DNA of 64,000 bases from Mesotoga prima MesG1.Ag.4.2 (lineage in GTDB: Bacteria > Thermotogota > Thermotogae > Petrotogales > Kosmotogaceae), in contig NC_017934.1 of NCBI RefSeq assembly GCF_000147715.2, forward strand, positions 1,674,001-1,738,000, given 5' to 3'. Made by a program: the position numbers and the translations under genes. The notes beneath the pieces were generated by a model. It was not told the DNA's origin. It was given only the letters and a program-made list of their open reading frames with translations, and did not search any database. Numbering within the stretch: the first letter of the stretch is position 1; each line of letters begins with the position of its first letter. This document shows positions 1 through 64,000 of the stretch, piece after piece.

Positions 1-1
1 T

Positions 2-925
2 GAGGGAATAGAGGTAGGACATTTCACTTTGATTGAAGACGCGCCAAGATGTTTGCGTACCGGCATAAGCATCGTAAGGATTTCTGGGGTATATGGATCT
101 CCGATTCCAGCGGCGTGCAGCGTTTTCAACGGTTATGGGAAATCGATGGGCCTTGTGCAGATAGAGGAGCTCGGGACTGTAGAGAGTGACATCTTTCTCA
201 CAAATACTCTGTCGATAGGGGCTGTTCAGCAGGGAGCAGCGAAACTAGCACTTGAAGACAATCCTGAAATGACATCTTTAAATGTTGTTGTAATGGAGTG
301 CAACGATGGGTACCTCAGTGATATTCGCTCATTATCTATCAGAGAAGAGATGGTATCTAAAGCTGTAATGGATGCAAGAAAAGACTTTGCTCTTGGTAGT
401 TGCGGAGCAGGAACTGGAATGATCTGTTTCGGGTATAAAGGGGGAATAGGATCTTCATCCAGGATTATTGAATTCGATGGGAGGAAGTACACCGTCGGGG
501 CGATTGTTCTTTCGAATTTCGGGAGGTCTTCCGATCTTAGAATACCTTCGCTAGAGTTGTCTAACGACAGTGGTAGTTCAGCTCAAGGTGCCGGATCCCT
601 GATCATGATTCTTGGCACCGACCTTCCCTTGATGCCCCATCAGTTGAAGCGGGTCTCGCGACATATGAGTCTTGCCATAGGCTTGCTTGGGGCTCCCGGA
701 CATCACGGAAGCGGTGATATCTCTCTTGCTTTCAGTACTGCGAGGGAGTACTCTTTGAGGGATCAGCGATTGATGAAAAATGAGAATACGATTAGCGAGA
801 TATTCAGGGCATCCGCATGGGCCTGCGTTGAGGCCATAGTTGATTCGATGCTTTCTTCCGACAGTATGACTGGCTTCAAAGGATCGGTCAAATCTTTGAA
901 GAGCGCAGTGATTCGCAAACCTTGA
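2..925 (+). CDS. P1 family (S58, DmpA-like) aminopeptidase, 5' end missing
   Basis: The frame is open to the left edge of the window, so the N-terminus is cut off by the window and not by a mutation. The first residues read as a glycine-histidine-rich strand (VGHFTLIED), typical of the start of DmpA/S58 peptidases, N-terminal nucleophile hydrolases that split themselves into two chains and remove N-terminal residues from small peptides. The self-cleavage region is visible: a Gly-Ser pair followed by LIMILGTDLPL, the usual start of the beta chain. Counting from the TTG at 29, the presumed nucleophile is Ser190, with ATD-like GTD just after it. An Asn-rich loop (LTNTLSIGAV) in the alpha chain also fits the family. 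Cytoplasmic; no signal seen in the part present. Substrate unknown. It stands alone before the next plus-strand gene, about 150 bases away. Confidence 0.85.
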   Translation, partial: EGIEVGHFTLIEDAPRCLRTGISIVRISGVYGSPIPAACSVFNGYGKSMGLVQIEELGTVESDIFLTNTLSIGAVQQGAAKLALEDNPEMTSLNVVVMECNDGYLSDIRSLSIREEMVSKAVMDARKDFALGSCGAGTGMICFGYKGGIGSSSRIIEFDGRKYTVGAIVLSNFGRSSDLRIPSLELSNDSGSSAQGAGSLIMILGTDLPLMPHQLKRVSRHMSLAIGLLGAPGHHGSGDISLAFSTAREYSLRDQRLMKNENTISEIFRASAWACVEAIVDSMLSSDSMTGFKGSVKSLKSAVIRKP

Positions 926-1079
926 AATTAATCTAGTTGAAGTCTGTCGAACACTTTGCGCGGTAACCTATTGATGCTAAGATTGAATATTCATTTATCG
1001 GGAGATGAAAATGAATGTTTAAAACTCGAGACCTAAAGTCGAATGAAGTTCTGGAGAAGCGTTCGGCAAGATTAGTTTA

Positions 1080-2435
1080 ATGAATATCGATGGCTACCGT
1101 GATTTCTTATCGCTTTTAAGGAACGGAATTATTCTGTGCGAGTTGACATTCGAGGGACGCTGCAAAGTGATCGATGCAAATCCAGCTGCGCTTGAAACTG
1201 AAGGTCTTACGAGAGAAGCTGCCATTGGAATGGACCTTGAACACTTGTTTCCTCCGGCCCGGGAATTCAGTGTAATGGACGGCGTTCGTAGAGTAAGCGA
1301 AACGGGCATTCCACTTCACATTGGATCGAAACATAATCCAGAAACAAGAAGCGAGATTTGGAGAGATGTATCGATTTCCAGACTTTCTTCAAATGTTATC
1401 GCCATTGTCTACAATGACTTTGACGAATCATCTGAAGCGAGGAAGGACCTGAAGAAGAGCAAATTAGAGCTAGATAGGCTGTTTTCAAACCTTCCCGGGA
1501 TTGCCTTCCGATGCAAGAACGACAAAGACTGGACTATGGAAGTTCTCAGTGGGGGATTGGTTGATCTTGCAGGCTATAGACCGGAAGAAATAATTGGAAA
1601 CAAAAAACTGTCGTATGCGGATCTCATCTTTTCGGAAGACAGGGAGAAAGTCTGGAAAAGCGTACAGGAGTCTTTTACCAGAGACGATCATTATGAGATT
1701 GAGTATAGAATAGTAACCAAGTCAGGCATTGTCAAACACGTACTGGAAAGGGGAAAAGTAATCAAAAACCCAGGTGAAGATCAGTCGTTCGTAGAGGGTT
1801 TCATCTCCGATATAACGGATCTTAAGGCTGCAAAGATCGAGATCGAAGAAAGCAAAGAAAGACTCGAAAACACTTTCAAGAGTACTGTAAATGCTCTTTC
1901 GAAGATCACTGAAATCAGAGATCCTTATACCTCTGGTCATCAAAGAAGAGTCGGACTCCTCGCTGAAGCCGTATCTAGAAAAATGGGACTTGAGAGAAAG
2001 CTTTGCGAAAACATCAGAATAAGCGGGCTCCTCCATGACATTGGTAAGCTTTGGATCCCTTCAGAGATTCTAAGTAAGCCAGGTAAACTCAATAAGATAG
2101 AAATGGAAATGATCAAGGAGCATCCACGGCTTGGTAGTGAAGTATTAAAGGAGATCGAGTTCGGTTTCCCGATTGCAGAATATGTTATCCAACACCACGA
2201 AAGAATGGACGGTTCCGGTTATCCAAACCGATTGAAAGGTGAAGAAATATCTCTACCGGCAAGAATAATTGCCGTTTCAGATGTTGTGGAAGCAATTTCA
2301 TCACATAGACCATACAGGCCTGCTCTTGGACTGAACGTCGCAATAGAGGAAATCACATCCGGAGCAAGAACTCTTTACGATCCTTCCGTTACAAGGGCTT
2401 GTGTTGATCTTCTGAAAAATGGTTTTTCCTTCTAG
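1080..2435 (+). CDS. PAS-PAS-HD-GYP signalling protein, probable cyclic-di-GMP phosphodiesterase
   Basis: A 451-residue soluble sensor protein. Residues about 5-115 and 130-250 look like two PAS domains (the second ends in the usual GFISDITD strand), joined by a short helical linker to an HD-GYP domain at about 260-445. The metal-binding HD pair is His319-Asp320 in LLHDIGK; further on are His372-His373 and the signature Gly380-Tyr381-Pro382 in HHERMDGSGYP, all intact. HD-GYP proteins hydrolyse cyclic-di-GMP (or related cyclic dinucleotides) and the PAS domains would gate this by a ligand or redox signal. No transmembrane segment is seen, so it probably acts in the cytoplasm. The ATG at 1080 has only a weak purine-rich stretch upstream (GGAGAAG about 20 bases away), so initiation may be inefficient. 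It converges with the minus-strand genes that follow, leaving only 4 bases between them. Confidence 0.9.
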   Translation: MNIDGYRDFLSLLRNGIILCELTFEGRCKVIDANPAALETEGLTREAAIGMDLEHLFPPAREFSVMDGVRRVSETGIPLHIGSKHNPETRSEIWRDVSISRLSSNVIAIVYNDFDESSEARKDLKKSKLELDRLFSNLPGIAFRCKNDKDWTMEVLSGGLVDLAGYRPEEIIGNKKLSYADLIFSEDREKVWKSVQESFTRDDHYEIEYRIVTKSGIVKHVLERGKVIKNPGEDQSFVEGFISDITDLKAAKIEIEESKERLENTFKSTVNALSKITEIRDPYTSGHQRRVGLLAEAVSRKMGLERKLCENIRISGLLHDIGKLWIPSEILSKPGKLNKIEMEMIKEHPRLGSEVLKEIEFGFPIAEYVIQHHERMDGSGYPNRLKGEEISLPARIIAVSDVVEAISSHRPYRPALGLNVAIEEITSGARTLYDPSVTRACVDLLKNGFSF

Positions 2436-2439
2436 TAGA

Positions 2440-2805
2440 TTACTGGGAGGGGATAGCCTCTATGATGTTTCTCTTTATAGAAAACAGGGGAATCCTTCTC
2501 CCTGTGACGAGAACCTGATACGTCCTTCCCACTTCCAGCATCCTGAAGACCTTAGACGCAGCATAAAAGCCCTGGCTTTCTGCGTTTCTCACAGTGAATT
2601 CCTCACCTGACTCGGAGATTATTCTGTAGTCGGAATTTCCCGCGCTTGAATTGTCTATCTTTTTTATGACGGTAATCTCAGTCATCATTACCGCTTTGTC
2701 ACCCCAGGTAAAGACCATAAAGAAGGCAAGCGCCACCAGTATTGTACCGAGTACTACAAAGACCTCTCCAGAAATATCTTTGAGTCTTCCTTTCAAACGA
2801 ATCAC
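2440..2805 (-). CDS. Small membrane protein of unknown function
   Basis: A protein of at most 121 residues with one hydrophobic segment near the N-terminus (about residues 14-34, ISGEVFVVLGTILVALAFF), then a hydrophilic domain rich in beta-strand-like sequence. I do not recognise a family. The listed GTG start lies only one base after a GGAG motif. The TTG four codons on (at 2796) has the same GGAG at about ten bases, so the true start could be there. It follows the Sua5 gene on the same strand with an 18-base gap, so the two are probably cotranscribed. The outer domain could face the cytoplasm or the periplasm; topology cannot be fixed from sequence alone. Confidence 0.6.
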   Translation of the reverse strand: MIRLKGRLKDISGEVFVVLGTILVALAFFMVFTWGDKAVMMTEITVIKKIDNSSAGNSDYRIISESGEEFTVRNAESQGFYAASKVFRMLEVGRTYQVLVTGRRIPLFSIKRNIIEAIPSQ

Positions 2806-2822
2806 TCTCCAACTTGCTACGT

Positions 2823-3860
2823 CTAAACTCTTTCGATTTTCCAGGCTGCTTTCCTGAGTCTATTCATTATTGCGAGACCGACTCCCGTTTCCGGGAAAGG
2901 CTCCGCTATAATTTGAGAGAAGCTCATGTTCTCCTTATCTCTGAGCTCTTTGAAGAGATTTGATGCGACTTCGAGAAGGTTACTTCTCGAACCGAGAACC
3001 ACCTTCTTTACTTGAACGGGATAATAGTCCCGGAGCTCTTCGGAACAGAGCACAAGTGAGCTCTTCCTTCCGGCGATGATCCCCACTTTGCTGACAACCA
3101 AGCCCAACTCGCCTTCCACAAGTATCAAAGGAATGTCAGGTGAGTAGTGACGATACTTCAAGCCAGGAGACAAAGGATCACCGAGATACTGCTCCCGGCC
3201 AGACGCAAAGCCCGGTATTTGTAGATCTGGAAGCACACCTTTGAGCTGATCTGGATCTATCGGCCCGGGTCTCAAAAGAACAGGTCTTTCCCTCGAAAGA
3301 TCTATGATAGTCGATTCTAGACCGAAGACTGTCGACCCCGAAAGGATAATACAGCTGACTCTCCCATCCATGTCTTCTACTACATGTTCTTCCCTGGTTG
3401 GACTGGGCTTTCCCGACAAGTTGGCGCTGGGAGCAGCAACTGGGACACAAGAAAGCTCGATAAGCTTAGAAGCTACCGGATGAGACGGAAACCTGATGGC
3501 GACCGTGTCAAGCCCAGCCGTTACCGAGTCAGGGATTCTTTTTCTCTTCCTGAAAATGAGAGTTACGGGGCCTGGCCAAACAGTGTCCATCAAAGCTGAA
3601 TACTCACTGAGATTCTGCGAAACAAGATCGGCGACCATTTCACGACTGGAAACATGAACAATCAGCGGATTGTCCTGCGGTCTTCCCTTTGCATGATAGA
3701 TTTTCGAAATTGCAGATTCATCTAGGGCGTTGGCGCCCAACCCGTATACCGTCTCCGTTGGGAAGACAACCAACTCACCGTCCCTGATAAATCTCGCTGC
3801 TTTTTTCAGTCTGAACTCATCCGGTTCCTCTGAATTTACTCTCAAATAAACTGTATTCAT
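2823..3860 (-). CDS. tsaC: L-threonylcarbamoyladenylate synthase (Sua5 type)
   Basis: Makes threonylcarbamoyl-AMP from threonine, bicarbonate and ATP, the first step of the t6A37 modification of ANN-decoding tRNAs; cytoplasmic. At 345 residues it is the long Sua5 form, with a YrdC domain (about 1-205) and a C-terminal Sua5 domain (about 220-340), not the short TsaC form. Visible hallmarks are PTETVYGLG at 34-42, the K58-G-R60 nucleotide-binding motif followed by PQDNPLIVHV, and the SAN segment in VAAPSANLSG near 140-150. The linker region GLKYRHYSP, which closes the active site in Sua5 proteins, is present. The start ATG lies 15 bases downstream of the stop of the DUF2905 gene, with a GGAGGATG ribosome site in the gap. 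The gene sits in a probable operon of small membrane proteins with no functional link that I can see. Confidence 0.93.
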   Translation of the reverse strand: MNTVYLRVNSEEPDEFRLKKAARFIRDGELVVFPTETVYGLGANALDESAISKIYHAKGRPQDNPLIVHVSSREMVADLVSQNLSEYSALMDTVWPGPVTLIFRKRKRIPDSVTAGLDTVAIRFPSHPVASKLIELSCVPVAAPSANLSGKPSPTREEHVVEDMDGRVSCIILSGSTVFGLESTIIDLSRERPVLLRPGPIDPDQLKGVLPDLQIPGFASGREQYLGDPLSPGLKYRHYSPDIPLILVEGELGLVVSKVGIIAGRKSSLVLCSEELRDYYPVQVKKVVLGSRSNLLEVASNLFKELRDKENMSFSQIIAEPFPETGVGLAIMNRLRKAAWKIERV

Positions 3861-3874
3861 TCATCCTCCGTGAT

Positions 3875-4114
3875 TCAAAAGAACTTGCTGATGAACTTCC
3901 AGAGCCACAGTATTCCCGTAATGCATACACTGACAACAAACCCCGAAGTGATTGGGAACCAGAACTCAAAACCATCCCGGCTTACATGAATATCTCCCGG
4001 AAGCCTTCCCAGACTGAGACCTGCCTTCCGGAAAATAAATAGGAGCAAAGCAATCGCCAGGCACAACAAGCCCACTTTCACCAGGAGTTTCTCAAAAGCC
4101 TCCGGACTTATCAC
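3875..4114 (-). CDS. DUF2905-family small membrane protein
   Basis: A 79-residue protein with two predicted membrane helices (about 11-27 and 51-74) separated by a short loop holding LGRLPGDIHV, the conserved signature of DUF2905. These proteins are common in bacteria, of unknown function, and the loop with its Gly-Arg-Leu-Pro-Gly-Asp core is nearly invariant. It is the first gene of a leftward group (this gene, tsaC and a small membrane protein), with 14-18-base gaps, so it is probably the promoter-proximal member. Upstream there is a GGAAGGTGAT ribosome site just before the ATG. Identification is by motif and length only. Confidence 0.85.
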   Translation of the reverse strand: MISPEAFEKLLVKVGLLCLAIALLLFIFRKAGLSLGRLPGDIHVSRDGFEFWFPITSGFVVSVCITGILWLWKFISKFF

Positions 4115-4399
4115 ACGATCACCTTCCTCATAAATTATAAACTATTTCTTTGAGGCAAAATGAAAGCGTTTTGCCGAAGGAATCGCTCTAGAGAAGAGCG
4201 CAGGATAGATTGATTGTTGGGGTGGGATCAAGAAACAATCAGAGAAAGTCAACCACTTTATTTCATCGCCCATGGGTTTCCCCCGTTTTCTTCCTGGTAG
4301 AGTCAACGTTATTGTCCTTTCAGCTTCGGTAGTTCAAGTTTCCCTGCTTGACAATGAATATTGTCACTGCTTCGTTTCATTTCGAATCTGCGGGTTATT
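4115..4399. other. Intergenic region without a clear gene
   Basis: About 285 bases between the DUF2905 gene start and the stop of the GNAT gene. The only open frame on the plus strand is short, overlaps the acetyltransferase antisense and lacks a ribosome site. It should contain the promoter of the leftward DUF2905-tsaC group, but I could not pick out a convincing -35/-10 pair. Confidence 0.5.
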
Positions 4400-4858
4400 T
4401 CAATCAAGTTTCATCATGAAGTCGGCTGCATCGGTTCTCTCTTGCCACCCCTGCTTCGCATAAAAGCCACGTCTATATGATTCTCTGTCTCTAATGTTTA
4501 TCAGTCTGATACGACAGCAACCTCTTTCTCTCGCTTCATTTATGGCTCTTCTTAGAAGTTCACTGCCAAATCCCTTTCCTCGCCAGACAGTCTTCACAAA
4601 AAGCTCGCCAACGTACCCTTCCGGCTTACCCATGAAAAGGTAGGGCAAGAAATGGACGCTCGTGTACCCGGTTAACTCGCCACCTTCTTCCGAAATGAGA
4701 ATCAGGTGATCATCTCTCTCGATACTCCATCTGATCATTTCCTTCACACTTTTCAGATAAATCTCTTCTTCAACATTCTTCATTTTGAACCATCCGATAT
4801 CAACTAATACCTCGTGTAGACCGGGAGCATCTGTGTCTCTAATCTCTCTTATGATCAT
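4400..4858 (-). CDS. GNAT-family N-acetyltransferase
   Basis: A single-domain acyl-CoA-dependent acetyltransferase of about 152 residues. The acetyl-CoA pyrophosphate loop is seen as R-G-K-G-F-G (residues 96-101 counted from an upstream GTG at 4867) inside VWRGKGFGSELLRRAINEA, preceded by the usual beta4 strand (GYVGELFVK). The C-terminal half has IRLINIRDRESYRRGFYAKQGW, a typical GNAT end in which YxxxGF packs against CoA. I prefer the ATG at 4858 because the GTG at 4867 lies almost on top of the AAAGGG ribosome site. Substrate cannot be told; proteins of this shape act on small molecules or protein N-termini. It is a single gene, with about 400 gene-free bases upstream. Confidence 0.85.
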   Translation of the reverse strand: MIIREIRDTDAPGLHEVLVDIGWFKMKNVEEEIYLKSVKEMIRWSIERDDHLILISEEGGELTGYTSVHFLPYLFMGKPEGYVGELFVKTVWRGKGFGSELLRRAINEARERGCCRIRLINIRDRESYRRGFYAKQGWQERTDAADFMMKLD

Positions 4859-4867
4859 TCTGATCAC

Positions 4868-5243
4868 GCCCTTTCATATTCAATTTCAAGCCCATTATTC
4901 CATAGACGATACTGCACAAACATTCAGTTAATCCTTGTGCGGAGAATCCATTTCATCATCTAAAGTCAAGAGCTAGTACTGTGAAGATCTTGAAGAGCGG
5001 AGAATTCGGGATTCTTTTCCAGCAAACTTCTTTCCGATGATTCTGAATCAAATATCTTGAAAAAGAGATTTCTTACGGATACTCATTTCTTCACTGCCCA
5101 CTAATCGGGCCTTCTCTCTAGCCAAAAAACCTGAACGAAATCTTATCCAGGGTCGAGATCTTTTGTGAAGTAAGAACAAATCCAAATGATCGTAAAAGGC
5201 TTAATCAGCCTTATTTGAAAAGACTTGAGCCATCTAGCTTGTA
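4868..5243. other. Intergenic region before the tRNA operon
   Basis: Roughly 375 bases with no open frame worth reporting. It must hold the leftward promoter of the acetyltransferase gene. The plus-strand tRNA promoter begins at its right edge. Otherwise I see nothing in it. Confidence 0.5.
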
Positions 5244-5272
5244 TTGACACGACCAGCGCACCATGATAGAAT
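5244..5272 (+). promoter_or_regulatory. Sigma-70-type promoter of the tRNA-Ser/tRNA-Arg operon
   Basis: A perfect -35 box TTGACA (5244-5249), a 17-base spacer and a -10 box TAGAAT (5267-5272) lie 14 bases before the first tRNA. This is the best promoter in the housekeeping part of the window. Confidence 0.85.
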
Positions 5273-5286
5273 GAACTCTGTAGGGT

Positions 5287-5376
5287 GGAGAGATGGCCGA
5301 GAGGCCGAAGGCGCGTGCCTGCTAAGCACGTGAGGGTTTATACCCTCCGAGGGTTCGAATCCCTCTCTCTCCGCCA
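5287..5376 (+). tRNA. tRNA-Ser (GCT)
   Basis: The 7-base acceptor stem GGAGAGA pairs fully with TCTCTCC near the 3' end, followed by discriminator G and an encoded CCA. The anticodon loop reads CTGCTAA, giving anticodon GCT (reads AGC/AGU). The long variable arm with its own stem (GAGGGTTTATACCCTC) is the hallmark of a serine tRNA, and the T loop TTCGAAT is intact. Confidence 0.95.
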
Positions 5377-5391
5377 TTATATTGTTTATGG

Positions 5392-5468
5392 GTGCCCGTA
5401 GCTCAGCTGGATAGAGCGCTAGACTGCGGATCTGGAGGCCGGGCGTTCAAATCGCCCCGGGCACGCCA
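5392..5468 (+). tRNA. tRNA-Arg (GCG anticodon)
   Basis: The acceptor stem GTGCCCG pairs with CGGGCAC, with discriminator G and encoded CCA. The D arm has the usual GCTCAGCTGGATAGAGC, the anticodon stem CTAGA/TCTGG carries loop CTGCGGA, and the T loop is TTCAAAT. The anticodon is therefore GCG, reading CGC (and CGU by wobble), where most bacteria use ACG with inosine. It lies 15 bases after tRNA-Ser and shares its promoter. Confidence 0.92.
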
Positions 5469-5478
5469 TTAATCCTTT

Positions 5479-6201
5479 CTATAGAACCATTTCTTTCAGT
5501 CTCTCCATAATTTCCTTGGGCTTTGAAATGCCGTAAATGCAGTTCTTTGGGTTGGCGACGAATTCTTTTTCGGTACTCACACTTCCGATAAACGCTCCAC
5601 CTCGAACGTTCTGAGTACCAGTGTCGGCACTAAAGCCTCCCAATACGCCCCTGTCTCCCGAACCCATTCCAGACGATGTTACAGGTATCACATGACCTAC
5701 TCCCAATATAAGTTCGAAGAAATTCCTTTTAAGCATCACGTTTGTGATGTGTCTGGCTACGATCATATGGGAATTCGCTCTGAACATTCCATAAGTTACC
5801 TCTACTCCCGCATCGCTAAGATTGTACTTGAAGGTAGTTCTATAGATCTCCACAAATACTATGCCAAGAAGCCCTGCTACGATGAAGAGCAGAACCGGAC
5901 CGTTATCAAATAGGGGCTTCAAATCATTGTAAGTTTCTTCCGGGAATAAGTACCTAACGAGCCATCCAGAAGCGTTCAAGATTGCCGGCCAGAAGAACCA
6001 ACCGAATTTTTTTCGCGAAAACGCAAGCAAAATGCCTGGAATCACGGTCAAGGCAATCCAGCTCACTATTAAGAACAGCCAGTTGTTTCCATCAATTCCA
6101 GAGAGATCAAAATTGAGATAGAAAACGATTCCCAATACGAAGTAGTAAGGGTAAATGAAGTATCTGATCATGAAAGAGCGACGCGTTGGTTTAAGATCCA
6201 T
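5479..6201 (-). CDS. Membrane protein with a bacterial PH-like domain
   Basis: A 240-residue protein. The N-terminal half has about four hydrophobic segments (roughly 14-30, 41-58, 66-85 and 102-118). The C-terminal half, from about residue 122, starts with a strand-rich segment (TTFKYNLSDAGVEVTYGMFRANSHMIVARHITNVMLKR broken across strands) that resembles bacterial PH (YdbS/YdbT-like) domains, in which a membrane anchor precedes a beta-barrel. It ends with NCIYGISKPKEIMERLKEM, the typical C-terminal helix of such domains. The start overlaps the stop of the addA-like gene by 11 bases, so it is the last member of that operon. It converges on the plus-strand tRNA-Arg with a 10-base gap. Function unknown; a link to the DNA-repair genes upstream is only by position. 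Confidence 0.7.
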   Translation of the reverse strand: MDLKPTRRSFMIRYFIYPYYFVLGIVFYLNFDLSGIDGNNWLFLIVSWIALTVIPGILLAFSRKKFGWFFWPAILNASGWLVRYLFPEETYNDLKPLFDNGPVLLFIVAGLLGIVFVEIYRTTFKYNLSDAGVEVTYGMFRANSHMIVARHITNVMLKRNFFELILGVGHVIPVTSSGMGSGDRGVLGGFSADTGTQNVRGGAFIGSVSTEKEFVANPKNCIYGISKPKEIMERLKEMVL

Positions 6202-9100
6202 TTTTACCGCCTCCGGCTTTTGAGATCATTTGAAGGAGCTCTTTCTCGAAGCTGTCAGAGTCTTCCAGCATTATCTTTTCGGTTTTCCCATCTCTGAGAA
6301 AGAGAAGAGTAGCTTCAATGGGTGACAAGAGATCTTTAAGAATATACAGGTACAGGTTCATTTGAAAACGATACTTATTTATGAATCTCTTGTTCAGACT
6401 GGCAAACTTGAAATCTACTATCCTCCATTTTCCATCCTTCAAATATAGTTTATCAACAATTCCCATTAAAACGTACTTTCCGAATCCATGCTGGAAGTGA
6501 AATTCGCTGAAGACTCTTTCCGCCCCCTCTATTTCTTTTATCAGCGGATGAGCTACCAGAGTGGAAAGAACTTTTTTCACTTCAGACAGATCATATTCGT
6601 TGAAGTTAATCCTGTCAACTGAGACTGGCCTACCCCCGTTAAGAATTGATTCGAGAGTCGTGACCGAGCCGCGCTTACTGATGACTCCCACCGGTTCAAG
6701 CAAGTAATGAGCAAGGAGGCCGATACCTGCGGCATTCTTTACAAGACCGGGGCTTCCAGCGTATGATTCCGATTGCAGTTCAAATTCGTCGTCTGCAGTT
6801 ATCGAAGTTGGAGAGAGGTACTTTATGTACGAAGAATCTGTCAGAGGCAGTACCGAAGTGACTTCAGGTAACAAAGGTTCTTCAATGTAAACAGTCTCTT
6901 GAATGGATGGAAGATCGATTGGATAGAAGTGTTTTACTATCCCTTCAAAGGAAGCTTCAACCTTATCGCTTTCCGATTGAAGCAAAGAACTGCATATCAT
7001 CTTCGACCATGGTCGGGAGGAATCACTCCTACCATTTAGACTGATAATTATCATCTCACGTGCTCTTGAAAGAGCGACATAAAGAGTGCGCTTTTCTTCT
7101 TCAAACTCCTTCTCCTCTTCTAGCGATGCCAAACTTCCGATAAGGCCTTCTTCTCTGTCAGGTTTACTTTTACTTATGAGAAAGCCTCCATCATGGAAGA
7201 AAAGTCGCCTGTCAGAGTTCTTCTTTTTCCAGAAAGTGTCACCTACAATCACGATTGGAAACTCCAGTCCCTTTGATTTGTGAACGGTGAGAATCTTCAC
7301 ACTGTCTGATTCCTCTGTTTCAAGAGCGGCTTCCGATTCATCGCTGGAATCTATAAAAGCCTTGATGTTCGAGGAGAGCTCGCGAAGCGAGCTACCCATT
7401 CTATCCAGATCCTTCGCAAGCTCAAGAAGCTTTTTGACATTGGCGATCATTCTCTCTCCGGATTTGAGTGTGGCCAGCTTAGGCAAGTAATCTGTTTCTT
7501 GAACGAACTTCTCGAGGATTTCGCTCGGTGACAGAATGTACTTAAGTTTTCCGAATTTCTTGAGCAGATCAATTAAGTGCGCAAATCTGTCCTCTTTGCT
7601 TTCCATGAGGGCAAAGTACAGTGGCAAACGTCTGAGATCTCTTTTCGACCTTAGCGTTAGGACTTCATCAAGAGAAGCCCCGAAAGCCGGCGAAAGCAAG
7701 AACGACACAAGATTGTTGTTGTCTAAGGGATCTACTAGGAGATCGAGCCATGACAGAAGTCCGGAGACCTCGGGCTGTTCGTAGAAGTTTCTGCTTCCAA
7801 CGGTGTAGAAGGGAATATTCAATTTTTCCAGTGCATTCTCGTAGCTAGAGATCTTTGAAAAGGTCCTAAGAAGAATAGCAATATCACCGGGGACTATTCG
7901 CCGTTTCTCGTATTCACCGGTCTTTGTTTTGAAAACAAGCTCCTCTTCAATTAGGGCCCTTACGGATCTTGCGACCTCTCTCGAATCGTCAGATGATTCC
8001 GTTCGAATTATCCTCACTCTCGAAGACTCAATATCTCTTTGATATGGTAGAGACTCTATGTCTTCATCGTAAATCGAACGAAAAAACTCGTTTTCGAAAT
8101 CCCTCTTCATTATCTTCCCAAAAAGCTTATTCTGAAAGGTAACAAGATCGGGATGTGAACGCCTGTTGATTCGTAGGTTTCTTAATTCGCCCCCGTTATT
8201 TTGAAAGCTTTTCATTGTCTTGTTGAATACCGATACGTCCGCACCGCGGAAACGATAGATAGACTGCTTCGAATCTCCAACAAAAAAGACTCTATTCTTA
8301 CTCTCTTCCCGAAGGAGTCGAATGATCTCGCTCTGAAGCTCATCGGTGTCCTGGAATTCATCTACGAATATAAATTTGAAGCGGTCTCTATATTTCTCCT
8401 GGACTTCGGGCATCTTGAGAAGCAGATCCCTCGTTTCTGTGAGCAACTGATCGAAATCAAGGAACCCCGATCTTACAGTCCTGTCTCTGTAATCGGAAAG
8501 GATTTCGCTATAGGCTGCCGCAAAGGACTTCGAACCCTCGATGATTTCATCGTCACTTATGATTGAGTCACCTAAGAGACTTCCGACAGGAGATGGATTC
8601 AGTGCCAAAGAATGTCGTTTACTTGATATGGCTTCTTTCACAATTCTAAAAGCCTTGTCTAAGCCCGTAAGCTGAATCAAAGGTTCCAGGCTTTCGAGGT
8701 TATCTTCGAAATATGTTCGTACAACCTTTTCTTCAAGCGTCGCTCTCCTCATTCCGCTTAGAATCTGGAAGCCCGGATCTATTCCAGCAAAAAGGGCAGA
8801 CTCCCTCAATATCCTTTCGCAGAAGGAATGGATGGTGGAAATCCACGCGTACGACATTTTGTTTCTTAAGGGTTTCCAGCTTCCGGGATGCCCGGAGGCT
8901 ATTCTATGATCGATTTCCGTTATTACTCGATCCTTCATTTCCCGTGCCGCCTTATTAGTAAAAGTAATCGCTACAACATTATGAACATCAAGCCGTTCTC
9001 CGATTCTGAATGACCTGTCGAAGACCCCGACGTACTCCTTAACCAGTGAAAACGTCTTTCCAGTGCCGGCAGAAGCGGTGACAAAAATGTCTTTATTCAT
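6191..9100 (-). CDS. addA: AddA-like UvrD-family helicase with C-terminal RecB-type nuclease
   Basis: A 969-residue ATP-dependent helicase-nuclease, the partner of the upstream AddB-like protein in resecting double-strand breaks for RecA. The superfamily 1A motifs run in order: Walker A in TASAGTGKTFSLV near the N-terminus, motif II DEFQDTDE, motif III GDSKQSIYRFRGAD, motif V ILTVHKSKGLEFP and motif VI LYVALSRAREM. The C-terminal 130 residues form a PD-(D/E)XK nuclease: GIVDKLY, then a VDFKF strand holding the catalytic Asp and Lys, then QMNLYLYIL. It is shorter than the ~1,230-residue AddA of Bacillus, but compact forms are known. The start lies 8 bases inside the end of addB, so the two are translationally coupled. 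It acts in the cytoplasm on DNA ends. The alternative name would be RexA; the pair with AddB makes AddA more likely. Confidence 0.88.
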   Translation of the reverse strand: MNKDIFVTASAGTGKTFSLVKEYVGVFDRSFRIGERLDVHNVVAITFTNKAAREMKDRVITEIDHRIASGHPGSWKPLRNKMSYAWISTIHSFCERILRESALFAGIDPGFQILSGMRRATLEEKVVRTYFEDNLESLEPLIQLTGLDKAFRIVKEAISSKRHSLALNPSPVGSLLGDSIISDDEIIEGSKSFAAAYSEILSDYRDRTVRSGFLDFDQLLTETRDLLLKMPEVQEKYRDRFKFIFVDEFQDTDELQSEIIRLLREESKNRVFFVGDSKQSIYRFRGADVSVFNKTMKSFQNNGGELRNLRINRRSHPDLVTFQNKLFGKIMKRDFENEFFRSIYDEDIESLPYQRDIESSRVRIIRTESSDDSREVARSVRALIEEELVFKTKTGEYEKRRIVPGDIAILLRTFSKISSYENALEKLNIPFYTVGSRNFYEQPEVSGLLSWLDLLVDPLDNNNLVSFLLSPAFGASLDEVLTLRSKRDLRRLPLYFALMESKEDRFAHLIDLLKKFGKLKYILSPSEILEKFVQETDYLPKLATLKSGERMIANVKKLLELAKDLDRMGSSLRELSSNIKAFIDSSDESEAALETEESDSVKILTVHKSKGLEFPIVIVGDTFWKKKNSDRRLFFHDGGFLISKSKPDREEGLIGSLASLEEEKEFEEEKRTLYVALSRAREMIIISLNGRSDSSRPWSKMICSSLLQSESDKVEASFEGIVKHFYPIDLPSIQETVYIEEPLLPEVTSVLPLTDSSYIKYLSPTSITADDEFELQSESYAGSPGLVKNAAGIGLLAHYLLEPVGVISKRGSVTTLESILNGGRPVSVDRINFNEYDLSEVKKVLSTLVAHPLIKEIEGAERVFSEFHFQHGFGKYVLMGIVDKLYLKDGKWRIVDFKFASLNKRFINKYRFQMNLYLYILKDLLSPIEATLLFLRDGKTEKIMLEDSDSFEKELLQMISKAGGGKNGS

Positions 9101-12100
9101 ATTCTTTTCTGCCTTCTCTCCAGGTTATGGACCTCTTTATCTCGGAGAATCTGCAGCTGTAGCACTTACTTGCAGACACTGTGAATGAGGGAGTGAACTC
9201 GCCAGAATAGATTCCCTCGTGTACTTCCTTTAACCATTTGAGAAGATCAGACTCCTTCACAATCCTGTTGTCCTTTTTCTTACCCGCGAATTCCCAGACC
9301 TTGCCTCCTTCTGAAGAAATGGTTCTGAAGGCAGCTTTGTTCACGGTTTTTCCGGTCAAAGTCTTGAATACTCCTCCCGCAACATCAAGGCTTTCATCTT
9401 CGAGAAGTTTTTCTGCAACAAGCGAATAGAGGAGCAGCTGTCTTTCATCGCCGCTATCACCGCGCTTGTAGTCTATTAGATAGACAGAGGAACTGGATCT
9501 GTCGATATCGACTCTGTCGATCTTTCCCCTCAAGTAAAGGTTTTCGAGTAGCTTCACTGGCTCAGTTTCACCTATTCCGAAGGCCTTCTCGAAGGCGTAT
9601 GGAATGAAATTGTCTCCCATGAAATTCGGTCTCTTTCCTTCCCTGACTGTTATGTACTCGTGAAGTACTTCGCTCAGGCGTTCAAATTCGAATCTGAACA
9701 CGATATTGCTATCATGCATCAGGTGTCTCTTGATGTTCTCGGCAAGCGAATCCTGCCAGTCTCTATTCTTGCCCGAAAAGAAGTCCTTCAACACTGAATG
9801 AAAGATGTTGCCCTCATCAAGAGGCGTTAATTCAAAGACGTGTTCAGGGGAAACATCCAGACCAACAACATAAGAAAGAAAGAAGGAAAACGGACAGTCA
9901 TGGTAAGACTTCAGTCTTGAGAAGGAGAAGACGTTACCGACAACTTCCTCTAAACGCCTTCTGTTCTGGACTGACCAACTGAAATCTCTTCTGAAGTTCG
10001 AGAGGACGGTATCTAAATTGCTCAGAGGGGGAAAGCTCTTCAGAAGATCCCATTTTTCATTCAAGAAGAACTTCGCAGCGGAGATCTTCAACTCGGATTG
10101 GCTCATAGATGCCCGGAGTTCCGGAATGTATCCAGATCTTCTTCCCACCTTTCTTCCTTCTCTAGTGGTCTCACATCCCGAACTCTCCGCCACATTCTTC
10201 AGGTATGGAGAAGGTAGAATTGGTTCACCGTCGATCGTCGATTCAGGCAGAGAGAACCTCACTGATTCTTCAGCAGTAGAAATCGACAGATACAGGTTGA
10301 GCCTTTCGTGTGTTTCCTCATCAAGAAGAAGGTCTCTGGGTCTTGAATCTCCAAACTGCGTGAAACTGTACAAAGGATTCATTTCTACGTGCGGATAAGC
10401 ACCGTCAACAAACCCAACGAAGACCTTCATTCTTTTCTTCGAGAAGCGCGAATTGATGAGTGACTGTATCTCAACCCTGTTTGCCTTGTTCCTCGAAAGA
10501 GGAAACTTGTCATGCTTAAGTAGAAGCATTAGATATCTGTAGTATTCTTTTGGGGAAACAGAGGACTTCCCCATGAAATACAGAAGTCTCTCCAGGTAAG
10601 GTAGGGTATATTCGAAAAACCTCACTATTGCATCCATCTCTCTGTCTTTAACTTCACTCTCATACCCGGTTAGACTTTGGATCAGAGAAAGTTCTTTTTC
10701 CCAAGTAATGAACATTTTCCGATAATTACCGACATCTCGCTTGCGCAGACTTCGAAAAGAGTCGAGGAGTCTGAAGATTCTTTGAACAGCCGGAACTACT
10801 TCGCTGTCAATTCTTTCGATCGCCTCATCAAGCTCCTCAGCCGCGCTCATTTCGAGCTCATCGTCGGCAAGGGAAATTATTGCATTTCTTCTTTCTTTCA
10901 TGAGGTCAACGAGTCTTGAAAGCCTCTCATCCCAGGAACTCCGTCTCTTTTCCAAGGAGAGCCACATATTTGGTCTCTCGTAGATAATTCTTGACATAGC
11001 AGCGGCGGATTCAATAAAACTTGAATCAACTTCTCCCCCATAGCCGCTGTCAGCCATAGCGATTATCTTCTCCGGTGGGAATCCCAGAACCGCGGTTTCA
11101 AGTGGCAAGATTAACCGTCTTATCGAGAGAGATGAGTGAAGCTCTTCGTCGCCTTCTATTCTGTGTGGAACACCGTATTCATTCAGCTTATCGGAAAGCA
11201 ATTTGCTGTAAAGATTGAAGTCGGATGAGACAATCGAAATGTCACCTGGTTCGCAGGCGGAAATAATAGATTCCTTCACAAATCTCGATACGCCTTCGAC
11301 CTCGGCGAAGATGTCAGGATAGACCACAACACTCACCGAATCACAGTTCTGCTCTACTTTACCTGGAGAGAACAGGGCTTCTTTGAACCCGTTCAGACCG
11401 CTTGAAGAAGGACTTTTCTCGAAGAATATCCTTTTGATTTCGAGATCTGTGCTGTTTTCGGCTATCTCATCGATCGTCTCAAGTATCGAATCTATGTTTG
11501 AAAAGAGACTTTCCTTGTCAGGTTCTTGAGTAATGGTAATGAAAACTTCCCTGTATGTTGGAATGATGGTCTTGAAAAAGATCTTCAGGGCCGGACTGAA
11601 ATCATGAAACCCGTCGAGGAAAAGAGTGTCCCCGAATTCCTCGTTAATCAACTCATCCTTGTGCTCTTCAATCCTCGTATATGCGTCGAATGTGTCAAAG
11701 ATGTTTCTTCTGGAGAATCTACTGTCAAGCTCGTTGTAAATTGACTCTAGAACGGAGACTGCCTCGTCTTCCGTAGAGAATATCCGGTCGAACCCTCTAT
11801 TCTCTTTTACATCATGAATCATTTCAAGAAGGTATTCGACGAATACGGGCGAGTCGGCGAGTTCGCCCTTTCCCATTTGATCCAGAATGTCACCGATCTC
11901 CAACCTCATCAAATGATTCCCAACGTGAATAGAATTCGGATTCAGTCTACGGAAAACCTCTACGGCAAATTGGTCCATTGCGAGGAATCTCGAAGCCGGG
12001 ATAGTACCCACTCGCGATATGAAATTCTCTCTAAAGTATCTTACGTGGTCGCCGGAAGGTCCCACGAAGAAGTAGGAGAACGGATCTCTCCAATGGACGG

Positions 12101-12170
12101 TCTCGAGTTCTCGAAGCAACCGCTCAGTCTTTGCTGAGGCTAAAGGACCTATGAATAGCGTAATCTTCAT
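9093..12170 (-). CDS. addB: AddB-like helicase/nuclease subunit
   Basis: A 1,025-residue protein that should pair with AddA. The N-terminus has a degenerate Walker loop (GPLASAKTERLL), as expected for AddB subunits, in which the helicase core mainly scans for recognition sequences. The C-terminal PD-(D/E)XK nuclease is recognisable: LRGKIDRVDI, then YLIDYKRGD with catalytic Asp and Lys, then RQLLLYSLVAEKLL. In AddB, four cysteines around this domain hold a 4Fe-4S cluster. Here I can see only three in the expected places: one in SYHDCPFSFF and two in KCYSCRFSEI; the residue where a fourth is expected is not Cys. The gene is first in the addB-addA-PH operon and has about 750 gene-free bases upstream. 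Start ATG at 12170 is preceded by GGAGGAGTAAG. Confidence 0.85.
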   Translation of the reverse strand: MKITLFIGPLASAKTERLLRELETVHWRDPFSYFFVGPSGDHVRYFRENFISRVGTIPASRFLAMDQFAVEVFRRLNPNSIHVGNHLMRLEIGDILDQMGKGELADSPVFVEYLLEMIHDVKENRGFDRIFSTEDEAVSVLESIYNELDSRFSRRNIFDTFDAYTRIEEHKDELINEEFGDTLFLDGFHDFSPALKIFFKTIIPTYREVFITITQEPDKESLFSNIDSILETIDEIAENSTDLEIKRIFFEKSPSSSGLNGFKEALFSPGKVEQNCDSVSVVVYPDIFAEVEGVSRFVKESIISACEPGDISIVSSDFNLYSKLLSDKLNEYGVPHRIEGDEELHSSLSIRRLILPLETAVLGFPPEKIIAMADSGYGGEVDSSFIESAAAMSRIIYERPNMWLSLEKRRSSWDERLSRLVDLMKERRNAIISLADDELEMSAAEELDEAIERIDSEVVPAVQRIFRLLDSFRSLRKRDVGNYRKMFITWEKELSLIQSLTGYESEVKDREMDAIVRFFEYTLPYLERLLYFMGKSSVSPKEYYRYLMLLLKHDKFPLSRNKANRVEIQSLINSRFSKKRMKVFVGFVDGAYPHVEMNPLYSFTQFGDSRPRDLLLDEETHERLNLYLSISTAEESVRFSLPESTIDGEPILPSPYLKNVAESSGCETTREGRKVGRRSGYIPELRASMSQSELKISAAKFFLNEKWDLLKSFPPLSNLDTVLSNFRRDFSWSVQNRRRLEEVVGNVFSFSRLKSYHDCPFSFFLSYVVGLDVSPEHVFELTPLDEGNIFHSVLKDFFSGKNRDWQDSLAENIKRHLMHDSNIVFRFEFERLSEVLHEYITVREGKRPNFMGDNFIPYAFEKAFGIGETEPVKLLENLYLRGKIDRVDIDRSSSSVYLIDYKRGDSGDERQLLLYSLVAEKLLEDESLDVAGGVFKTLTGKTVNKAAFRTISSEGGKVWEFAGKKKDNRIVKESDLLKWLKEVHEGIYSGEFTPSFTVSASKCYSCRFSEIKRSITWREGRKEYE

Positions 12171-12923
12171 CTTACTCCTCCCACAAATTCGATTCTATCA
12201 TCCGCTGAGTGTTGTGGAAAATCGCTGAGGATTTCTATAGAAACACGTAAACCTAGGCACCCACGAAGCCCGGAGGAAATCCACGAATTCTTTCGTTGTA
12301 AAGATAGTTGATTTTGAGAGTGCGCGCAGATCTTTTAGCCTCTTTGAATCAAATCTCAAATAAACTGTCATCGAAGGCGAAGTAGAACAAGTCATTAAGG
12401 CAAAGTTCGTCAGAAAAACAAACTCCTCTTTTAATCCCCAAAGGCCTCAAATGGAAGAAGAGACCTCTCGACTGACCTCTGTAGGAAGAGGTTTCGAGAT
12501 CCAAAAATCGCCGCGGTTGAAATAGCCGCTAGAGATGGAATATAGACGACGCTCTCCCCCGCAACTCTGGCTTTTTCATAGTACGCAATCACTTGATTTC
12601 TTGGGTATCCTTCCAATTAAGAGTATGGGATTTACAGGTTCCTAATCATTATCAACGAAAGACTGCTTTGATCTCGTTCATCAGAGTTCCTTTTTACAGA
12701 TCTCTGTTTAGTGAAGCAATTGTCTTTCGTTATAAGTCATCCTAGAATACTAGATCAACTCTTAAGGAAGGTGTTTAGATACCGATTTCTTTCCCTGATC
12801 AATGCGGCCAACTCTTAACACTTCTGTCACTTCTAGATTCTCCCCTCGCGAATCAGAGAAAAAGAACGTATTGCTAGACATAGTGCAAATGCGAGGAGTC
12901 CATGAATATTACATCTGTAGTAG
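12171..12923. other. Gene-free region between addB and the MFS gene
   Basis: About 750 bases. Two minus-strand frames of 61-65 codons exist, but they lack ribosome sites and known motifs, and have composition like non-coding DNA. The part next to addB should contain its promoter; I cannot point to it with confidence. No repeats of the families seen later in the window were noticed here. Confidence 0.5.
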
Positions 12924-14183
12924 TCAATCAGCCGTCCGTGAATTCTTCTCTTCGATGTTTTTGGTATTTTCTGGGGGATTCAGTTTGACGATAAAAAAGA
13001 GTACGAGCATCGTCATTCCAGCAACAGTCAATGCCATACCTACTCCCAACTTGTCCGCAAGGAATCCAACTATGGGCGCTATTATTGCCACCAGCAGAGT
13101 CTTCAACTGAGATTCGACAGATAGACCTGATGCCATAGTTTTGTGGTCTATGTTATCGCTTATGTAGCTTATATTGATTGGTCTTCTGAAATTCTCCAGA
13201 ATGTAGAGCAGGAAGAATACTATCACTGCGATTACTTGAAGAGATACTATTTGAAATAACCCGCTCAGTATGACTAATATCGCCCCGAATATATAAGAGT
13301 AATTCAGCGATCTCGCCTCGTTTCCCAGTTTTTTGCTCAACCTTCCGGCATTCTTAGAAGCATAGCTTGTGGCGATGAAGATCACGAAATATACGACTCC
13401 TACGATTACGGAGGTTCTCTGCTCCGGGCTGAAGGCAAGCATTATCGGAAGACCAAGGGCGAGAGCCTTTAGAATTGGCTGCAGATACTCCTTGATGACT
13501 TTGAAGAAAGCATCATACAGTGACGAGTTGAGAACACCTTTGAGTGCATTGGCACTTCTGAAAATCCCCAGGAAGGCTTTCAATGTTTCTCTTTTCTCCC
13601 CGGATTTCAGTTCACCATCAAGTTCCTTGGGGTACATCATCAAATTCACGAGGTTTACGGCATAAGGCAATACTGAGGCGAGAAAGACTATCTTGTAGCT
13701 ACCCGTGTAAAATACAAGGAAGGCAGCTATCAAGGCGTTTATTGCTGAACCTAGTTGTGATGCGGCTCGCGTTGCGCCATAGTAGTGAACCTTAATATCG
13801 GTCATATCATTAATTCTCAGGTACTCAAGTATCATTGCTTTGTGAGTTCCGGTACGGAAGGCTTCCCCAAAGGCGAAAGCTATCATTGCAACCATATATA
13901 TGTAGAAGTTCGGAAAGAAGTAAAAGACTAAAAAAGAAGAAAGATAGGAGATCATCGAAAAAACCATGGACAATCTTCTTCCAAACAGGTCAGCGAATAT
14001 GCCGGTCGGGAGTTCCAGGAAGTTAGTCGCTACTTCTCGCACGGAGACAAGAGTACCGATCTGAAGGAAGGAAAGTCCCATTTCTCTGAAGAACAAGATA
14101 AGAAAAGGGTCGAAAAAGCGAAGATTCTTAAGGAACCCGTAAGCTGCGAATCTATAGAACTGCCCGTCCCGTTTTATTTCCAT
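12924..14183 (-). CDS. Major facilitator superfamily exporter
   Basis: A 419-residue integral membrane protein with about twelve hydrophobic helices. The loop between helices 2 and 3 carries the MFS motif A as GIFADLFGRRLSM (Asp, then Gly-Arg-Arg), and the matching loop in the second half reads KNAGRLSKKLGNEARS. Residue arrangement FLELPTGIFAD is typical of drug-efflux-like MFS proteins of the DHA1 group. The C-terminal tail is short and polar. It would move a small molecule across the inner membrane using the proton gradient; the substrate is unknown. The ATG at 14183 is preceded by GAGGGGTTTC, a fair ribosome site. It is a single gene, with the TRAP-type permease group ending about 70 bases upstream. 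Confidence 0.88.
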   Translation of the reverse strand: MEIKRDGQFYRFAAYGFLKNLRFFDPFLILFFREMGLSFLQIGTLVSVREVATNFLELPTGIFADLFGRRLSMVFSMISYLSSFLVFYFFPNFYIYMVAMIAFAFGEAFRTGTHKAMILEYLRINDMTDIKVHYYGATRAASQLGSAINALIAAFLVFYTGSYKIVFLASVLPYAVNLVNLMMYPKELDGELKSGEKRETLKAFLGIFRSANALKGVLNSSLYDAFFKVIKEYLQPILKALALGLPIMLAFSPEQRTSVIVGVVYFVIFIATSYASKNAGRLSKKLGNEARSLNYSYIFGAILVILSGLFQIVSLQVIAVIVFFLLYILENFRRPINISYISDNIDHKTMASGLSVESQLKTLLVAIIAPIVGFLADKLGVGMALTVAGMTMLVLFFIVKLNPPENTKNIEEKNSRTAD

Positions 14184-14251
14184 TTGAAACCCCTCCCGAA
14201 GAGTTCAATAGAGAAATTATACTCTAAGAAAACTCTCCGGGTCCGGTGATT

Positions 14252-14395
14252 TCACTTTATCAGGAAAATTCTTAAGATTTGAGGGATCAGTATCATTGCG
14301 CTCATGACCCACTCCCACTTCTTTGCACTCTTGTACGCGTTATAAATAAGCACAGAAGATAAATAGACTGCTATCGCAATATACAAGTAGGTCAA
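14252..14395 (-). CDS. 47-residue membrane protein coupled to the TRAP-type permease
   Basis: A short gene found by hand. It begins with a TTG that overlaps the permease stop codon as TTGA, and an AAAGGAG ribosome site lies about eleven bases before it, inside the last codons of the permease. The frame reads MTYLYIAIAVYLSSVLIYNA, then a basic stretch (YKSAKKWEW), then a second hydrophobic segment (MSAMILIPQILRIFLI), ending in Lys. This gives two membrane-spanning segments with a positive loop between them. Neither its size nor sequence matches DctQ, the usual small TRAP subunit (about 160 residues with four helices). The tight coupling suggests a subunit or chaperone of the permease. Confidence is limited by its shortness and the lack of a known family. 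Confidence 0.6.
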   Translation of the reverse strand: MTYLYIAIAVYLSSVLIYNAYKSAKKWEWVMSAMILIPQILRIFLIK

Positions 14396-15756
14396 GTTAC
14401 TGACATCTCCTTTCTCTTGTCTACTAAGAGAAGAGCAACAGAAACGACTACAAGTCCAGCAATGAAGAGGGGATAGAAGAGCCAGCTGTTGGCGAACCTA
14501 CCTATTTCGTTTGAGAATATTATGGTTAATGTGGCGAAAATCATTGTAATGAAAAAGGCAGGCATTGAACTGAGCCAGATTTTGAAGTAATTCTTCTCTC
14601 CGACGACATGGGCCGCAAATATCCCGGCAAGCGCAGTTGGGGGTACCATGTCACCGAGCCCCGCGAGGAGGGAGAGCGCCGAACAGACAACGATGTCGTT
14701 ATTCCCGAGAAATGCAAGCAAGAACGGAACTCCCAGCACTGAGGCAGAACCATAGGAAGACACTGCACCGAAAGCAGGGATGCCAAGTGCAATACCAACC
14801 AAGAGCGCGCCTTGAGGAAGACCGTTGAGAAATCCCACAATTAAACCCCTCACGCCGTTCAGAGTCATAATCTGAATAAACATCCCGACTCCAATGAGAA
14901 TCGAGAGTATACCAAGAGAGTTCTGAACCGCTGAAAGTGAGATCTTGAAAAGATTTCCCCTTGCTCCAGTCAATGATGCAACAATTGCCGATATCATGAA
15001 GATCAAGGGAAGACCAAGCGAAAAGCCCCAACTCACGTTTTCAAGCACCATGAGTATCACCATTATTATTAACGGAAGATACACCGCAAAGCCCTTTATT
15101 GGCTCCCTTTCTCTTGTTCTCACGAACTCCTGGAGATCGACCGGTTTAACCTGTCTAACTCCAATAATCAGAGAAGTGACAATTGCCAGCGGAAATGTCA
15201 TCAGCAGAAGAGGGTTAGTGAAACCGATATATGGCATGTCGACACCCTGACCGATTATCATTGCGGGTAGATTTATTGGCGGGGCGATCATTCCATATAT
15301 ACCGCTCATTGCGATTATCGATCCCGCTCTCCTTTTGCTAAGCCCCAGGGTCTTCAGAACCGGGAAGGCGATAGCACCCGTTGTAAGAACCGTAGCCGTT
15401 GATGATCCAGTAATCATACCGGCTATCATTATGAAGAAAGTCATTAGCACGAGAAGAAAAGTCGGTTTCTTGTGAAAGGCAATCGTCATGTTGCCTGCAA
15501 TCGTGTCCAGAAGACCCGATACCTTGATTGATTCCATAAAAATCATTGCTGAACCAATCACAAGTATCGTGTCGATGTAACCGAATCCTCCTTCAACGAG
15601 ATGCCTCAGAGGGAAGAACTCGCCGAAAGCAATTGAACCCGCAAGGGCTGAAAACATCAATGAAACTGATATTGGGATTTTTATTATTGCCAGACCTACG
15701 AAAGTTGCAAGCATTACCAAAAAATACCAGACTTCAGGTGTATAAATGGCTGTCAC
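14392..15756 (-). CDS. TRAP-type large permease subunit (DctM-like)
   Basis: A 454-residue protein with about a dozen hydrophobic segments. It resembles the DctM family: a FxxMxxIKVSGLLDTIAG hairpin region, an early GSSTATVLTTGAIAFPVL segment with small residues and threonines that line the substrate cavity in elevator transporters, and the IAPPINLPAMIIG segment matching the conserved IPPS motif. The second half repeats this (FGAVSSYGSASVLG and MVPPTALAGIF). Known members import organic acids with sodium and need a small subunit and a binding protein; neither is seen here. Instead the gene sits 10 bases after a peptidase-like gene that has lost its N-terminus and 5' neighbours to an insertion element, so the missing partners may have been upstream. 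A weaker alternative is another ion-transporter-superfamily permease. Confidence 0.75.
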   Translation of the reverse strand: MTAIYTPEVWYFLVMLATFVGLAIIKIPISVSLMFSALAGSIAFGEFFPLRHLVEGGFGYIDTILVIGSAMIFMESIKVSGLLDTIAGNMTIAFHKKPTFLLVLMTFFIMIAGMITGSSTATVLTTGAIAFPVLKTLGLSKRRAGSIIAMSGIYGMIAPPINLPAMIIGQGVDMPYIGFTNPLLLMTFPLAIVTSLIIGVRQVKPVDLQEFVRTREREPIKGFAVYLPLIIMVILMVLENVSWGFSLGLPLIFMISAIVASLTGARGNLFKISLSAVQNSLGILSILIGVGMFIQIMTLNGVRGLIVGFLNGLPQGALLVGIALGIPAFGAVSSYGSASVLGVPFLLAFLGNNDIVVCSALSLLAGLGDMVPPTALAGIFAAHVVGEKNYFKIWLSSMPAFFITMIFATLTIIFSNEIGRFANSWLFYPLFIAGLVVVSVALLLVDKRKEMSVT

Positions 15757-15766
15757 CCCCGGTCAT

Positions 15767-16476
15767 TCAGTTCAAAAATGAGAATATTCCGTTCTGCATT
15801 ACTTCTTCATAGGTAGGTAAGTTTTCGACCTCAACCGTCTCGCCAATCATCATTTCATATGCACTGAACAAGGATCTGATTATCTGAAGCTGAAGACCGG
15901 CCCTGTGAGTCAATGGGTAATCGGGATCATCAATAACATCGTACTTGTCTCTCCAGTTATCCTGCCCGGGATTTGGAGTCTCTGAAAGGAATGAAAGCGA
16001 ACCTGTTGCGTCACGGATCTCAAGGTGACTTAGGCCTCTAAAGGCTCTGTTCGATTCTTCGAGTTTCATAGATACTCCATAATAAGCCTCGATTTCCATG
16101 ATCGCCACTGCACCTATTTCCAGAGCATCGGGATGACAGACCAGCGTATAGGCCAAACTGCTACCGGATCGTTCATTCCCCTCGCTGTCTATATAACTGT
16201 CAGGTGTCCCGCTTTCATGCATATCTAGATTGAAGTCTACATTCTCAGTGTCTATCAGCTGGATAATTGCGTAAGCAAGCTGCTGCGTGGGATTGCCATC
16301 TGCTACTCCCGGATACTGCCTGTTCAGATTTCTCGCCTCTGCTCCATCTTCAAGAGTGAAATCGGATTGTGCATGCTTGAAGATTTCTGGATCGGGTATT
16401 CCCTGATCCAGAGGATCAGTTCTTCTATCTCCGTACACAAGAAATCGAGGACCGGATTTACCTTCTATGGCTATGT
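15767..16476 (-). pseudogene. M14-type metallocarboxypeptidase/aspartoacylase-like gene, 5' truncated by an IS
   Basis: The remaining ~230 codons encode the C-terminal two thirds of an M14-fold zinc hydrolase: a strand reading GKSGPRFLVYGD, then LNRQYPG (the substrate-binding Asn-Arg), then NLDMHES, matching the DxHES motif of succinylglutamate desuccinylase and aspartoacylase relatives. The zinc-binding His-x-x-Glu that precedes this in the family is missing. The frame is open upstream of the GTG at 16438 up to the end of the insertion element at 16477, where a stop codon lies in the terminal inverted repeat. So the gene was cut by the element and is almost certainly inactive. Its lost 5' part is not on the other side of the element, meaning that a deletion or rearrangement followed. 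It lies 10 bases before the permease gene. Confidence 0.78.
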
Positions 16477-16605
16477 CTCAACTTTGACAGCAAAAGAGAA
16501 TAAATGGTGGGAATAAGTTCTGAAAGGTGCATAAGTTCGTAGTAGATATTTGAATCGTTTTTGAAATGCGGTGCCATGTGTATTTGCTTGTCATTTTGTT
16601 AGTAC

Positions 16606-16635
16606 TTGACTTGTATTTAGTTATAGTGATATAAT
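16606..16635 (+). promoter_or_regulatory. Promoter of the IS1634-family transposase
   Basis: A -35 box TTGACT (16606-16611), an 18-base spacer and a -10 box TATAAT (16630-16635) end only nine bases before the ATG at 16645. The transcript would therefore have almost no leader and no ribosome site, so translation would be leaderless or nearly so. Confidence 0.75.
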
Positions 16636-17801
16636 ATAGGTGCCATGTTTCTTAGACTGAAGCACTTCAAAAACAAGGACGGTTCCACCAGGAGTTACCT
16701 GCAGCTCGTAGAGAATATACGAGTGGGGAATAAGACTAGACAGAAAGTTCTGGTTAATCTGGGGAGAGTAGATGATCTTCAGAACAGTGGCCAGATAGAT
16801 AGGCTTATTGAAAGCCTGAGGAACTTCTCGACGAAAGAATGGATTAGGAAAGAAGCCCTTAATGTGAATCAAACCTATCTGTGGGGACCTGTAATTATCT
16901 TCGAGCAGTTATGGAAGGAACTGGGTATCGAAAGAGTATTGAAGAGACTTCTGGGAGATACGGATGCAGTTAGCGATTACGTTGAGGCTATATTCGCTAT
17001 GGTACTTAACAGACTTGTCGAACCGAGATCGAAGAGGGGAGTAGACAGGTGGGTAAGCAAGGTTTACAGACCTGAGTTCGAACAGTTGAGTCTTCAGCAT
17101 TACTACCGTGGACTGGATTATCTCGAGAAGTTCAAGGAAGAAGTGGAGGAAGAGCTATTCAGTAATGTGAAGACTCTCTTCAACTTGAATCTCGATCTAG
17201 TCTTCTGGGACACAACGAGTACGTACTTCCAGGGAGAAGGACCCGAACTTTCAATGTATGGTCGTTCTAAGGATCACAGGTCTGATTGCAAGCAAGTGAT
17301 GATAGGGGTACTAATGACGAAGGATGGTTTCCCCGTTGCTCACCAAATCTTTCCCGGAAACACAGCAGACATAGATACTTTCAGGATAGCTCTTGAGGAT
17401 ATACGAAGGAGATTCAACATAGACAGGGTTATAGTGGTAGCCGATAGAGGAATGATAAGCAACGGACTCATTGAGGAGATAGATAAGACCGGGCTTTCAT
17501 ACATATTCGGAGTGAAGATGAGAAGAAGCAAGAGAGTTGAAGCGGTATTGAATCAGCCCGGTGATTACGAAGAAGTGGAAGAGAATCTGAAGGTAAAGGA
17601 AGTTCTGCATGAGGGGGAGAGATACGTAATCTGTTTCAATCCATTTCAGGCAGAAAGAGACAGAATCAAGAGAGAAGAGATAGTGAAGAACCTTACGAAG
17701 AAACTTAAACAGGGGCCAAAGAGTCTTGTTGGAAACAGAGGATACAGAAGATATCTGAGTATGCAGAAAACAGATGTGAAGATAGACCAGGAAAAGATGG
17801 C

Positions 17802-17810
17802 CTCGGAAAT
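17802..17810 (+). repeat. Left copy of the 9-bp target duplication of the IS256-family element
   Basis: CTCGGAAAT here is repeated exactly at 19138-19146 on the other side of the inner element. Removing the element plus one copy restores the reading frame of the outer transposase. Confidence 0.92.
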
Positions 17811-19137
17811 GGTTCTGTCTCTTTTTTGTGTAAACCCCTTTTTTGTAATGGGTTTAAGAATCAGCTTATGTACTTAGCTAATCTTTCATACTTTATCACA
17901 AGTTGAGTAAGGATCCTGGACCAATCAAGAGTTCTTACTGTCCATTTCTTTGTTATGTTCATTATTGCTAGATAAGCCATCTTTAAGAGAGAATTGTCTG
18001 TTGGAAAGACTCCTTTGTTCTTCGTCACCTTCCTGAGTTGTCTATTAACTGATTCAATGGGATTAGTTGTATAAACCAATCTTCTCAGTTCCTCTGGATA
18101 TTGAAAGAAGGTTGAGAGAGTTTCCCAGTTATCTTTCCAGCTTTTTATTGACAAGTGGTATTTGTCGCCCCACTTCTCTTCTAGTGCAAGCAATGCATTC
18201 CATCCTGCCTCTCTTGTAGGTGCCTGATAAATTGTCTTGAGATCGCGTGCTAGAGGTCTACGATCCCTCCAGGTAACATATCTCATGGTGTTTCTTATCT
18301 GGTGAACTATGCACTTCTGAACCTCTGAGAATGGATATACAGCCTCTATGGCTTCTTCCATTCCGCTTAATGCATCTATTGAGAAGATTGCCACGTCTTC
18401 AACCCCGCGATTCTTCAATTCGTTGAGAATGCTTAGCCAGTAGCTTGCTCCTTCTGTTTCACTTATCCACATGCCTAGAATGTCTTTGTGGCCATTTAGG
18501 GATACTCCTAAGGCTATATAGAGTGCTTTCTTCCTTACCTGGTTGCTTTCAACGACCCTGAAGAATACGGCATCCATGTAGACTATCGCATACGCAGATT
18601 CTAATGGTCTGTTTCTCCATTCGGAGACCAGTGGCAGTATCTTGTCCGTTATCCTGCTTACGCTCTCTGCAGACAATCTGGAACCGTAGATATCCTCTAT
18701 ATGACTCTGAATATCTCTTACTGTCATTCCCCTTGCATACATGGAGATTATCTGATCCTCTATACCAGAAATGTCCCTCTGGTGTTTCTTCACAACAACC
18801 GGTTCAAATTCACCTTTTCTGTCTCTTGGTATCTCAAGTTCTATTTCTCCGTAATCGCTCCTAACTGTCTTCTTGCTATGTCCATTCCTGGAATTGTCAG
18901 TCTCTTTGTTCTTGTAGTCATGCTTCGAATATCCAAGCTCATCTTCCAGTTCTCCTTCAAGCATTTCTTTGATTACGTCACCAAACAATTCCTTCATTGC
19001 CTCTTGAACATCTCCGACATCTTCAAATCCATTCTTCTCGATTAACGACTTGATCTTTTCTCTGTCAAATTTCATCTTCTTTTCCCTCCAATCTTCTCTT
19101 CCATTCTAGAGGGTTTACACAATCTTCTTTACATACT
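17811..19137 (-). mobile_element. IS256-family insertion sequence
   Basis: The element is 1,327 bp and lies between two CTCGGAAAT copies. Its ends are imperfect inverted repeats of 28 bases that begin G/A-GTTCTGT or AGTATGT and share the inner block TTGTGTAAACCC, a known feature of IS256-family ends. One transposase gene fills it. The perfect 9-base target duplication (IS256 members make 8-9) suggests recent insertion. Confidence 0.93.
17861..19075 (-). CDS. IS256-family (Mutator-type) transposase
   Basis: A full-length, 404-residue DDE transposase that moves the surrounding IS. The N-terminal part has a helix-rich DNA-binding region (about 1-150, with IISMYARGMTVRDIQSHIE typical of the family). 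The first catalytic Asp is in IVYMDAVFFRV, the second in IFSIDALSGMEEAI, followed by the conserved C-x2-H in KCIVHQIRN, and the catalytic Glu in TTNPIESVNRQLRK. All three are present and no frameshift is seen, so the enzyme is probably active. The ATG at 19075 has GGAGGGAAAAGAAG just upstream. The gene runs opposite to the transposase it interrupts. Confidence 0.95.
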   Translation of the reverse strand: MKFDREKIKSLIEKNGFEDVGDVQEAMKELFGDVIKEMLEGELEDELGYSKHDYKNKETDNSRNGHSKKTVRSDYGEIELEIPRDRKGEFEPVVVKKHQRDISGIEDQIISMYARGMTVRDIQSHIEDIYGSRLSAESVSRITDKILPLVSEWRNRPLESAYAIVYMDAVFFRVVESNQVRKKALYIALGVSLNGHKDILGMWISETEGASYWLSILNELKNRGVEDVAIFSIDALSGMEEAIEAVYPFSEVQKCIVHQIRNTMRYVTWRDRRPLARDLKTIYQAPTREAGWNALLALEEKWGDKYHLSIKSWKDNWETLSTFFQYPEELRRLVYTTNPIESVNRQLRKVTKNKGVFPTDNSLLKMAYLAIMNITKKWTVRTLDWSRILTQLVIKYERLAKYIS

Positions 19138-19146
19138 CTCGGAAAT
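19138..19146 (+). repeat. Right copy of the 9-bp target duplication
   Basis: CTCGGAAAT, identical to 17802-17810. It marks the right border of the IS256-family element. Confidence 0.92.
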
Positions 19147-19659
19147 CAAATACGATGGCAAATACGTTCTAAGAACGAACGCAAAACTAACCAATAGAGA
19201 GGTTGCTCAATCATACAAGTTACTGTGGAAAGTAGAGAGGGCCTTCAGGGAACTGAAGAGCGGACTCGATCTTCGCCCCATATACCATTACACAGACACG
19301 AGGGTGAAGGGACACATAATGATCTGTTTCCTTGCACTAGTAATGGAGACTGCCTTATGCAGAAAGCTGAAAGAGATTGGGAGTACTTTCTCTTACGCAG
19401 AAATACTTGAAGACTTGAAAGAGATAAGGGCAGTTGAGCTAACGATAGAAAACAAACGCTTTCTTGCAAGGACTGAAATGATGGGCAATGCTTACGACGC
19501 TTTCAAAGCACTCAAGATAAGACCGCCGGATCTGCTCAAAGAGATTGCATAATAGACCACTGTGGTGGTACGTCTGTTTTTCTTTTCATTTTTTCCCTTG
19601 TTTAGCTGTTTTCAGATTTCTTGCTGTCAAAGTTGAGTTTGTGCACTTAATGGAAAAAA

Positions 19660-19684
19660 GGAGTCACGAAAAAGTCATGACTCC
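19660..19684 (-). terminator. Terminator-like hairpin, leftward
   Basis: On the minus strand a 7-base stem GGAGTCA/TGACTCC with an 11-base loop is followed by TTTTTTCC. It lies just outside the IS end and may be the terminator of a leftward gene lost when the IS-linked rearrangement occurred, or a second stop for the sugar operon. Confidence 0.6.
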
Positions 19685-19861
19685 AAGAAGCAATCTTAAT
19701 GAGTTCAAGAAAGACTGTTTTCAGCTATCAGTTCTAGCAGTAGTCATTACAAAAGAACAAGATTATTGAATTTCCAGTAGAAAAAAGGCAGAAGTAGTAA
19801 CGTGATTCTTCTGCAGGCTTTAGGGAGTTTAGTCAATGAATCTTTTTCAGAGCCTTACCAA

Positions 19862-19897
19862 AAATCATTCAAAGAACTATTGTTCTTTGAATGATTT
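19862..19897 (-). terminator. Rho-independent-type terminator of the sugar operon
   Basis: A perfect 16-base stem with loop TATT (AAATCATTCAAAGAAC and its complement), followed on the minus strand by TTTTT. It starts 6 bases after the stop codon of the DUF2961 gene. The stem is A/T-rich, unusual, but its length compensates. Confidence 0.8.
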
Positions 19898-19902
19898 CCC
19901 TG

Positions 19903-21003
19903 CTAGTCAGCATAAGGCAGCCTATCTTCAGATGGCAGAAGTGATTCGAACCTTTTGTGGGGTTCTGCCTGGTACCAGAAAGCAACAGACGAATAATCGT
20001 CAAAACGGTTGTTGTTGTGACCCTTTTCTATGGTTACTTTCAACGACTTACTGAAATAGATCGGATCCTCTATATGGAATCTGTACATACTCATGTATCC
20101 TTTCCAGTTGTTGTTTCCGGGAAGTATCAGCCCAAAGTACTCCGAGGCATAACTTTGAGAAGGACACCAGGCCATACTGAAGTAATCCTCGGTGCCCGTA
20201 CCGTGGAGAGAAGGCGGCCATGAATCGCCATCGATGAAAATCATGTCGTCGCCTTCTCCGTACCAATCCCACTGATCTGTCTCACGCATGTTATGGACAT
20301 AGAAGAAGCAACCAACATAATGACCTTTGCCTTGAGCATCAAGAATGACGTAGTTGTCCCTGCCGGTCTTGTTCTGGCCTTGAAACTCGAAAATGTTGTT
20401 CGCTACGAACGGCTCCAGAGCAAAGTCTTTAAGATTATTGGGAGCAAGTGACTTCACTAGATTACTTTCATCTCTCGAAACGCCCTGCTCTCTTCGCCAT
20501 TGCGCATGGAAGTAAGCTATGTTCTCCGGTAATTCTGGCCAGAGCTCGTAATCAATATAGTAGTAGGCAACAAGATCTTGGGAAGAATTCTCGTTAGCGA
20601 TTTCTATTCGTGCCTTTTTTCTAAATGGCATAGGAAAGAAGCAGTTAAAGCCTCGACCATCTTCAGGTGACATTTGTATGGGCAGAGAAGAGAAGTTGAC
20701 TGTTTTCCCATGTCCGGCACCAAAGAAATCCCCTATTGGACTCTCAACACTTGGTGCACTTTCGTCATCCCAGAAGATCCGCAATATACCCTTGCGCAAA
20801 AAGTGCTTCTCGGTAGATCTGAATGTCATCCATATATGGCTAACAACTCCCGGTCCTTCAATTTCACCCAGAACTAATGTCTCTCCTGCTGCTATTGCTT
20901 TCCAGTCTTTATTACCACCGCTTTCATCGTAAGATGATATTCTTCCTCTTCTAGCATTTTTTAGTGTCATCAGGTTTCTAAGAGTTCCACTGGAAAAGTC
21001 CAT
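19903..21003 (-). CDS. DUF2961/GH172-family glycoside hydrolase
   Basis: A 366-residue protein without signal peptide, so cytoplasmic. It matches DUF2961, now glycoside hydrolase family 172, whose known members are exo-acting on furanosides (alpha-D-fructofuranosidase, alpha-D-arabinofuranosidase). The two catalytic acids fall in the family motifs: Glu250 in DWYGEGDDMIFIDGD and Glu272 in LHGTGTEDYFSMAW. The N-terminal SYDESGGNKDW and GPGVVSHIW strands also fit. Family enzymes form trimers or hexamers with six-stranded jelly-roll folds. The ATG at 21003 has GGAGGTTTAGA before it and lies 1 base after the stop of the DUF4185 gene. It is the last gene of the operon, so the likely job is to cut the imported oligosaccharide to monosaccharides. 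The exact sugar is inferred from the neighbour. Confidence 0.85.
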   Translation of the reverse strand: MDFSSGTLRNLMTLKNARRGRISSYDESGGNKDWKAIAAGETLVLGEIEGPGVVSHIWMTFRSTEKHFLRKGILRIFWDDESAPSVESPIGDFFGAGHGKTVNFSSLPIQMSPEDGRGFNCFFPMPFRKKARIEIANENSSQDLVAYYYIDYELWPELPENIAYFHAQWRREQGVSRDESNLVKSLAPNNLKDFALEPFVANNIFEFQGQNKTGRDNYVILDAQGKGHYVGCFFYVHNMRETDQWDWYGEGDDMIFIDGDSWPPSLHGTGTEDYFSMAWCPSQSYASEYFGLILPGNNNWKGYMSMYRFHIEDPIYFSKSLKVTIEKGHNNNRFDDYSSVAFWYQAEPHKRFESLLPSEDRLPYAD

Positions 21004-21004
21004 T

Positions 21005-22645
21005 CTAAACCTCCTGTTTGATTAATCTGACTTTCATTAGATAAACATTGTATGGCGTCCATAATGACATAGTGAAATAAATGTACTCTCCGTCATTTTC
21101 AACGAACAGAGGATTCAAAAAAGCCCCGTACAAGCCTGAATACTCCCTTGAAGAAACAAGCTGATGTGGTTTACTCCATGGGCCCCATGGATTGGGAGAT
21201 TCTCTTATCTCAAGATCGTGACTTTGCTCGTTCAAATAAGTTATTATCCACTTTCCGAGGAAGTGATTGTACATTGCAGAACATTCGCCAACAGGAGCCT
21301 CAATAATTATCTCTGCGTCTTCTTCTTTGCTCGACCACTGAGGAATTCCGGAATTATCTAGGCCTGAGAAGTATCTGTATGCATCAATTTTCTCTATTTC
21401 TTCGCCATCCACTTTCATTAATTTGACTCCACCGAACCTTCCGCTGGGGATTCCGAAGAAGAAGAGGGTATCGCTGTTCACGTCACAACCATCAGGAATC
21501 TTTGGCCACTGGGAAGCCTTCGCAATACCTACCTGGGCAAAGTTACTCTCCGAACCCCATTTTACAGAGTCAAGTACATCCCAGGTCCTTCCGCCGTTCT
21601 TTGAAACCGCCAAGCCAGAATAGCTCGTGTTCCACCTCCCCGGTTCTCCCCAGTAGTTGACCATCATGTAGTGCAAGTAAAGTCTTGAGTTGACAGCTAC
21701 TCCGTTGGTTGGAATAGCCGTAATATCTCCAGGAGTTGAATGAATCAGTTCTTTCGCAGCTCCGGAAGACTCTCCAGGTCCTCCCCAGTAGAAGGCTTCT
21801 CGAAGCTCCCGAGCTGAAAAGTTCACTGAGTTTTCAGCAATATCGGTAAAGATAACTTCATAGTCAGAGGTGCCCCACTCTTTTGCGCCAATGCCGTACC
21901 TTGCTGAGTTTAGAAAGCCCTCTTTGTCATCAAAAGTGCCGGCTTCAATCCAGTTCTCTCCATCCTGGCTGTAACTGAATACATATGTATTAGAGAATAA
22001 CCTGTTTTCAATTCTCAGATATGGATAAAGAGATGCCACTTCAGCAATTTTAACGAATTTGCCTCCGATAATTCCGCTAGCTTCCATTGTCCTGTTGCCA
22101 AGATGGCCCCACATAATCCAGTTCTGCACTCCGCTGAAGAAAAGTAATCCACACAAATTCGTTGCTCCAACAGGAGCAGAGTTGCTTTCGATTCTTGTCT
22201 CTATTGACCATTCTCCAGGTAGCTGAGATTTTAGAAGTTTCGGCGCGAGATCAACACTTGACCACAAATCAGCTCCTTTTACCACATTGAGCCTGACTGT
22301 ATTATCAGAAAACGCGTATGTAGAAGCTCCATCCCCTGTTATGAACCCTTCAAAAATGATGCCGTCACTCGGATCTTGGTCGGTGGTGAATGCCATAACA
22401 TTCTTGCGCCAATTTGTTTTGTTGATTCCAAAAGTGTCACCAAAAACAAAGTATGTGATTTCACCATCATTGAAACTGTGACCAAGATCGGTTCCGAAGA
22501 CGTCATACTTAAGAGTGTTGTTGATTGCGTTGGGGCCTGTAAGCTTTGCTACCATTTCCAGTTCTGTAACATCCTTAAGAGATGTGGCAAGGAGAAACGA
22601 AGAAATCAATACCACGCTTAATAGGAGTAAAGCTACTCTTATCAT
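21005..22645 (-). CDS. Secreted DUF4185/GH183-like protein
   Basis: About 546 residues, counted from the ATG at 22645, which has a perfect AAGGAGG seven bases upstream; a longer reading frame to 22693 has no such site. The N-terminus is a signal peptide (MIRVALLLLSVVLISSFLLA), so the protein is exported. The body looks like a five-bladed propeller of the DUF4185 type: GEITYFVFGDTFG, then GDITAIPTNGVAVNSRLYLH, GLAVSKNGGRTWDV, and later ECSAMYNHFLGKWIITYL and NPWGPWSKP. DUF4185 includes enzymes of family GH183, endo-D-arabinofuranases. An insert at about 110-300 resembles a lectin-like (DUF1583/laminin-G-like) domain with SIETRIESNSAPVG. I could not confirm catalytic acids. It would cut polysaccharide outside the cell to feed the adjacent ABC importer. 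Confidence 0.7.
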   Translation of the reverse strand: MIRVALLLLSVVLISSFLLATSLKDVTELEMVAKLTGPNAINNTLKYDVFGTDLGHSFNDGEITYFVFGDTFGINKTNWRKNVMAFTTDQDPSDGIIFEGFITGDGASTYAFSDNTVRLNVVKGADLWSSVDLAPKLLKSQLPGEWSIETRIESNSAPVGATNLCGLLFFSGVQNWIMWGHLGNRTMEASGIIGGKFVKIAEVASLYPYLRIENRLFSNTYVFSYSQDGENWIEAGTFDDKEGFLNSARYGIGAKEWGTSDYEVIFTDIAENSVNFSARELREAFYWGGPGESSGAAKELIHSTPGDITAIPTNGVAVNSRLYLHYMMVNYWGEPGRWNTSYSGLAVSKNGGRTWDVLDSVKWGSESNFAQVGIAKASQWPKIPDGCDVNSDTLFFFGIPSGRFGGVKLMKVDGEEIEKIDAYRYFSGLDNSGIPQWSSKEEDAEIIIEAPVGECSAMYNHFLGKWIITYLNEQSHDLEIRESPNPWGPWSKPHQLVSSREYSGLYGAFLNPLFVENDGEYIYFTMSLWTPYNVYLMKVRLIKQEV

Positions 22646-22649
22646 GAAA

Positions 22650-23678
22650 TCAACCTCCTTGTTTTTCGGAAGAGAGATCATAAACTGAATCACGAATTAT
22701 CAGTTCACCTTCGACGACCACTATTTGAGAGTTTGATTCGTTGTTCTTCATCTCTCTTTTCAGAAGTGCCACGGCATTCATCGCCAAAGACTCGATCGGC
22801 TGCCGGAATGCAGTAATGGGTGGAGATGTCACTTCAAGCCATTCAATATCGTCAAAGGAAACAAGCGAAAGTTCTTGTGGAATCTTTATCCGAAGAGTCT
22901 TCAGTGCCTGAAGAAAAGCCTTTGTTATGACAAGGTTTCCGGTTATGAGTGCCGTTGGTCTGTGAGAGAGGATTTCAGCAGCTTGGGACTTAACATCATT
23001 TTCTATGAATAATCCAAATCTTTCAAGGCTGAACTCTTCACTGAGACCGAAATCCTTAATCGCCTCTCTGTAGCCAGCTAATCTCTCTTCTCCCATAGAC
23101 GTATTGGGAACACTCTCTACAAAAGCTATTCTTCTGTGGCCTTTACGGTACAGGTATCTAACTATCTTGTAGACCGCGCTTCTGTTGTCCACATTCACCC
23201 GACTAAGATCAAGGCCTTCAACGTTTCGATCAAAGAAGACTATAGGGATATCCATCGCTTTAACCCTCTTGTAGATCGAAATATTACCAGTTCTATCCAC
23301 GGGCGCTGCAAGGATACCTGTAACATTCTTGGAAACCATTATCTCAAGATACTCACGTTCCTTCTCAAGAGACTCCCTTGTTGTAGAAAGCAGTATCTCA
23401 TATCCGGAATCGTACAGAAGCTCTTCTATCTTTGTCACAAAATGGGCAAAGAATGGGTTGAATGTGTCCGGAACCAGCACGCCTATAAGATTTGTCTTCT
23501 GATGCTTGAGGCTCCTGGCAGAATAGTTGGCTATATAACCAAGTTCATCTGCCTTCTGCAATATTCTCTTCTCCAGAGCAGGACCAACTTCACCCTTCCC
23601 GTTAAGAGCTCTGGAAACAGAAGCAACCGAGACCCCGAGTTCTTCGGCAATTGATTTTATGGTAACCCTTTGCGCCAA
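22650..23678 (-). CDS. LacI-family transcriptional regulator of the sugar operon
   Basis: 342 residues. The N-terminal helix-turn-helix is typical (TIKSIAEELGVSVASVSRAL at about 6-25, followed by the hinge helix region YSARSLKHQKTNLIGVLVPD). The rest is a periplasmic-binding-protein-like sensor domain with the usual SFDDIEWLEVTSPPITAFRQP segment near the C-terminus, where sugar ligands are bound. It should repress the operon in the absence of the sugar. The palindrome CGTAAACGTTTACG upstream of the binding-protein gene is the probable operator. The gene lies within the operon, after the second permease (15-base gap) and 4 bases before the DUF4185 gene, so it is probably autoregulated. Confidence 0.93.
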   Translation of the reverse strand: MAQRVTIKSIAEELGVSVASVSRALNGKGEVGPALEKRILQKADELGYIANYSARSLKHQKTNLIGVLVPDTFNPFFAHFVTKIEELLYDSGYEILLSTTRESLEKEREYLEIMVSKNVTGILAAPVDRTGNISIYKRVKAMDIPIVFFDRNVEGLDLSRVNVDNRSAVYKIVRYLYRKGHRRIAFVESVPNTSMGEERLAGYREAIKDFGLSEEFSLERFGLFIENDVKSQAAEILSHRPTALITGNLVITKAFLQALKTLRIKIPQELSLVSFDDIEWLEVTSPPITAFRQPIESLAMNAVALLKREMKNNESNSQIVVVEGELIIRDSVYDLSSEKQGG

Positions 23679-23693
23679 CGATTCCTCCTCCAG

Positions 23694-24518
23694 TCAGAGT
23701 TTCATACCGGTCATTTTTATGCTCTGCATTAACTGTTTCTGCAATATCACAAATACAATCAAAGTTGGAATGAGAGCTACCGTGCAGGCAGCTAGCTGAA
23801 TAGCCCATGGATTATTATACTCTCCACCATACTGGGCTATTCCCAGCTGTACTGTCCGCATCTCCGGCGAATTAATTATCACCAGCGGCCACATAAATGA
23901 ATTCCAGTTCGCCAAGAAAAAGAAGACGGCGAGTGCTGAGAGTACGGGCTTTGAAAGTGGCAGCACGATCTTGAAAAAAACCCTCACCAATCCGCTTCCG
24001 TCAATTATTGCCGCTTCTTCCAATTCTCTAGGGAATCCGAGATAGAACTGCCTCAAAAAGAAAATCCCAAAAGCGTGGGGAATAGCCGGTATTATAAGCC
24101 CTCTATAAGAGTCAATCCAGCCAAAGTTTTTTACAATTAGAAACAGCGGGATCAGGATTGCAGAAAACGGAATCATTAGAGTGCTAATGACGAGAATGAA
24201 CAGTACATTTCTGCCAGGATATCTGAGTCTTGCCAGCGAATAAGCGGCCATAGAGTGAAGAAGAAGAGCGACAATAGTAACAACGGAGGCAACAAAGAAG
24301 GTGTTCAACATATATCTGGCGAAAGGCACTTGCGAGAATACTTTTGAGTAATTTGACCATACTGGGTTTTCGGGGATTAGCTTCGGCGGGAATGCGAAGA
24401 TCTCGCTAGGTGACTTCAGAGAACTCACGAACATCCAATAGATTGGAAAGAGAAAGAACATCGCAAGAGCCACTAGCAAAACGTACCTCAGTATTCCCTT
24501 CACTATTCTGGTCTTCAT
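23694..24518 (-). CDS. ABC sugar transporter permease (MalG type)
   Basis: About 274 residues with six membrane helices; the inner-membrane partner of the permease encoded upstream. The coupling-loop (EAA) motif that contacts the ATPase is present as EEAAIIDGSGLVRVFFKIVLPL. The tail KQLMQSIKMTGMKL is typical of the MalG/CUT1 group that imports di- and oligosaccharides. I prefer the ATG at 24518, which has GAGGGGGGTAAAT before it; an upstream GTG at 24533 would overlap the previous stop as GTGA. The ATPase subunit is not in the operon. Thermotogota often use a shared MsmK-like ATPase, which is presumably elsewhere in the genome. Confidence 0.93.
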   Translation of the reverse strand: MKTRIVKGILRYVLLVALAMFFLFPIYWMFVSSLKSPSEIFAFPPKLIPENPVWSNYSKVFSQVPFARYMLNTFFVASVVTIVALLLHSMAAYSLARLRYPGRNVLFILVISTLMIPFSAILIPLFLIVKNFGWIDSYRGLIIPAIPHAFGIFFLRQFYLGFPRELEEAAIIDGSGLVRVFFKIVLPLSKPVLSALAVFFFLANWNSFMWPLVIINSPEMRTVQLGIAQYGGEYNNPWAIQLAACTVALIPTLIVFVILQKQLMQSIKMTGMKL

Positions 24519-24529
24519 ATTTACCCCCC

Positions 24530-25408
24530 TCACGATCCGGTGGAGACGTTACCGCCTCTTAGTGCTCTTAGCATGAAATAAGATACTACAAGAAGAATCG
24601 CAAATAGTGTGAAAGCTTGAGCCGATGAGTAACCGAACTGGTACATTTGAAAAGCATTGTAATAGATGTAAAACGCTGCGGTTGATGTACTATAAAAAGG
24701 TCCTCCTCCTGTTAGTATGTATATCTGGTCAAAAACCTGGAAGCTCTGCAGAAAGGTCATTACAAGAACAAATGCGGTAGTGGGTTTCAGGAGTGGAAGA
24801 GTGATGTATAGGAATTTCTGAAAACCGGACGCACCATCTATTTCAGCAGCTTCATAGTATTCATTCGAAATCTCGTTGAGACCTGCGAGAAAGATCACCA
24901 TATAGTATCCAACACTCATGTATAGACTAACCACAGTAATGCAGTAAAGAGCTTGAGACATAGAGCCAAGGAGTGGTTGCCTAGTTATTCCAAAGAACGA
25001 CAGAAAGTAATTGACGAAACCGTACGGTTGAAACATGTATTTCCAAACGAAGGAAACCGCAACCATAGACATAGCGGTAGGCGCAAAGAAAATAGCCCTG
25101 AAAAGCCCTATTCCAGGTCCTGGCTTTTGAACAAGCATTGCCAGGAGAAGTGCAAATAAGAAGTTCATCGGAACAAAGAAGACCGAGTACTTAAGAGTAA
25201 CAAAGATACTGTTTCGCCACTGTGGGTCTTGAAACATTGTCCTGTAATTGTCTAGGCCGACAAAGAGCATATCACTTAAGCCATTCCAGGAAAAGAAACT
25301 TATTACAAGAGCCACAATTGCGGGGACCATTGCGAAAATAATCAGTCCAGTTATGTCTGGAGCAATAAAAGAGTATCCAACCAGTCTTTCCCGAGTTTTT
25401 CTATTCAC
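24530..25408 (-). CDS. ABC sugar transporter permease (MalF/UgpA type)
   Basis: 292 residues with about six membrane helices, starting with the typical RERLVGYSFIAPDITGLIIF. The EAA coupling loop reads YEAAEIDGASGFQKFLYITLPL, and the later ILTGGGPFYSTSTAAFYIYYNAF segment is characteristic of the CUT1 family permeases. It forms a heterodimer with the permease encoded next. The start lies about 55 bases after the binding-protein stop, beyond a GC-rich hairpin, and has GGAGGATTGCC upstream. Inner membrane protein. Confidence 0.93.
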   Translation of the reverse strand: MNRKTRERLVGYSFIAPDITGLIIFAMVPAIVALVISFFSWNGLSDMLFVGLDNYRTMFQDPQWRNSIFVTLKYSVFFVPMNFLFALLLAMLVQKPGPGIGLFRAIFFAPTAMSMVAVSFVWKYMFQPYGFVNYFLSFFGITRQPLLGSMSQALYCITVVSLYMSVGYYMVIFLAGLNEISNEYYEAAEIDGASGFQKFLYITLPLLKPTTAFVLVMTFLQSFQVFDQIYILTGGGPFYSTSTAAFYIYYNAFQMYQFGYSSAQAFTLFAILLVVSYFMLRALRGGNVSTGS

Positions 25409-25428
25409 GGCAATCCTCCCGAAAAACC

Positions 25429-25451
25429 AGCCCGGGACTGAATCCCGGGCT
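25429..25451 (-). terminator. Intercistronic hairpin between binding-protein and permease genes
   Basis: A perfect 9-base GC-rich stem (AGCCCGGGA/TCCCGGGCT) with a five-base loop, followed on the minus strand by GGTTTTTC. It lies 12 bases after the binding-protein stop. Such hairpins often cause partial termination or protect the upstream message, giving more binding protein than permease. Confidence 0.7.
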
Positions 25452-25463
25452 AAGGAAATTCAC

Positions 25464-26708
25464 TTACTTTCCGGGAACTCCACCTGTGTATCTACTAAGA
25501 TAAGCATTGATAGCTGCAGAAGCCCCTTTTGCAGCAGCCTTGGGATCCATACCTGCGAACATGACTGCTTGTATAGCATCAGACACAGCCTTAACCATTT
25601 CCGGAGTGAATGTGGGCTCCGACTTAGACGTCTTTAGAATCTCAAGGAATACATCATTTGGCGGAGTATTGTAGAACTCATTTCCTGCTTCGAGAACGGA
25701 GTATCTGGGTGAGAACTTACTATTGGTCACTGTGCACCAATCAAGCGGGAAATCTATCTGCTCTGCTACGAGCCATCTGGCAAACTCGGCAGCTATGTCT
25801 GTGTTCTTTCCTTTGGCATTCAGCATCATCTTCCAACCGCCATAAACACTGATGCTTTCTCCTCCCTTTTCATAAGGGGGGATTGGAAATACTCCAAAAT
25901 CGAATTCAGGAAACTGAGTTTGTAACTGCTTGACGCCCCAGAATCCACAAACAATCATGTCTGCAAGACCGTTTCCGAACATACCAATATCATTCGCTCC
26001 TGCTGGAAGCGATGAAGGAGCTAAACCTTCTTTGACAAACGATCCCCAAAGATCAAGAGCAGCTATCGCTCCCTCTGATTCGAAAGCAGATTTCTCCCAG
26101 TTTTCGTCTACGACGTCTCCACCCGCGGTCCACAGGAACGGATACCATGTGAAGTTTTGGTAGTAACCAGGCGCAACTTCAACGATTATTCCGTATCGGT
26201 CGGCAGTTTTCAATTTTGCTGCCGCTTCCTTCAACTCGGCCCAGTCTTGAGGCTGACTGATTCCCTTTTCTTCGAAAGCAGCCTTGTTGTAGAATATTGC
26301 TACTGGTTCCATTTCAAGCGGAAGAGCGTATATTTCTCCTCCAACAGTTACAGCTTCAATCGTCTCGGGTAAGAAGTCTGCAATAATATCTTCGGTCAAG
26401 TATTTACTGAGCGGCAGAGCAATCCCAGTATTAACGTATCTCAGGAAATCACCGGGACTTATGAAGAAAACATCAGGCCCTTCGCCAGTCGCAAAGGCAG
26501 TTGTAAGTTTAGTCCCAGTATAGTCTCCCCAGGGGAAAGTCTCAAATACCACTTTCTTGTCCGGATTTTCTTCATTCCAAAGATCAACGAACCTCTGAAT
26601 TGTCGGATCTGCGTATGTGTCGGTGAACTTCCAGAACGTGATCTCGGCAGACAACGCTGTAACAACAAGAAAGGCAGAAACAAGAAACAGTAACAAGAGC
26701 TTTTTCAC
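25464..26708 (-). CDS. ABC sugar transporter substrate-binding protein
   Basis: A 414-residue exported protein. The N-terminus is a classic signal peptide (MKKLLLLFLVSAFLVVTALSA, with cleavage likely before EITFWKF). The mature protein has the pattern of the MalE-like (SBP type 1, CUT1) family: WNEENPDKKVVFETFPWGDY, then GEGPDVFFISPGDFLRY, IYALPLEMEPVAIFYNKAAFEEKG and the tail SDAIQAVMFAGMDPKAAAKGAS. It would bind the oligosaccharide made outside the cell by the DUF4185 protein and pass it to the permeases. The GTG start has AAAGGAGGGG seven bases before it. It is the first gene of the six-gene operon and lies right behind the promoter and operators at 26741-26813. Confidence 0.93.
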   Translation of the reverse strand: MKKLLLLFLVSAFLVVTALSAEITFWKFTDTYADPTIQRFVDLWNEENPDKKVVFETFPWGDYTGTKLTTAFATGEGPDVFFISPGDFLRYVNTGIALPLSKYLTEDIIADFLPETIEAVTVGGEIYALPLEMEPVAIFYNKAAFEEKGISQPQDWAELKEAAAKLKTADRYGIIVEVAPGYYQNFTWYPFLWTAGGDVVDENWEKSAFESEGAIAALDLWGSFVKEGLAPSSLPAGANDIGMFGNGLADMIVCGFWGVKQLQTQFPEFDFGVFPIPPYEKGGESISVYGGWKMMLNAKGKNTDIAAEFARWLVAEQIDFPLDWCTVTNSKFSPRYSVLEAGNEFYNTPPNDVFLEILKTSKSEPTFTPEMVKAVSDAIQAVMFAGMDPKAAAKGASAAINAYLSRYTGGVPGK

Positions 26709-26740
26709 TTTTACCCCTCCTTTTCGGTTCGGAAATATTC

Positions 26741-26769
26741 TTAGTAAACGTTTGGGGATTTAGTGCCAA
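26741..26769 (-). promoter_or_regulatory. Promoter of the sugar operon
   Basis: Read on the minus strand, a -35 box TTGGCA (26764-26769) is separated by 17 bases from a -10 box TACTAA (26741-26746), about 35 bases upstream of the start codon. A palindrome half-match (AGTAAACGTTTGG) overlaps the -10 box, so a bound LacI-type repressor would block the polymerase. Confidence 0.65.
26744..26753. promoter_or_regulatory. Secondary LacI-type operator overlapping the -10 region
   Basis: GTAAACGTTT matches ten of the 14 positions of the upstream perfect palindrome; its right part is degenerate. The 56-base centre spacing to the primary site is about five helical turns, suited to repression by looping. 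Confidence 0.55.
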
Positions 26770-26799
26770 TAAATAGTCGCTAATGCTTTCTAGATAGTA

Positions 26800-26813
26800 C
26801 GTAAACGTTTACG
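26800..26813. promoter_or_regulatory. LacI-type operator palindrome
   Basis: A perfect 14-base palindrome CGTAAACGTTTACG with the central CG typical of LacI/GalR-family sites. It lies about 30 bases upstream of the -35 box of the operon that encodes a LacI-family protein. Confidence 0.75.
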
Positions 26814-26997
26814 AAATTATTATAACAGAAAGCCACTGATTCTACGAACTCCGATTACAGCCGACTATTCACAGATTAGACGAATTACAACCAACCTGGG
26901 CATTTATTTGACCTACTGCTTCCTTAAACGACACTAATCGACTGAGAGAAAGAAGTTACGCAAAGTCGGCTGAAGAAAACTCAAAATCTCACATTCC

Positions 26998-27387
26998 GGG
27001 AACTGAAGAGCAGACTCGATCTTCGCCCCATATACCATTACACAGACACGAGGGTAAAGGGACACATAATGATCTGTTTCCTTGCGCTTGTAATGGAGAC
27101 TGCCTTATGCAGAAAGCTGAAAGAGATTGGAAGTACTTTCTCTTACGCAGAAATACTTGAAGACTTGACAGAGATAAGAGCAGTTGAGATAACGGTAGAA
27201 AACAAACGCTTTCTTGCAAGGACTGAAATGATGGGCAATGCTTACGACGCTTTCAAAGCACTCAAGATAAGACCGCCGGATCTACTCAAAGAGATTGCAT
27301 AATAGACCACTGTGGTGGTACGTCTGTTTTCCTTTTCATTTGTCCCCTTGTTTAGCTGTTTTCAGATTTCTTGCTGTCAAAGTTGAG
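26998..27387 (+). mobile_element. 3' remnant of an IS1634-family element
   Basis: From GGGAACTGAAGAG to the 17-base inverted-repeat end at 27371-27387, this matches the last ~390 bases of the element ending at 19637 with few substitutions. It encodes the last ~100 residues of the transposase, from the FRELKSRLDLRP region (with an Arg replacing a Gly) to LLKEIA, without the first two catalytic Asp. The left end breaks off abruptly, without an inverted repeat. The right end has cut the PIN gene. Confidence 0.9.
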
Positions 27388-27793
27388 TATGAGCTCGAGA
27401 GTCTCTCTTGTAGTTGCGACTCTGATTAATACTCTAACTCGCTCTTTAAAGAAGTCTTTGTCGCCTGTGACAAACACATCTGGTCTAGCCTTAATGGCGG
27501 AAGCAAGAATCGGAGCATCATGATCATCTCTGATTAGATCAATACATCGCTCCACTTAGCTTTTGTCTGGAAAGGGCAGTATTTCTGCATCAAGTGATTG
27601 GAGAACATCCTCGTAATCTTGGATCATACTTGGGAACTTCCTTCTCAATACTCTCTCGACCTCTGAAGCACTGAACTTCGCAAGCAGAAGCACATGATCA
27701 GAATGGATGAGGGTACGCAACAAGAGTCTTTGTTTCCATTCCGTCGAAAACAATGCCCGAGAGGAATGTGTTCGAATCAATCATCACTCTCAT
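27388..27793 (-). pseudogene. PIN-domain toxin, decayed
   Basis: The gene starts with ATG at 27793 inside the end of the antitoxin gene and reads MRVMIDSNTFLSGIVFDG, the usual PIN start with its first metal-binding Asp. After about 25 codons the frame must shift to continue as TLIHSDHVLLLAKFSASEVERVL. A stop codon then interrupts DPDKS/VERCIDLIRDDHDAPILASA, and the final Asp-rich motif FVTGDKDF is in the same later frame. The C-terminus runs into the IS end after ETLELI. One frameshift, one stop and an IS junction make a functional RNase impossible. PIN toxins of VapC type cut tRNA or mRNA and are held by the antitoxin. Confidence 0.85.
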
Positions 27794-28052
27794 CGTAAAT
27801 CTCTTTAAAGAGTTTCTTTCTGACCTTTTCGAGCTCGTTTTCTAATTCTTCCTTTGTATAGCCTCTCGCCTCCGCCTCTTTCTGAAACTCCTTTACTATC
27901 ATGTCGAAAGGCGACACCAGCTGATAGATTATCTTATCTCCTTCCACAGAGACCTTAAACCTGCTGTCGGGAGTGATCTTAAGTTTATCTCTCGCTTCCT
28001 TTGGTATTGTTATCTGTCCTCTCTCAGTTGGTCTGAGTAATCTGGTCGACAT
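27777..28052 (-). CDS. AbrB/MazE-like antitoxin
   Basis: 91 residues. The N-terminal half is a swapped-hairpin AbrB DNA-binding domain: RPTERGQITIPKEARDKLKITPDSRFKVSVEGDKIIYQLV, here broken as RGQITIPKEARDKL and SRFKVSVEGDKII. The C-terminal half is a charged helix (EEELENELEKVRKKLFKEIYDE), which in such proteins wraps the toxin. The ATG at 28052 has GGAGGTGATGGT before it. Its last codons overlap the start of the decayed PIN toxin, as in normal toxin-antitoxin pairs. It probably autoregulates its promoter, and a palindrome ATGAATTCAT lies in its 5' region. The antitoxin is intact although its toxin is dead, so it is an orphan. Confidence 0.85.
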   Translation of the reverse strand: MSTRLLRPTERGQITIPKEARDKLKITPDSRFKVSVEGDKIIYQLVSPFDMIVKEFQKEAEARGYTKEELENELEKVRKKLFKEIYDESDD

Positions 28053-28880
28053 ACCATCACCTCCAGCAAGTAATATGATATCATGAATTCATATTTCTTA
28101 TGAATGATGTTTTTTCATCAACTATACTGCTGAAGCGATCAGTTATAAGATCTACGAAGTTTTTTTAAAAGCAATTTTGTTCAATAGGAACGGCTTCTCG
28201 TTCATGCGCAGAGAGGCCTTTTTCAAGACGAGGCGAGAAAGAGCAATGTAGAGACGTTCGCTGTGCTCACGAGAAGGCGAGAAATAGAAAAGCCAGTCTG
28301 CTGGCGCAGGCCAGTCAGGCTCCGCTTGGCCAGAAAACGTTGCACGCTGAAGCTGATGAAACCACGTTATCAGTGAACAGTCCTCCGTTCCCCGCCGAGA
28401 CTGCAAAACAAGTTCGGGATGACAATGTTAGGCGATCACGAAAACATCACATCACGTCATCTGAACTTGATTCAGAATCTCGATGATCAAAGAGCTGCTG
28501 CACGCTAAAATCAAGAGCCCGCTGAACGCCGGGAAGAGCCGTCCTTCGCTGACCGTCCAAGAGCATGAACCCGTCCTTCGGAAAGACTGGTTCTTCGTTC
28601 CGACGCTGCGCGTCCAGGTTGTTCGTTCTTGGAACAGATCCCGGATCAAGTCCGGGATGACCCTGAACAGAGGCATTTCAGGGCAGGCTCAGTGGGATGA
28701 CAACTGACCGTTATTCCGAAAACGCCTAATTCCGTCATTCCGACAAAGCTACTGGTCGGAATCTCTATAGTATTGCTTCATGGCTCTCCTCGGCGAACGG
28801 AGAACCGCTCAACGGTTAACCAGGTTCTCTTGCTCTTACGAACCTGCTACCTGCTACCCCCAACCACGGTCTTACAACTG
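28053..28880. repeat. Gene-free region made of dispersed repeats
   Basis: No credible gene. Segments recur elsewhere in the window: GACGTTCGCTG...CACGAGAAGGCGAGAAA (again near 40005 and 62120), CGCTTGGCCAGAAAACGTTG (39880), AAGAGCCGTCCTTCG...CCGTCCAAGAGCATG (38904, 39530, 62760 and later) and GTCATTCCGACAAAGCTCCTGGTCGG (36685, 40305, 62425). Many carry short inverted repeats. The stretch just upstream of the AbrB gene contains palindromes ATGAATTCAT and TGATATCA that could be its operator. Confidence 0.7.
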
Positions 28881-30776
28881 GTGAGTAGCCCAGGGGGATT
28901 TCACCCCCAGGCTCTCTCAGAACCGGACTTGAATCTCTCGATTCATCCGGCTCCCATTATCCAGCCGTATAGAATATCCCCATTGTCCAGTGTACAAATA
29001 GACGAGGCTCCCTGCGAGCAAGAGTTTCTAGCCATTTACCCGCTTTTGTACGACCTCTCCTTTTCTTGTACTTGTTTCTTACCCACTGAACTAAGGCTTT
29101 GTTTAGCCGACTCAGTACTGTATACATCTCAAATCTGCGAAAGTGTCCATAGTAGTTTATCCAACCTCTTATTACCGGGTTGATTCTTTCTGAGAGTTCT
29201 TCAATACTCAGGTATGACTTGGTTTGAAGTCTCATTCTCCGGATCTTCTGTCTCATCGCCTTCTTTGCCTGTTCACTCACTGCAGGGGTGAAGCTGTAGA
29301 AGATCCTCCCGTTTCTGGCTTTGCAGCTACGGACTCTGAAGGTGTATCCTAGAAAGTCAAAGCTTGTATTTGGATACTCGTCCTTCCTTTTATCGTCTTT
29401 GCAGTAGACAATACGGGTCTTCTCTGGATGAAGCTCTAGTTTGCATTCTTCCAGTCTTTCTTTGAGACTTTCAAGAAGAAGCCTGGCTTCCTCCAGAGTT
29501 CTACAGTGTATCACTCCATCATCTGCGTATCTGGCAAAGGGCTTATCCGGATGAGTTCTCTCCATCCACTTGTCGAAGGCGTAATGCATGAAGAGGTTAG
29601 CCAGTACAGGGCTTATTACTCCTCCCTGTGGCGTTCCCTTGCTCCTCTCTTCGACTCTTCCATTCGCTTGCATAAAGGGTGCTTTCAGCCATCTCTCTAT
29701 GTAGAGTATTAGCCATGGAATCTTCACATGTTTCTTGACTGCCCTCATTAGTAGTTCATGGTCTATGTTGTCGAACAGTCCTTTAATGTCGAATTCCAGT
29801 ACCCAGTCATACTGCCAGCATCTCTGCCTCGTTACTTCAAGGGCATCTATCGCTGACTTTCCCTCCCTGTATCCGTAGGAGTCCTTATGGAAGTATGGAT
29901 CTACCAGGGGATTTAGATAGATTTTGGCTACCATCTGGGCTACTCTGTCCCCCACTGTGGGGATTCCCAGTACTCTCTTGCCTCCACTCTTCTTTTCTAT
30001 CTCTATCGCTTTTACTGGAGGTGGAAAGTAACTGCCCGAGGACATTCGATTCCAAATCTTGTAGAGATTGTTGTCAAGATCGGCTTCGAACTCTTTCAGG
30101 CTTACCTCGTCTATTCCTTCTGCCCCTCTGTTCTCTTTCACTTTCTTGAATGCTTCCAGTACTACTTTCTTGGGGATTTCATACGACCTCATTTTGTCTG
30201 TTAGCACTTCCCTTCCCTCTGTTCACAGTTCCTCCCTTTCGGTTGTCTGCACAGAGTTGGTTGACTAACCTACAAAACTGGATAACACAGTCCCTTCGCT
30301 CCACTCCCATTACAGGAGCTTCATCACTACTACGGACTGTTCCGCCCCTGAATCTGGCATCGGTACTTTCACCCTCGTGGGTTCTTCCACTTGCGGCTTT
30401 TCCCTTAACATCCAGATCCAGGTTCCCAAGTTCCTAATCGAAGCCTGTACCAGGGTCACGCCACCTATATGCCGGTCACCATCTGGACAGTAAGCAGGTA
30501 TCCTCCAGACTTACCCCGGGATAGTTGTCCCCCCCGGTTTAGATGACACTAGTAGTTGTTACGACACGTTCACGGTGGTTCACTTGTATTCGTCTCCTCT
30601 GGTACTCACCTGACGGGATCACTGTCCCGCCTTTTCCCGTAACGTTCACTACCATGGCTCTTTACCACAGCAGCTTACGGTGGTTTGAAGCCTCCACCTG
30701 CATGGCGGCTTCGAGGGGCCCTCCCTCATCTTCAATTAAGCATGGCTTGAAGTTTCCTTCTTCGCCTTCTTGGCAC
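28881..30776 (-). mobile_element. Group II intron (bacterial class C-like), copy 1
   Basis: Boundaries come from comparison with copy 2 (36804-38701): the two are almost identical inside and unrelated outside. Read on the minus strand the intron starts GTGTGCC (GUGYG rule) at 30776 and ends CTACTCAC at 28881 (AY rule). Domain V is recognisable near the 3' end (GAGCCGGATGAATCGAGAG... AAGTCCGGTTCTGAGAG), and domain VI follows with a GGGGGTGAAATCCCCC hairpin carrying an unpaired A. It contains one open frame for the intron-encoded protein. Both copies are inserted in members of the same dispersed non-coding repeat, outside any gene. Confidence 0.85.
28957..30207 (-). CDS. ltrA: Group II intron reverse transcriptase/maturase, copy 1
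   Basis: 416 residues (411 from the internal ATG at 30192, the start used by copy 2). The reverse transcriptase blocks are complete: RVLGIPTVGDRVAQM, YGYREGKSAIDAL, EFDIKGLFDNIDHELL (first catalytic Asp), KGTPQGGVISPVLANL and FARYADDGVIHC (YADD catalytic pair), then LGYTFR. The maturase (GIIM) domain follows, with INPVIRGWINYYGHFRR. There is no endonuclease domain, as in class C introns. It helps splicing of the intron RNA and copies it into new sites. It differs from the protein of copy 2 by about eight residues, so both are recent. Confidence 0.95.
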   Translation of the reverse strand: MLTDKMRSYEIPKKVVLEAFKKVKENRGAEGIDEVSLKEFEADLDNNLYKIWNRMSSGSYFPPPVKAIEIEKKSGGKRVLGIPTVGDRVAQMVAKIYLNPLVDPYFHKDSYGYREGKSAIDALEVTRQRCWQYDWVLEFDIKGLFDNIDHELLMRAVKKHVKIPWLILYIERWLKAPFMQANGRVEERSKGTPQGGVISPVLANLFMHYAFDKWMERTHPDKPFARYADDGVIHCRTLEEARLLLESLKERLEECKLELHPEKTRIVYCKDDKRKDEYPNTSFDFLGYTFRVRSCKARNGRIFYSFTPAVSEQAKKAMRQKIRRMRLQTKSYLSIEELSERINPVIRGWINYYGHFRRFEMYTVLSRLNKALVQWVRNKYKKRRGRTKAGKWLETLARREPRLFVHWTMGIFYTAG

Positions 30777-31019
30777 ACCACAGCTTGCAACTTGGAACTG
30801 ATCTTTCGCTCTTTCCGCCAAAAGACGAAGTACCCTTTCTGATTTCGCAAAACTCTTTTTAATCCTCAATAAGTCTATTTGCTGGGCAGTCCCGCCTCAG
30901 CTTCTTTCGTAAGACTTCTCTGAAGTATAATCGGACGTGTGCTTCTAAGAAGCAGAAGGTTACCACTCAATCTCCCACCGATCTTCTGTTCAAAAGCCGG
31001 CACAAGGGAGGAACCCACC

Positions 31020-32423
31020 GTGCTTTGCAGGAAACATATTGCGCTTCTAATTATTACTCTCTCGTTTCTTTCGCTTTTGCTCTCCAGTGAAAATGAGTTC
31101 ACAACCGATTGCGACGAAGCAAGGGAAATCGCTAAGCAAGCTTACATCTTTGCTTATCCGATGCTTGAGGATTTCAAGACGATGACCATCCAGGCGATCG
31201 GACCCGGGCTTTTCAACAAGTTCTATAACAGCAGGAAACTTCGCGGCCCCGATTACAAAGAAGTCGTCCGGCCAAATAACGACAACATCTATTCTGCGCT
31301 CTGGCTTGATCTGAGATCGGAGCCTGTTGTGGTGAGCGTACCGGCAGTCGAGGACCGTTATTACTCCTTCCAGATGATCGACATGTATACTCATAACTTC
31401 GCTTATGTTGGCACGAGAGCCACCGGAACTGGCGCGCGAACCTTCGTGATATCCGGTGCTTTTTGGCAGGGTAGCGTTCCTACCGGGGTAGATGACGTCT
31501 TTCGCAGCGAGGGTAACTTTGTCCTCTGTCTAGTTCGGATCGCGGTTGACATGGAAGTCGAAGGCGATCTTGATAAGGTTCTCGAAATCCAGAAGGGACA
31601 TGAGATTCAACCCCTCAGTTCATATCTTGGAGAAGAGGCTCCGCCGGCCGCAGATCCCACTATCTTCCCGACCTATGACACGACGAAGGCAGAATCCGTG
31701 GAATTCATCTCGTATTTCAATTTCCTTCTGGGTCAGCTTGAAGTACATCCGAGCGAGAAGGAGCTGATAGAACAGTTCGGAAAGATAGGCATCGGTCCAA
31801 ACCTCCCATTTGATTTCAATTCAATGCCGCTGGGCATAAGAGAGGCTGTGGAGGAAGGAATCAAGGGAGCTCTGGAGACAATCAGGAACCCGGGAGAAAT
31901 GGTTGGAATCTCGAAGAATGGCTGGAATCTGACAAAGCGGATCTTTGGGAGTCGCGAAGAAATGCAGGGAAAGTATGAAGTGCGAGCCGCCGCGGCTTAT
32001 CTTGGCTTGTACGGGAACAGCCTTGAAGAGGCATATTGCCCGAACGGACTAGTGGATGGAGACGGGGATGTGTACGATGGATCGAAATTCAAATACGTTC
32101 TCTCGTTCGATAGTGATGAGCTTCCTCCTGTTGAGCCAAAGGGATTCTGGTCTATCACTATGTACGGCGAAGATCAGTTCCTTGTAGCCAATGAGATAAA
32201 TCGCTATTCGATAGGCGATCGAACCAACATGAAATATGGAGAAGACGGCTCGCTTGTGATCTACATTCAGCACGAATCGCCAGGCGCCGATAAAGAATCA
32301 AATTGGCTACCCGCACCAGATGGAATCTTTTCGATCAGCATGAGAATCTACCTTCCATCAGAGGTAGCGCTGAATCCTTTATACTGCCCGCCTCCGGTAA
32401 TGAAGTCTGGAATGGCAAACTAA
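31020..32423 (+). CDS. Exported DUF1254/DUF1214 protein
   Basis: About 467 residues starting at the GTG at 31020, which has GGGAGG eight bases upstream; the longer frame from 30939 lacks a ribosome site and would bury the signal peptide. The N-terminus (LCRKHIALLIITLSFLSLLLSS) is a signal peptide. The body begins with DUF1254 (AKQAYIFAYPMLEDFKTM, then VVRPNNDNIYSALWLDL and YYSFQMIDMYTHNFAYVG) and ends with DUF1214 (KGFWSITMYGEDQFLV... DGSLVIYIQHESPG... NWLPAPDGIFSISMRIY). Such proteins are widespread, exported and of unknown function; several bacteria carry them next to membrane stress genes. It lies alone on the plus strand between repeat-rich regions; it has no codon oddities that I can see. 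Confidence 0.88.
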   Translation: MLCRKHIALLIITLSFLSLLLSSENEFTTDCDEAREIAKQAYIFAYPMLEDFKTMTIQAIGPGLFNKFYNSRKLRGPDYKEVVRPNNDNIYSALWLDLRSEPVVVSVPAVEDRYYSFQMIDMYTHNFAYVGTRATGTGARTFVISGAFWQGSVPTGVDDVFRSEGNFVLCLVRIAVDMEVEGDLDKVLEIQKGHEIQPLSSYLGEEAPPAADPTIFPTYDTTKAESVEFISYFNFLLGQLEVHPSEKELIEQFGKIGIGPNLPFDFNSMPLGIREAVEEGIKGALETIRNPGEMVGISKNGWNLTKRIFGSREEMQGKYEVRAAAAYLGLYGNSLEEAYCPNGLVDGDGDVYDGSKFKYVLSFDSDELPPVEPKGFWSITMYGEDQFLVANEINRYSIGDRTNMKYGEDGSLVIYIQHESPGADKESNWLPAPDGIFSISMRIYLPSEVALNPLYCPPPVMKSGMAN

Positions 32424-33259
32424 CCTGCAATCTTTGAAACGGATTCTAGTGTAATCCTGTAAGCTGAATTCGGATTAAGAAGGTCCAAGAAATCCGGTAC
32501 CCAAAAGTGCAATTCAGGGGCGTCGCTCATCAGCGTGATTATTCACAACTTTTATGCAGTGAAGACAAATGGCATTTGATTGGGAATAGTCTCCATTAGG
32601 AGACTTCTATTCATCTCTCAGACAAACCCTCCAGCGTTTCATGGCAGTAAAAAGAAGATCGACGTGGACACATAATGTTATTCTGCAGATGAGCTCGCAC
32701 TCAAGGCTGAAGCGACTCCGCCCTTTTTCGACAGTTGGCCAAAAAAACTAGTGGCGCGCTCACAATCTCTACAAACTCCATTACCCTTTCAGGAAAATGA
32801 GCTCATGCGGTTTGACTATCTATATGATGTCGAACTCGCGAAAATAAATGAGCTCTCCCGCTTTTCAGAAAACCCTTGTTCCGTCATATCATAGAGCCTG
32901 CCCCAAAGTGATTCTGTTTGGGGTCTCTTGTTCAGGTCTCCTGTTTGATGCTTTTCTTCAGTCATCCCGTAGTGCTTCTGAACGGGATCTTGTCCTACAT
33001 TATTGCTCTTCCATACATGATCAATGTAGCTAAGAAAAAATTAGCGTCCCAATTTTCTCCTGAACAACATGGATTTATGGGCAAAGTACGCTGATTCAGA
33101 TCTTCTCAAACGAAATCACAAAGAGAATCCAGAATGACAGTTTCGCGGAAAAAAAGATCATTGCTCACATTTTCGAGATGTGAGCAATGAGCCCTTCAAG
33201 ACGTGCGATGAATGAACTTCTTTGACGACCCAGAATTGTTTATTTGCGCTTCTGGGGAA
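32424..33259. other. Gene-free region with short hairpins
   Basis: About 835 bases between two converging genes. I see no credible gene. It contains CCCCAAAGTGATTCTGTTTGGGG (about 32910), a possible terminator-like hairpin, and CATCCCGTAGTGCTTCTGAA followed by CGGGATCT (about 32962-32990), a palindromic dispersed element also found near 38823 and 40102. Near the lipoprotein gene is GCTCACATTTTCGAGATGTGAGC (about 33165-33187), a good 9-base stem. Confidence 0.6.
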
Positions 33260-43600: not shown

Positions 43601-43707
43601 CAGGTCACAGCTGTTTCCATACCACTATGGTTCTTACGCAACTCACCTACCACCCGGACAACTCCATTTTCCCAACTGTTTCCATACCACTATGGTTCTT
43701 ACGCAAC
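40655..43707 (-). CRISPR. Main CRISPR array, 46 repeats and 45 spacers
   Basis: A 30-base repeat, on the plus strand GTTTCCATACCACTATGG followed by TTCTTACGCAAC, with spacers of about 35-40 bases. Transcription is leftward: the complement ends in ATGGAAAC, the usual 5' handle of type III crRNAs, and a promoter lies at the right end. The left (trailer) end is degenerate: the first repeat is fused to element copy C, and the first two carry CTCACGCAAC in place of CTTACGCAAC; so does the repeat at 41999. Four spacers are extra copies of others (a duplicated block at 41490-41998), leaving about 41 distinct. The complementary core CCATA/TATGG gives the repeat its hairpin. cas6 is not in the window. 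Confidence 0.98.
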
Positions 43708-44384
43708 CGCTTTTATTACAAAGATATTATACAGGTTTTGGGGAGGCAGAATCAACCAACTGGGAAGATCTCGTAAGCGACATCGAATTTACATTTCGGC
43801 GATTCGCTTGGATTTGATTCTTGATGGACGCAGTGTGATGTGGAGGGAGAAGGCGCCGGTATTCTCTAAGGAAGAACGACCGTGAAGAATACCAACGCGA
43901 CACTCCCCAGCAGAAGCTTACAGAAGAAAAGCGCTCCCGATTTCGCTTTCAATCAAATGACCTATCCTCAGTCGAATCTGTGTAAACTGCATAATAATCA
44001 TTCTAAATAGGCCTAGAAGTGTTATTAGGAAATGATTTCATAGGAAGATGGTATACGATCGATCCGACGAGGATTGGTAACGGAATTATTAACTCGGAAA
44101 AAGCTCTATGCAAGGACAACTCAATGCGATCAACAAAATCGGATAAATACACTCCTTAATTTGGGGTTCATCGAAATCGACTTTACGTAATGCGATCCGA
44201 CAATAAGGATAACAAACTAAGTTATATATCTTCGAATTCAAAAGACTTGTAGCCGTTTGATAAAATAGTTGGTCGTGTGTTTGAAAGTGGTTATTTGAAA
44301 TGATAATATTGCGAAGATATGAACCAAGATCGAGAAGGTGACTGCCGCTGAACAGCGGATCTTCAATACCCTCAAAAGCAAAAA
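43708..44384. other. Leader and intergenic region between array and cas genes
   Basis: About 680 bases. The part next to the array is the leader with its promoter. The rest is A/T-rich with no credible gene; a 100-codon minus-strand frame at 44089-44391 overlaps the terminator, has no ribosome site and is rejected. Confidence 0.65.
43726..43755 (-). promoter_or_regulatory. CRISPR array promoter (leader end)
   Basis: On the minus strand a -35 box TTGATT (43750-43755), an 18-base spacer and a perfect -10 box TATAAT (43726-43731) end 18 bases before the first repeat at 43707. This sets the array direction and places the leader, where new spacers enter, at 43708 and to the right. Confidence 0.85.
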
Positions 44385-44415
44385 GGCACACCGGCTTTGT
44401 TGCCCAAGGTGTGCC
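44385..44415 (-). terminator. Terminator of the CARF/helicase operon
   Basis: Stem GGCACACC/GGTGTGCC with a 15-base loop, followed on the minus strand by TTTTTGCTTTTG. It lies about 40 bases after the last cas-linked stop codon at 44455. Confidence 0.8.
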
Positions 44416-44454
44416 CAGAAAAAGTCTTCAAGGAAAAGCCAATGTACGAATTGT

Positions 44455-45504
44455 TCAGATACTTATTCTTGTTTTTGTATAGTTTAAACCTGCTTCGTGT
44501 TGCTCTGTTCTGATGTACCTTTCGTATTCGTCGTGATTTCTAAGTATCGTGGCTATTTTGAGGGGCTCTTCCCCGTGTCTTATATAGAATACTCTCACAC
44601 CCTTGGCCGGAAACTTGTAGCACTGGGCATCACCAACATACTCATGAAGCTGATGCTCTGCTTCTGCCTCATTCCTGAGCATCTTTTTGATATATTCCAG
44701 ATAGACTGGATCTTTGTCGATTACTTTCTGTGCTGAGTCGCTTAAGTAGATTTCAGGGTTCGAGACAGTGTATCTCCCCCAGAGAATTTTTCCAAAGTTC
44801 GAGAGATAGACAAGCCCATCTTCTTCAAGAAGTATTTGTGGGACAATTTTGGTGAAAAGCTCATTTCCAAATTCCTTCCTTGCTTCCTCGACAGGAACGC
44901 AGTCGTTATCGACTTTTTCGAAGAAAGAAGAATGTTTCTCCATTATCTCGAAGTCAAAGTTTATCGGGAAGGGAGGAAGCTCCAGCAAGTGAGGGGAGTT
45001 CTCGTAAAGGTAGAACACCCTGGAATCGAAAACTGCCGCAACGATTGTGGTGTACGGAATCAGTGATCTGTATCCTGAGGTGGCATTGAAGTAGTTGTCA
45101 TATGACCATTGTTCGCCGTTATCAAATAGGCCAATAATTAGATCCACGTAATCTGCGATTCCCTTTTTGAAGGCCGTATTCGAATCGTCGGTCAAGCCTT
45201 CGACAACTCTTGTGATGACGTTGATTCCCCTGGATCTGTATAACTCAGTGAGAGCTTCCATGCATGCTTTAGATACATCAGTGTTGGTCGCTATGAAGAT
45301 TAGCAAATCGTCTTTGTTTACGCCGAAGGTTCCGAGCCCGTTGATTTCTGGAGAGATCTTCTTAAGCTCGTCCTCGCTCATCTTTCTGAGATAGCTTACG
45401 ATTGCTGAACTGCTGAGTTCACTGTCTGGGGAAGCATACATTTTCTTAAGGTTGAACCATATCGTTCCACCGACGTTTGTTATTACTCTTCTTTGTCTGC
45501 CCAT
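44455..45504 (-). CDS. CARF protein with RelE-like C-terminal domain (Cami1-like)
   Basis: 349 residues. The N-terminal half is a CARF domain, the sensor of cyclic oligoadenylate in type III systems. It begins with strands and the LLIFIATNTDVSKAC loop, and its second ligand-binding motif is NATSGYRSLIPYTTIVAAVF (about 139-158), as in the APE2256 group of CRISPR-linked proteins; the strand FPINFDFEIMEK follows. The linker helix region (about 185-270) holds no HEPN R-x4-6-H. The C-terminal 80 residues read YKFPAKGVRVFYIRHGEEPL and KIATILRNHDEYERYIR, a beta-hairpin plus helix pattern typical of RelE-family ribonucleases. CARF-RelE proteins (Cami1) cut ribosome-bound mRNA when a cyclic oligoadenylate binds. 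The start overlaps the end of the upstream gene by about 20 bases, so translation is coupled. The RelE assignment is by pattern, the CARF part is firm. Confidence 0.72.
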   Translation of the reverse strand: MGRQRRVITNVGGTIWFNLKKMYASPDSELSSSAIVSYLRKMSEDELKKISPEINGLGTFGVNKDDLLIFIATNTDVSKACMEALTELYRSRGINVITRVVEGLTDDSNTAFKKGIADYVDLIIGLFDNGEQWSYDNYFNATSGYRSLIPYTTIVAAVFDSRVFYLYENSPHLLELPPFPINFDFEIMEKHSSFFEKVDNDCVPVEEARKEFGNELFTKIVPQILLEEDGLVYLSNFGKILWGRYTVSNPEIYLSDSAQKVIDKDPVYLEYIKKMLRNEAEAEHQLHEYVGDAQCYKFPAKGVRVFYIRHGEEPLKIATILRNHDEYERYIRTEQHEAGLNYTKTRISI

Positions 45505-48500
45505 GATTTGCTCTCCGGAAGCTCGACAACGTCACCTACGACATAAGGTTCTTTCTTCTGAGCGTCAATTCCTCTTCTGTCGACCGCGAATACTCTAGTG
45601 ACATCGAGCATCTTAGATTCTAGAACCTCTGCAAATTCACCCGTTACGTATTGCAGGAAGGATGTTCCACCGGCGAGATTTACGGTTATTCTGGATCTGA
45701 TGTCCACCGGGAAGTCCGAGCTCATTCTTCTCATGATGTCTTGAACCTCTTCAAATCCTGTGAATGGATCATTGAAGAGATAAGTGCTGATCTTCTCAAT
45801 ATCGAATCCGGCCTTCATGCATATCTCTGGAATGTTATCTTTACCTGCTTGCGAAGTTATGACTATTACTCTGTCAGGATTCAGCCTTTTAATGAGCGTG
45901 TACAGTACTCCCGGGGATGTGCCGAGAGGAGTAAGCAGTATTTTCTCTGTCAATGGTGTGACCTCCATTTTTATGGTTTTTATTGCGAATTGATTCAGGC
46001 CGGCACGGACGAACTCCTTGACTATGTCCTTCTTAACGCTATCTATGATTCTGATCAATGAATTCATGTCATTTTTGCTTTCTCTCTCTATATTGATACT
46101 CAGGCGGAGAGTGCCATCGGTGTTTCCAAATAGGCTCTTTTCCATGAAGAACCTTGGGTAAACGTAGTTCACCATATTGTGTTTTTCGAAGTGTGGAAAC
46201 TGGACAGCCTTGAAAGAGATCTTTGACAGGAGCTTCAGCCAGTTTGGCATCGTGATCGTACCCTTGCATTCATCGATTCTCTTCCGAATCATTGGGTAGA
46301 GTGTATTCTTTTCTAGCTCACTTGCTTTGTTACTGATTGAGATTGCGAGATCTCTGTTCATTGACTTGTATTCAGAGGCTTCGAAGGACGCTCGCAGCTT
46401 GCCCACTTCACTCACGAGATCGGATACTTCATTCCTAATGAACGGTGAAATCTCCGTGTTGCTTTCGAGTTCCACAGCAAGCGCTTCGATCTCGGTTATT
46501 GTTCTCAAGACGCGTGTCTTGAAATAGTTTGGTTCTACGGTTCTGTCTGACTGAACATCCGTGCCGTCAATAAACTTTAGCCATCTCGCAGCCATTATCG
46601 TTAATTTCTGCCAGTTTTCGTCGGCGAAACTAGCCGCAACCACCTTATCGAGAGGTTCTGGTTCCATCGAAAGCATCCTCACAATATCCTTCAGCTTTCC
46701 GGGTTTTCCGGTAATGGGCATGTACTCTCTGTGGTATCTTGTCACCAGTTTCACGGCAGTCTTTATGTTGTCCCAAGTGTTTTTATTACATGAGTCTGTG
46801 TCAAATGAGTTTTGCTTATCATCGAATAGCCTAAATCTATCATCATCTTCCAGCATCTGATATGAGAGCTCATGATGAAGATCTCTTACTACGCATGGAA
46901 GACTATCTAGAGGCAATATGCGACCGTCTCCAAGTTCGTAGGTTAGTTTTGTGTGACCCAGATCATGAACATTCATCGCAATTGCCAACACGAAATAGAA
47001 CTCGTTTCGCAGTTGCTTTGGGATACCGTTGAGAAAGTTTTCTTCGCCGATAGTATTTATGAGATTGACAGTAAATTCCATAAGCCTTTTACTATGGCGC
47101 TGAGAATGTTCAACGGTCTCGGGTATCTGATCGCCTATCCATTGCAGGGACCAGACTTCTCGAATCATTTTCCGGAGGTAGTTCTTGTAGTTTTCCGTAC
47201 AACTGTAATCATTATCTAGAAGCTTCAAGAAGTCTTCGCCGTACCCGAAGGGAAGGCCTCTAGCTTTTCTATATTTGCTTTCAATGACGTTTAGCGGTAG
47301 AGAACTCGTAAGATAGTCTTCATTGCTGCTTGCGGTATACAGATTTCTGAAAGTCTCCGGGAGCGAGCAATACTCTGAGTATTTCAGATGATTTCTTTCG
47401 AAACTATGTGTTGTGTTCCTAATAAGAATAGAATTGAATGCAGCCAGCGCTTCGTCAATTGCTCCAAAATCCCAGCTTGCTGGAACGGGTGGGAATTTCG
47501 CAAGACTGACTTCTCCTTCGAAGATGTAGAAGAAGGGTAGATTGTTAAAAATACAGTATAGTGAAGCCATAATACCCGGATACTTTTGACCACCCGTAAC
47601 GTCAATCAGAATTTCCTTGTTTGGGTATTCTTCTCGGATTCTGTCAAGGATTTTCCAGATCTCAGTGAAGGCTCTTGAAAGACTCTCTATGTTATCACCT
47701 GTGTAATACATTGGCCTTTTGTGGACATCAATACCATACTTGCTGAAAGCATTTTCTGTAAGCGCCTTAAGAAAGCCATAGATTGCCGGTTCGTCTTCTC
47801 TCGAAAAACCTTCTGGCCTATCCGGAAATACAATGTACTCTACATCTGATATTGAATATCCTGTATTCAATATGTGCTGGATACTATCGGTCTCTGCGGC
47901 TAGGAAACGAATGTCGTTGTAAGAGCACGGATTCTTCAGTACTTCGTTCAGATCACAACTGAGTTCTTCATCGTCGTTGTACTTTTTCTTGTACCTAAGT
48001 ACGCTGTACTCTTTTTCTTTCCGGAATCCTTCGCGTTCGTATTCGTTTCTAAGGTTGCCAAGCTTGTTGAAGAAAGAATTACCCTGCAACGCCACAACGA
48101 CTTGCTCTGGTTTGAGCCTGTTTTCGACATACTGAATGATTTTGAATGCGCTGCTCTCTTCGTGATGTTTGGCAAGTGTCTTGTTCTCATATTTCTTTGA
48201 TTCTTCCTCTGTCAGACCAGTAAGATCTTTCAGAAATTTCCATGAGGAGGCCTCTTCAGAGATGATGCTCCTGTCTTCTTTCCCATCGTTCATTTCGATC
48301 TCAACTAGATACTGGCAATCGCACTTCCATTTCTCGAGAAATTCATCCAGAATCACTTCTTTGATCCCTTTGTTCTTAGGTTCGAGATAATGCCTTATCT
48401 TTACCACGAAGGGAAGTGTTTCCAGGTTCTTGAGATCTACTTCTGTTGGGTCGAGCGAATACTCTCTTTCGATTCTGTCTTTCGAATCCGAGGAACGCTT

Positions 48501-48710
48501 CTTATAAGTCTGAGTCCACACATGGCGCATTCCGGTCTTTTCCGGAACAATCTCTAGACGGACCCGTTCCTCTTCATTTTCTTCACGCATGATATACCAC
48601 TGAATAATGCCTGTTTTTCTTTCTGCCTCTTCCTTAAAAGCAGCAATTGCCTTTTCGTGTGAAGTTCTGTCTAGCAGAAACTTCTCTTCTTTTTCTAGTT
48701 TTTCTGACAT
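45483..48710 (-). CDS. CYTH-CARF-HD-CARF multidomain CRISPR ancillary protein
   Basis: About 1,075 residues (a TTG one codon upstream is possible; GGAGG precedes both; numbering below from the TTG at 48713). Four domains can be read. Residues 1-150: a CYTH domain, the triphosphate-tunnel fold of adenylate cyclases and thiamine triphosphatases, with its ExExK motif at Glu7-Glu9-Lys11 and strands RVRLEIV, RIEREYSLD, KIRHYLEP and LVEIEMNDG. Residues about 200-430: a CARF domain with LIDVTGGQKYPGIMASLYC (Asp371, Gly374-375). Residues about 530-720: an HD phosphohydrolase with His536, His540, His583-Asp584 in VHDLGH, His613-614 and His661 in RYHREY. Residues about 915-1076: a second CARF-like Rossmann domain with LLTPLGTSPGVLYTLI and VNLAGGTSFLQY (Gly1015-1016). 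So the protein can bind cyclic oligoadenylate in two places and has a phosphohydrolase and a triphosphate-binding site. It lies between the helicase gene and the CARF-RelE gene. Confidence 0.8.
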   Translation of the reverse strand: MSEKLEKEEKFLLDRTSHEKAIAAFKEEAERKTGIIQWYIMREENEEERVRLEIVPEKTGMRHVWTQTYKKRSSDSKDRIEREYSLDPTEVDLKNLETLPFVVKIRHYLEPKNKGIKEVILDEFLEKWKCDCQYLVEIEMNDGKEDRSIISEEASSWKFLKDLTGLTEEESKKYENKTLAKHHEESSAFKIIQYVENRLKPEQVVVALQGNSFFNKLGNLRNEYEREGFRKEKEYSVLRYKKKYNDDEELSCDLNEVLKNPCSYNDIRFLAAETDSIQHILNTGYSISDVEYIVFPDRPEGFSREDEPAIYGFLKALTENAFSKYGIDVHKRPMYYTGDNIESLSRAFTEIWKILDRIREEYPNKEILIDVTGGQKYPGIMASLYCIFNNLPFFYIFEGEVSLAKFPPVPASWDFGAIDEALAAFNSILIRNTTHSFERNHLKYSEYCSLPETFRNLYTASSNEDYLTSSLPLNVIESKYRKARGLPFGYGEDFLKLLDNDYSCTENYKNYLRKMIREVWSLQWIGDQIPETVEHSQRHSKRLMEFTVNLINTIGEENFLNGIPKQLRNEFYFVLAIAMNVHDLGHTKLTYELGDGRILPLDSLPCVVRDLHHELSYQMLEDDDRFRLFDDKQNSFDTDSCNKNTWDNIKTAVKLVTRYHREYMPITGKPGKLKDIVRMLSMEPEPLDKVVAASFADENWQKLTIMAARWLKFIDGTDVQSDRTVEPNYFKTRVLRTITEIEALAVELESNTEISPFIRNEVSDLVSEVGKLRASFEASEYKSMNRDLAISISNKASELEKNTLYPMIRKRIDECKGTITMPNWLKLLSKISFKAVQFPHFEKHNMVNYVYPRFFMEKSLFGNTDGTLRLSINIERESKNDMNSLIRIIDSVKKDIVKEFVRAGLNQFAIKTIKMEVTPLTEKILLTPLGTSPGVLYTLIKRLNPDRVIVITSQAGKDNIPEICMKAGFDIEKISTYLFNDPFTGFEEVQDIMRRMSSDFPVDIRSRITVNLAGGTSFLQYVTGEFAEVLESKMLDVTRVFAVDRRGIDAQKKEPYVVGDVVELPESKSWADKEE

Positions 48711-48735
48711 CAAGCGGCCTCCATTTTCTGAAAGA

Positions 48736-48760
48736 AACGGGGCGGGATTTCCGCCCCGTT
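48736..48760 (-). terminator. GC-rich hairpin between helicase and CYTH-CARF genes
   Basis: A perfect 10-base stem AACGGGGCGG/CCGCCCCGTT with a five-base loop, touching the helicase stop codon. On the minus strand it is followed by TCTTTC, a weak U-tract, so it is more likely a partial terminator or message stabiliser than a full stop. Confidence 0.6.
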
Positions 48761-51700
48761 AATAAATTCTACCAAGAAAGTAATTCTCAATGAAATCCCA
48801 TCTCTGGCTGTCATCGAGCTTCATGGTGAAGAAATCGCGCATAATCTGCTCTTCCCTATCGATTCTTCTTCGGATATCTCTCGTTATTTCACAGTAGTAG
48901 TTCTTGAAGTTATTCAGAATGTAATTTCTGTCTGTGCATTTCAAGTGAACAGCACAGCTTTCGCCACCGCTGAACTTGACGTTTGCCATTCCCAAGATGT
49001 CCAAAATGTTTAGTAGACTGGTAATTACTTCTGTGTGTTCATCCTGACCGTTTAGATAGAGTCTGCAAATTCCTTCTTCACAGGGCTCGAGTAACTCTTC
49101 GAGCTTGTTCAACCATCTGTCCTTTGTTATGTTGGGGATGTTCTGGACCGTATAGATGTAATTCCCAATTTCTCCCCGACATTTGAACAGGCCTGTCTGA
49201 AATCTATCACCATTATATGAAACGAAGTTGTTCTTCACGATATTTCTAATTTTTATATCCAGATCCTGCACACCTGTGAGAAGAGATGCCGACTTCACCT
49301 TCGAAATGATCCCGTCGAAGAGGCTCTTCTCATCCATCTGTTTTCTTGCAGAATCTAGGGCGAACTCGCCCAGAATCTCAATGAATCTTGTGAGTTGCTG
49401 TTTTATACTGTCCATATCCTTGATAACTGACATCTCGACAGCAATTTTCGGGATTACCGGTTTTCCTAGAATCTTCGACGGAAATCTCATGAACTGCCAG
49501 ACGAGCTTTCTAAGATTTCTGTCCCTATATAGCCTAGCCCAGAGGGCAGAGATGTCTATCTTGTAAACGGCTCCAACGGATCTGATCTCCTCGTTATGGA
49601 AAAAGCCTTTTCTCGAATAGCCGGCAGATTCTCTGGATATTTCCGGGAAGGATTTCATGAGCTCTTCGGCGTCATCGTTGCTGGCGGTGAAGTAAAGATA
49701 CTGATAGGTTTCTCCCTTTCTAATTAGAATCTGTTTCCCCGTCTTGTTTTCAAGGTCTTTCTGAATGAGGAAGATGGCGACTCTAGCCTTATCCCTTATT
49801 GTTTCCTCATTGTACTTGTCTTTTCCGGTAATGAGGAGATATCTGATGTCGTCCAGGGAGAGAACAATCTCTCCATTCTTGCTCTGCCTTATCAGTGTAC
49901 CGATGTGCTCCATTATGTGTCTCATCTTCCACTGTTCCGGAACGGATATTTTGGAGAGCTTCAGGCTATCTGAAAGGTCTTTCGTATGGAAGTGAGTTGA
50001 AGCCACTGAAGGCCTTCCATCTCTTCCTGCTCTGCCGATTTCCTGGACGTAATCCGCCATGATAGAGGGAACACTGTGGTGAAAGACTTCATCTATATCT
50101 GGAATATCTACTCCCATCCCAAAAGCTTTGGTCGCGATTACCGTTCTGTAGATACCCTTCCTGAAGAGCTCCTGGGTGAGGCGACGTTCCTGGGTCTCGG
50201 TCGGTCCCGTATATCTGCCGACTTTGTTGCGGCACTCTTCGAGATCGGCTATGGCATTGTATATGTTGTGAGCCTGACCGACAAAGGGACAGTAGATAAT
50301 GCTCTTCTTTCCCGACTCGACAAGGTCGATTGCATAATCAATACTGTCTGACAACTTTTGTGCAGTTCTGCAGTCTTTAGAATGTTGATTCAATTCGAAA
50401 CTGTCGATCTTAAACTTGATATTGTCCCTTCGAACATTTGTCATGACAGTCTTTGGATTTTTCAGACAGAGAAGCTTGCTTATTTCAGATATTGTATTCA
50501 GTTCGCCTCCGGAGATGGCCGTGGCGGTAGTGGCCATCACCGGAAAGCTGAGCCTAGATCTAAGGAATCGAAGATCTTCTCCCAGATATCCATAGTCCAC
50601 TCTGAAGGTCTTGCCCCAAGTTGTAACTAGATGAGCCTCATCTACTACAAGAAGACCGATAGACCTTTCGCCGATAATTGAAGATAGAGAGTTTCCCACG
50701 AAGGTTTCAGGAGAAACATACAGAATGGTGATCTCTCCCTTTCTTACTCTTTGAGTGAGTTCACTTTTCTCGTCAAAACTCAGGTCTGAATTCAAAAAGG
50801 CAGCCCCGTTCTCAAAGTATCTCTCGATAAGCCCATTGACCTGATCTTCCATTAGAGCCTTCAGAGGAGTAATGACTACCGTGAGTCTATCCAGATCTCT
50901 CTTCAGAATCTTCGCAGTAAGCTGATAGATAAGGGACTTTCCAGACCCGGTCGAAGCAACAAAGAATAGATCGGAGGGATCTTGCCTGTAGTTCTGATCG
51001 ATCAGATATCTGATCAACTCTTCCTGGCTGACAAGATAATTGCCCGTTTTTCCATAGACTTCATACTCTTTGAATGAATCGAATCCGAAATGCTCCTTCA
51101 ATTCATTCTTGAGGTCTATGCTTCTCGCTTCTTCGCCGGGGCAGTATCCTGTGAAGTCTATTACTTCAACTTCTCTGCCGATAGCCCGAAGCATAGAGAC
51201 CTCTCTATCCACTTCACTCTGCACACTTTCGGCTGGAGAACTCACAATAATTACTTCGTGGTTAGAGCTACTGCTTACAAGCGATACGCCAGCTTCGATC
51301 AAGAATGATTCTAGATTCTTATCGAGGTGGATGCCCGTGCATTTTTTACCCGCTGTGTGATTGAGAAGCTGATCGAGAGTGTTCACTTCAATAGGAGTGA
51401 TTCTTTCGAAAAGCGGAATGGTCTCGGTCTCTGGGAAATCTTTGACAGAAATGAACTGTCCGTCGATATCGAAGAGAGGCATCAGTTCATCTGAGATATT
51501 CTCCCCTGTGTCGATTGAAGCTCTCTCTCCACAATCAACGGCGACCACTTTTCCGAAGTAGCTTTCAAACAGTGGAGCGTACTTTTTTATTACGACGTAT
51601 AGCCATTCAGTGATTACAACCGGAGAGTCGCTGAAATGATCTGCAACTGAAAGAAGCCCTTTGAGAGATTTGATTGTCTGATACCATTTGAAATCTAGAT

Positions 51701-51854
51701 TCACGTCATTTGAGATGGTTTTGAACTCACCTTCAGAAATGCACTTAAGCGTTTCTTTCTTTGCATTTTTCAGGACGATGGTCTTCGCCCCGAGAGTTGT
51801 AGCGTGTTTCACTCTTGAACTCAACAGCGTTTTCAATGGTTCGAGTTCATTCAA
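48759..51854 (-). CDS. RecQ-like superfamily 2 helicase in the CRISPR locus
   Basis: 1,031 residues. The first ~270 residues are not recognised; they contain two or three Rossmann-like strand patterns (SSSSNHEVIIVSSPAES) and may form an extra sensor domain. The helicase core follows: motif I ASTGSGKSLIYQL at about 300, Ia ITPLKALMEDQVNGL, II VVDEAHLVTTWGKTF at about 400, III MATTATA, IV SIIYCPFVGQAHNIY, V ATKAFGMGVDIPDI and VI QEIGRAGRDGRPS at about 600. The G-x-D motif and the aromatic-rich loop after DEAH are typical of RecQ, which unwinds 3' to 5' DNA. After it are about 400 residues of unknown structure with a Cys/His pair. The TTG start has a strong GGAGGTGATTA just upstream. The gene is the first of the ancillary operon, downstream of the cmr operon terminator. 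Confidence 0.85.
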   Translation of the reverse strand: MNELEPLKTLLSSRVKHATTLGAKTIVLKNAKKETLKCISEGEFKTISNDVNLDFKWYQTIKSLKGLLSVADHFSDSPVVITEWLYVVIKKYAPLFESYFGKVVAVDCGERASIDTGENISDELMPLFDIDGQFISVKDFPETETIPLFERITPIEVNTLDQLLNHTAGKKCTGIHLDKNLESFLIEAGVSLVSSSSNHEVIIVSSPAESVQSEVDREVSMLRAIGREVEVIDFTGYCPGEEARSIDLKNELKEHFGFDSFKEYEVYGKTGNYLVSQEELIRYLIDQNYRQDPSDLFFVASTGSGKSLIYQLTAKILKRDLDRLTVVITPLKALMEDQVNGLIERYFENGAAFLNSDLSFDEKSELTQRVRKGEITILYVSPETFVGNSLSSIIGERSIGLLVVDEAHLVTTWGKTFRVDYGYLGEDLRFLRSRLSFPVMATTATAISGGELNTISEISKLLCLKNPKTVMTNVRRDNIKFKIDSFELNQHSKDCRTAQKLSDSIDYAIDLVESGKKSIIYCPFVGQAHNIYNAIADLEECRNKVGRYTGPTETQERRLTQELFRKGIYRTVIATKAFGMGVDIPDIDEVFHHSVPSIMADYVQEIGRAGRDGRPSVASTHFHTKDLSDSLKLSKISVPEQWKMRHIMEHIGTLIRQSKNGEIVLSLDDIRYLLITGKDKYNEETIRDKARVAIFLIQKDLENKTGKQILIRKGETYQYLYFTASNDDAEELMKSFPEISRESAGYSRKGFFHNEEIRSVGAVYKIDISALWARLYRDRNLRKLVWQFMRFPSKILGKPVIPKIAVEMSVIKDMDSIKQQLTRFIEILGEFALDSARKQMDEKSLFDGIISKVKSASLLTGVQDLDIKIRNIVKNNFVSYNGDRFQTGLFKCRGEIGNYIYTVQNIPNITKDRWLNKLEELLEPCEEGICRLYLNGQDEHTEVITSLLNILDILGMANVKFSGGESCAVHLKCTDRNYILNNFKNYYCEITRDIRRRIDREEQIMRDFFTMKLDDSQRWDFIENYFLGRIY

Positions 51855-52222
51855 ATAATCACCTCCAGTTTTTTCAAGCAGGGTTTCGTGAGCAATTCTT
51901 TTTAAGCAGGAAATAAAATCGAATAAAAAGCATATAGAAAGCGTTCCAAAAGAATTTACAGCGAAATAGAAATACGAATTAGCAGTGGACTACCCCAAAG
52001 TGTATAATCACACTTTTTTTGGGAGGTTGAATGATTGTTTCTTCTCAGAGTTGATTGCCACAGGATAATTCTGGCATCATATGATTTCCCATTCAGAAGA
52101 GAATCGACATTTGCTACTTACTTCGTTTTCCGAGTATTATCTCAAGCAGAAGAAGTGGAAACAAGCATAAGTGATTCGAAAATAACATACGGATCATTCA
52201 GCAGCGTCTGTACAAAGAAAAA
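51855..52222. other. Intergenic region between cmr6 and the ancillary operon
   Basis: About 370 bases. It holds the promoter of the helicase operon (no clear -35/-10; possible TTGGAA about 18 bases before TATTCG near 51930-51955) and an inverted repeat AAAGTGT/ACACTTT with TATAAT in the loop (about 51996-52017). A plus-strand frame at 52035-52382 overlaps cmr6 antisense and is not credible. Confidence 0.5.
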
Positions 52223-52242
52223 ACAGCGGCGAATGCCGCTGT
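52223..52242 (-). terminator. Terminator of the cmr operon
   Basis: An 8-base stem ACAGCGGC/GCCGCTGT with tetraloop, followed on the minus strand by TTTTTTC. It begins 8 bases after the cmr6 stop codon and divides the cas genes into two transcription units. Confidence 0.9.
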
Positions 52243-52250
52243 CAATCTTG

Positions 52251-53015
52251 CTAGACCTCTTTGAAAAGCCCATACCCATAAGATGTCTTAGCGCCAAGAC
52301 CAAAGTCACCCAGGAAATTGATCAGTTCTCTAGAGACCTCTTTTCTCAAATTATCTTCAATCTTCTCCTTTTCCAGCACTGAAAACCTGAAGATACTCCC
52401 GTTTGCAATTACCAGGTACTGTACTGGGACAGGGTCATAGTAGTCGTTGGGTGCCTTTTCGTTCTTATCGTCACTATAATAGGGTTGGAAGTGGTTGTTT
52501 ATGATATCAATACCCAGACTGTAGGTCTTAGGGATTACGTCCATGAAAATCAGAGCTCCCTTGATATTGTCATCACCTTCACCAGTCCCAAAAAGAAACT
52601 TGAAATTCTGCTTCAAAGGGCTATTCTCTTCAAGCTCTTGACTTACGTAATGGGAGAAAGCTCCTTTAAATGCACTTGCCGGAATGTACGGAACCCCGTA
52701 GTTTCTCATCAAAGTGAATCCGTTGTCAAATATCGACGGACAACCGGATCCGACCATCAGATACTTCTTCGTTTGGAGTTCTCGATCAAGTACTTTCCGG
52801 AACGATGTAACAATCCTGTCCCTTCTCTCAAGAAGGCTTCTTACCGAGTCACGATCACAATATGAAAATCTATTCATGAGAATTTGAAGCAGACTCGACA
52901 GTTGAGAGGTATCAGTCATACTGTGTTTGCTTATCGGAAAAAGCTTATCGTAATTTAGTGATGAATTCTTAATAGTTCTATTGGCAATGGTCTTAGGATC
53001 AACCATTGTCCTCAC
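52251..53015 (-). CDS. cmr6: Type III-B CRISPR protein Cmr6
   Basis: 254 residues, a RAMP protein of the Cmr complex, which caps the 3' end of the crRNA filament. Recognised by length, by gene position as the last cmr gene, and by the RAMP signatures: YIPASAFKGAFSHYV (first conserved helix, with the family PASAFKG block), LFGTGEGDDNIKGALIFMDV and the C-terminal glycine-rich loop LGDFGLGAKTSYGYG. The region between (LVIANGSIFRFSVLEKE) fits the RAMP core strand. It starts inside the end of cmr5 (a 17-base overlap); an internal ATG at 53006 is an alternative start. Cytoplasmic ribonucleoprotein subunit. Confidence 0.93.
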   Translation of the reverse strand: MRTMVDPKTIANRTIKNSSLNYDKLFPISKHSMTDTSQLSSLLQILMNRFSYCDRDSVRSLLERRDRIVTSFRKVLDRELQTKKYLMVGSGCPSIFDNGFTLMRNYGVPYIPASAFKGAFSHYVSQELEENSPLKQNFKFLFGTGEGDDNIKGALIFMDVIPKTYSLGIDIINNHFQPYYSDDKNEKAPNDYYDPVPVQYLVIANGSIFRFSVLEKEKIEDNLRKEVSRELINFLGDFGLGAKTSYGYGLFKEV

Positions 53016-53352
53016 CTTCTATAAGAATGTCAGCATATCGTCTCAACCATTTCACGGCTTCAAGAACAATCGTCTGAGCCTTGATGTAGTCAAGATCATT
53101 AATCGGATTCATCTCTGTGACATCAGCGATTTCCATTCTTTCTGAAAGCAGACTACTTAAATCAGCCAGTATTTCCTTACTGGAATCTTTATCTCTGACT
53201 TTGTAATATGCAATCGTTCCATAGAGACCATTTTGAAGAAGCATACTACCCAGACCTTTGATCTCGCTTTTGTAGCTTTTCTGGACCTTTTCGCATTTTC
53301 CGAGAATAGAGGAGACTCGCTCCTTAGCCCAATCATTTAGGGAAGGCATCAT
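52999..53352 (-). CDS. cmr5: Type III-B CRISPR protein Cmr5
   Basis: 117 residues, all-helical, the small subunit that lines the minor filament of the Cmr complex beside Cmr2. It has no catalytic residues; it helps hold the target RNA. The sequence NDWAKERVSSILGKCEKVQK and the C-terminal LDYIKAQTIVLEAVKWLRRYADILI match the family, and the last helix is typical. The start overlaps the cmr4 stop as ATGA. Assigned by position, length and helical pattern. Confidence 0.9.
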   Translation of the reverse strand: MMPSLNDWAKERVSSILGKCEKVQKSYKSEIKGLGSMLLQNGLYGTIAYYKVRDKDSSKEILADLSSLLSERMEIADVTEMNPINDLDYIKAQTIVLEAVKWLRRYADILIEGEDNG

Positions 53353-54149
53353 ACCACTTCCTTGACGAAGACAAAGCCCTTTCCCGTGGTCTCTTTTCCG
53401 CCAATTATCATGGTCTTCTCGTCGAGTTCTGAGAGCTTCGACTCACTGCCCTTTGAATAGACAGTCTCTCTTGCGGTGAAGTACAAAACTGAATCTTGGG
53501 GTAGATATTCCTCATACCAAAGTGCTCCGCTCACAACAATGCCCGTTTTCTCATCAATTCTTATTCTAGGTTGGACTTCAGTCATAGTCTTTACTATCTT
53601 GGCGAATAAATCGTCACTTACTAATACAAGATCCCTCTTCAATTTAGTCGCCATATAACTATCGGGTGCACAGCTAGAAAGAAACGCGGCTATGGAAGCC
53701 ACTTCAGGATTCTTTTCGAATTGAAGCTCAAGCTCTTCCAGCATCAAAGACTTTTCGTTGAAATTCTGATCTGCTAGAATTACTTTGCCATTTTGAACGT
53801 CGGGCACCTCTAACTTTTTGCCTGTTGATCTTGCGAATCTCCTCAGAACAATGGGGCAGGTAACCCAAACGAACATCTTTTCGGCAGATCTTACAGGAAA
53901 GAGAAGGATCTTAGCCTCCGAAAACGAGATCTTTCCTGCATCTGTGTTCTCTTCTCCACCTTTTGAAGGCTTGCTTCCAAAGACGGTATCATCTTTGATC
54001 AGTCCAGAAGCTCTTAATGCACCTTTTATTCCTTGAATAACAGGGAAACCAGTTGTCCTCTCCCTTTGTATTGGAAGATCTACAATTCCAACATCTGCAC
54101 CAGTTCCCGCATGAATTTGAGATTCAGCGTACAAACAGAAAGCTTTCAA
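53349..54149 (-). CDS. cmr4: Type III-B CRISPR protein Cmr4
   Basis: About 267 residues. Cmr4 is the backbone subunit that repeats along the crRNA, and its Asp in the early loop cuts target RNA at 6-base steps. The start is typical: LYAESQIHAGTGADVGIVDLPIQRE, in which the conserved Asp of the HAGTGADVGIVD loop is the likely catalytic residue. It continues TTGFPVIQGIKGALRASG, the RAMP glycine-rich start, and ends with GGKETTGKGFVFV. The longest frame starts at 54176, but a TTG at 54149 (or 54155) fits GGGAGG and the upstream stop better; the ATG-like starts are absent. Confidence 0.92.
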   Translation of the reverse strand: MKAFCLYAESQIHAGTGADVGIVDLPIQRERTTGFPVIQGIKGALRASGLIKDDTVFGSKPSKGGEENTDAGKISFSEAKILLFPVRSAEKMFVWVTCPIVLRRFARSTGKKLEVPDVQNGKVILADQNFNEKSLMLEELELQFEKNPEVASIAAFLSSCAPDSYMATKLKRDLVLVSDDLFAKIVKTMTEVQPRIRIDEKTGIVVSGALWYEEYLPQDSVLYFTARETVYSKGSESKLSELDEKTMIIGGKETTGKGFVFVKEVV

Positions 54150-54151
54150 CT

Positions 54152-55207
54152 TCAATCCCTCCCTATATAATCCCAATCTACCGTAAAGTATTTACCATAG
54201 CCAAAATCTTGCGATTCGCTGCTAATGTTTTGGATGTTATCAAGTGTTCCTTCAAGATAATAGACTGTTCCAGGTGCGACATAATGCTTTATTGGCTTAG
54301 GTTGATTTTTTGCAAGATCCCAACCGCTTACAGCGATCTTTCTCTGAATGTTCGCTGACTTTATGTCGCAGCCGGCAATTTTCATGTCAGAAGGAAGAGA
54401 CCCGTTTGAAAAGACTGATGGGGTAACGAGACATATTGCGGTTTTTGAACTCTGAGAAACATTGAAGATTTCAGTCTCGATGGTGTTCACATCTACTTCT
54501 GCTGCCCTGGTCTTTCCTCCTATGAATACATTTGATAACCCGGAAATTGTCTTTGCGGTGTATTCATCTGCAAAAACAAAGAAGCCTGCACCCGGTTTGA
54601 ACCTGTAGTAAGAGAGAGTATAGAGCATGCTCTCTTCGGCATTCTTTCTTTCTCTTTCCAGAGCAATGCCAACTTTGCTTTCTACCTGATAAAGCTTCTG
54701 AGAAATCTCTTTGCTTTGAAGAATCGAGAATGGAAGCTTTCTCTGCAAGTTCGAAACTTCGTTCATTTCTATCAAGCTGCCGTCGAAAGTTTCAATACCT
54801 TCGACTGAAGAAGGGATCCAAGTAAGCTTCAGGGTTTTTCCATTGATCTCCGTTTCAACGGAGCAGTGTGGCATCATCAGTTTGAATTCGCCACCCTCTT
54901 CCACTCGATAAATCCCATTTGGAGAAGGAAAGTAATGTCTAATTTCGGAGTTCACCTGATTGAATATAAACGGTCCCCAAATTCTTAACGAGCCTGGGTT
55001 TTCGCTATCCCCAACAATCTCTTTGAGTTCTGAAGAGAGATTCAAAGGATTCTCTCCGGCCTTCTTTATCAGAGCTGTTTTGATAGCTCCAAGGAAGGTC
55101 TCAATCTTTGGAAGTCCTGTCTTAGCATCGCCTCCAGATTGAAAGACGGTGCTTTCTCTGAAACAAATCCAATCTTCCGGAGTAAAATAAACTGCATTTA
55201 GCTTCAT
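54152..55207 (-). CDS. cmr3: Type III-B CRISPR protein Cmr3
   Basis: 351 residues, a RAMP protein with two ferredoxin-like halves that binds the 5' handle of the crRNA and joins Cmr2 and Cmr4. The start FTPEDWICFRESTVFQSGGDAKTGLPK is typical: the Cmr3 family begins with a strand and a DxxxFRE-like motif, and the glycine-rich loop GLPKIETFLGAIKTAL follows. The second half has FADEYTAKTISGLSNVFIGGKTRAAEV, in which the family's GGKxRxA motif is seen, and it ends SAVSGWDLAKNQPKPIKHYVAPG. The ATG overlaps the stop of cmr2 by 4 bases. Confidence 0.93.
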   Translation of the reverse strand: MKLNAVYFTPEDWICFRESTVFQSGGDAKTGLPKIETFLGAIKTALIKKAGENPLNLSSELKEIVGDSENPGSLRIWGPFIFNQVNSEIRHYFPSPNGIYRVEEGGEFKLMMPHCSVETEINGKTLKLTWIPSSVEGIETFDGSLIEMNEVSNLQRKLPFSILQSKEISQKLYQVESKVGIALERERKNAEESMLYTLSYYRFKPGAGFFVFADEYTAKTISGLSNVFIGGKTRAAEVDVNTIETEIFNVSQSSKTAICLVTPSVFSNGSLPSDMKIAGCDIKSANIQRKIAVSGWDLAKNQPKPIKHYVAPGTVYYLEGTLDNIQNISSESQDFGYGKYFTVDWDYIGRD

Positions 55208-57576
55208 CTGCCATCACCTCTCAGAAGAAAGTCTTGAACAAGGAGCAGATCAACCGCCCTTTTACGCGCCTCAAAGAGATCACTATTTTCCTCGGTAATT
55301 GCTTCAATTCCTTTTTCCAGGTCAATCATTTTACGGAAGTAGTTTTTAAACATTCTTTCAAAAGACCCGTCATCTTCTTTTCTCGATCCAGCTTTCTTTA
55401 GCACATACGGAATATACTTGTTCACGTATTCGTCATTAGATAGAATCAGGTCATCGCCGAAGAGCTTTCTTAGGCTTCTAGAGCCAAAACCAGACGAGTC
55501 CATTTTCTTGATCATTTCTCGCAGGCTCTTAATTGTGTTAAAGCTTCCATCTTTGGTTGACCACTTAGCTCCGTTTCGACTGATCTGACCTGAACGCCTT
55601 ACAATAGACACAACAAAGCTGTCTCGTCCAAGCCCGTCCTTTGCAATGTGCTCAGATTCACGGGCGATCCTTAGAGCCTGGCTCAAGGGGAACTTCTTGT
55701 TAACGACTGCTATTCCTGCGCTCATTGTGGCTTTCCATCCCATCATAGGAGAGTGGGGTTTGCCTTTTATCCAGAGCATTTCATCTTTGAACTGAAGTTT
55801 GCCTGCGGGAGAATCAAGCTCAACGTCTCCGGTTCCAGAGTACATCCTTCTTATTTCGTCAGCACACTCGAGAACAGATACCGCTGGCAGGAAGGCAAGA
55901 ACATCGTCTCCGCCGGAATATACAAGCTCTCCCCCGTGCTTTTCAACAGCCAGCTGCACGAGCGAGGAGAAGATATTCAGGGTTCTGGATACCGTTCTGT
56001 GATAGGCCGGTTGCACAGTCTTCCTCATGAGTATGTAGTCTTTCATTTTTGTTGGAAGATCGCTAGAGACTATGGCCGTTCGTAAAGGTTCAGCTATTAC
56101 TTCAGTGATCTGAGGTGCATACTCTCCACCAATCCATTTGCCCATTCTGTCTCCGTCCATAAGGAGAATCGCGTAATAGCTGTTCTTATAGCTCTCTGGC
56201 ATGTTACCAGTAAACTCGATGAACTTCTGTTCATTCTTGCCGGCAAATTCATCTACAGACGGGAACTTCTCATTTATCTCTGAAGCGTATAGACGTTTCA
56301 CAGCATTGACTGCGTTCAAGTGGTCTGTCTTCTCTCCATCTTTTAGTTTGAAGATCGCCTTCATATCTCCGTTGAACTGATCGCCTTGGAGAGTTTTGCC
56401 ATTGACAGAAGAGTTATCGGTAAAGTGGCTAAAAGTTCTCAACGTTTTTCTTGCATCTGCGCGGCTCCTTAAAAGTCTGTACGAGTATGAGTAAAGCGCA
56501 CCGGCATTTGGTTTGTGAGCGCCGTGCTGGGTAGACAAGGAATTCAAATTATCGATTTCATCTTTTATTCCCGAATCATTATATAGATTGCTGATAATCT
56601 CCTTTGCGTTTTCGATTTCAATAAGCTCTTGGCTTGTTGTGAAAACCTCGGGGAAAGTATCCAGCTGCATCTGCAAATTAGTCTCGTCAAGAGGTTTGCC
56701 TGCCTTCAACGAGACACTATAAATCTCTTTCCAGCCATCCTTTATAGCTTTCTCAACGTTTTTCAGAGTCTCTTTTACTTCACTTGTTGGAACTATTGCA
56801 ACAAATCTGTTTGGTAAGGAAGCGACTCTAGTTGAAGGTTTGGGAACTTTAGAATCAACTGTGAACTTCACTCCCCATTCTGACAGAGACTTTTTCACGA
56901 AAGCTATGTTTCTGAGCGATGGAAATATCACGCAGTCGAAACCGTATTTCTGCCCTACATACTCTATTCCTTTATAAGTTATCAACGACAAGAGATAGCT
57001 TCCGCTCCAGAGATCCATGGTCTTTCTCGCTGCAGCGATGAAACTCTGAACTGGCCCCACAGATACGCTGATCAAACTTGCCTTGATCTTCCCGTTTTCA
57101 ATAGTCCCTGCTAGGGAAGACGTTGAATCAAGGTGATCAACGATCGAGTGATTGGGGATTCTCGTATCGGCAGGAAGAAACGCCGATCCTTCCATCATAT
57201 CGGGTAGCTGCCACCATAAGGCATGGAACAGGTTCTCTTTCTTATTTCCTTCTGAAATCACTCTGAGATTAGCCATGAACTGAGATCTGGCGCTATCCAA
57301 ATTCGGTAGATGTTTCAGAACATCGAGTTTGCTACTCGAGAGAGAATGAACAAACCCACCTGTATCATCCAACGAGACTCTGACTTGATTGCTCTTTTCC
57401 CAGGGAATTGCAAGTCTATCCATTGCACTTGCAATCCAGTCTTCTTCTTTGACCTTGTCAGGAGAAATTCCTAAGGCTTTGAGAATCTCAGCAGAGCTGC
57501 TTTCATGACCTCTTATGTCCATTGCTTTGAAAAGGGGATCGTGCATAAGAGCAATTATCTTCTTTTCCCAGTTCAT
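55204..57576 (-). CDS. cmr2: Type III-B CRISPR protein Cmr2 (Cas10)
   Basis: About 790 residues from an ATG at 57576, which has AAAGGGGG upstream; the longer reading frame to 57603 has none. Cas10 is the signal-making subunit of the complex: when target RNA is bound, the Palm domain joins ATP into cyclic oligoadenylate. The catalytic motif GGDD is intact at residues 555-558 in VYSGGDDVLAFLPA. The N-terminus carries MHDPLFKAMDIRGHE, the HD-like segment, in which a metal-binding HD pair is present but later motifs are not obvious, so DNA cutting by this domain is uncertain. The zinc/Palm-1 region begins around residue 180 (LISVSVGPVQSFIAAARKTMDLWSG, cut here to its parts). The start overlaps the cmr1 stop as ATGA. 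Confidence 0.96.
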   Translation of the reverse strand: MNWEKKIIALMHDPLFKAMDIRGHESSSAEILKALGISPDKVKEEDWIASAMDRLAIPWEKSNQVRVSLDDTGGFVHSLSSSKLDVLKHLPNLDSARSQFMANLRVISEGNKKENLFHALWWQLPDMMEGSAFLPADTRIPNHSIVDHLDSTSSLAGTIENGKIKASLISVSVGPVQSFIAAARKTMDLWSGSYLLSLITYKGIEYVGQKYGFDCVIFPSLRNIAFVKKSLSEWGVKFTVDSKVPKPSTRVASLPNRFVAIVPTSEVKETLKNVEKAIKDGWKEIYSVSLKAGKPLDETNLQMQLDTFPEVFTTSQELIEIENAKEIISNLYNDSGIKDEIDNLNSLSTQHGAHKPNAGALYSYSYRLLRSRADARKTLRTFSHFTDNSSVNGKTLQGDQFNGDMKAIFKLKDGEKTDHLNAVNAVKRLYASEINEKFPSVDEFAGKNEQKFIEFTGNMPESYKNSYYAILLMDGDRMGKWIGGEYAPQITEVIAEPLRTAIVSSDLPTKMKDYILMRKTVQPAYHRTVSRTLNIFSSLVQLAVEKHGGELVYSGGDDVLAFLPAVSVLECADEIRRMYSGTGDVELDSPAGKLQFKDEMLWIKGKPHSPMMGWKATMSAGIAVVNKKFPLSQALRIARESEHIAKDGLGRDSFVVSIVRRSGQISRNGAKWSTKDGSFNTIKSLREMIKKMDSSGFGSRSLRKLFGDDLILSNDEYVNKYIPYVLKKAGSRKEDDGSFERMFKNYFRKMIDLEKGIEAITEENSDLFEARKRAVDLLLVQDFLLRGDGR

Positions 57577-58808
57577 TCGATAACCCCCTTTAAAAGATTC
57601 CATAGTTCTTCGAAGTTCTCGTTTCCGAGTATTGGATAAGGTTCGCCTTTTACAATTGCATAAATCACAGGTCTGTCATTGTTGTCTCTATCCGGAGATA
57701 TCTTGCTTGCCATGAGCAGAATTCTGGCAAAGTAAGAGTTGTTCAATGCTTTGTGTACAGATATGAATATCGGAGATGCTTTTCTACCCGAACTATTGTT
57801 GCTGTTCGAAACAGTGGCCGTCCCCTTTCCGGTTGTTCCAGGGTATTCCCCGAATCTTTGATAGATAATAGGTAACCCCATTATGCTTGTACGCATCACA
57901 AATTCTCTTGAAGGTGCAGTCCTTTCGAAATAAGCAGCCCTCAATGGTTCAAGATTGTCTCCCGGCTGACCGTACTTTCTAAGTTCATTAAGCTTCAATC
58001 TCGAATACTTGGATACTGGGTCTCCGTCCTTAGTTCTCTGACCAGTAAGCGCTCCGATAATGTCCTTCCAGGATCGCGATTTGATCAGGGAATTCATTTC
58101 TCTAGATCTGGCCAATGTAGGAAAGTCGTAAGGGTACAAATTTGGTTCTTCATTAATGAGTCGGAACTTCCTTTCGTCAGGATCCAGTTCGCTGATCATC
58201 TTCAATAGAAGTGATTTTGAAGTTGAATACTGTTCGCCTACAGAATCCTCTTCCACTCCTTTGGCCTTACTGATCGCAAAACTGCCAAAGCCGTCTCTTG
58301 CCTTTGCTCCAAAGCCTGAGTAGTTGCTTATGAGGCTCATAAGAGAATCAGTAACAGTCTTTTGAACCGGCAAGATTGAACTCGAATACCGGATCCTAAT
58401 TGTGAAACTTTGATCTGGCATCATGTAGGAAAAAGAAGGATTGTCTCCTTTCAGCTCATAAGTTCCAAACAATGCATTGCGAAAAAACCTGTCACTTGAT
58501 TCCACCAAAGTGTTAACCGATTCTTCAATGTCGTCACCATAGGAGACAGTCAGTGAGAATGGTGACTTCTTTTCTTGCGAACCGAACATTAGCCCTTCCA
58601 GATAATGAAGAGCTGCAAAAGGCTTCTTCGAACCATCCAGCCAATTGGGATCTATAACACAAGGAACCAGTGCCCTGAACCAGAAACGCATTACTCCCTT
58701 GACGCTTTGAGGTCTAAGTTCAAATCGCCAGGATTTTCCTGTTTTCGAATACATGCTTCTTGAAAGCATTGGGGTTATAGTTTTGCAAACGAAAGTTGAT
58801 TTTTGCAA
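57573..58808 (-). CDS. cmr1: Type III-B CRISPR protein Cmr1
   Basis: 411 residues, the RAMP protein at the 3' end of the Cmr crRNA filament. The N-terminus is typical: FVCKTITPMLSRSMYSKTGKSWRFELRPQSVKGVMRFWFRAL, here shown only by its cores ITPMLSR and RPQSVKGVMRFWFRAL. The glycine-rich loop GLMFGSQEKKSPFSLTVSY follows, and NYSGFGAKARDGFGSF is the family's second-half signature. The ATG at 58808 lies 15 bases downstream of the stop of the CARF gene and has GGAGGGAAGAAG upstream. First of the six cmr genes. Confidence 0.95.
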   Translation of the reverse strand: MQKSTFVCKTITPMLSRSMYSKTGKSWRFELRPQSVKGVMRFWFRALVPCVIDPNWLDGSKKPFAALHYLEGLMFGSQEKKSPFSLTVSYGDDIEESVNTLVESSDRFFRNALFGTYELKGDNPSFSYMMPDQSFTIRIRYSSSILPVQKTVTDSLMSLISNYSGFGAKARDGFGSFAISKAKGVEEDSVGEQYSTSKSLLLKMISELDPDERKFRLINEEPNLYPYDFPTLARSREMNSLIKSRSWKDIIGALTGQRTKDGDPVSKYSRLKLNELRKYGQPGDNLEPLRAAYFERTAPSREFVMRTSIMGLPIIYQRFGEYPGTTGKGTATVSNSNNSSGRKASPIFISVHKALNNSYFARILLMASKISPDRDNNDRPVIYAIVKGEPYPILGNENFEELWNLLKGVIE

Positions 58809-58823
58809 CTTCTTCCCTCCTTT

Positions 58824-59954
58824 CTATTTCAATAATCTCTTTATCTCTTCAACCGCTTTTTCTAGTTCATATGGATTTCTAGCTGTCGTTCGAATTTCCA
58901 TGTACAATGTTCCGCCTCTAGTACTGTATCTTGCCTTAATGATTTCGCCGAACTGCTTGCAGACGAATTCATTTCTGTCAAATTTTTGGCTTGAGCCCCT
59001 CACCAATACTTCTTCGATGAATGGAATGGATACCAGCTTGTCTATGAATGATTGATTGTCCGAAATCATCTTGTTTGAATGGGCTTCTTTGGAGCTTTTC
59101 TTTAGTCTGTTCTCTATCGGTACAGAGCTATCCTTAAGACTCGCTTCAACATCCAGCTTTCCAAGACTCAATCTGCAGGCTTGGACAAAAACCTCGCCCA
59201 TCGGACTCAGTGAAAGCATGTGACCTACTGAATCCTGTTCGCGGTCTATGAGAAGCTTAATTTCTGCGGGAAGCGAACTGAAGTTGATCCTGTAATCGTA
59301 CTCTCTTTCCAGATCTTTTTCGTTTATTACGGAATTCATTTCCAGAGTGTCGAGAAGGCCTTTGTTCTCGAGCCAAAGCTCAACATCTAGAGACAGAGGC
59401 ATTGGAGGCAGCTTTATAACGCCGTCAAATGTCTCGAACCGATAATAAACAGGGATCTTAACCCCCATCCCGAAAGCTAGAGAAAGCGCGATCTGAGCCT
59501 TGTATCCTCCTGTAGCGTTGATAAGTAGATTATCCATGTGATGTTTGTATATCTCGGCAATTCTCTTCACTAGATTACGTAAGCCTTTGTTCTGGAAATC
59601 GTCTGGCCTTGAGTCATCAAGATCGGATATTGCATTTACGGAGACATTTTTGAAGCTCATATCTTTCGAGCAATCAAAGAATAATTTGAGAGCGTCACCG
59701 ATCTTCTTGCCTTCTTCGGTATCCGAGGTAAGAAAATATAAGTAGTCTCTCGAAGACAAAACTGACTGAGAAAGTATGGACGCTAGAGAGTTAATCTCAG
59801 CTCCAAACTCGCGATTCCCGATCGGGTCATTCAAGTTAAGGAGACGATCAGTAATTCCACTCGAAGTCATATTGCACAGTTTTCTCAAGCTTGCTCCGAC
59901 TGTGCAGATAATCGTGTTTATGATGGTTTCCCCCTGTCTTCCCTCAAAGTGCAA
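58824..59954 (-). CDS. CARF protein at the head of the cmr operon
   Basis: Up to 376 residues. The N-terminal half is a CARF domain of the APE2256 type: IICTVGASLRKL, the strand DYLYFLTSDTEEGKKIGDAL, and the ligand-binding INATGGYKAQIALSLAFGMG (about residue 145), then YYRFETFDGVIKLPPMPLSLD, nearly matching the CARF-RelE protein at the other end of the locus. The C-terminal half (about 230-376) has SLSPMGEVFV, a basic patch and then VSIPFIEEVLV, FGEIIKARYSTRGGTLYMEI and RTTARNPYELEKAVEEIKRLL. I find no HEPN R-x4-6-H; the strand-helix order could be another RelE-like or PD-(D/E)XK-like nuclease. The start is uncertain: the TTG at 59954 has no good ribosome site, and a GGGGG precedes a non-standard ATC/ATA further on. 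Confidence 0.72.
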   Translation of the reverse strand: MHFEGRQGETIINTIICTVGASLRKLCNMTSSGITDRLLNLNDPIGNREFGAEINSLASILSQSVLSSRDYLYFLTSDTEEGKKIGDALKLFFDCSKDMSFKNVSVNAISDLDDSRPDDFQNKGLRNLVKRIAEIYKHHMDNLLINATGGYKAQIALSLAFGMGVKIPVYYRFETFDGVIKLPPMPLSLDVELWLENKGLLDTLEMNSVINEKDLEREYDYRINFSSLPAEIKLLIDREQDSVGHMLSLSPMGEVFVQACRLSLGKLDVEASLKDSSVPIENRLKKSSKEAHSNKMISDNQSFIDKLVSIPFIEEVLVRGSSQKFDRNEFVCKQFGEIIKARYSTRGGTLYMEIRTTARNPYELEKAVEEIKRLLK

Positions 59955-60051
59955 TCCCCTAGAAAAACTGAAGTCAGAATGGAATTTGAATTGATTATGA
60001 ACGAATTATATCAGTTACTTTGTGGATATCCAAAGGCCATACTAGCTATTC

Positions 60052-60315
60052 TCATAGAATTTGCGTTTCTTTGGCCTTGTCAAGGCCAATAATCTCCTTC
60101 TTGTAATCATTTGACAGGCTCGAGCTGAATATTATAACTGAGTCCTCTTGCGTGTTCATGAGTCTTTTCAGTCCAGACTTCACTTTCTTAAGCTCTGCGT
60201 AAGTCAACTCTCCCTCAAAGACGGAATTCTGGATCCAGTTCAGGTAACGGCGGAGATACTTCAGTACTTTTGCTACTCTCTTCTCATTGATGTCATAGAC
60301 GATGATTACCCACAT
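60052..60315 (-). CDS. cas2: CRISPR adaptation protein Cas2
   Basis: 87 residues from the ATG at 60315, which has GGAGGTAATC before it. A longer frame adds 12 unlikely residues. Cas2 is the small ferredoxin-fold dimer that bridges two Cas1 dimers in spacer integration. The start MWVIIVYDINEKRVAKVLKYLRRYLNWIQNSVFEGELT, here cut to its core VIIVYDI and RYLNWIQNSVFEGEL, is diagnostic; the Asp in VYD is the conserved metal site. No Cas1 gene is in the window. It lies between the 173-residue unknown gene and the CARF gene on the same strand. Confidence 0.95.
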   Translation of the reverse strand: MWVIIVYDINEKRVAKVLKYLRRYLNWIQNSVFEGELTYAELKKVKSGLKRLMNTQEDSVIIFSSSLSNDYKKEIIGLDKAKETQIL

Positions 60316-60409
60316 GATTACCTCCGGCTGTATTGGAAGCCAGCTCTTCAAAGAGAATTCCGAATGCAGGCAGGATGAAATCCTGCCTTTGTAGATGATC
60401 CTTTCGGAA

Positions 60410-60931
60410 CTACTCTACGTTTATTACAGAGCTTAGAGCCTCTACAGTCTTCTGATAGGTTTCTTCGTTCATAGGGAGCCACACTTCATCGTAGTTACAA
60501 TCGGGCTGGAACAAGTCATTTCCAACACCAGTGGCATCAAGGAAACTGATGAAATTGAGTATCCCGGTCTTGCATTCGGGGCAGAATACAATCAACAGCA
60601 AGTCTTCATAACTCAAGACTTCAAGCTTGTGATTGTCTTTGCAGCTTATTGCAATATTGTTACCTGTAGTCTCAAAGGCAAGTCCAGCAGATAAGAGAGC
60701 TTCCTCAAGTGACAGCAAAGGAAGACCACATAGATCGGAAAACTTTGGACTGTCGTCTTCAATTTCATCGGTCTTCTCAAATACCAATGTTCCATTCACT
60801 TCAAGATCACCAATCTCTTTGAACTCCTCAGGTGAGGGCAAATACCATGAATCACCATCTTTTGAGAACAACACACCTTTCATGTAGGCAACAAAAGAGC
60901 CGTCATCTCTTCTCTTGATACTGTATACCAA
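60410..60931 (-). CDS. Unknown protein at the head of the cas operon
   Basis: 173 residues, with a strong AAAGGAGGTGTAAC site before a TTG start. I do not recognise it. It is acidic and looks soluble and globular, with no signal peptide or membrane segment. A single CPEC pair near residue 117 and other Cys (LCGLPL, SCKDN) could bind metal. The N-terminal third has a strand pattern with KDGDSWYLPSPEEFKEIGDL. It lies about 95 bases before cas2 on the same strand, so it may belong to the cas operon, and it is the first gene of the leftward series. It could be a regulator or an accessory of the adaptation step, but nothing in the sequence says so. Confidence 0.6.
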   Translation of the reverse strand: MVYSIKRRDDGSFVAYMKGVLFSKDGDSWYLPSPEEFKEIGDLEVNGTLVFEKTDEIEDDSPKFSDLCGLPLLSLEEALLSAGLAFETTGNNIAISCKDNHKLEVLSYEDLLLIVFCPECKTGILNFISFLDATGVGNDLFQPDCNYDEVWLPMNEETYQKTVEALSSVINVE

Positions 60932-61151
60932 GTTACACCTCCTTTCGATTCTTTGTGTTGTGAGTACCCTTCACAGAAATCGGACGTGAAAACGAGGATT
61001 AAGCTTCTCCTGGTTGGCGAAGCAATTCTACGAAACAAAGTTGAACCTGAGTTTGCCTTCAAGAAACCAAAGTGCTTGTTTTTGAGGGAGCTAAGATAGG
61101 CAATGGACAGATAATCGGAAGCTATAAATAGCGGCTGAAACTGAACGAGGT

Positions 61152-61304
61152 TTATTTTTTCTTATTTTGATCCATAGTCCATGCGAATAGGGCGCACAGG
61201 AGACCGATTATCAGACCTGACCAAGTTCCGGAAATCAGGCCAAGAATCCCGAGAACACCAGCCAGCGCTATGATTCCTATGAAGAGCTTATAGGGTAAGG
61301 ACAT
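61152..61304 (-). CDS. 50-residue membrane protein
   Basis: Starts at the ATG at 61304, with GGAGGTGAAG seven bases upstream. The longer frame to 61364 has no ribosome site. Two hydrophobic segments (LFIGIIALAGVLGILGLISG and GLIIGLLCALFAWTM) with a short Thr-Trp-Ser loop, ending in a basic tail QNKKK. No known family. The gap to the next leftward gene is about 220 bases, so it is probably its own unit. Too short to assign a function. Confidence 0.65.
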   Translation of the reverse strand: MSLPYKLFIGIIALAGVLGILGLISGTWSGLIIGLLCALFAWTMDQNKKK

Positions 61305-61753
61305 TTCTTCACCTCCATTTTGAACGATATTCTTAGGATAAACGAACCTTTTAACGGTAGCCACATTCCAAGTTTCATACTCACACTTTTTGTGTAGATT
61401 TGTTTTTTGGCAATCGAGTTTCCTTCTTCCGACGCTTCTATCTCCATAATCTGGGAGGCATTGTTTAACTGACGTGACTGCAAGTCATGTGGGTACACAA
61501 GGAATTAACTGGGATAGTCTGAGATCATTCTACTTTGCTCTTTGCATTTGCTGACGCGCTTTTGCTTAGGAGTAATGAGCTGAGAAGACTTCTTTTTTCC
61601 ATGAATTGAAAGAGTTTATTGCTTCGAATCTCGAGTCTGAAAAAAAGAAATCAAGAATCACGCTTGAACACTAAAGTGTCTATTAAGCTCTTTAATAAAG
61701 GCTTTTAGCCATTTCTCGATGCAAGTGAAGACTTTCTAACGCGAAAAAATCAA

Positions 61754-61797
61754 CGCGCAAGTCGTGCGCAACCTATGTGCAATCCATGCGCACTTTC
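61754..61797. repeat. 11-bp iterons, block 1
   Basis: CGCGCA, TGCGCA, TGTGCA and TGCGCA start at 61754, 61765, 61776 and 61787, an exact period of 11 bases. Each is followed by a variable AGTCG, ACCTA, ATCCA or CTTTC. Confidence 0.85.
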
Positions 61798-61877
61798 AAC
61801 CCACTATGCTGATTGCACATAATTCCCTTCCGAAAAGGGATAGCATTAATTACAAATGCAGTACTGCGACGATTCTA

Positions 61878-61921
61878 TGCGCAAGTCATGCGCAGACTAT
61901 GCGCAACTTTCGCGCTAAGCA
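61878..61921. repeat. 11-bp iterons, block 2
   Basis: TGCGCA at 61878, 61889 and 61900 and CGCGCT at 61911, again a period of exactly 11 bases. Intervening bases are AGTCA, GACTA and ACTTT, partly the same as in block 1. Confidence 0.85.
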
Positions 61922-61931
61922 CGCACCCGCA

Positions 61932-61978
61932 CATTATATATAAACAAAACAAAACAAGACAAAACAAAACATAAAACA
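61932..61978. repeat. A-rich tract of AAAAC units
   Basis: TTATATATAAAC followed by repeated AAAAC/AAGAC units, ending before ACATTC. Low melting. It may be an unwinding or bent region next to the iterons. Confidence 0.6.
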
Positions 61979-62093
61979 TTCTTTCTCCTAAAGGAGAAAC
62001 GAAAGTTTTGCTTTCGGAAGAACCAGCTGAAGAAGCTAAAAGTTGAGAGATCAAAGCTATTGTTGCTGACAGGATTAAGAACCGTTCTTTGTG

Positions 62094-62624
62094 AAGATCA
62101 ATCGAGAAAGATCATTTAGAGACGTTCGCTGCGCTCACGAAAAGGCGAGAAACTTACACGTGCTAAAAAACAACATTCCGACCAGAGGATTGTCAGACAA
62201 TGAGAATAAGAAAAAAACTGTCATCCCATGATGGGTCTGCACGGAATCTCGCATCAAATAACCGCTGTAGGCTTAAAGTCAAGGATCCGCTGATCGCTGA
62301 ACGTCTTTGAGAAAAGTCTTCCGTTGACCGTCCCGGATCATGGACCCGTCCTTCGAAAGAACAGTTACGAGTTAAATGTTCCAAGTCGCAAGCTGAAGTC
62401 CCGAGGAAAAAGCGTCAAATATCGTCATTCCGACAAAGCTCCTGGTCGGAATCTTGATGCTATTGCTTCACGGCGCTCCTCGACGAACGGAGCCGCCAGA
62501 GGTAAACCTGTTTCTCTTGCTCTTACGAACCCGCTGCCTGCTAACCAACCACAGTTTCCCAAAAGCCCAAATCCTGAACAGGGGCATTTCAGATGACGAA
62601 TTGGGTAGGTTCTCACAGCCAAAC
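62094..62624 (+). repeat. Right ~530-bp direct repeat bounding the CRISPR island
   Basis: AAGATCAATCGAGAAAGATC to CACAGCCAAAC, matching 39975-40507 in the same orientation, with more than ten substitutions and a few short indels. It is followed by a shortened hairpin-array end and a CRISPR repeat. Confidence 0.85.
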
Positions 62625-62648
62625 GTCAATACTCAATAAGGGTTCTTC

Positions 62649-62671
62649 CTCCTGCCGAAGGCAGCAATTCA
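62649..62671 (+). repeat. Hairpin-array element, copy D (internally deleted)
   Basis: Only CTCCTGCCGAAGGCAGCAATT remains, the first and last hairpin joined through a shared CCTG, as if the part between two CCTG/CCGGG-like repeats had been removed. A CRISPR repeat follows. Confidence 0.6.
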
Positions 62672-62752
62672 TACCACCATGGTTCTCACGCAACAAGCTG
62701 TAAGTCCTGATCATTAGACAGGCAGCCTAAAGTTTCCATACCACTACGGTTC
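62672..62752 (-). CRISPR. CRISPR mini-array 2 (two partial repeats, one spacer)
   Basis: The left repeat (ending 62694) lacks its start and has a variant GGTTCTCACGCAAC; the right repeat (from 62732) has variant CACTACGG and loses its end to element copy E. There is one spacer of 37 bases. Confidence 0.85.
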
Positions 62753-63022
62753 ATACAAGAGCAGTCCTCCGTTGACCGTCCAAGAGCATGGACCCGTCCT
62801 CCGTTAAGATCAAAGACCAGATCCTGACTAGAAGCACGTCAGGATGACAAGATGAGTTGGTTTTCACAACCTAATGTCCTGCTCCTAGAAGGGTTCTCCC
62901 TCCTGGCGAAGCCAGCCATGCGTCCCCGGATGCTTCTCGGGGCATTGCGTCCGCCGATGTTCTTCGGCGCATCACTTCCCGGGATGATCTTCCCGGCACA
63001 GCGTCCTACTAATGCAGCAATT
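62753..63022 (+). repeat. Hairpin-array element, copy E
   Basis: 270 bases from ATACAAGAG to GCAGCAATT, flanked on the left by CATACCACTACGGTTC (in a CRISPR repeat) and on the right by CATACCACTATGGTTC (63023-63038). The third hairpin is altered to CCCCG/CGGGG, with pairing kept, and the last one is broken (CTACTAATGCAG). Confidence 0.88.
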
Positions 63023-63038
63023 CATACCACTATGGTTC

Positions 63039-63309
63039 ATACAAGAGCCGTCCTCCGTTGACCGTCCAAGAGCATGGACCCGTCCACCGAAAGGATCAAA
63101 GATCAGATCCTGAACAGGAGCTTTTCAGGATGACGAATTGAGTTGGTTCTTACAATCTAACGTCTTGGCTCTTGAGAGGTTCTCCCTCCTGGCGAAGCCA
63201 GCCATGCGTCCCCGGATGCTTCTCCGGGCATTGCGTCCGCCGATGATCCTCGGCGCATCACTTCCCGGGATGATCTTCCCGGCACAGCGTCCTGCCGAAG
63301 GCAGCAATT
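63039..63309 (+). repeat. Hairpin-array element, copy F
   Basis: A tandem unit that follows E after one 16-base junction. All six hairpins are present, including CTGCC/GGCAG at the end. The right flank is an intact CRISPR repeat end (TTACGCAAC to 63334). Confidence 0.88.
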
Positions 63310-63460
63310 CATACCACTATGGTTCTTACGCAACGGTGATGAAATGAAGATCTCCACACGGAAGATGACCTAGTTTCCATACCACTATGGTTCTTACGCA
63401 ACGGGAACAGGTGGCAAAGATGACTCCGGAGCAGATCAAGTTTCCATACCACTATGGTTC
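63310..63460 (-). CRISPR. CRISPR mini-array 3 (three repeats, two spacers)
   Basis: Only the middle repeat (63373-63402) is complete. The left one starts at CATACCACTATGG after element F and the right one (from 63440) ends at CATACCACTATGGTTC before element G. Spacers are 38 and 37 bases. Confidence 0.92.
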
Positions 63461-63729
63461 ATACAAGAGCAGTCCTCCGTTGACCGTCCCAGAGCATGGA
63501 CCCGTCCTCCGAAAGGATCAAAGACCAGATCCTGAACAGGAGCATTTCAGGATGACAAAATAGTTGGTTCTCACAGCCTAACATAATGCCCCTTGAAGGA
63601 TCTTTCCTCCTGGCGAAGCCAGCCATGCGTCCCCGGATGCTTTTCCGGGCATTGCGTCCGCCGATGATCCTCGGCGCATCACTTCCCGGGATGATCTTCC
63701 CGGCACAGCGTCCTACTAATGCAGCAATT
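63461..63729 (+). repeat. Hairpin-array element, copy G
   Basis: 269 bases, with 16-base CATACCACTATGGTTC at both sides (63445-63460 and 63730-63745). Hairpins TCCTGA/TCAGGA, CTGGC/GCCAG, CCCGGA/TCCGGG, CGCCGA/TCGGCG and CCGGGA/TCCCGG are perfect; the last is broken as in copy E. Confidence 0.88.
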
Positions 63730-63745
63730 CATACCACTATGGTTC

Positions 63746-64000
63746 ATACAAGAGCCGTCCTCCGTTGACCGTCCAAGAGCATGGACCCGTCCACCGAAAG
63801 GATCAAAGATCAGATCCTGAACAGGAGCTTTTCAGGATGACGAATTGAGTTGGTTCTTACAATCTAACGTCTTGGCTCTTGAGAGGTTCTCCCTCCTGGC
63901 GAAGCCAGCCATGCGTCCCCGGATGCTTCTCCGGGCATTGCGTCCGCCGATGATCCTCGGCGCATCACTTCCCGGGATGATCTTCCCGGCACAGCGTCCT
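63746..64000 (+). repeat. Hairpin-array element, copy H (cut by window end)
   Basis: Follows copy G after one 16-base junction, nearly identical to copy F in its hairpins and in the ATTGAGTTGGTTCTTACAATC linker. The window ends within its last hairpin region. Confidence 0.85.

Follow-up and report, generated by a model that had tools for sequence, protein, structure and literature searches.

Fusions of CARF with HD domains, and double-CARF fusions, were listed by Makarova 2014 (PMC4012209), and Altae-Tran 2023 (PMC10910872) names CYTH, HD, CARF and FleQ in the legend of Fig. 6C and describes a "two-component RNAPol + CARF" system, UAS-58. Chp, a CARF-HAD phosphatase, binds cA4 and dephosphorylates ATP and dATP (PMC12715507). 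The three-domain CYTH-CARF-HD design is already described, and PADLOC holds a model for it, CARF7--CARF_CYTH_HD (PDLC01929). The model presumably takes its name from the CARF classification that Makarova and colleagues published in 2020. The literature searched, some of it available in part, contained two papers that mention CYTH together with CARF, and no functional study of the CYTH-CARF-HD family.

Here we describe a variant of this family that is encoded in the window (the whole stretch of 64,000 nucleotides of Mesotoga prima DNA that was analysed). The PADLOC model matches amino acids 102-912 of the protein (E=1e-147), and the N-terminal CYTH domain was recovered with hhalign (E=9e-13), while an extra CARF domain at amino acids 922-1076 departs from the domain content of the family without excluding membership. 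The preliminary description of this DNA had found the four-domain order unfamiliar; this stands for the added C-terminal CARF, which lies outside the named model, but not for CYTH-CARF-HD, which is a named family. We read the protein as an ancillary type III protein of the CARF-HD kind, a metal phosphohydrolase gated by cyclic oligoadenylate (cOA), with a built-in predicted triphosphatase and a probable off-switch, and we put the probability of this reading at about one half.

Organization of the locus

The locus is a type III-B (Cmr) CRISPR locus, and the protein has the domain order CYTH, CARF, HD and second CARF (Table 1). Its gene belongs to a run on one strand that encodes a CARF7-type protein, Cmr1, Cmr2/Cas10, Cmr3-Cmr6, a RecQ-like helicase, the protein itself and a CARF7-RelE-type protein, and that is followed by the CRISPR array. 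Synthesis of cOA is expected of Cmr2/Cas10, since its GGDD motif is kept, and the protein is encoded together with this GGDD-bearing Cas10, as expected of a CARF effector of type III CRISPR systems. The ATG at 48710 is a likelier start than the TTG at 48713, because GGAGG lies 7 nt upstream of it.

Table 1. Features of the locus, in window positions.
Feature	Position	Strand	Remarks
CRISPR array	39164..43708		~50 repeats of GTTTCCATACCACTATGGTTCTTACGCAAC (+ strand reading)
CARF7-RelE-type CARF protein	44455..45504	-	start overlaps end of CYTH-CARF-HD-CARF gene by 22 nt
CYTH-CARF-HD-CARF protein gene	45483..48713	-	1076 aa from TTG 48713
Second (C-terminal) CARF domain	45486..45950	-	~aa 922-1076; in relatives also a gene of its own or the C-terminal end of Csx1
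HD phosphohydrolase domain (predicted)	46340..47160	-	~aa 519-791; nearest Pfam family HD-CE
First CARF domain, CARF7 / APE2256 type	47420..48108	-	~aa 203-431; PADLOC CARF7 models, PDB 3qyf
CYTH domain, NeuTTM inorganic-triphosphatase type (predicted)	48159..48713	-	aa 1-185; hhalign, shuffles, residue table
RecQ/DEAD-like helicase	48759..51854	-	PADLOC C3a193 "poss. alt. Cas3"; 45 nt upstream of CYTH-CARF-HD-CARF gene
Cmr6	52251..53015	-	
Cmr5	52999..53352	-	
Cmr4	53349..54176	-	
Cmr3	54152..55207	-	
Cmr2/Cas10	55204..57603	-	GGDD cyclase motif intact
Cmr1	57573..58808	-	
CARF7-type protein	58824..59954	-	CARF_DUF2103/RelE model

In genome G029 (L079/L096), a copy with 98% identity to the protein adjoins a compact GGDD protein and other RAMP-like genes rather than Cmr genes, and that genome has no match to the Cas10 model PDLC01292, which suggests a transfer of the accessory genes between type III modules. 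Of the changes that separate the protein from this copy, 18 are synonymous and 20 non-synonymous. They all fall within the HD, linker and second CARF parts, and the pN/pS of 0.29 reflects constraint over few sites. Two AlphaFold predictions, made with the window and L028 sequences only as input, gave a mean pLDDT of 36 and 39, too low to be of use.

The surroundings of the array are repetitive. Group II introns with reverse transcriptases are located at 28880-30727 and 36803-38650; the two are almost identical to each other, and the second ends beside the array. A 281-nt element is present in three copies that are 81-99% identical (38904-39184, 39527-39807 and 40389-40669), in or beside the first repeats of the array. 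A 166-nt segment of the array is duplicated identically (41460-41625 and 41662-41827), and part of a third copy lies at 41932, which suggests a recent rearrangement of the array.

The first CARF domain and the HD domain

The motifs listed in the preliminary description (ExExK, IDVTGGQK, the HD ligand set, LTPLGTSPG and NLAGGTS) are all read in the reading frame, and the four domains that it had proposed are recovered here. The first CARF domain contains IDVTGGQK at amino acids 370-377 and is recognized by the CARF7 models of PADLOC. The family profile also matches the CARF protein 3qyf in the PDB (E=1.6e-12), which we take to be a Sulfolobus protein of the ring nuclease group.

The HD domain contains the motifs EHSxxH (535-540), VHDLGH (582-587), RDLHHE (610-615) and RYHRE (659-663), followed by FIDGTDVQSDR at amino acids 714-724. 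None of the seven metal ligands (H536, H540, H583, D584, H587, H613 and H661) varies among the 21 aligned relatives, and D716 and D719 are likewise invariant in every member that is long enough to include them. The domain is predicted to be a metal-dependent phosphohydrolase. The Pfam family HD-CE (PF24391) scores 24.9 bits in the protein itself, just under the cut-off of 27, and matches 20 of the 21 members at E<0.01 (best 2.3e-13). Placement with hhalign against dNTPase, SpoT and HD-GYP sets gave no clear nearest set; the match to the dNTPase profile had a score of 24.6 (E=0.01) across 11 columns only.

The CYTH domain

The tunnel residues of CYTH enzymes are complete in the protein (E7, E9, K11, R50, R52, K71, R80, E82, K105, R107, D123, E138 and E140, of which the first three form the ExExK motif), and it also contains the closing YxNKxLA motif. 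The full residue set is present in 12 of the 13 members checked, among which the window sequence and L013 are near-identical. Pfam CYTH does not match any single family member, so that the assignment of this domain rests on profile comparison; a search of the PDB with the profile of the CYTH part alone gave chance matches only. A comparison with CYTH proteins of the YgiF type gave a weak score of 24.3, with shuffles of up to 19.1, and the NeuTTM type was tried next. Against 11 NeuTTM (NE1496)-type proteins the family profile reached a score of 81.5 in hhalign (Prob 97.8, E=9.2e-13, 143 columns), while 200 column-shuffles scored at most 19.2 and a reversed control 13.9. The NE1496 query is identical to PDB 2fbl/3typ across 151 residues.

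Both NE1496 and YgiF hydrolyse inorganic triphosphate specifically (PMC3440374). CYTH cyclases are marked by HFxxxxExExK, with HF four residues ahead of ExExK (PMC8233210). The protein contains ExExK, RxR, K, KxR and ExE, as in triphosphate tunnel enzymes (TTM), and lacks both the HF motif of the cyclases and the WxRxR of thiamine triphosphatases. On these residues and profiles, the domain belongs to the NeuTTM type of inorganic triphosphatase and is predicted to be active. An ordinary Pfam CYTH protein is found in none of the 103 Thermotogota genomes, while 11 of 14 control genomes are positive, which makes a resident housekeeping gene an improbable source of the domain.

Distribution among the Thermotogota

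To place the protein among its relatives, we used a sample of 103 genomes from one phylum, the Thermotogota. The CARF7--CARF_CYTH_HD model matches in 22 of these genomes, 20 of which keep the HD part; the two left out (G003 and G056) match in the CARF part only, while G054, which is counted, matches over a short C-terminal stretch at the edge of a contig. The alignment of the CARF-HD family (A1) contains 21 sequences. Six members (L004, L005, L019, L020, L021 and L026) lack the CYTH domain, and another, L009, has an eroded one in a genome that also encodes an intact copy, L025. As the HD ligands do not vary among the 21 sequences and the CYTH domain is optional, CARF-HD is taken to be the core of the family. 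No relatives of the protein were found in the plasmids and viral contigs searched, and a scan of genome contigs with narrow patterns found one.

The second CARF domain, with LTPLGTSPG at about amino acid 926 and NLAGGTS at about 1013, is homologous to the C-terminal domain of CARF2--CARF_HEPN_CARF (E=1e-41). It is fused to CARF-HD only in genomes G000, G029, G020 and G032. In the Kosmotogaceae MAG G026 (L028), it is a separate ORF of 151 amino acids that begins three bases past the HD stop codon, and it also stands alone in G038, where it lies ~3 kb from the CYTH gene, and in G041. The homologs in other genera form the C-terminal ends of reading frames of 460-560 amino acids; the only such frame scanned, L085 in G002, matches the Csx1-type model CARF2--CARF_HEPN_CARF at 1e-184. 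These comparisons mark the last CARF as an exchangeable module, encoded as a separate gene or as a Csx1-type C-terminus. In the neighbourhoods read, the RecQ-like helicase gene adjoins the CARF-HD gene only in the four genomes with the fusion.

Besides forms with CARF and HEPN, PADLOC lists Csx1 forms that are named for Csx3, Csx16 or Csx20, and Crn3/Csx3, Csx16 and Csx20 are ring nucleases (PMC12409355). Because these parallel Csx1 forms carry ring nucleases, the second CARF domain is, by its position, probably a fused off-switch and a candidate ring nuclease.

Co-occurrence with a one-chain RNA polymerase

In the neighbourhoods of seven relatives, a one-chain beta-beta' RNA polymerase is encoded in a trio with a linker protein and an AAA+ protein of the sigma54 type. 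The polymerase has a length of 1230-1474 amino acids with an invariant ADFDGD motif, and the two proteins scanned contain Rpb2_6, Rpb1_2 and Rpb1_5. The linker protein consists of 220-300 amino acids, with no Pfam match in the two scanned, and the AAA+ protein of 460-480. The polymerase adjoins or sits near the CARF-HD gene in these seven loci. A polymerase of this kind is encoded at L028:6103-9993. In the window genome, the trio starts at position 1754020 of C1, outside the window and ~31 kb from the gene, and is followed by Cas6 (polymerase at L095:6015-9893). The trio is often located near CRISPR-cas genes.

A polymerase profile at E<1e-150 identifies the protein in 27 of the 103 genomes, including all 20 with CARF-HD (Fisher P=8.6e-16) and seven without it. 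Among the 41 genomes with a Cas10 match, it is present in 16 of 16 genomes with CARF-HD vs 1 of 25 others (P=1.6e-10), while Cas10 itself shows a weaker association (P=6e-5). Stratified within ten genera, the association has P=6.7e-7, with genomes taken as independent within strata and genus membership drawn from an incomplete list of genomes. No sigma54 match was obtained in three genomes with the polymerase (G006, G007 and G054), which suggests that the AAA+ gene has no strict requirement for sigma54 or that the factor escaped the search. The CARF-HD family is thus never without a dedicated RNA polymerase in these 103 genomes of one phylum.

Proposed mechanism and alternatives

In the proposed mechanism, target RNA would cause Cas10, with its intact GGDD motif, to make cOA, which may be bound by the CARF7 domain. 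Binding would switch on the HD domain, the sole catalytic part kept in every member, which would then destroy a phosphate-containing metabolite, while the CYTH domain is predicted to be an active triphosphate tunnel enzyme of the inorganic-triphosphatase type. HD enzymes of the SAMHD1/Dgt type release PPPi from (d)NTPs, and in the version that we prefer, although we rate it as less likely than not, the HD domain would be such a (d)NTP triphosphohydrolase and the CYTH domain would split the PPPi that it releases. As the HD domain was not placed near the dNTPases, it is the type of the CYTH domain that suggests this coupling. As a fused regulator of cOA, the last CARF domain would most probably be a ring nuclease and end the signal, and the protein would work in the same genetic setting as the one-chain RNA polymerase/AAA+ module. 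Against this reading, the CYTH domain is dispensable in the family, and a protein that depletes NTPs would make a strange partner for an RNA polymerase, unless it acts on dNTP.

The main rival explanation starts from the polymerase, which would make RNA with a 5'-triphosphate. The CYTH domain would then be an RNA triphosphatase, as Cet1-like tunnel enzymes are, and the HD domain would trim or hydrolyse an end or a nucleotide under CARF control. The presence of the polymerase in every family genome and its position in the seven loci fit this explanation, and tunnel enzymes include RNA triphosphatases (PMC8233210). We nevertheless consider it unlikely, since inorganic triphosphate is the substrate of the closest CYTH relative that has been characterised, several members without the CYTH domain still have the polymerase, seven genomes have the polymerase but no CARF-HD, and the polymerase is ~31 kb off in the window genome. 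It is likewise doubtful that CARF-HD is the obligate partner of a CRISPR-controlled transcription machine composed of the polymerase, the linker and the sigma54-type AAA+ protein, in which CYTH-HD would be a two-step triphosphate destroyer or an RNA-end processor acting with the polymerase in infection, and the second CARF a timer.

The HD domain might instead destroy oligoadenylate, cyclic or linear, that the CARF domains have bound, in which case the whole protein would be an off-switch and not an effector. The resemblance of the first CARF to 3qyf, the two CARF domains of the protein and the presence of two more CARF proteins in the gene run would suit such a role. In the characterised CARF ring nucleases, however, the CARF site itself does the cutting, we know of no HD ring nuclease, and the CYTH domain would be left unexplained, which makes this explanation quite improbable. 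The preliminary description had also considered that the CYTH domain makes cyclic AMP, and this or another cyclic nucleotide would provide a second signal. CYTH domains are partly named after the CyaB cyclase, but the HF motif (PMC8233210) is absent, the central arginine that is replaced in cyclases is kept (R50/R52), and the profile match is to the inorganic triphosphatase group; the cyclase reading was rejected by motif, and its probability is very low. With the present results, what was an entry in a domain catalogue becomes two questions for the bench, namely how a CRISPR alarm affects a private RNA polymerase and which phosphate compound is destroyed.

Comparison with known systems

In the content and order of its CYTH part, CARF7 and HD, the protein agrees with CARF7--CARF_CYTH_HD, but this model ends at amino acid 912, and the C-terminal CARF of the protein and of three relatives lies beyond it. 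The C-terminal CARF is homologous to that of the Csx1-type CARF2--CARF_HEPN_CARF (PDLC01838-01840), the effector of which is a HEPN RNase instead of HD and CYTH. Similar to NeuTTM NE1496, the CYTH domain contains the tunnel residues and the closing YxN..LA motif, although NeuTTM is a free-standing enzyme of 150 amino acids without CARF or HD. Chp provides a precedent for a CARF-controlled phosphatase, but differs in its HAD fold, its association with the membrane and its lack of CYTH, HD and a second CARF. UAS-58 is a possible counterpart of the family, in which CARF-HD co-occurs strictly with the one-chain polymerase and an AAA+ gene of the sigma54 type; the polymerase, linked in the loci of seven relatives, is not adjacent in the window genome (~31 kb). 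What is new relative to these systems is the type of the CYTH domain, the invariant HD beside an optional CYTH domain, the exchangeable last CARF and the co-occurrence with the polymerase.
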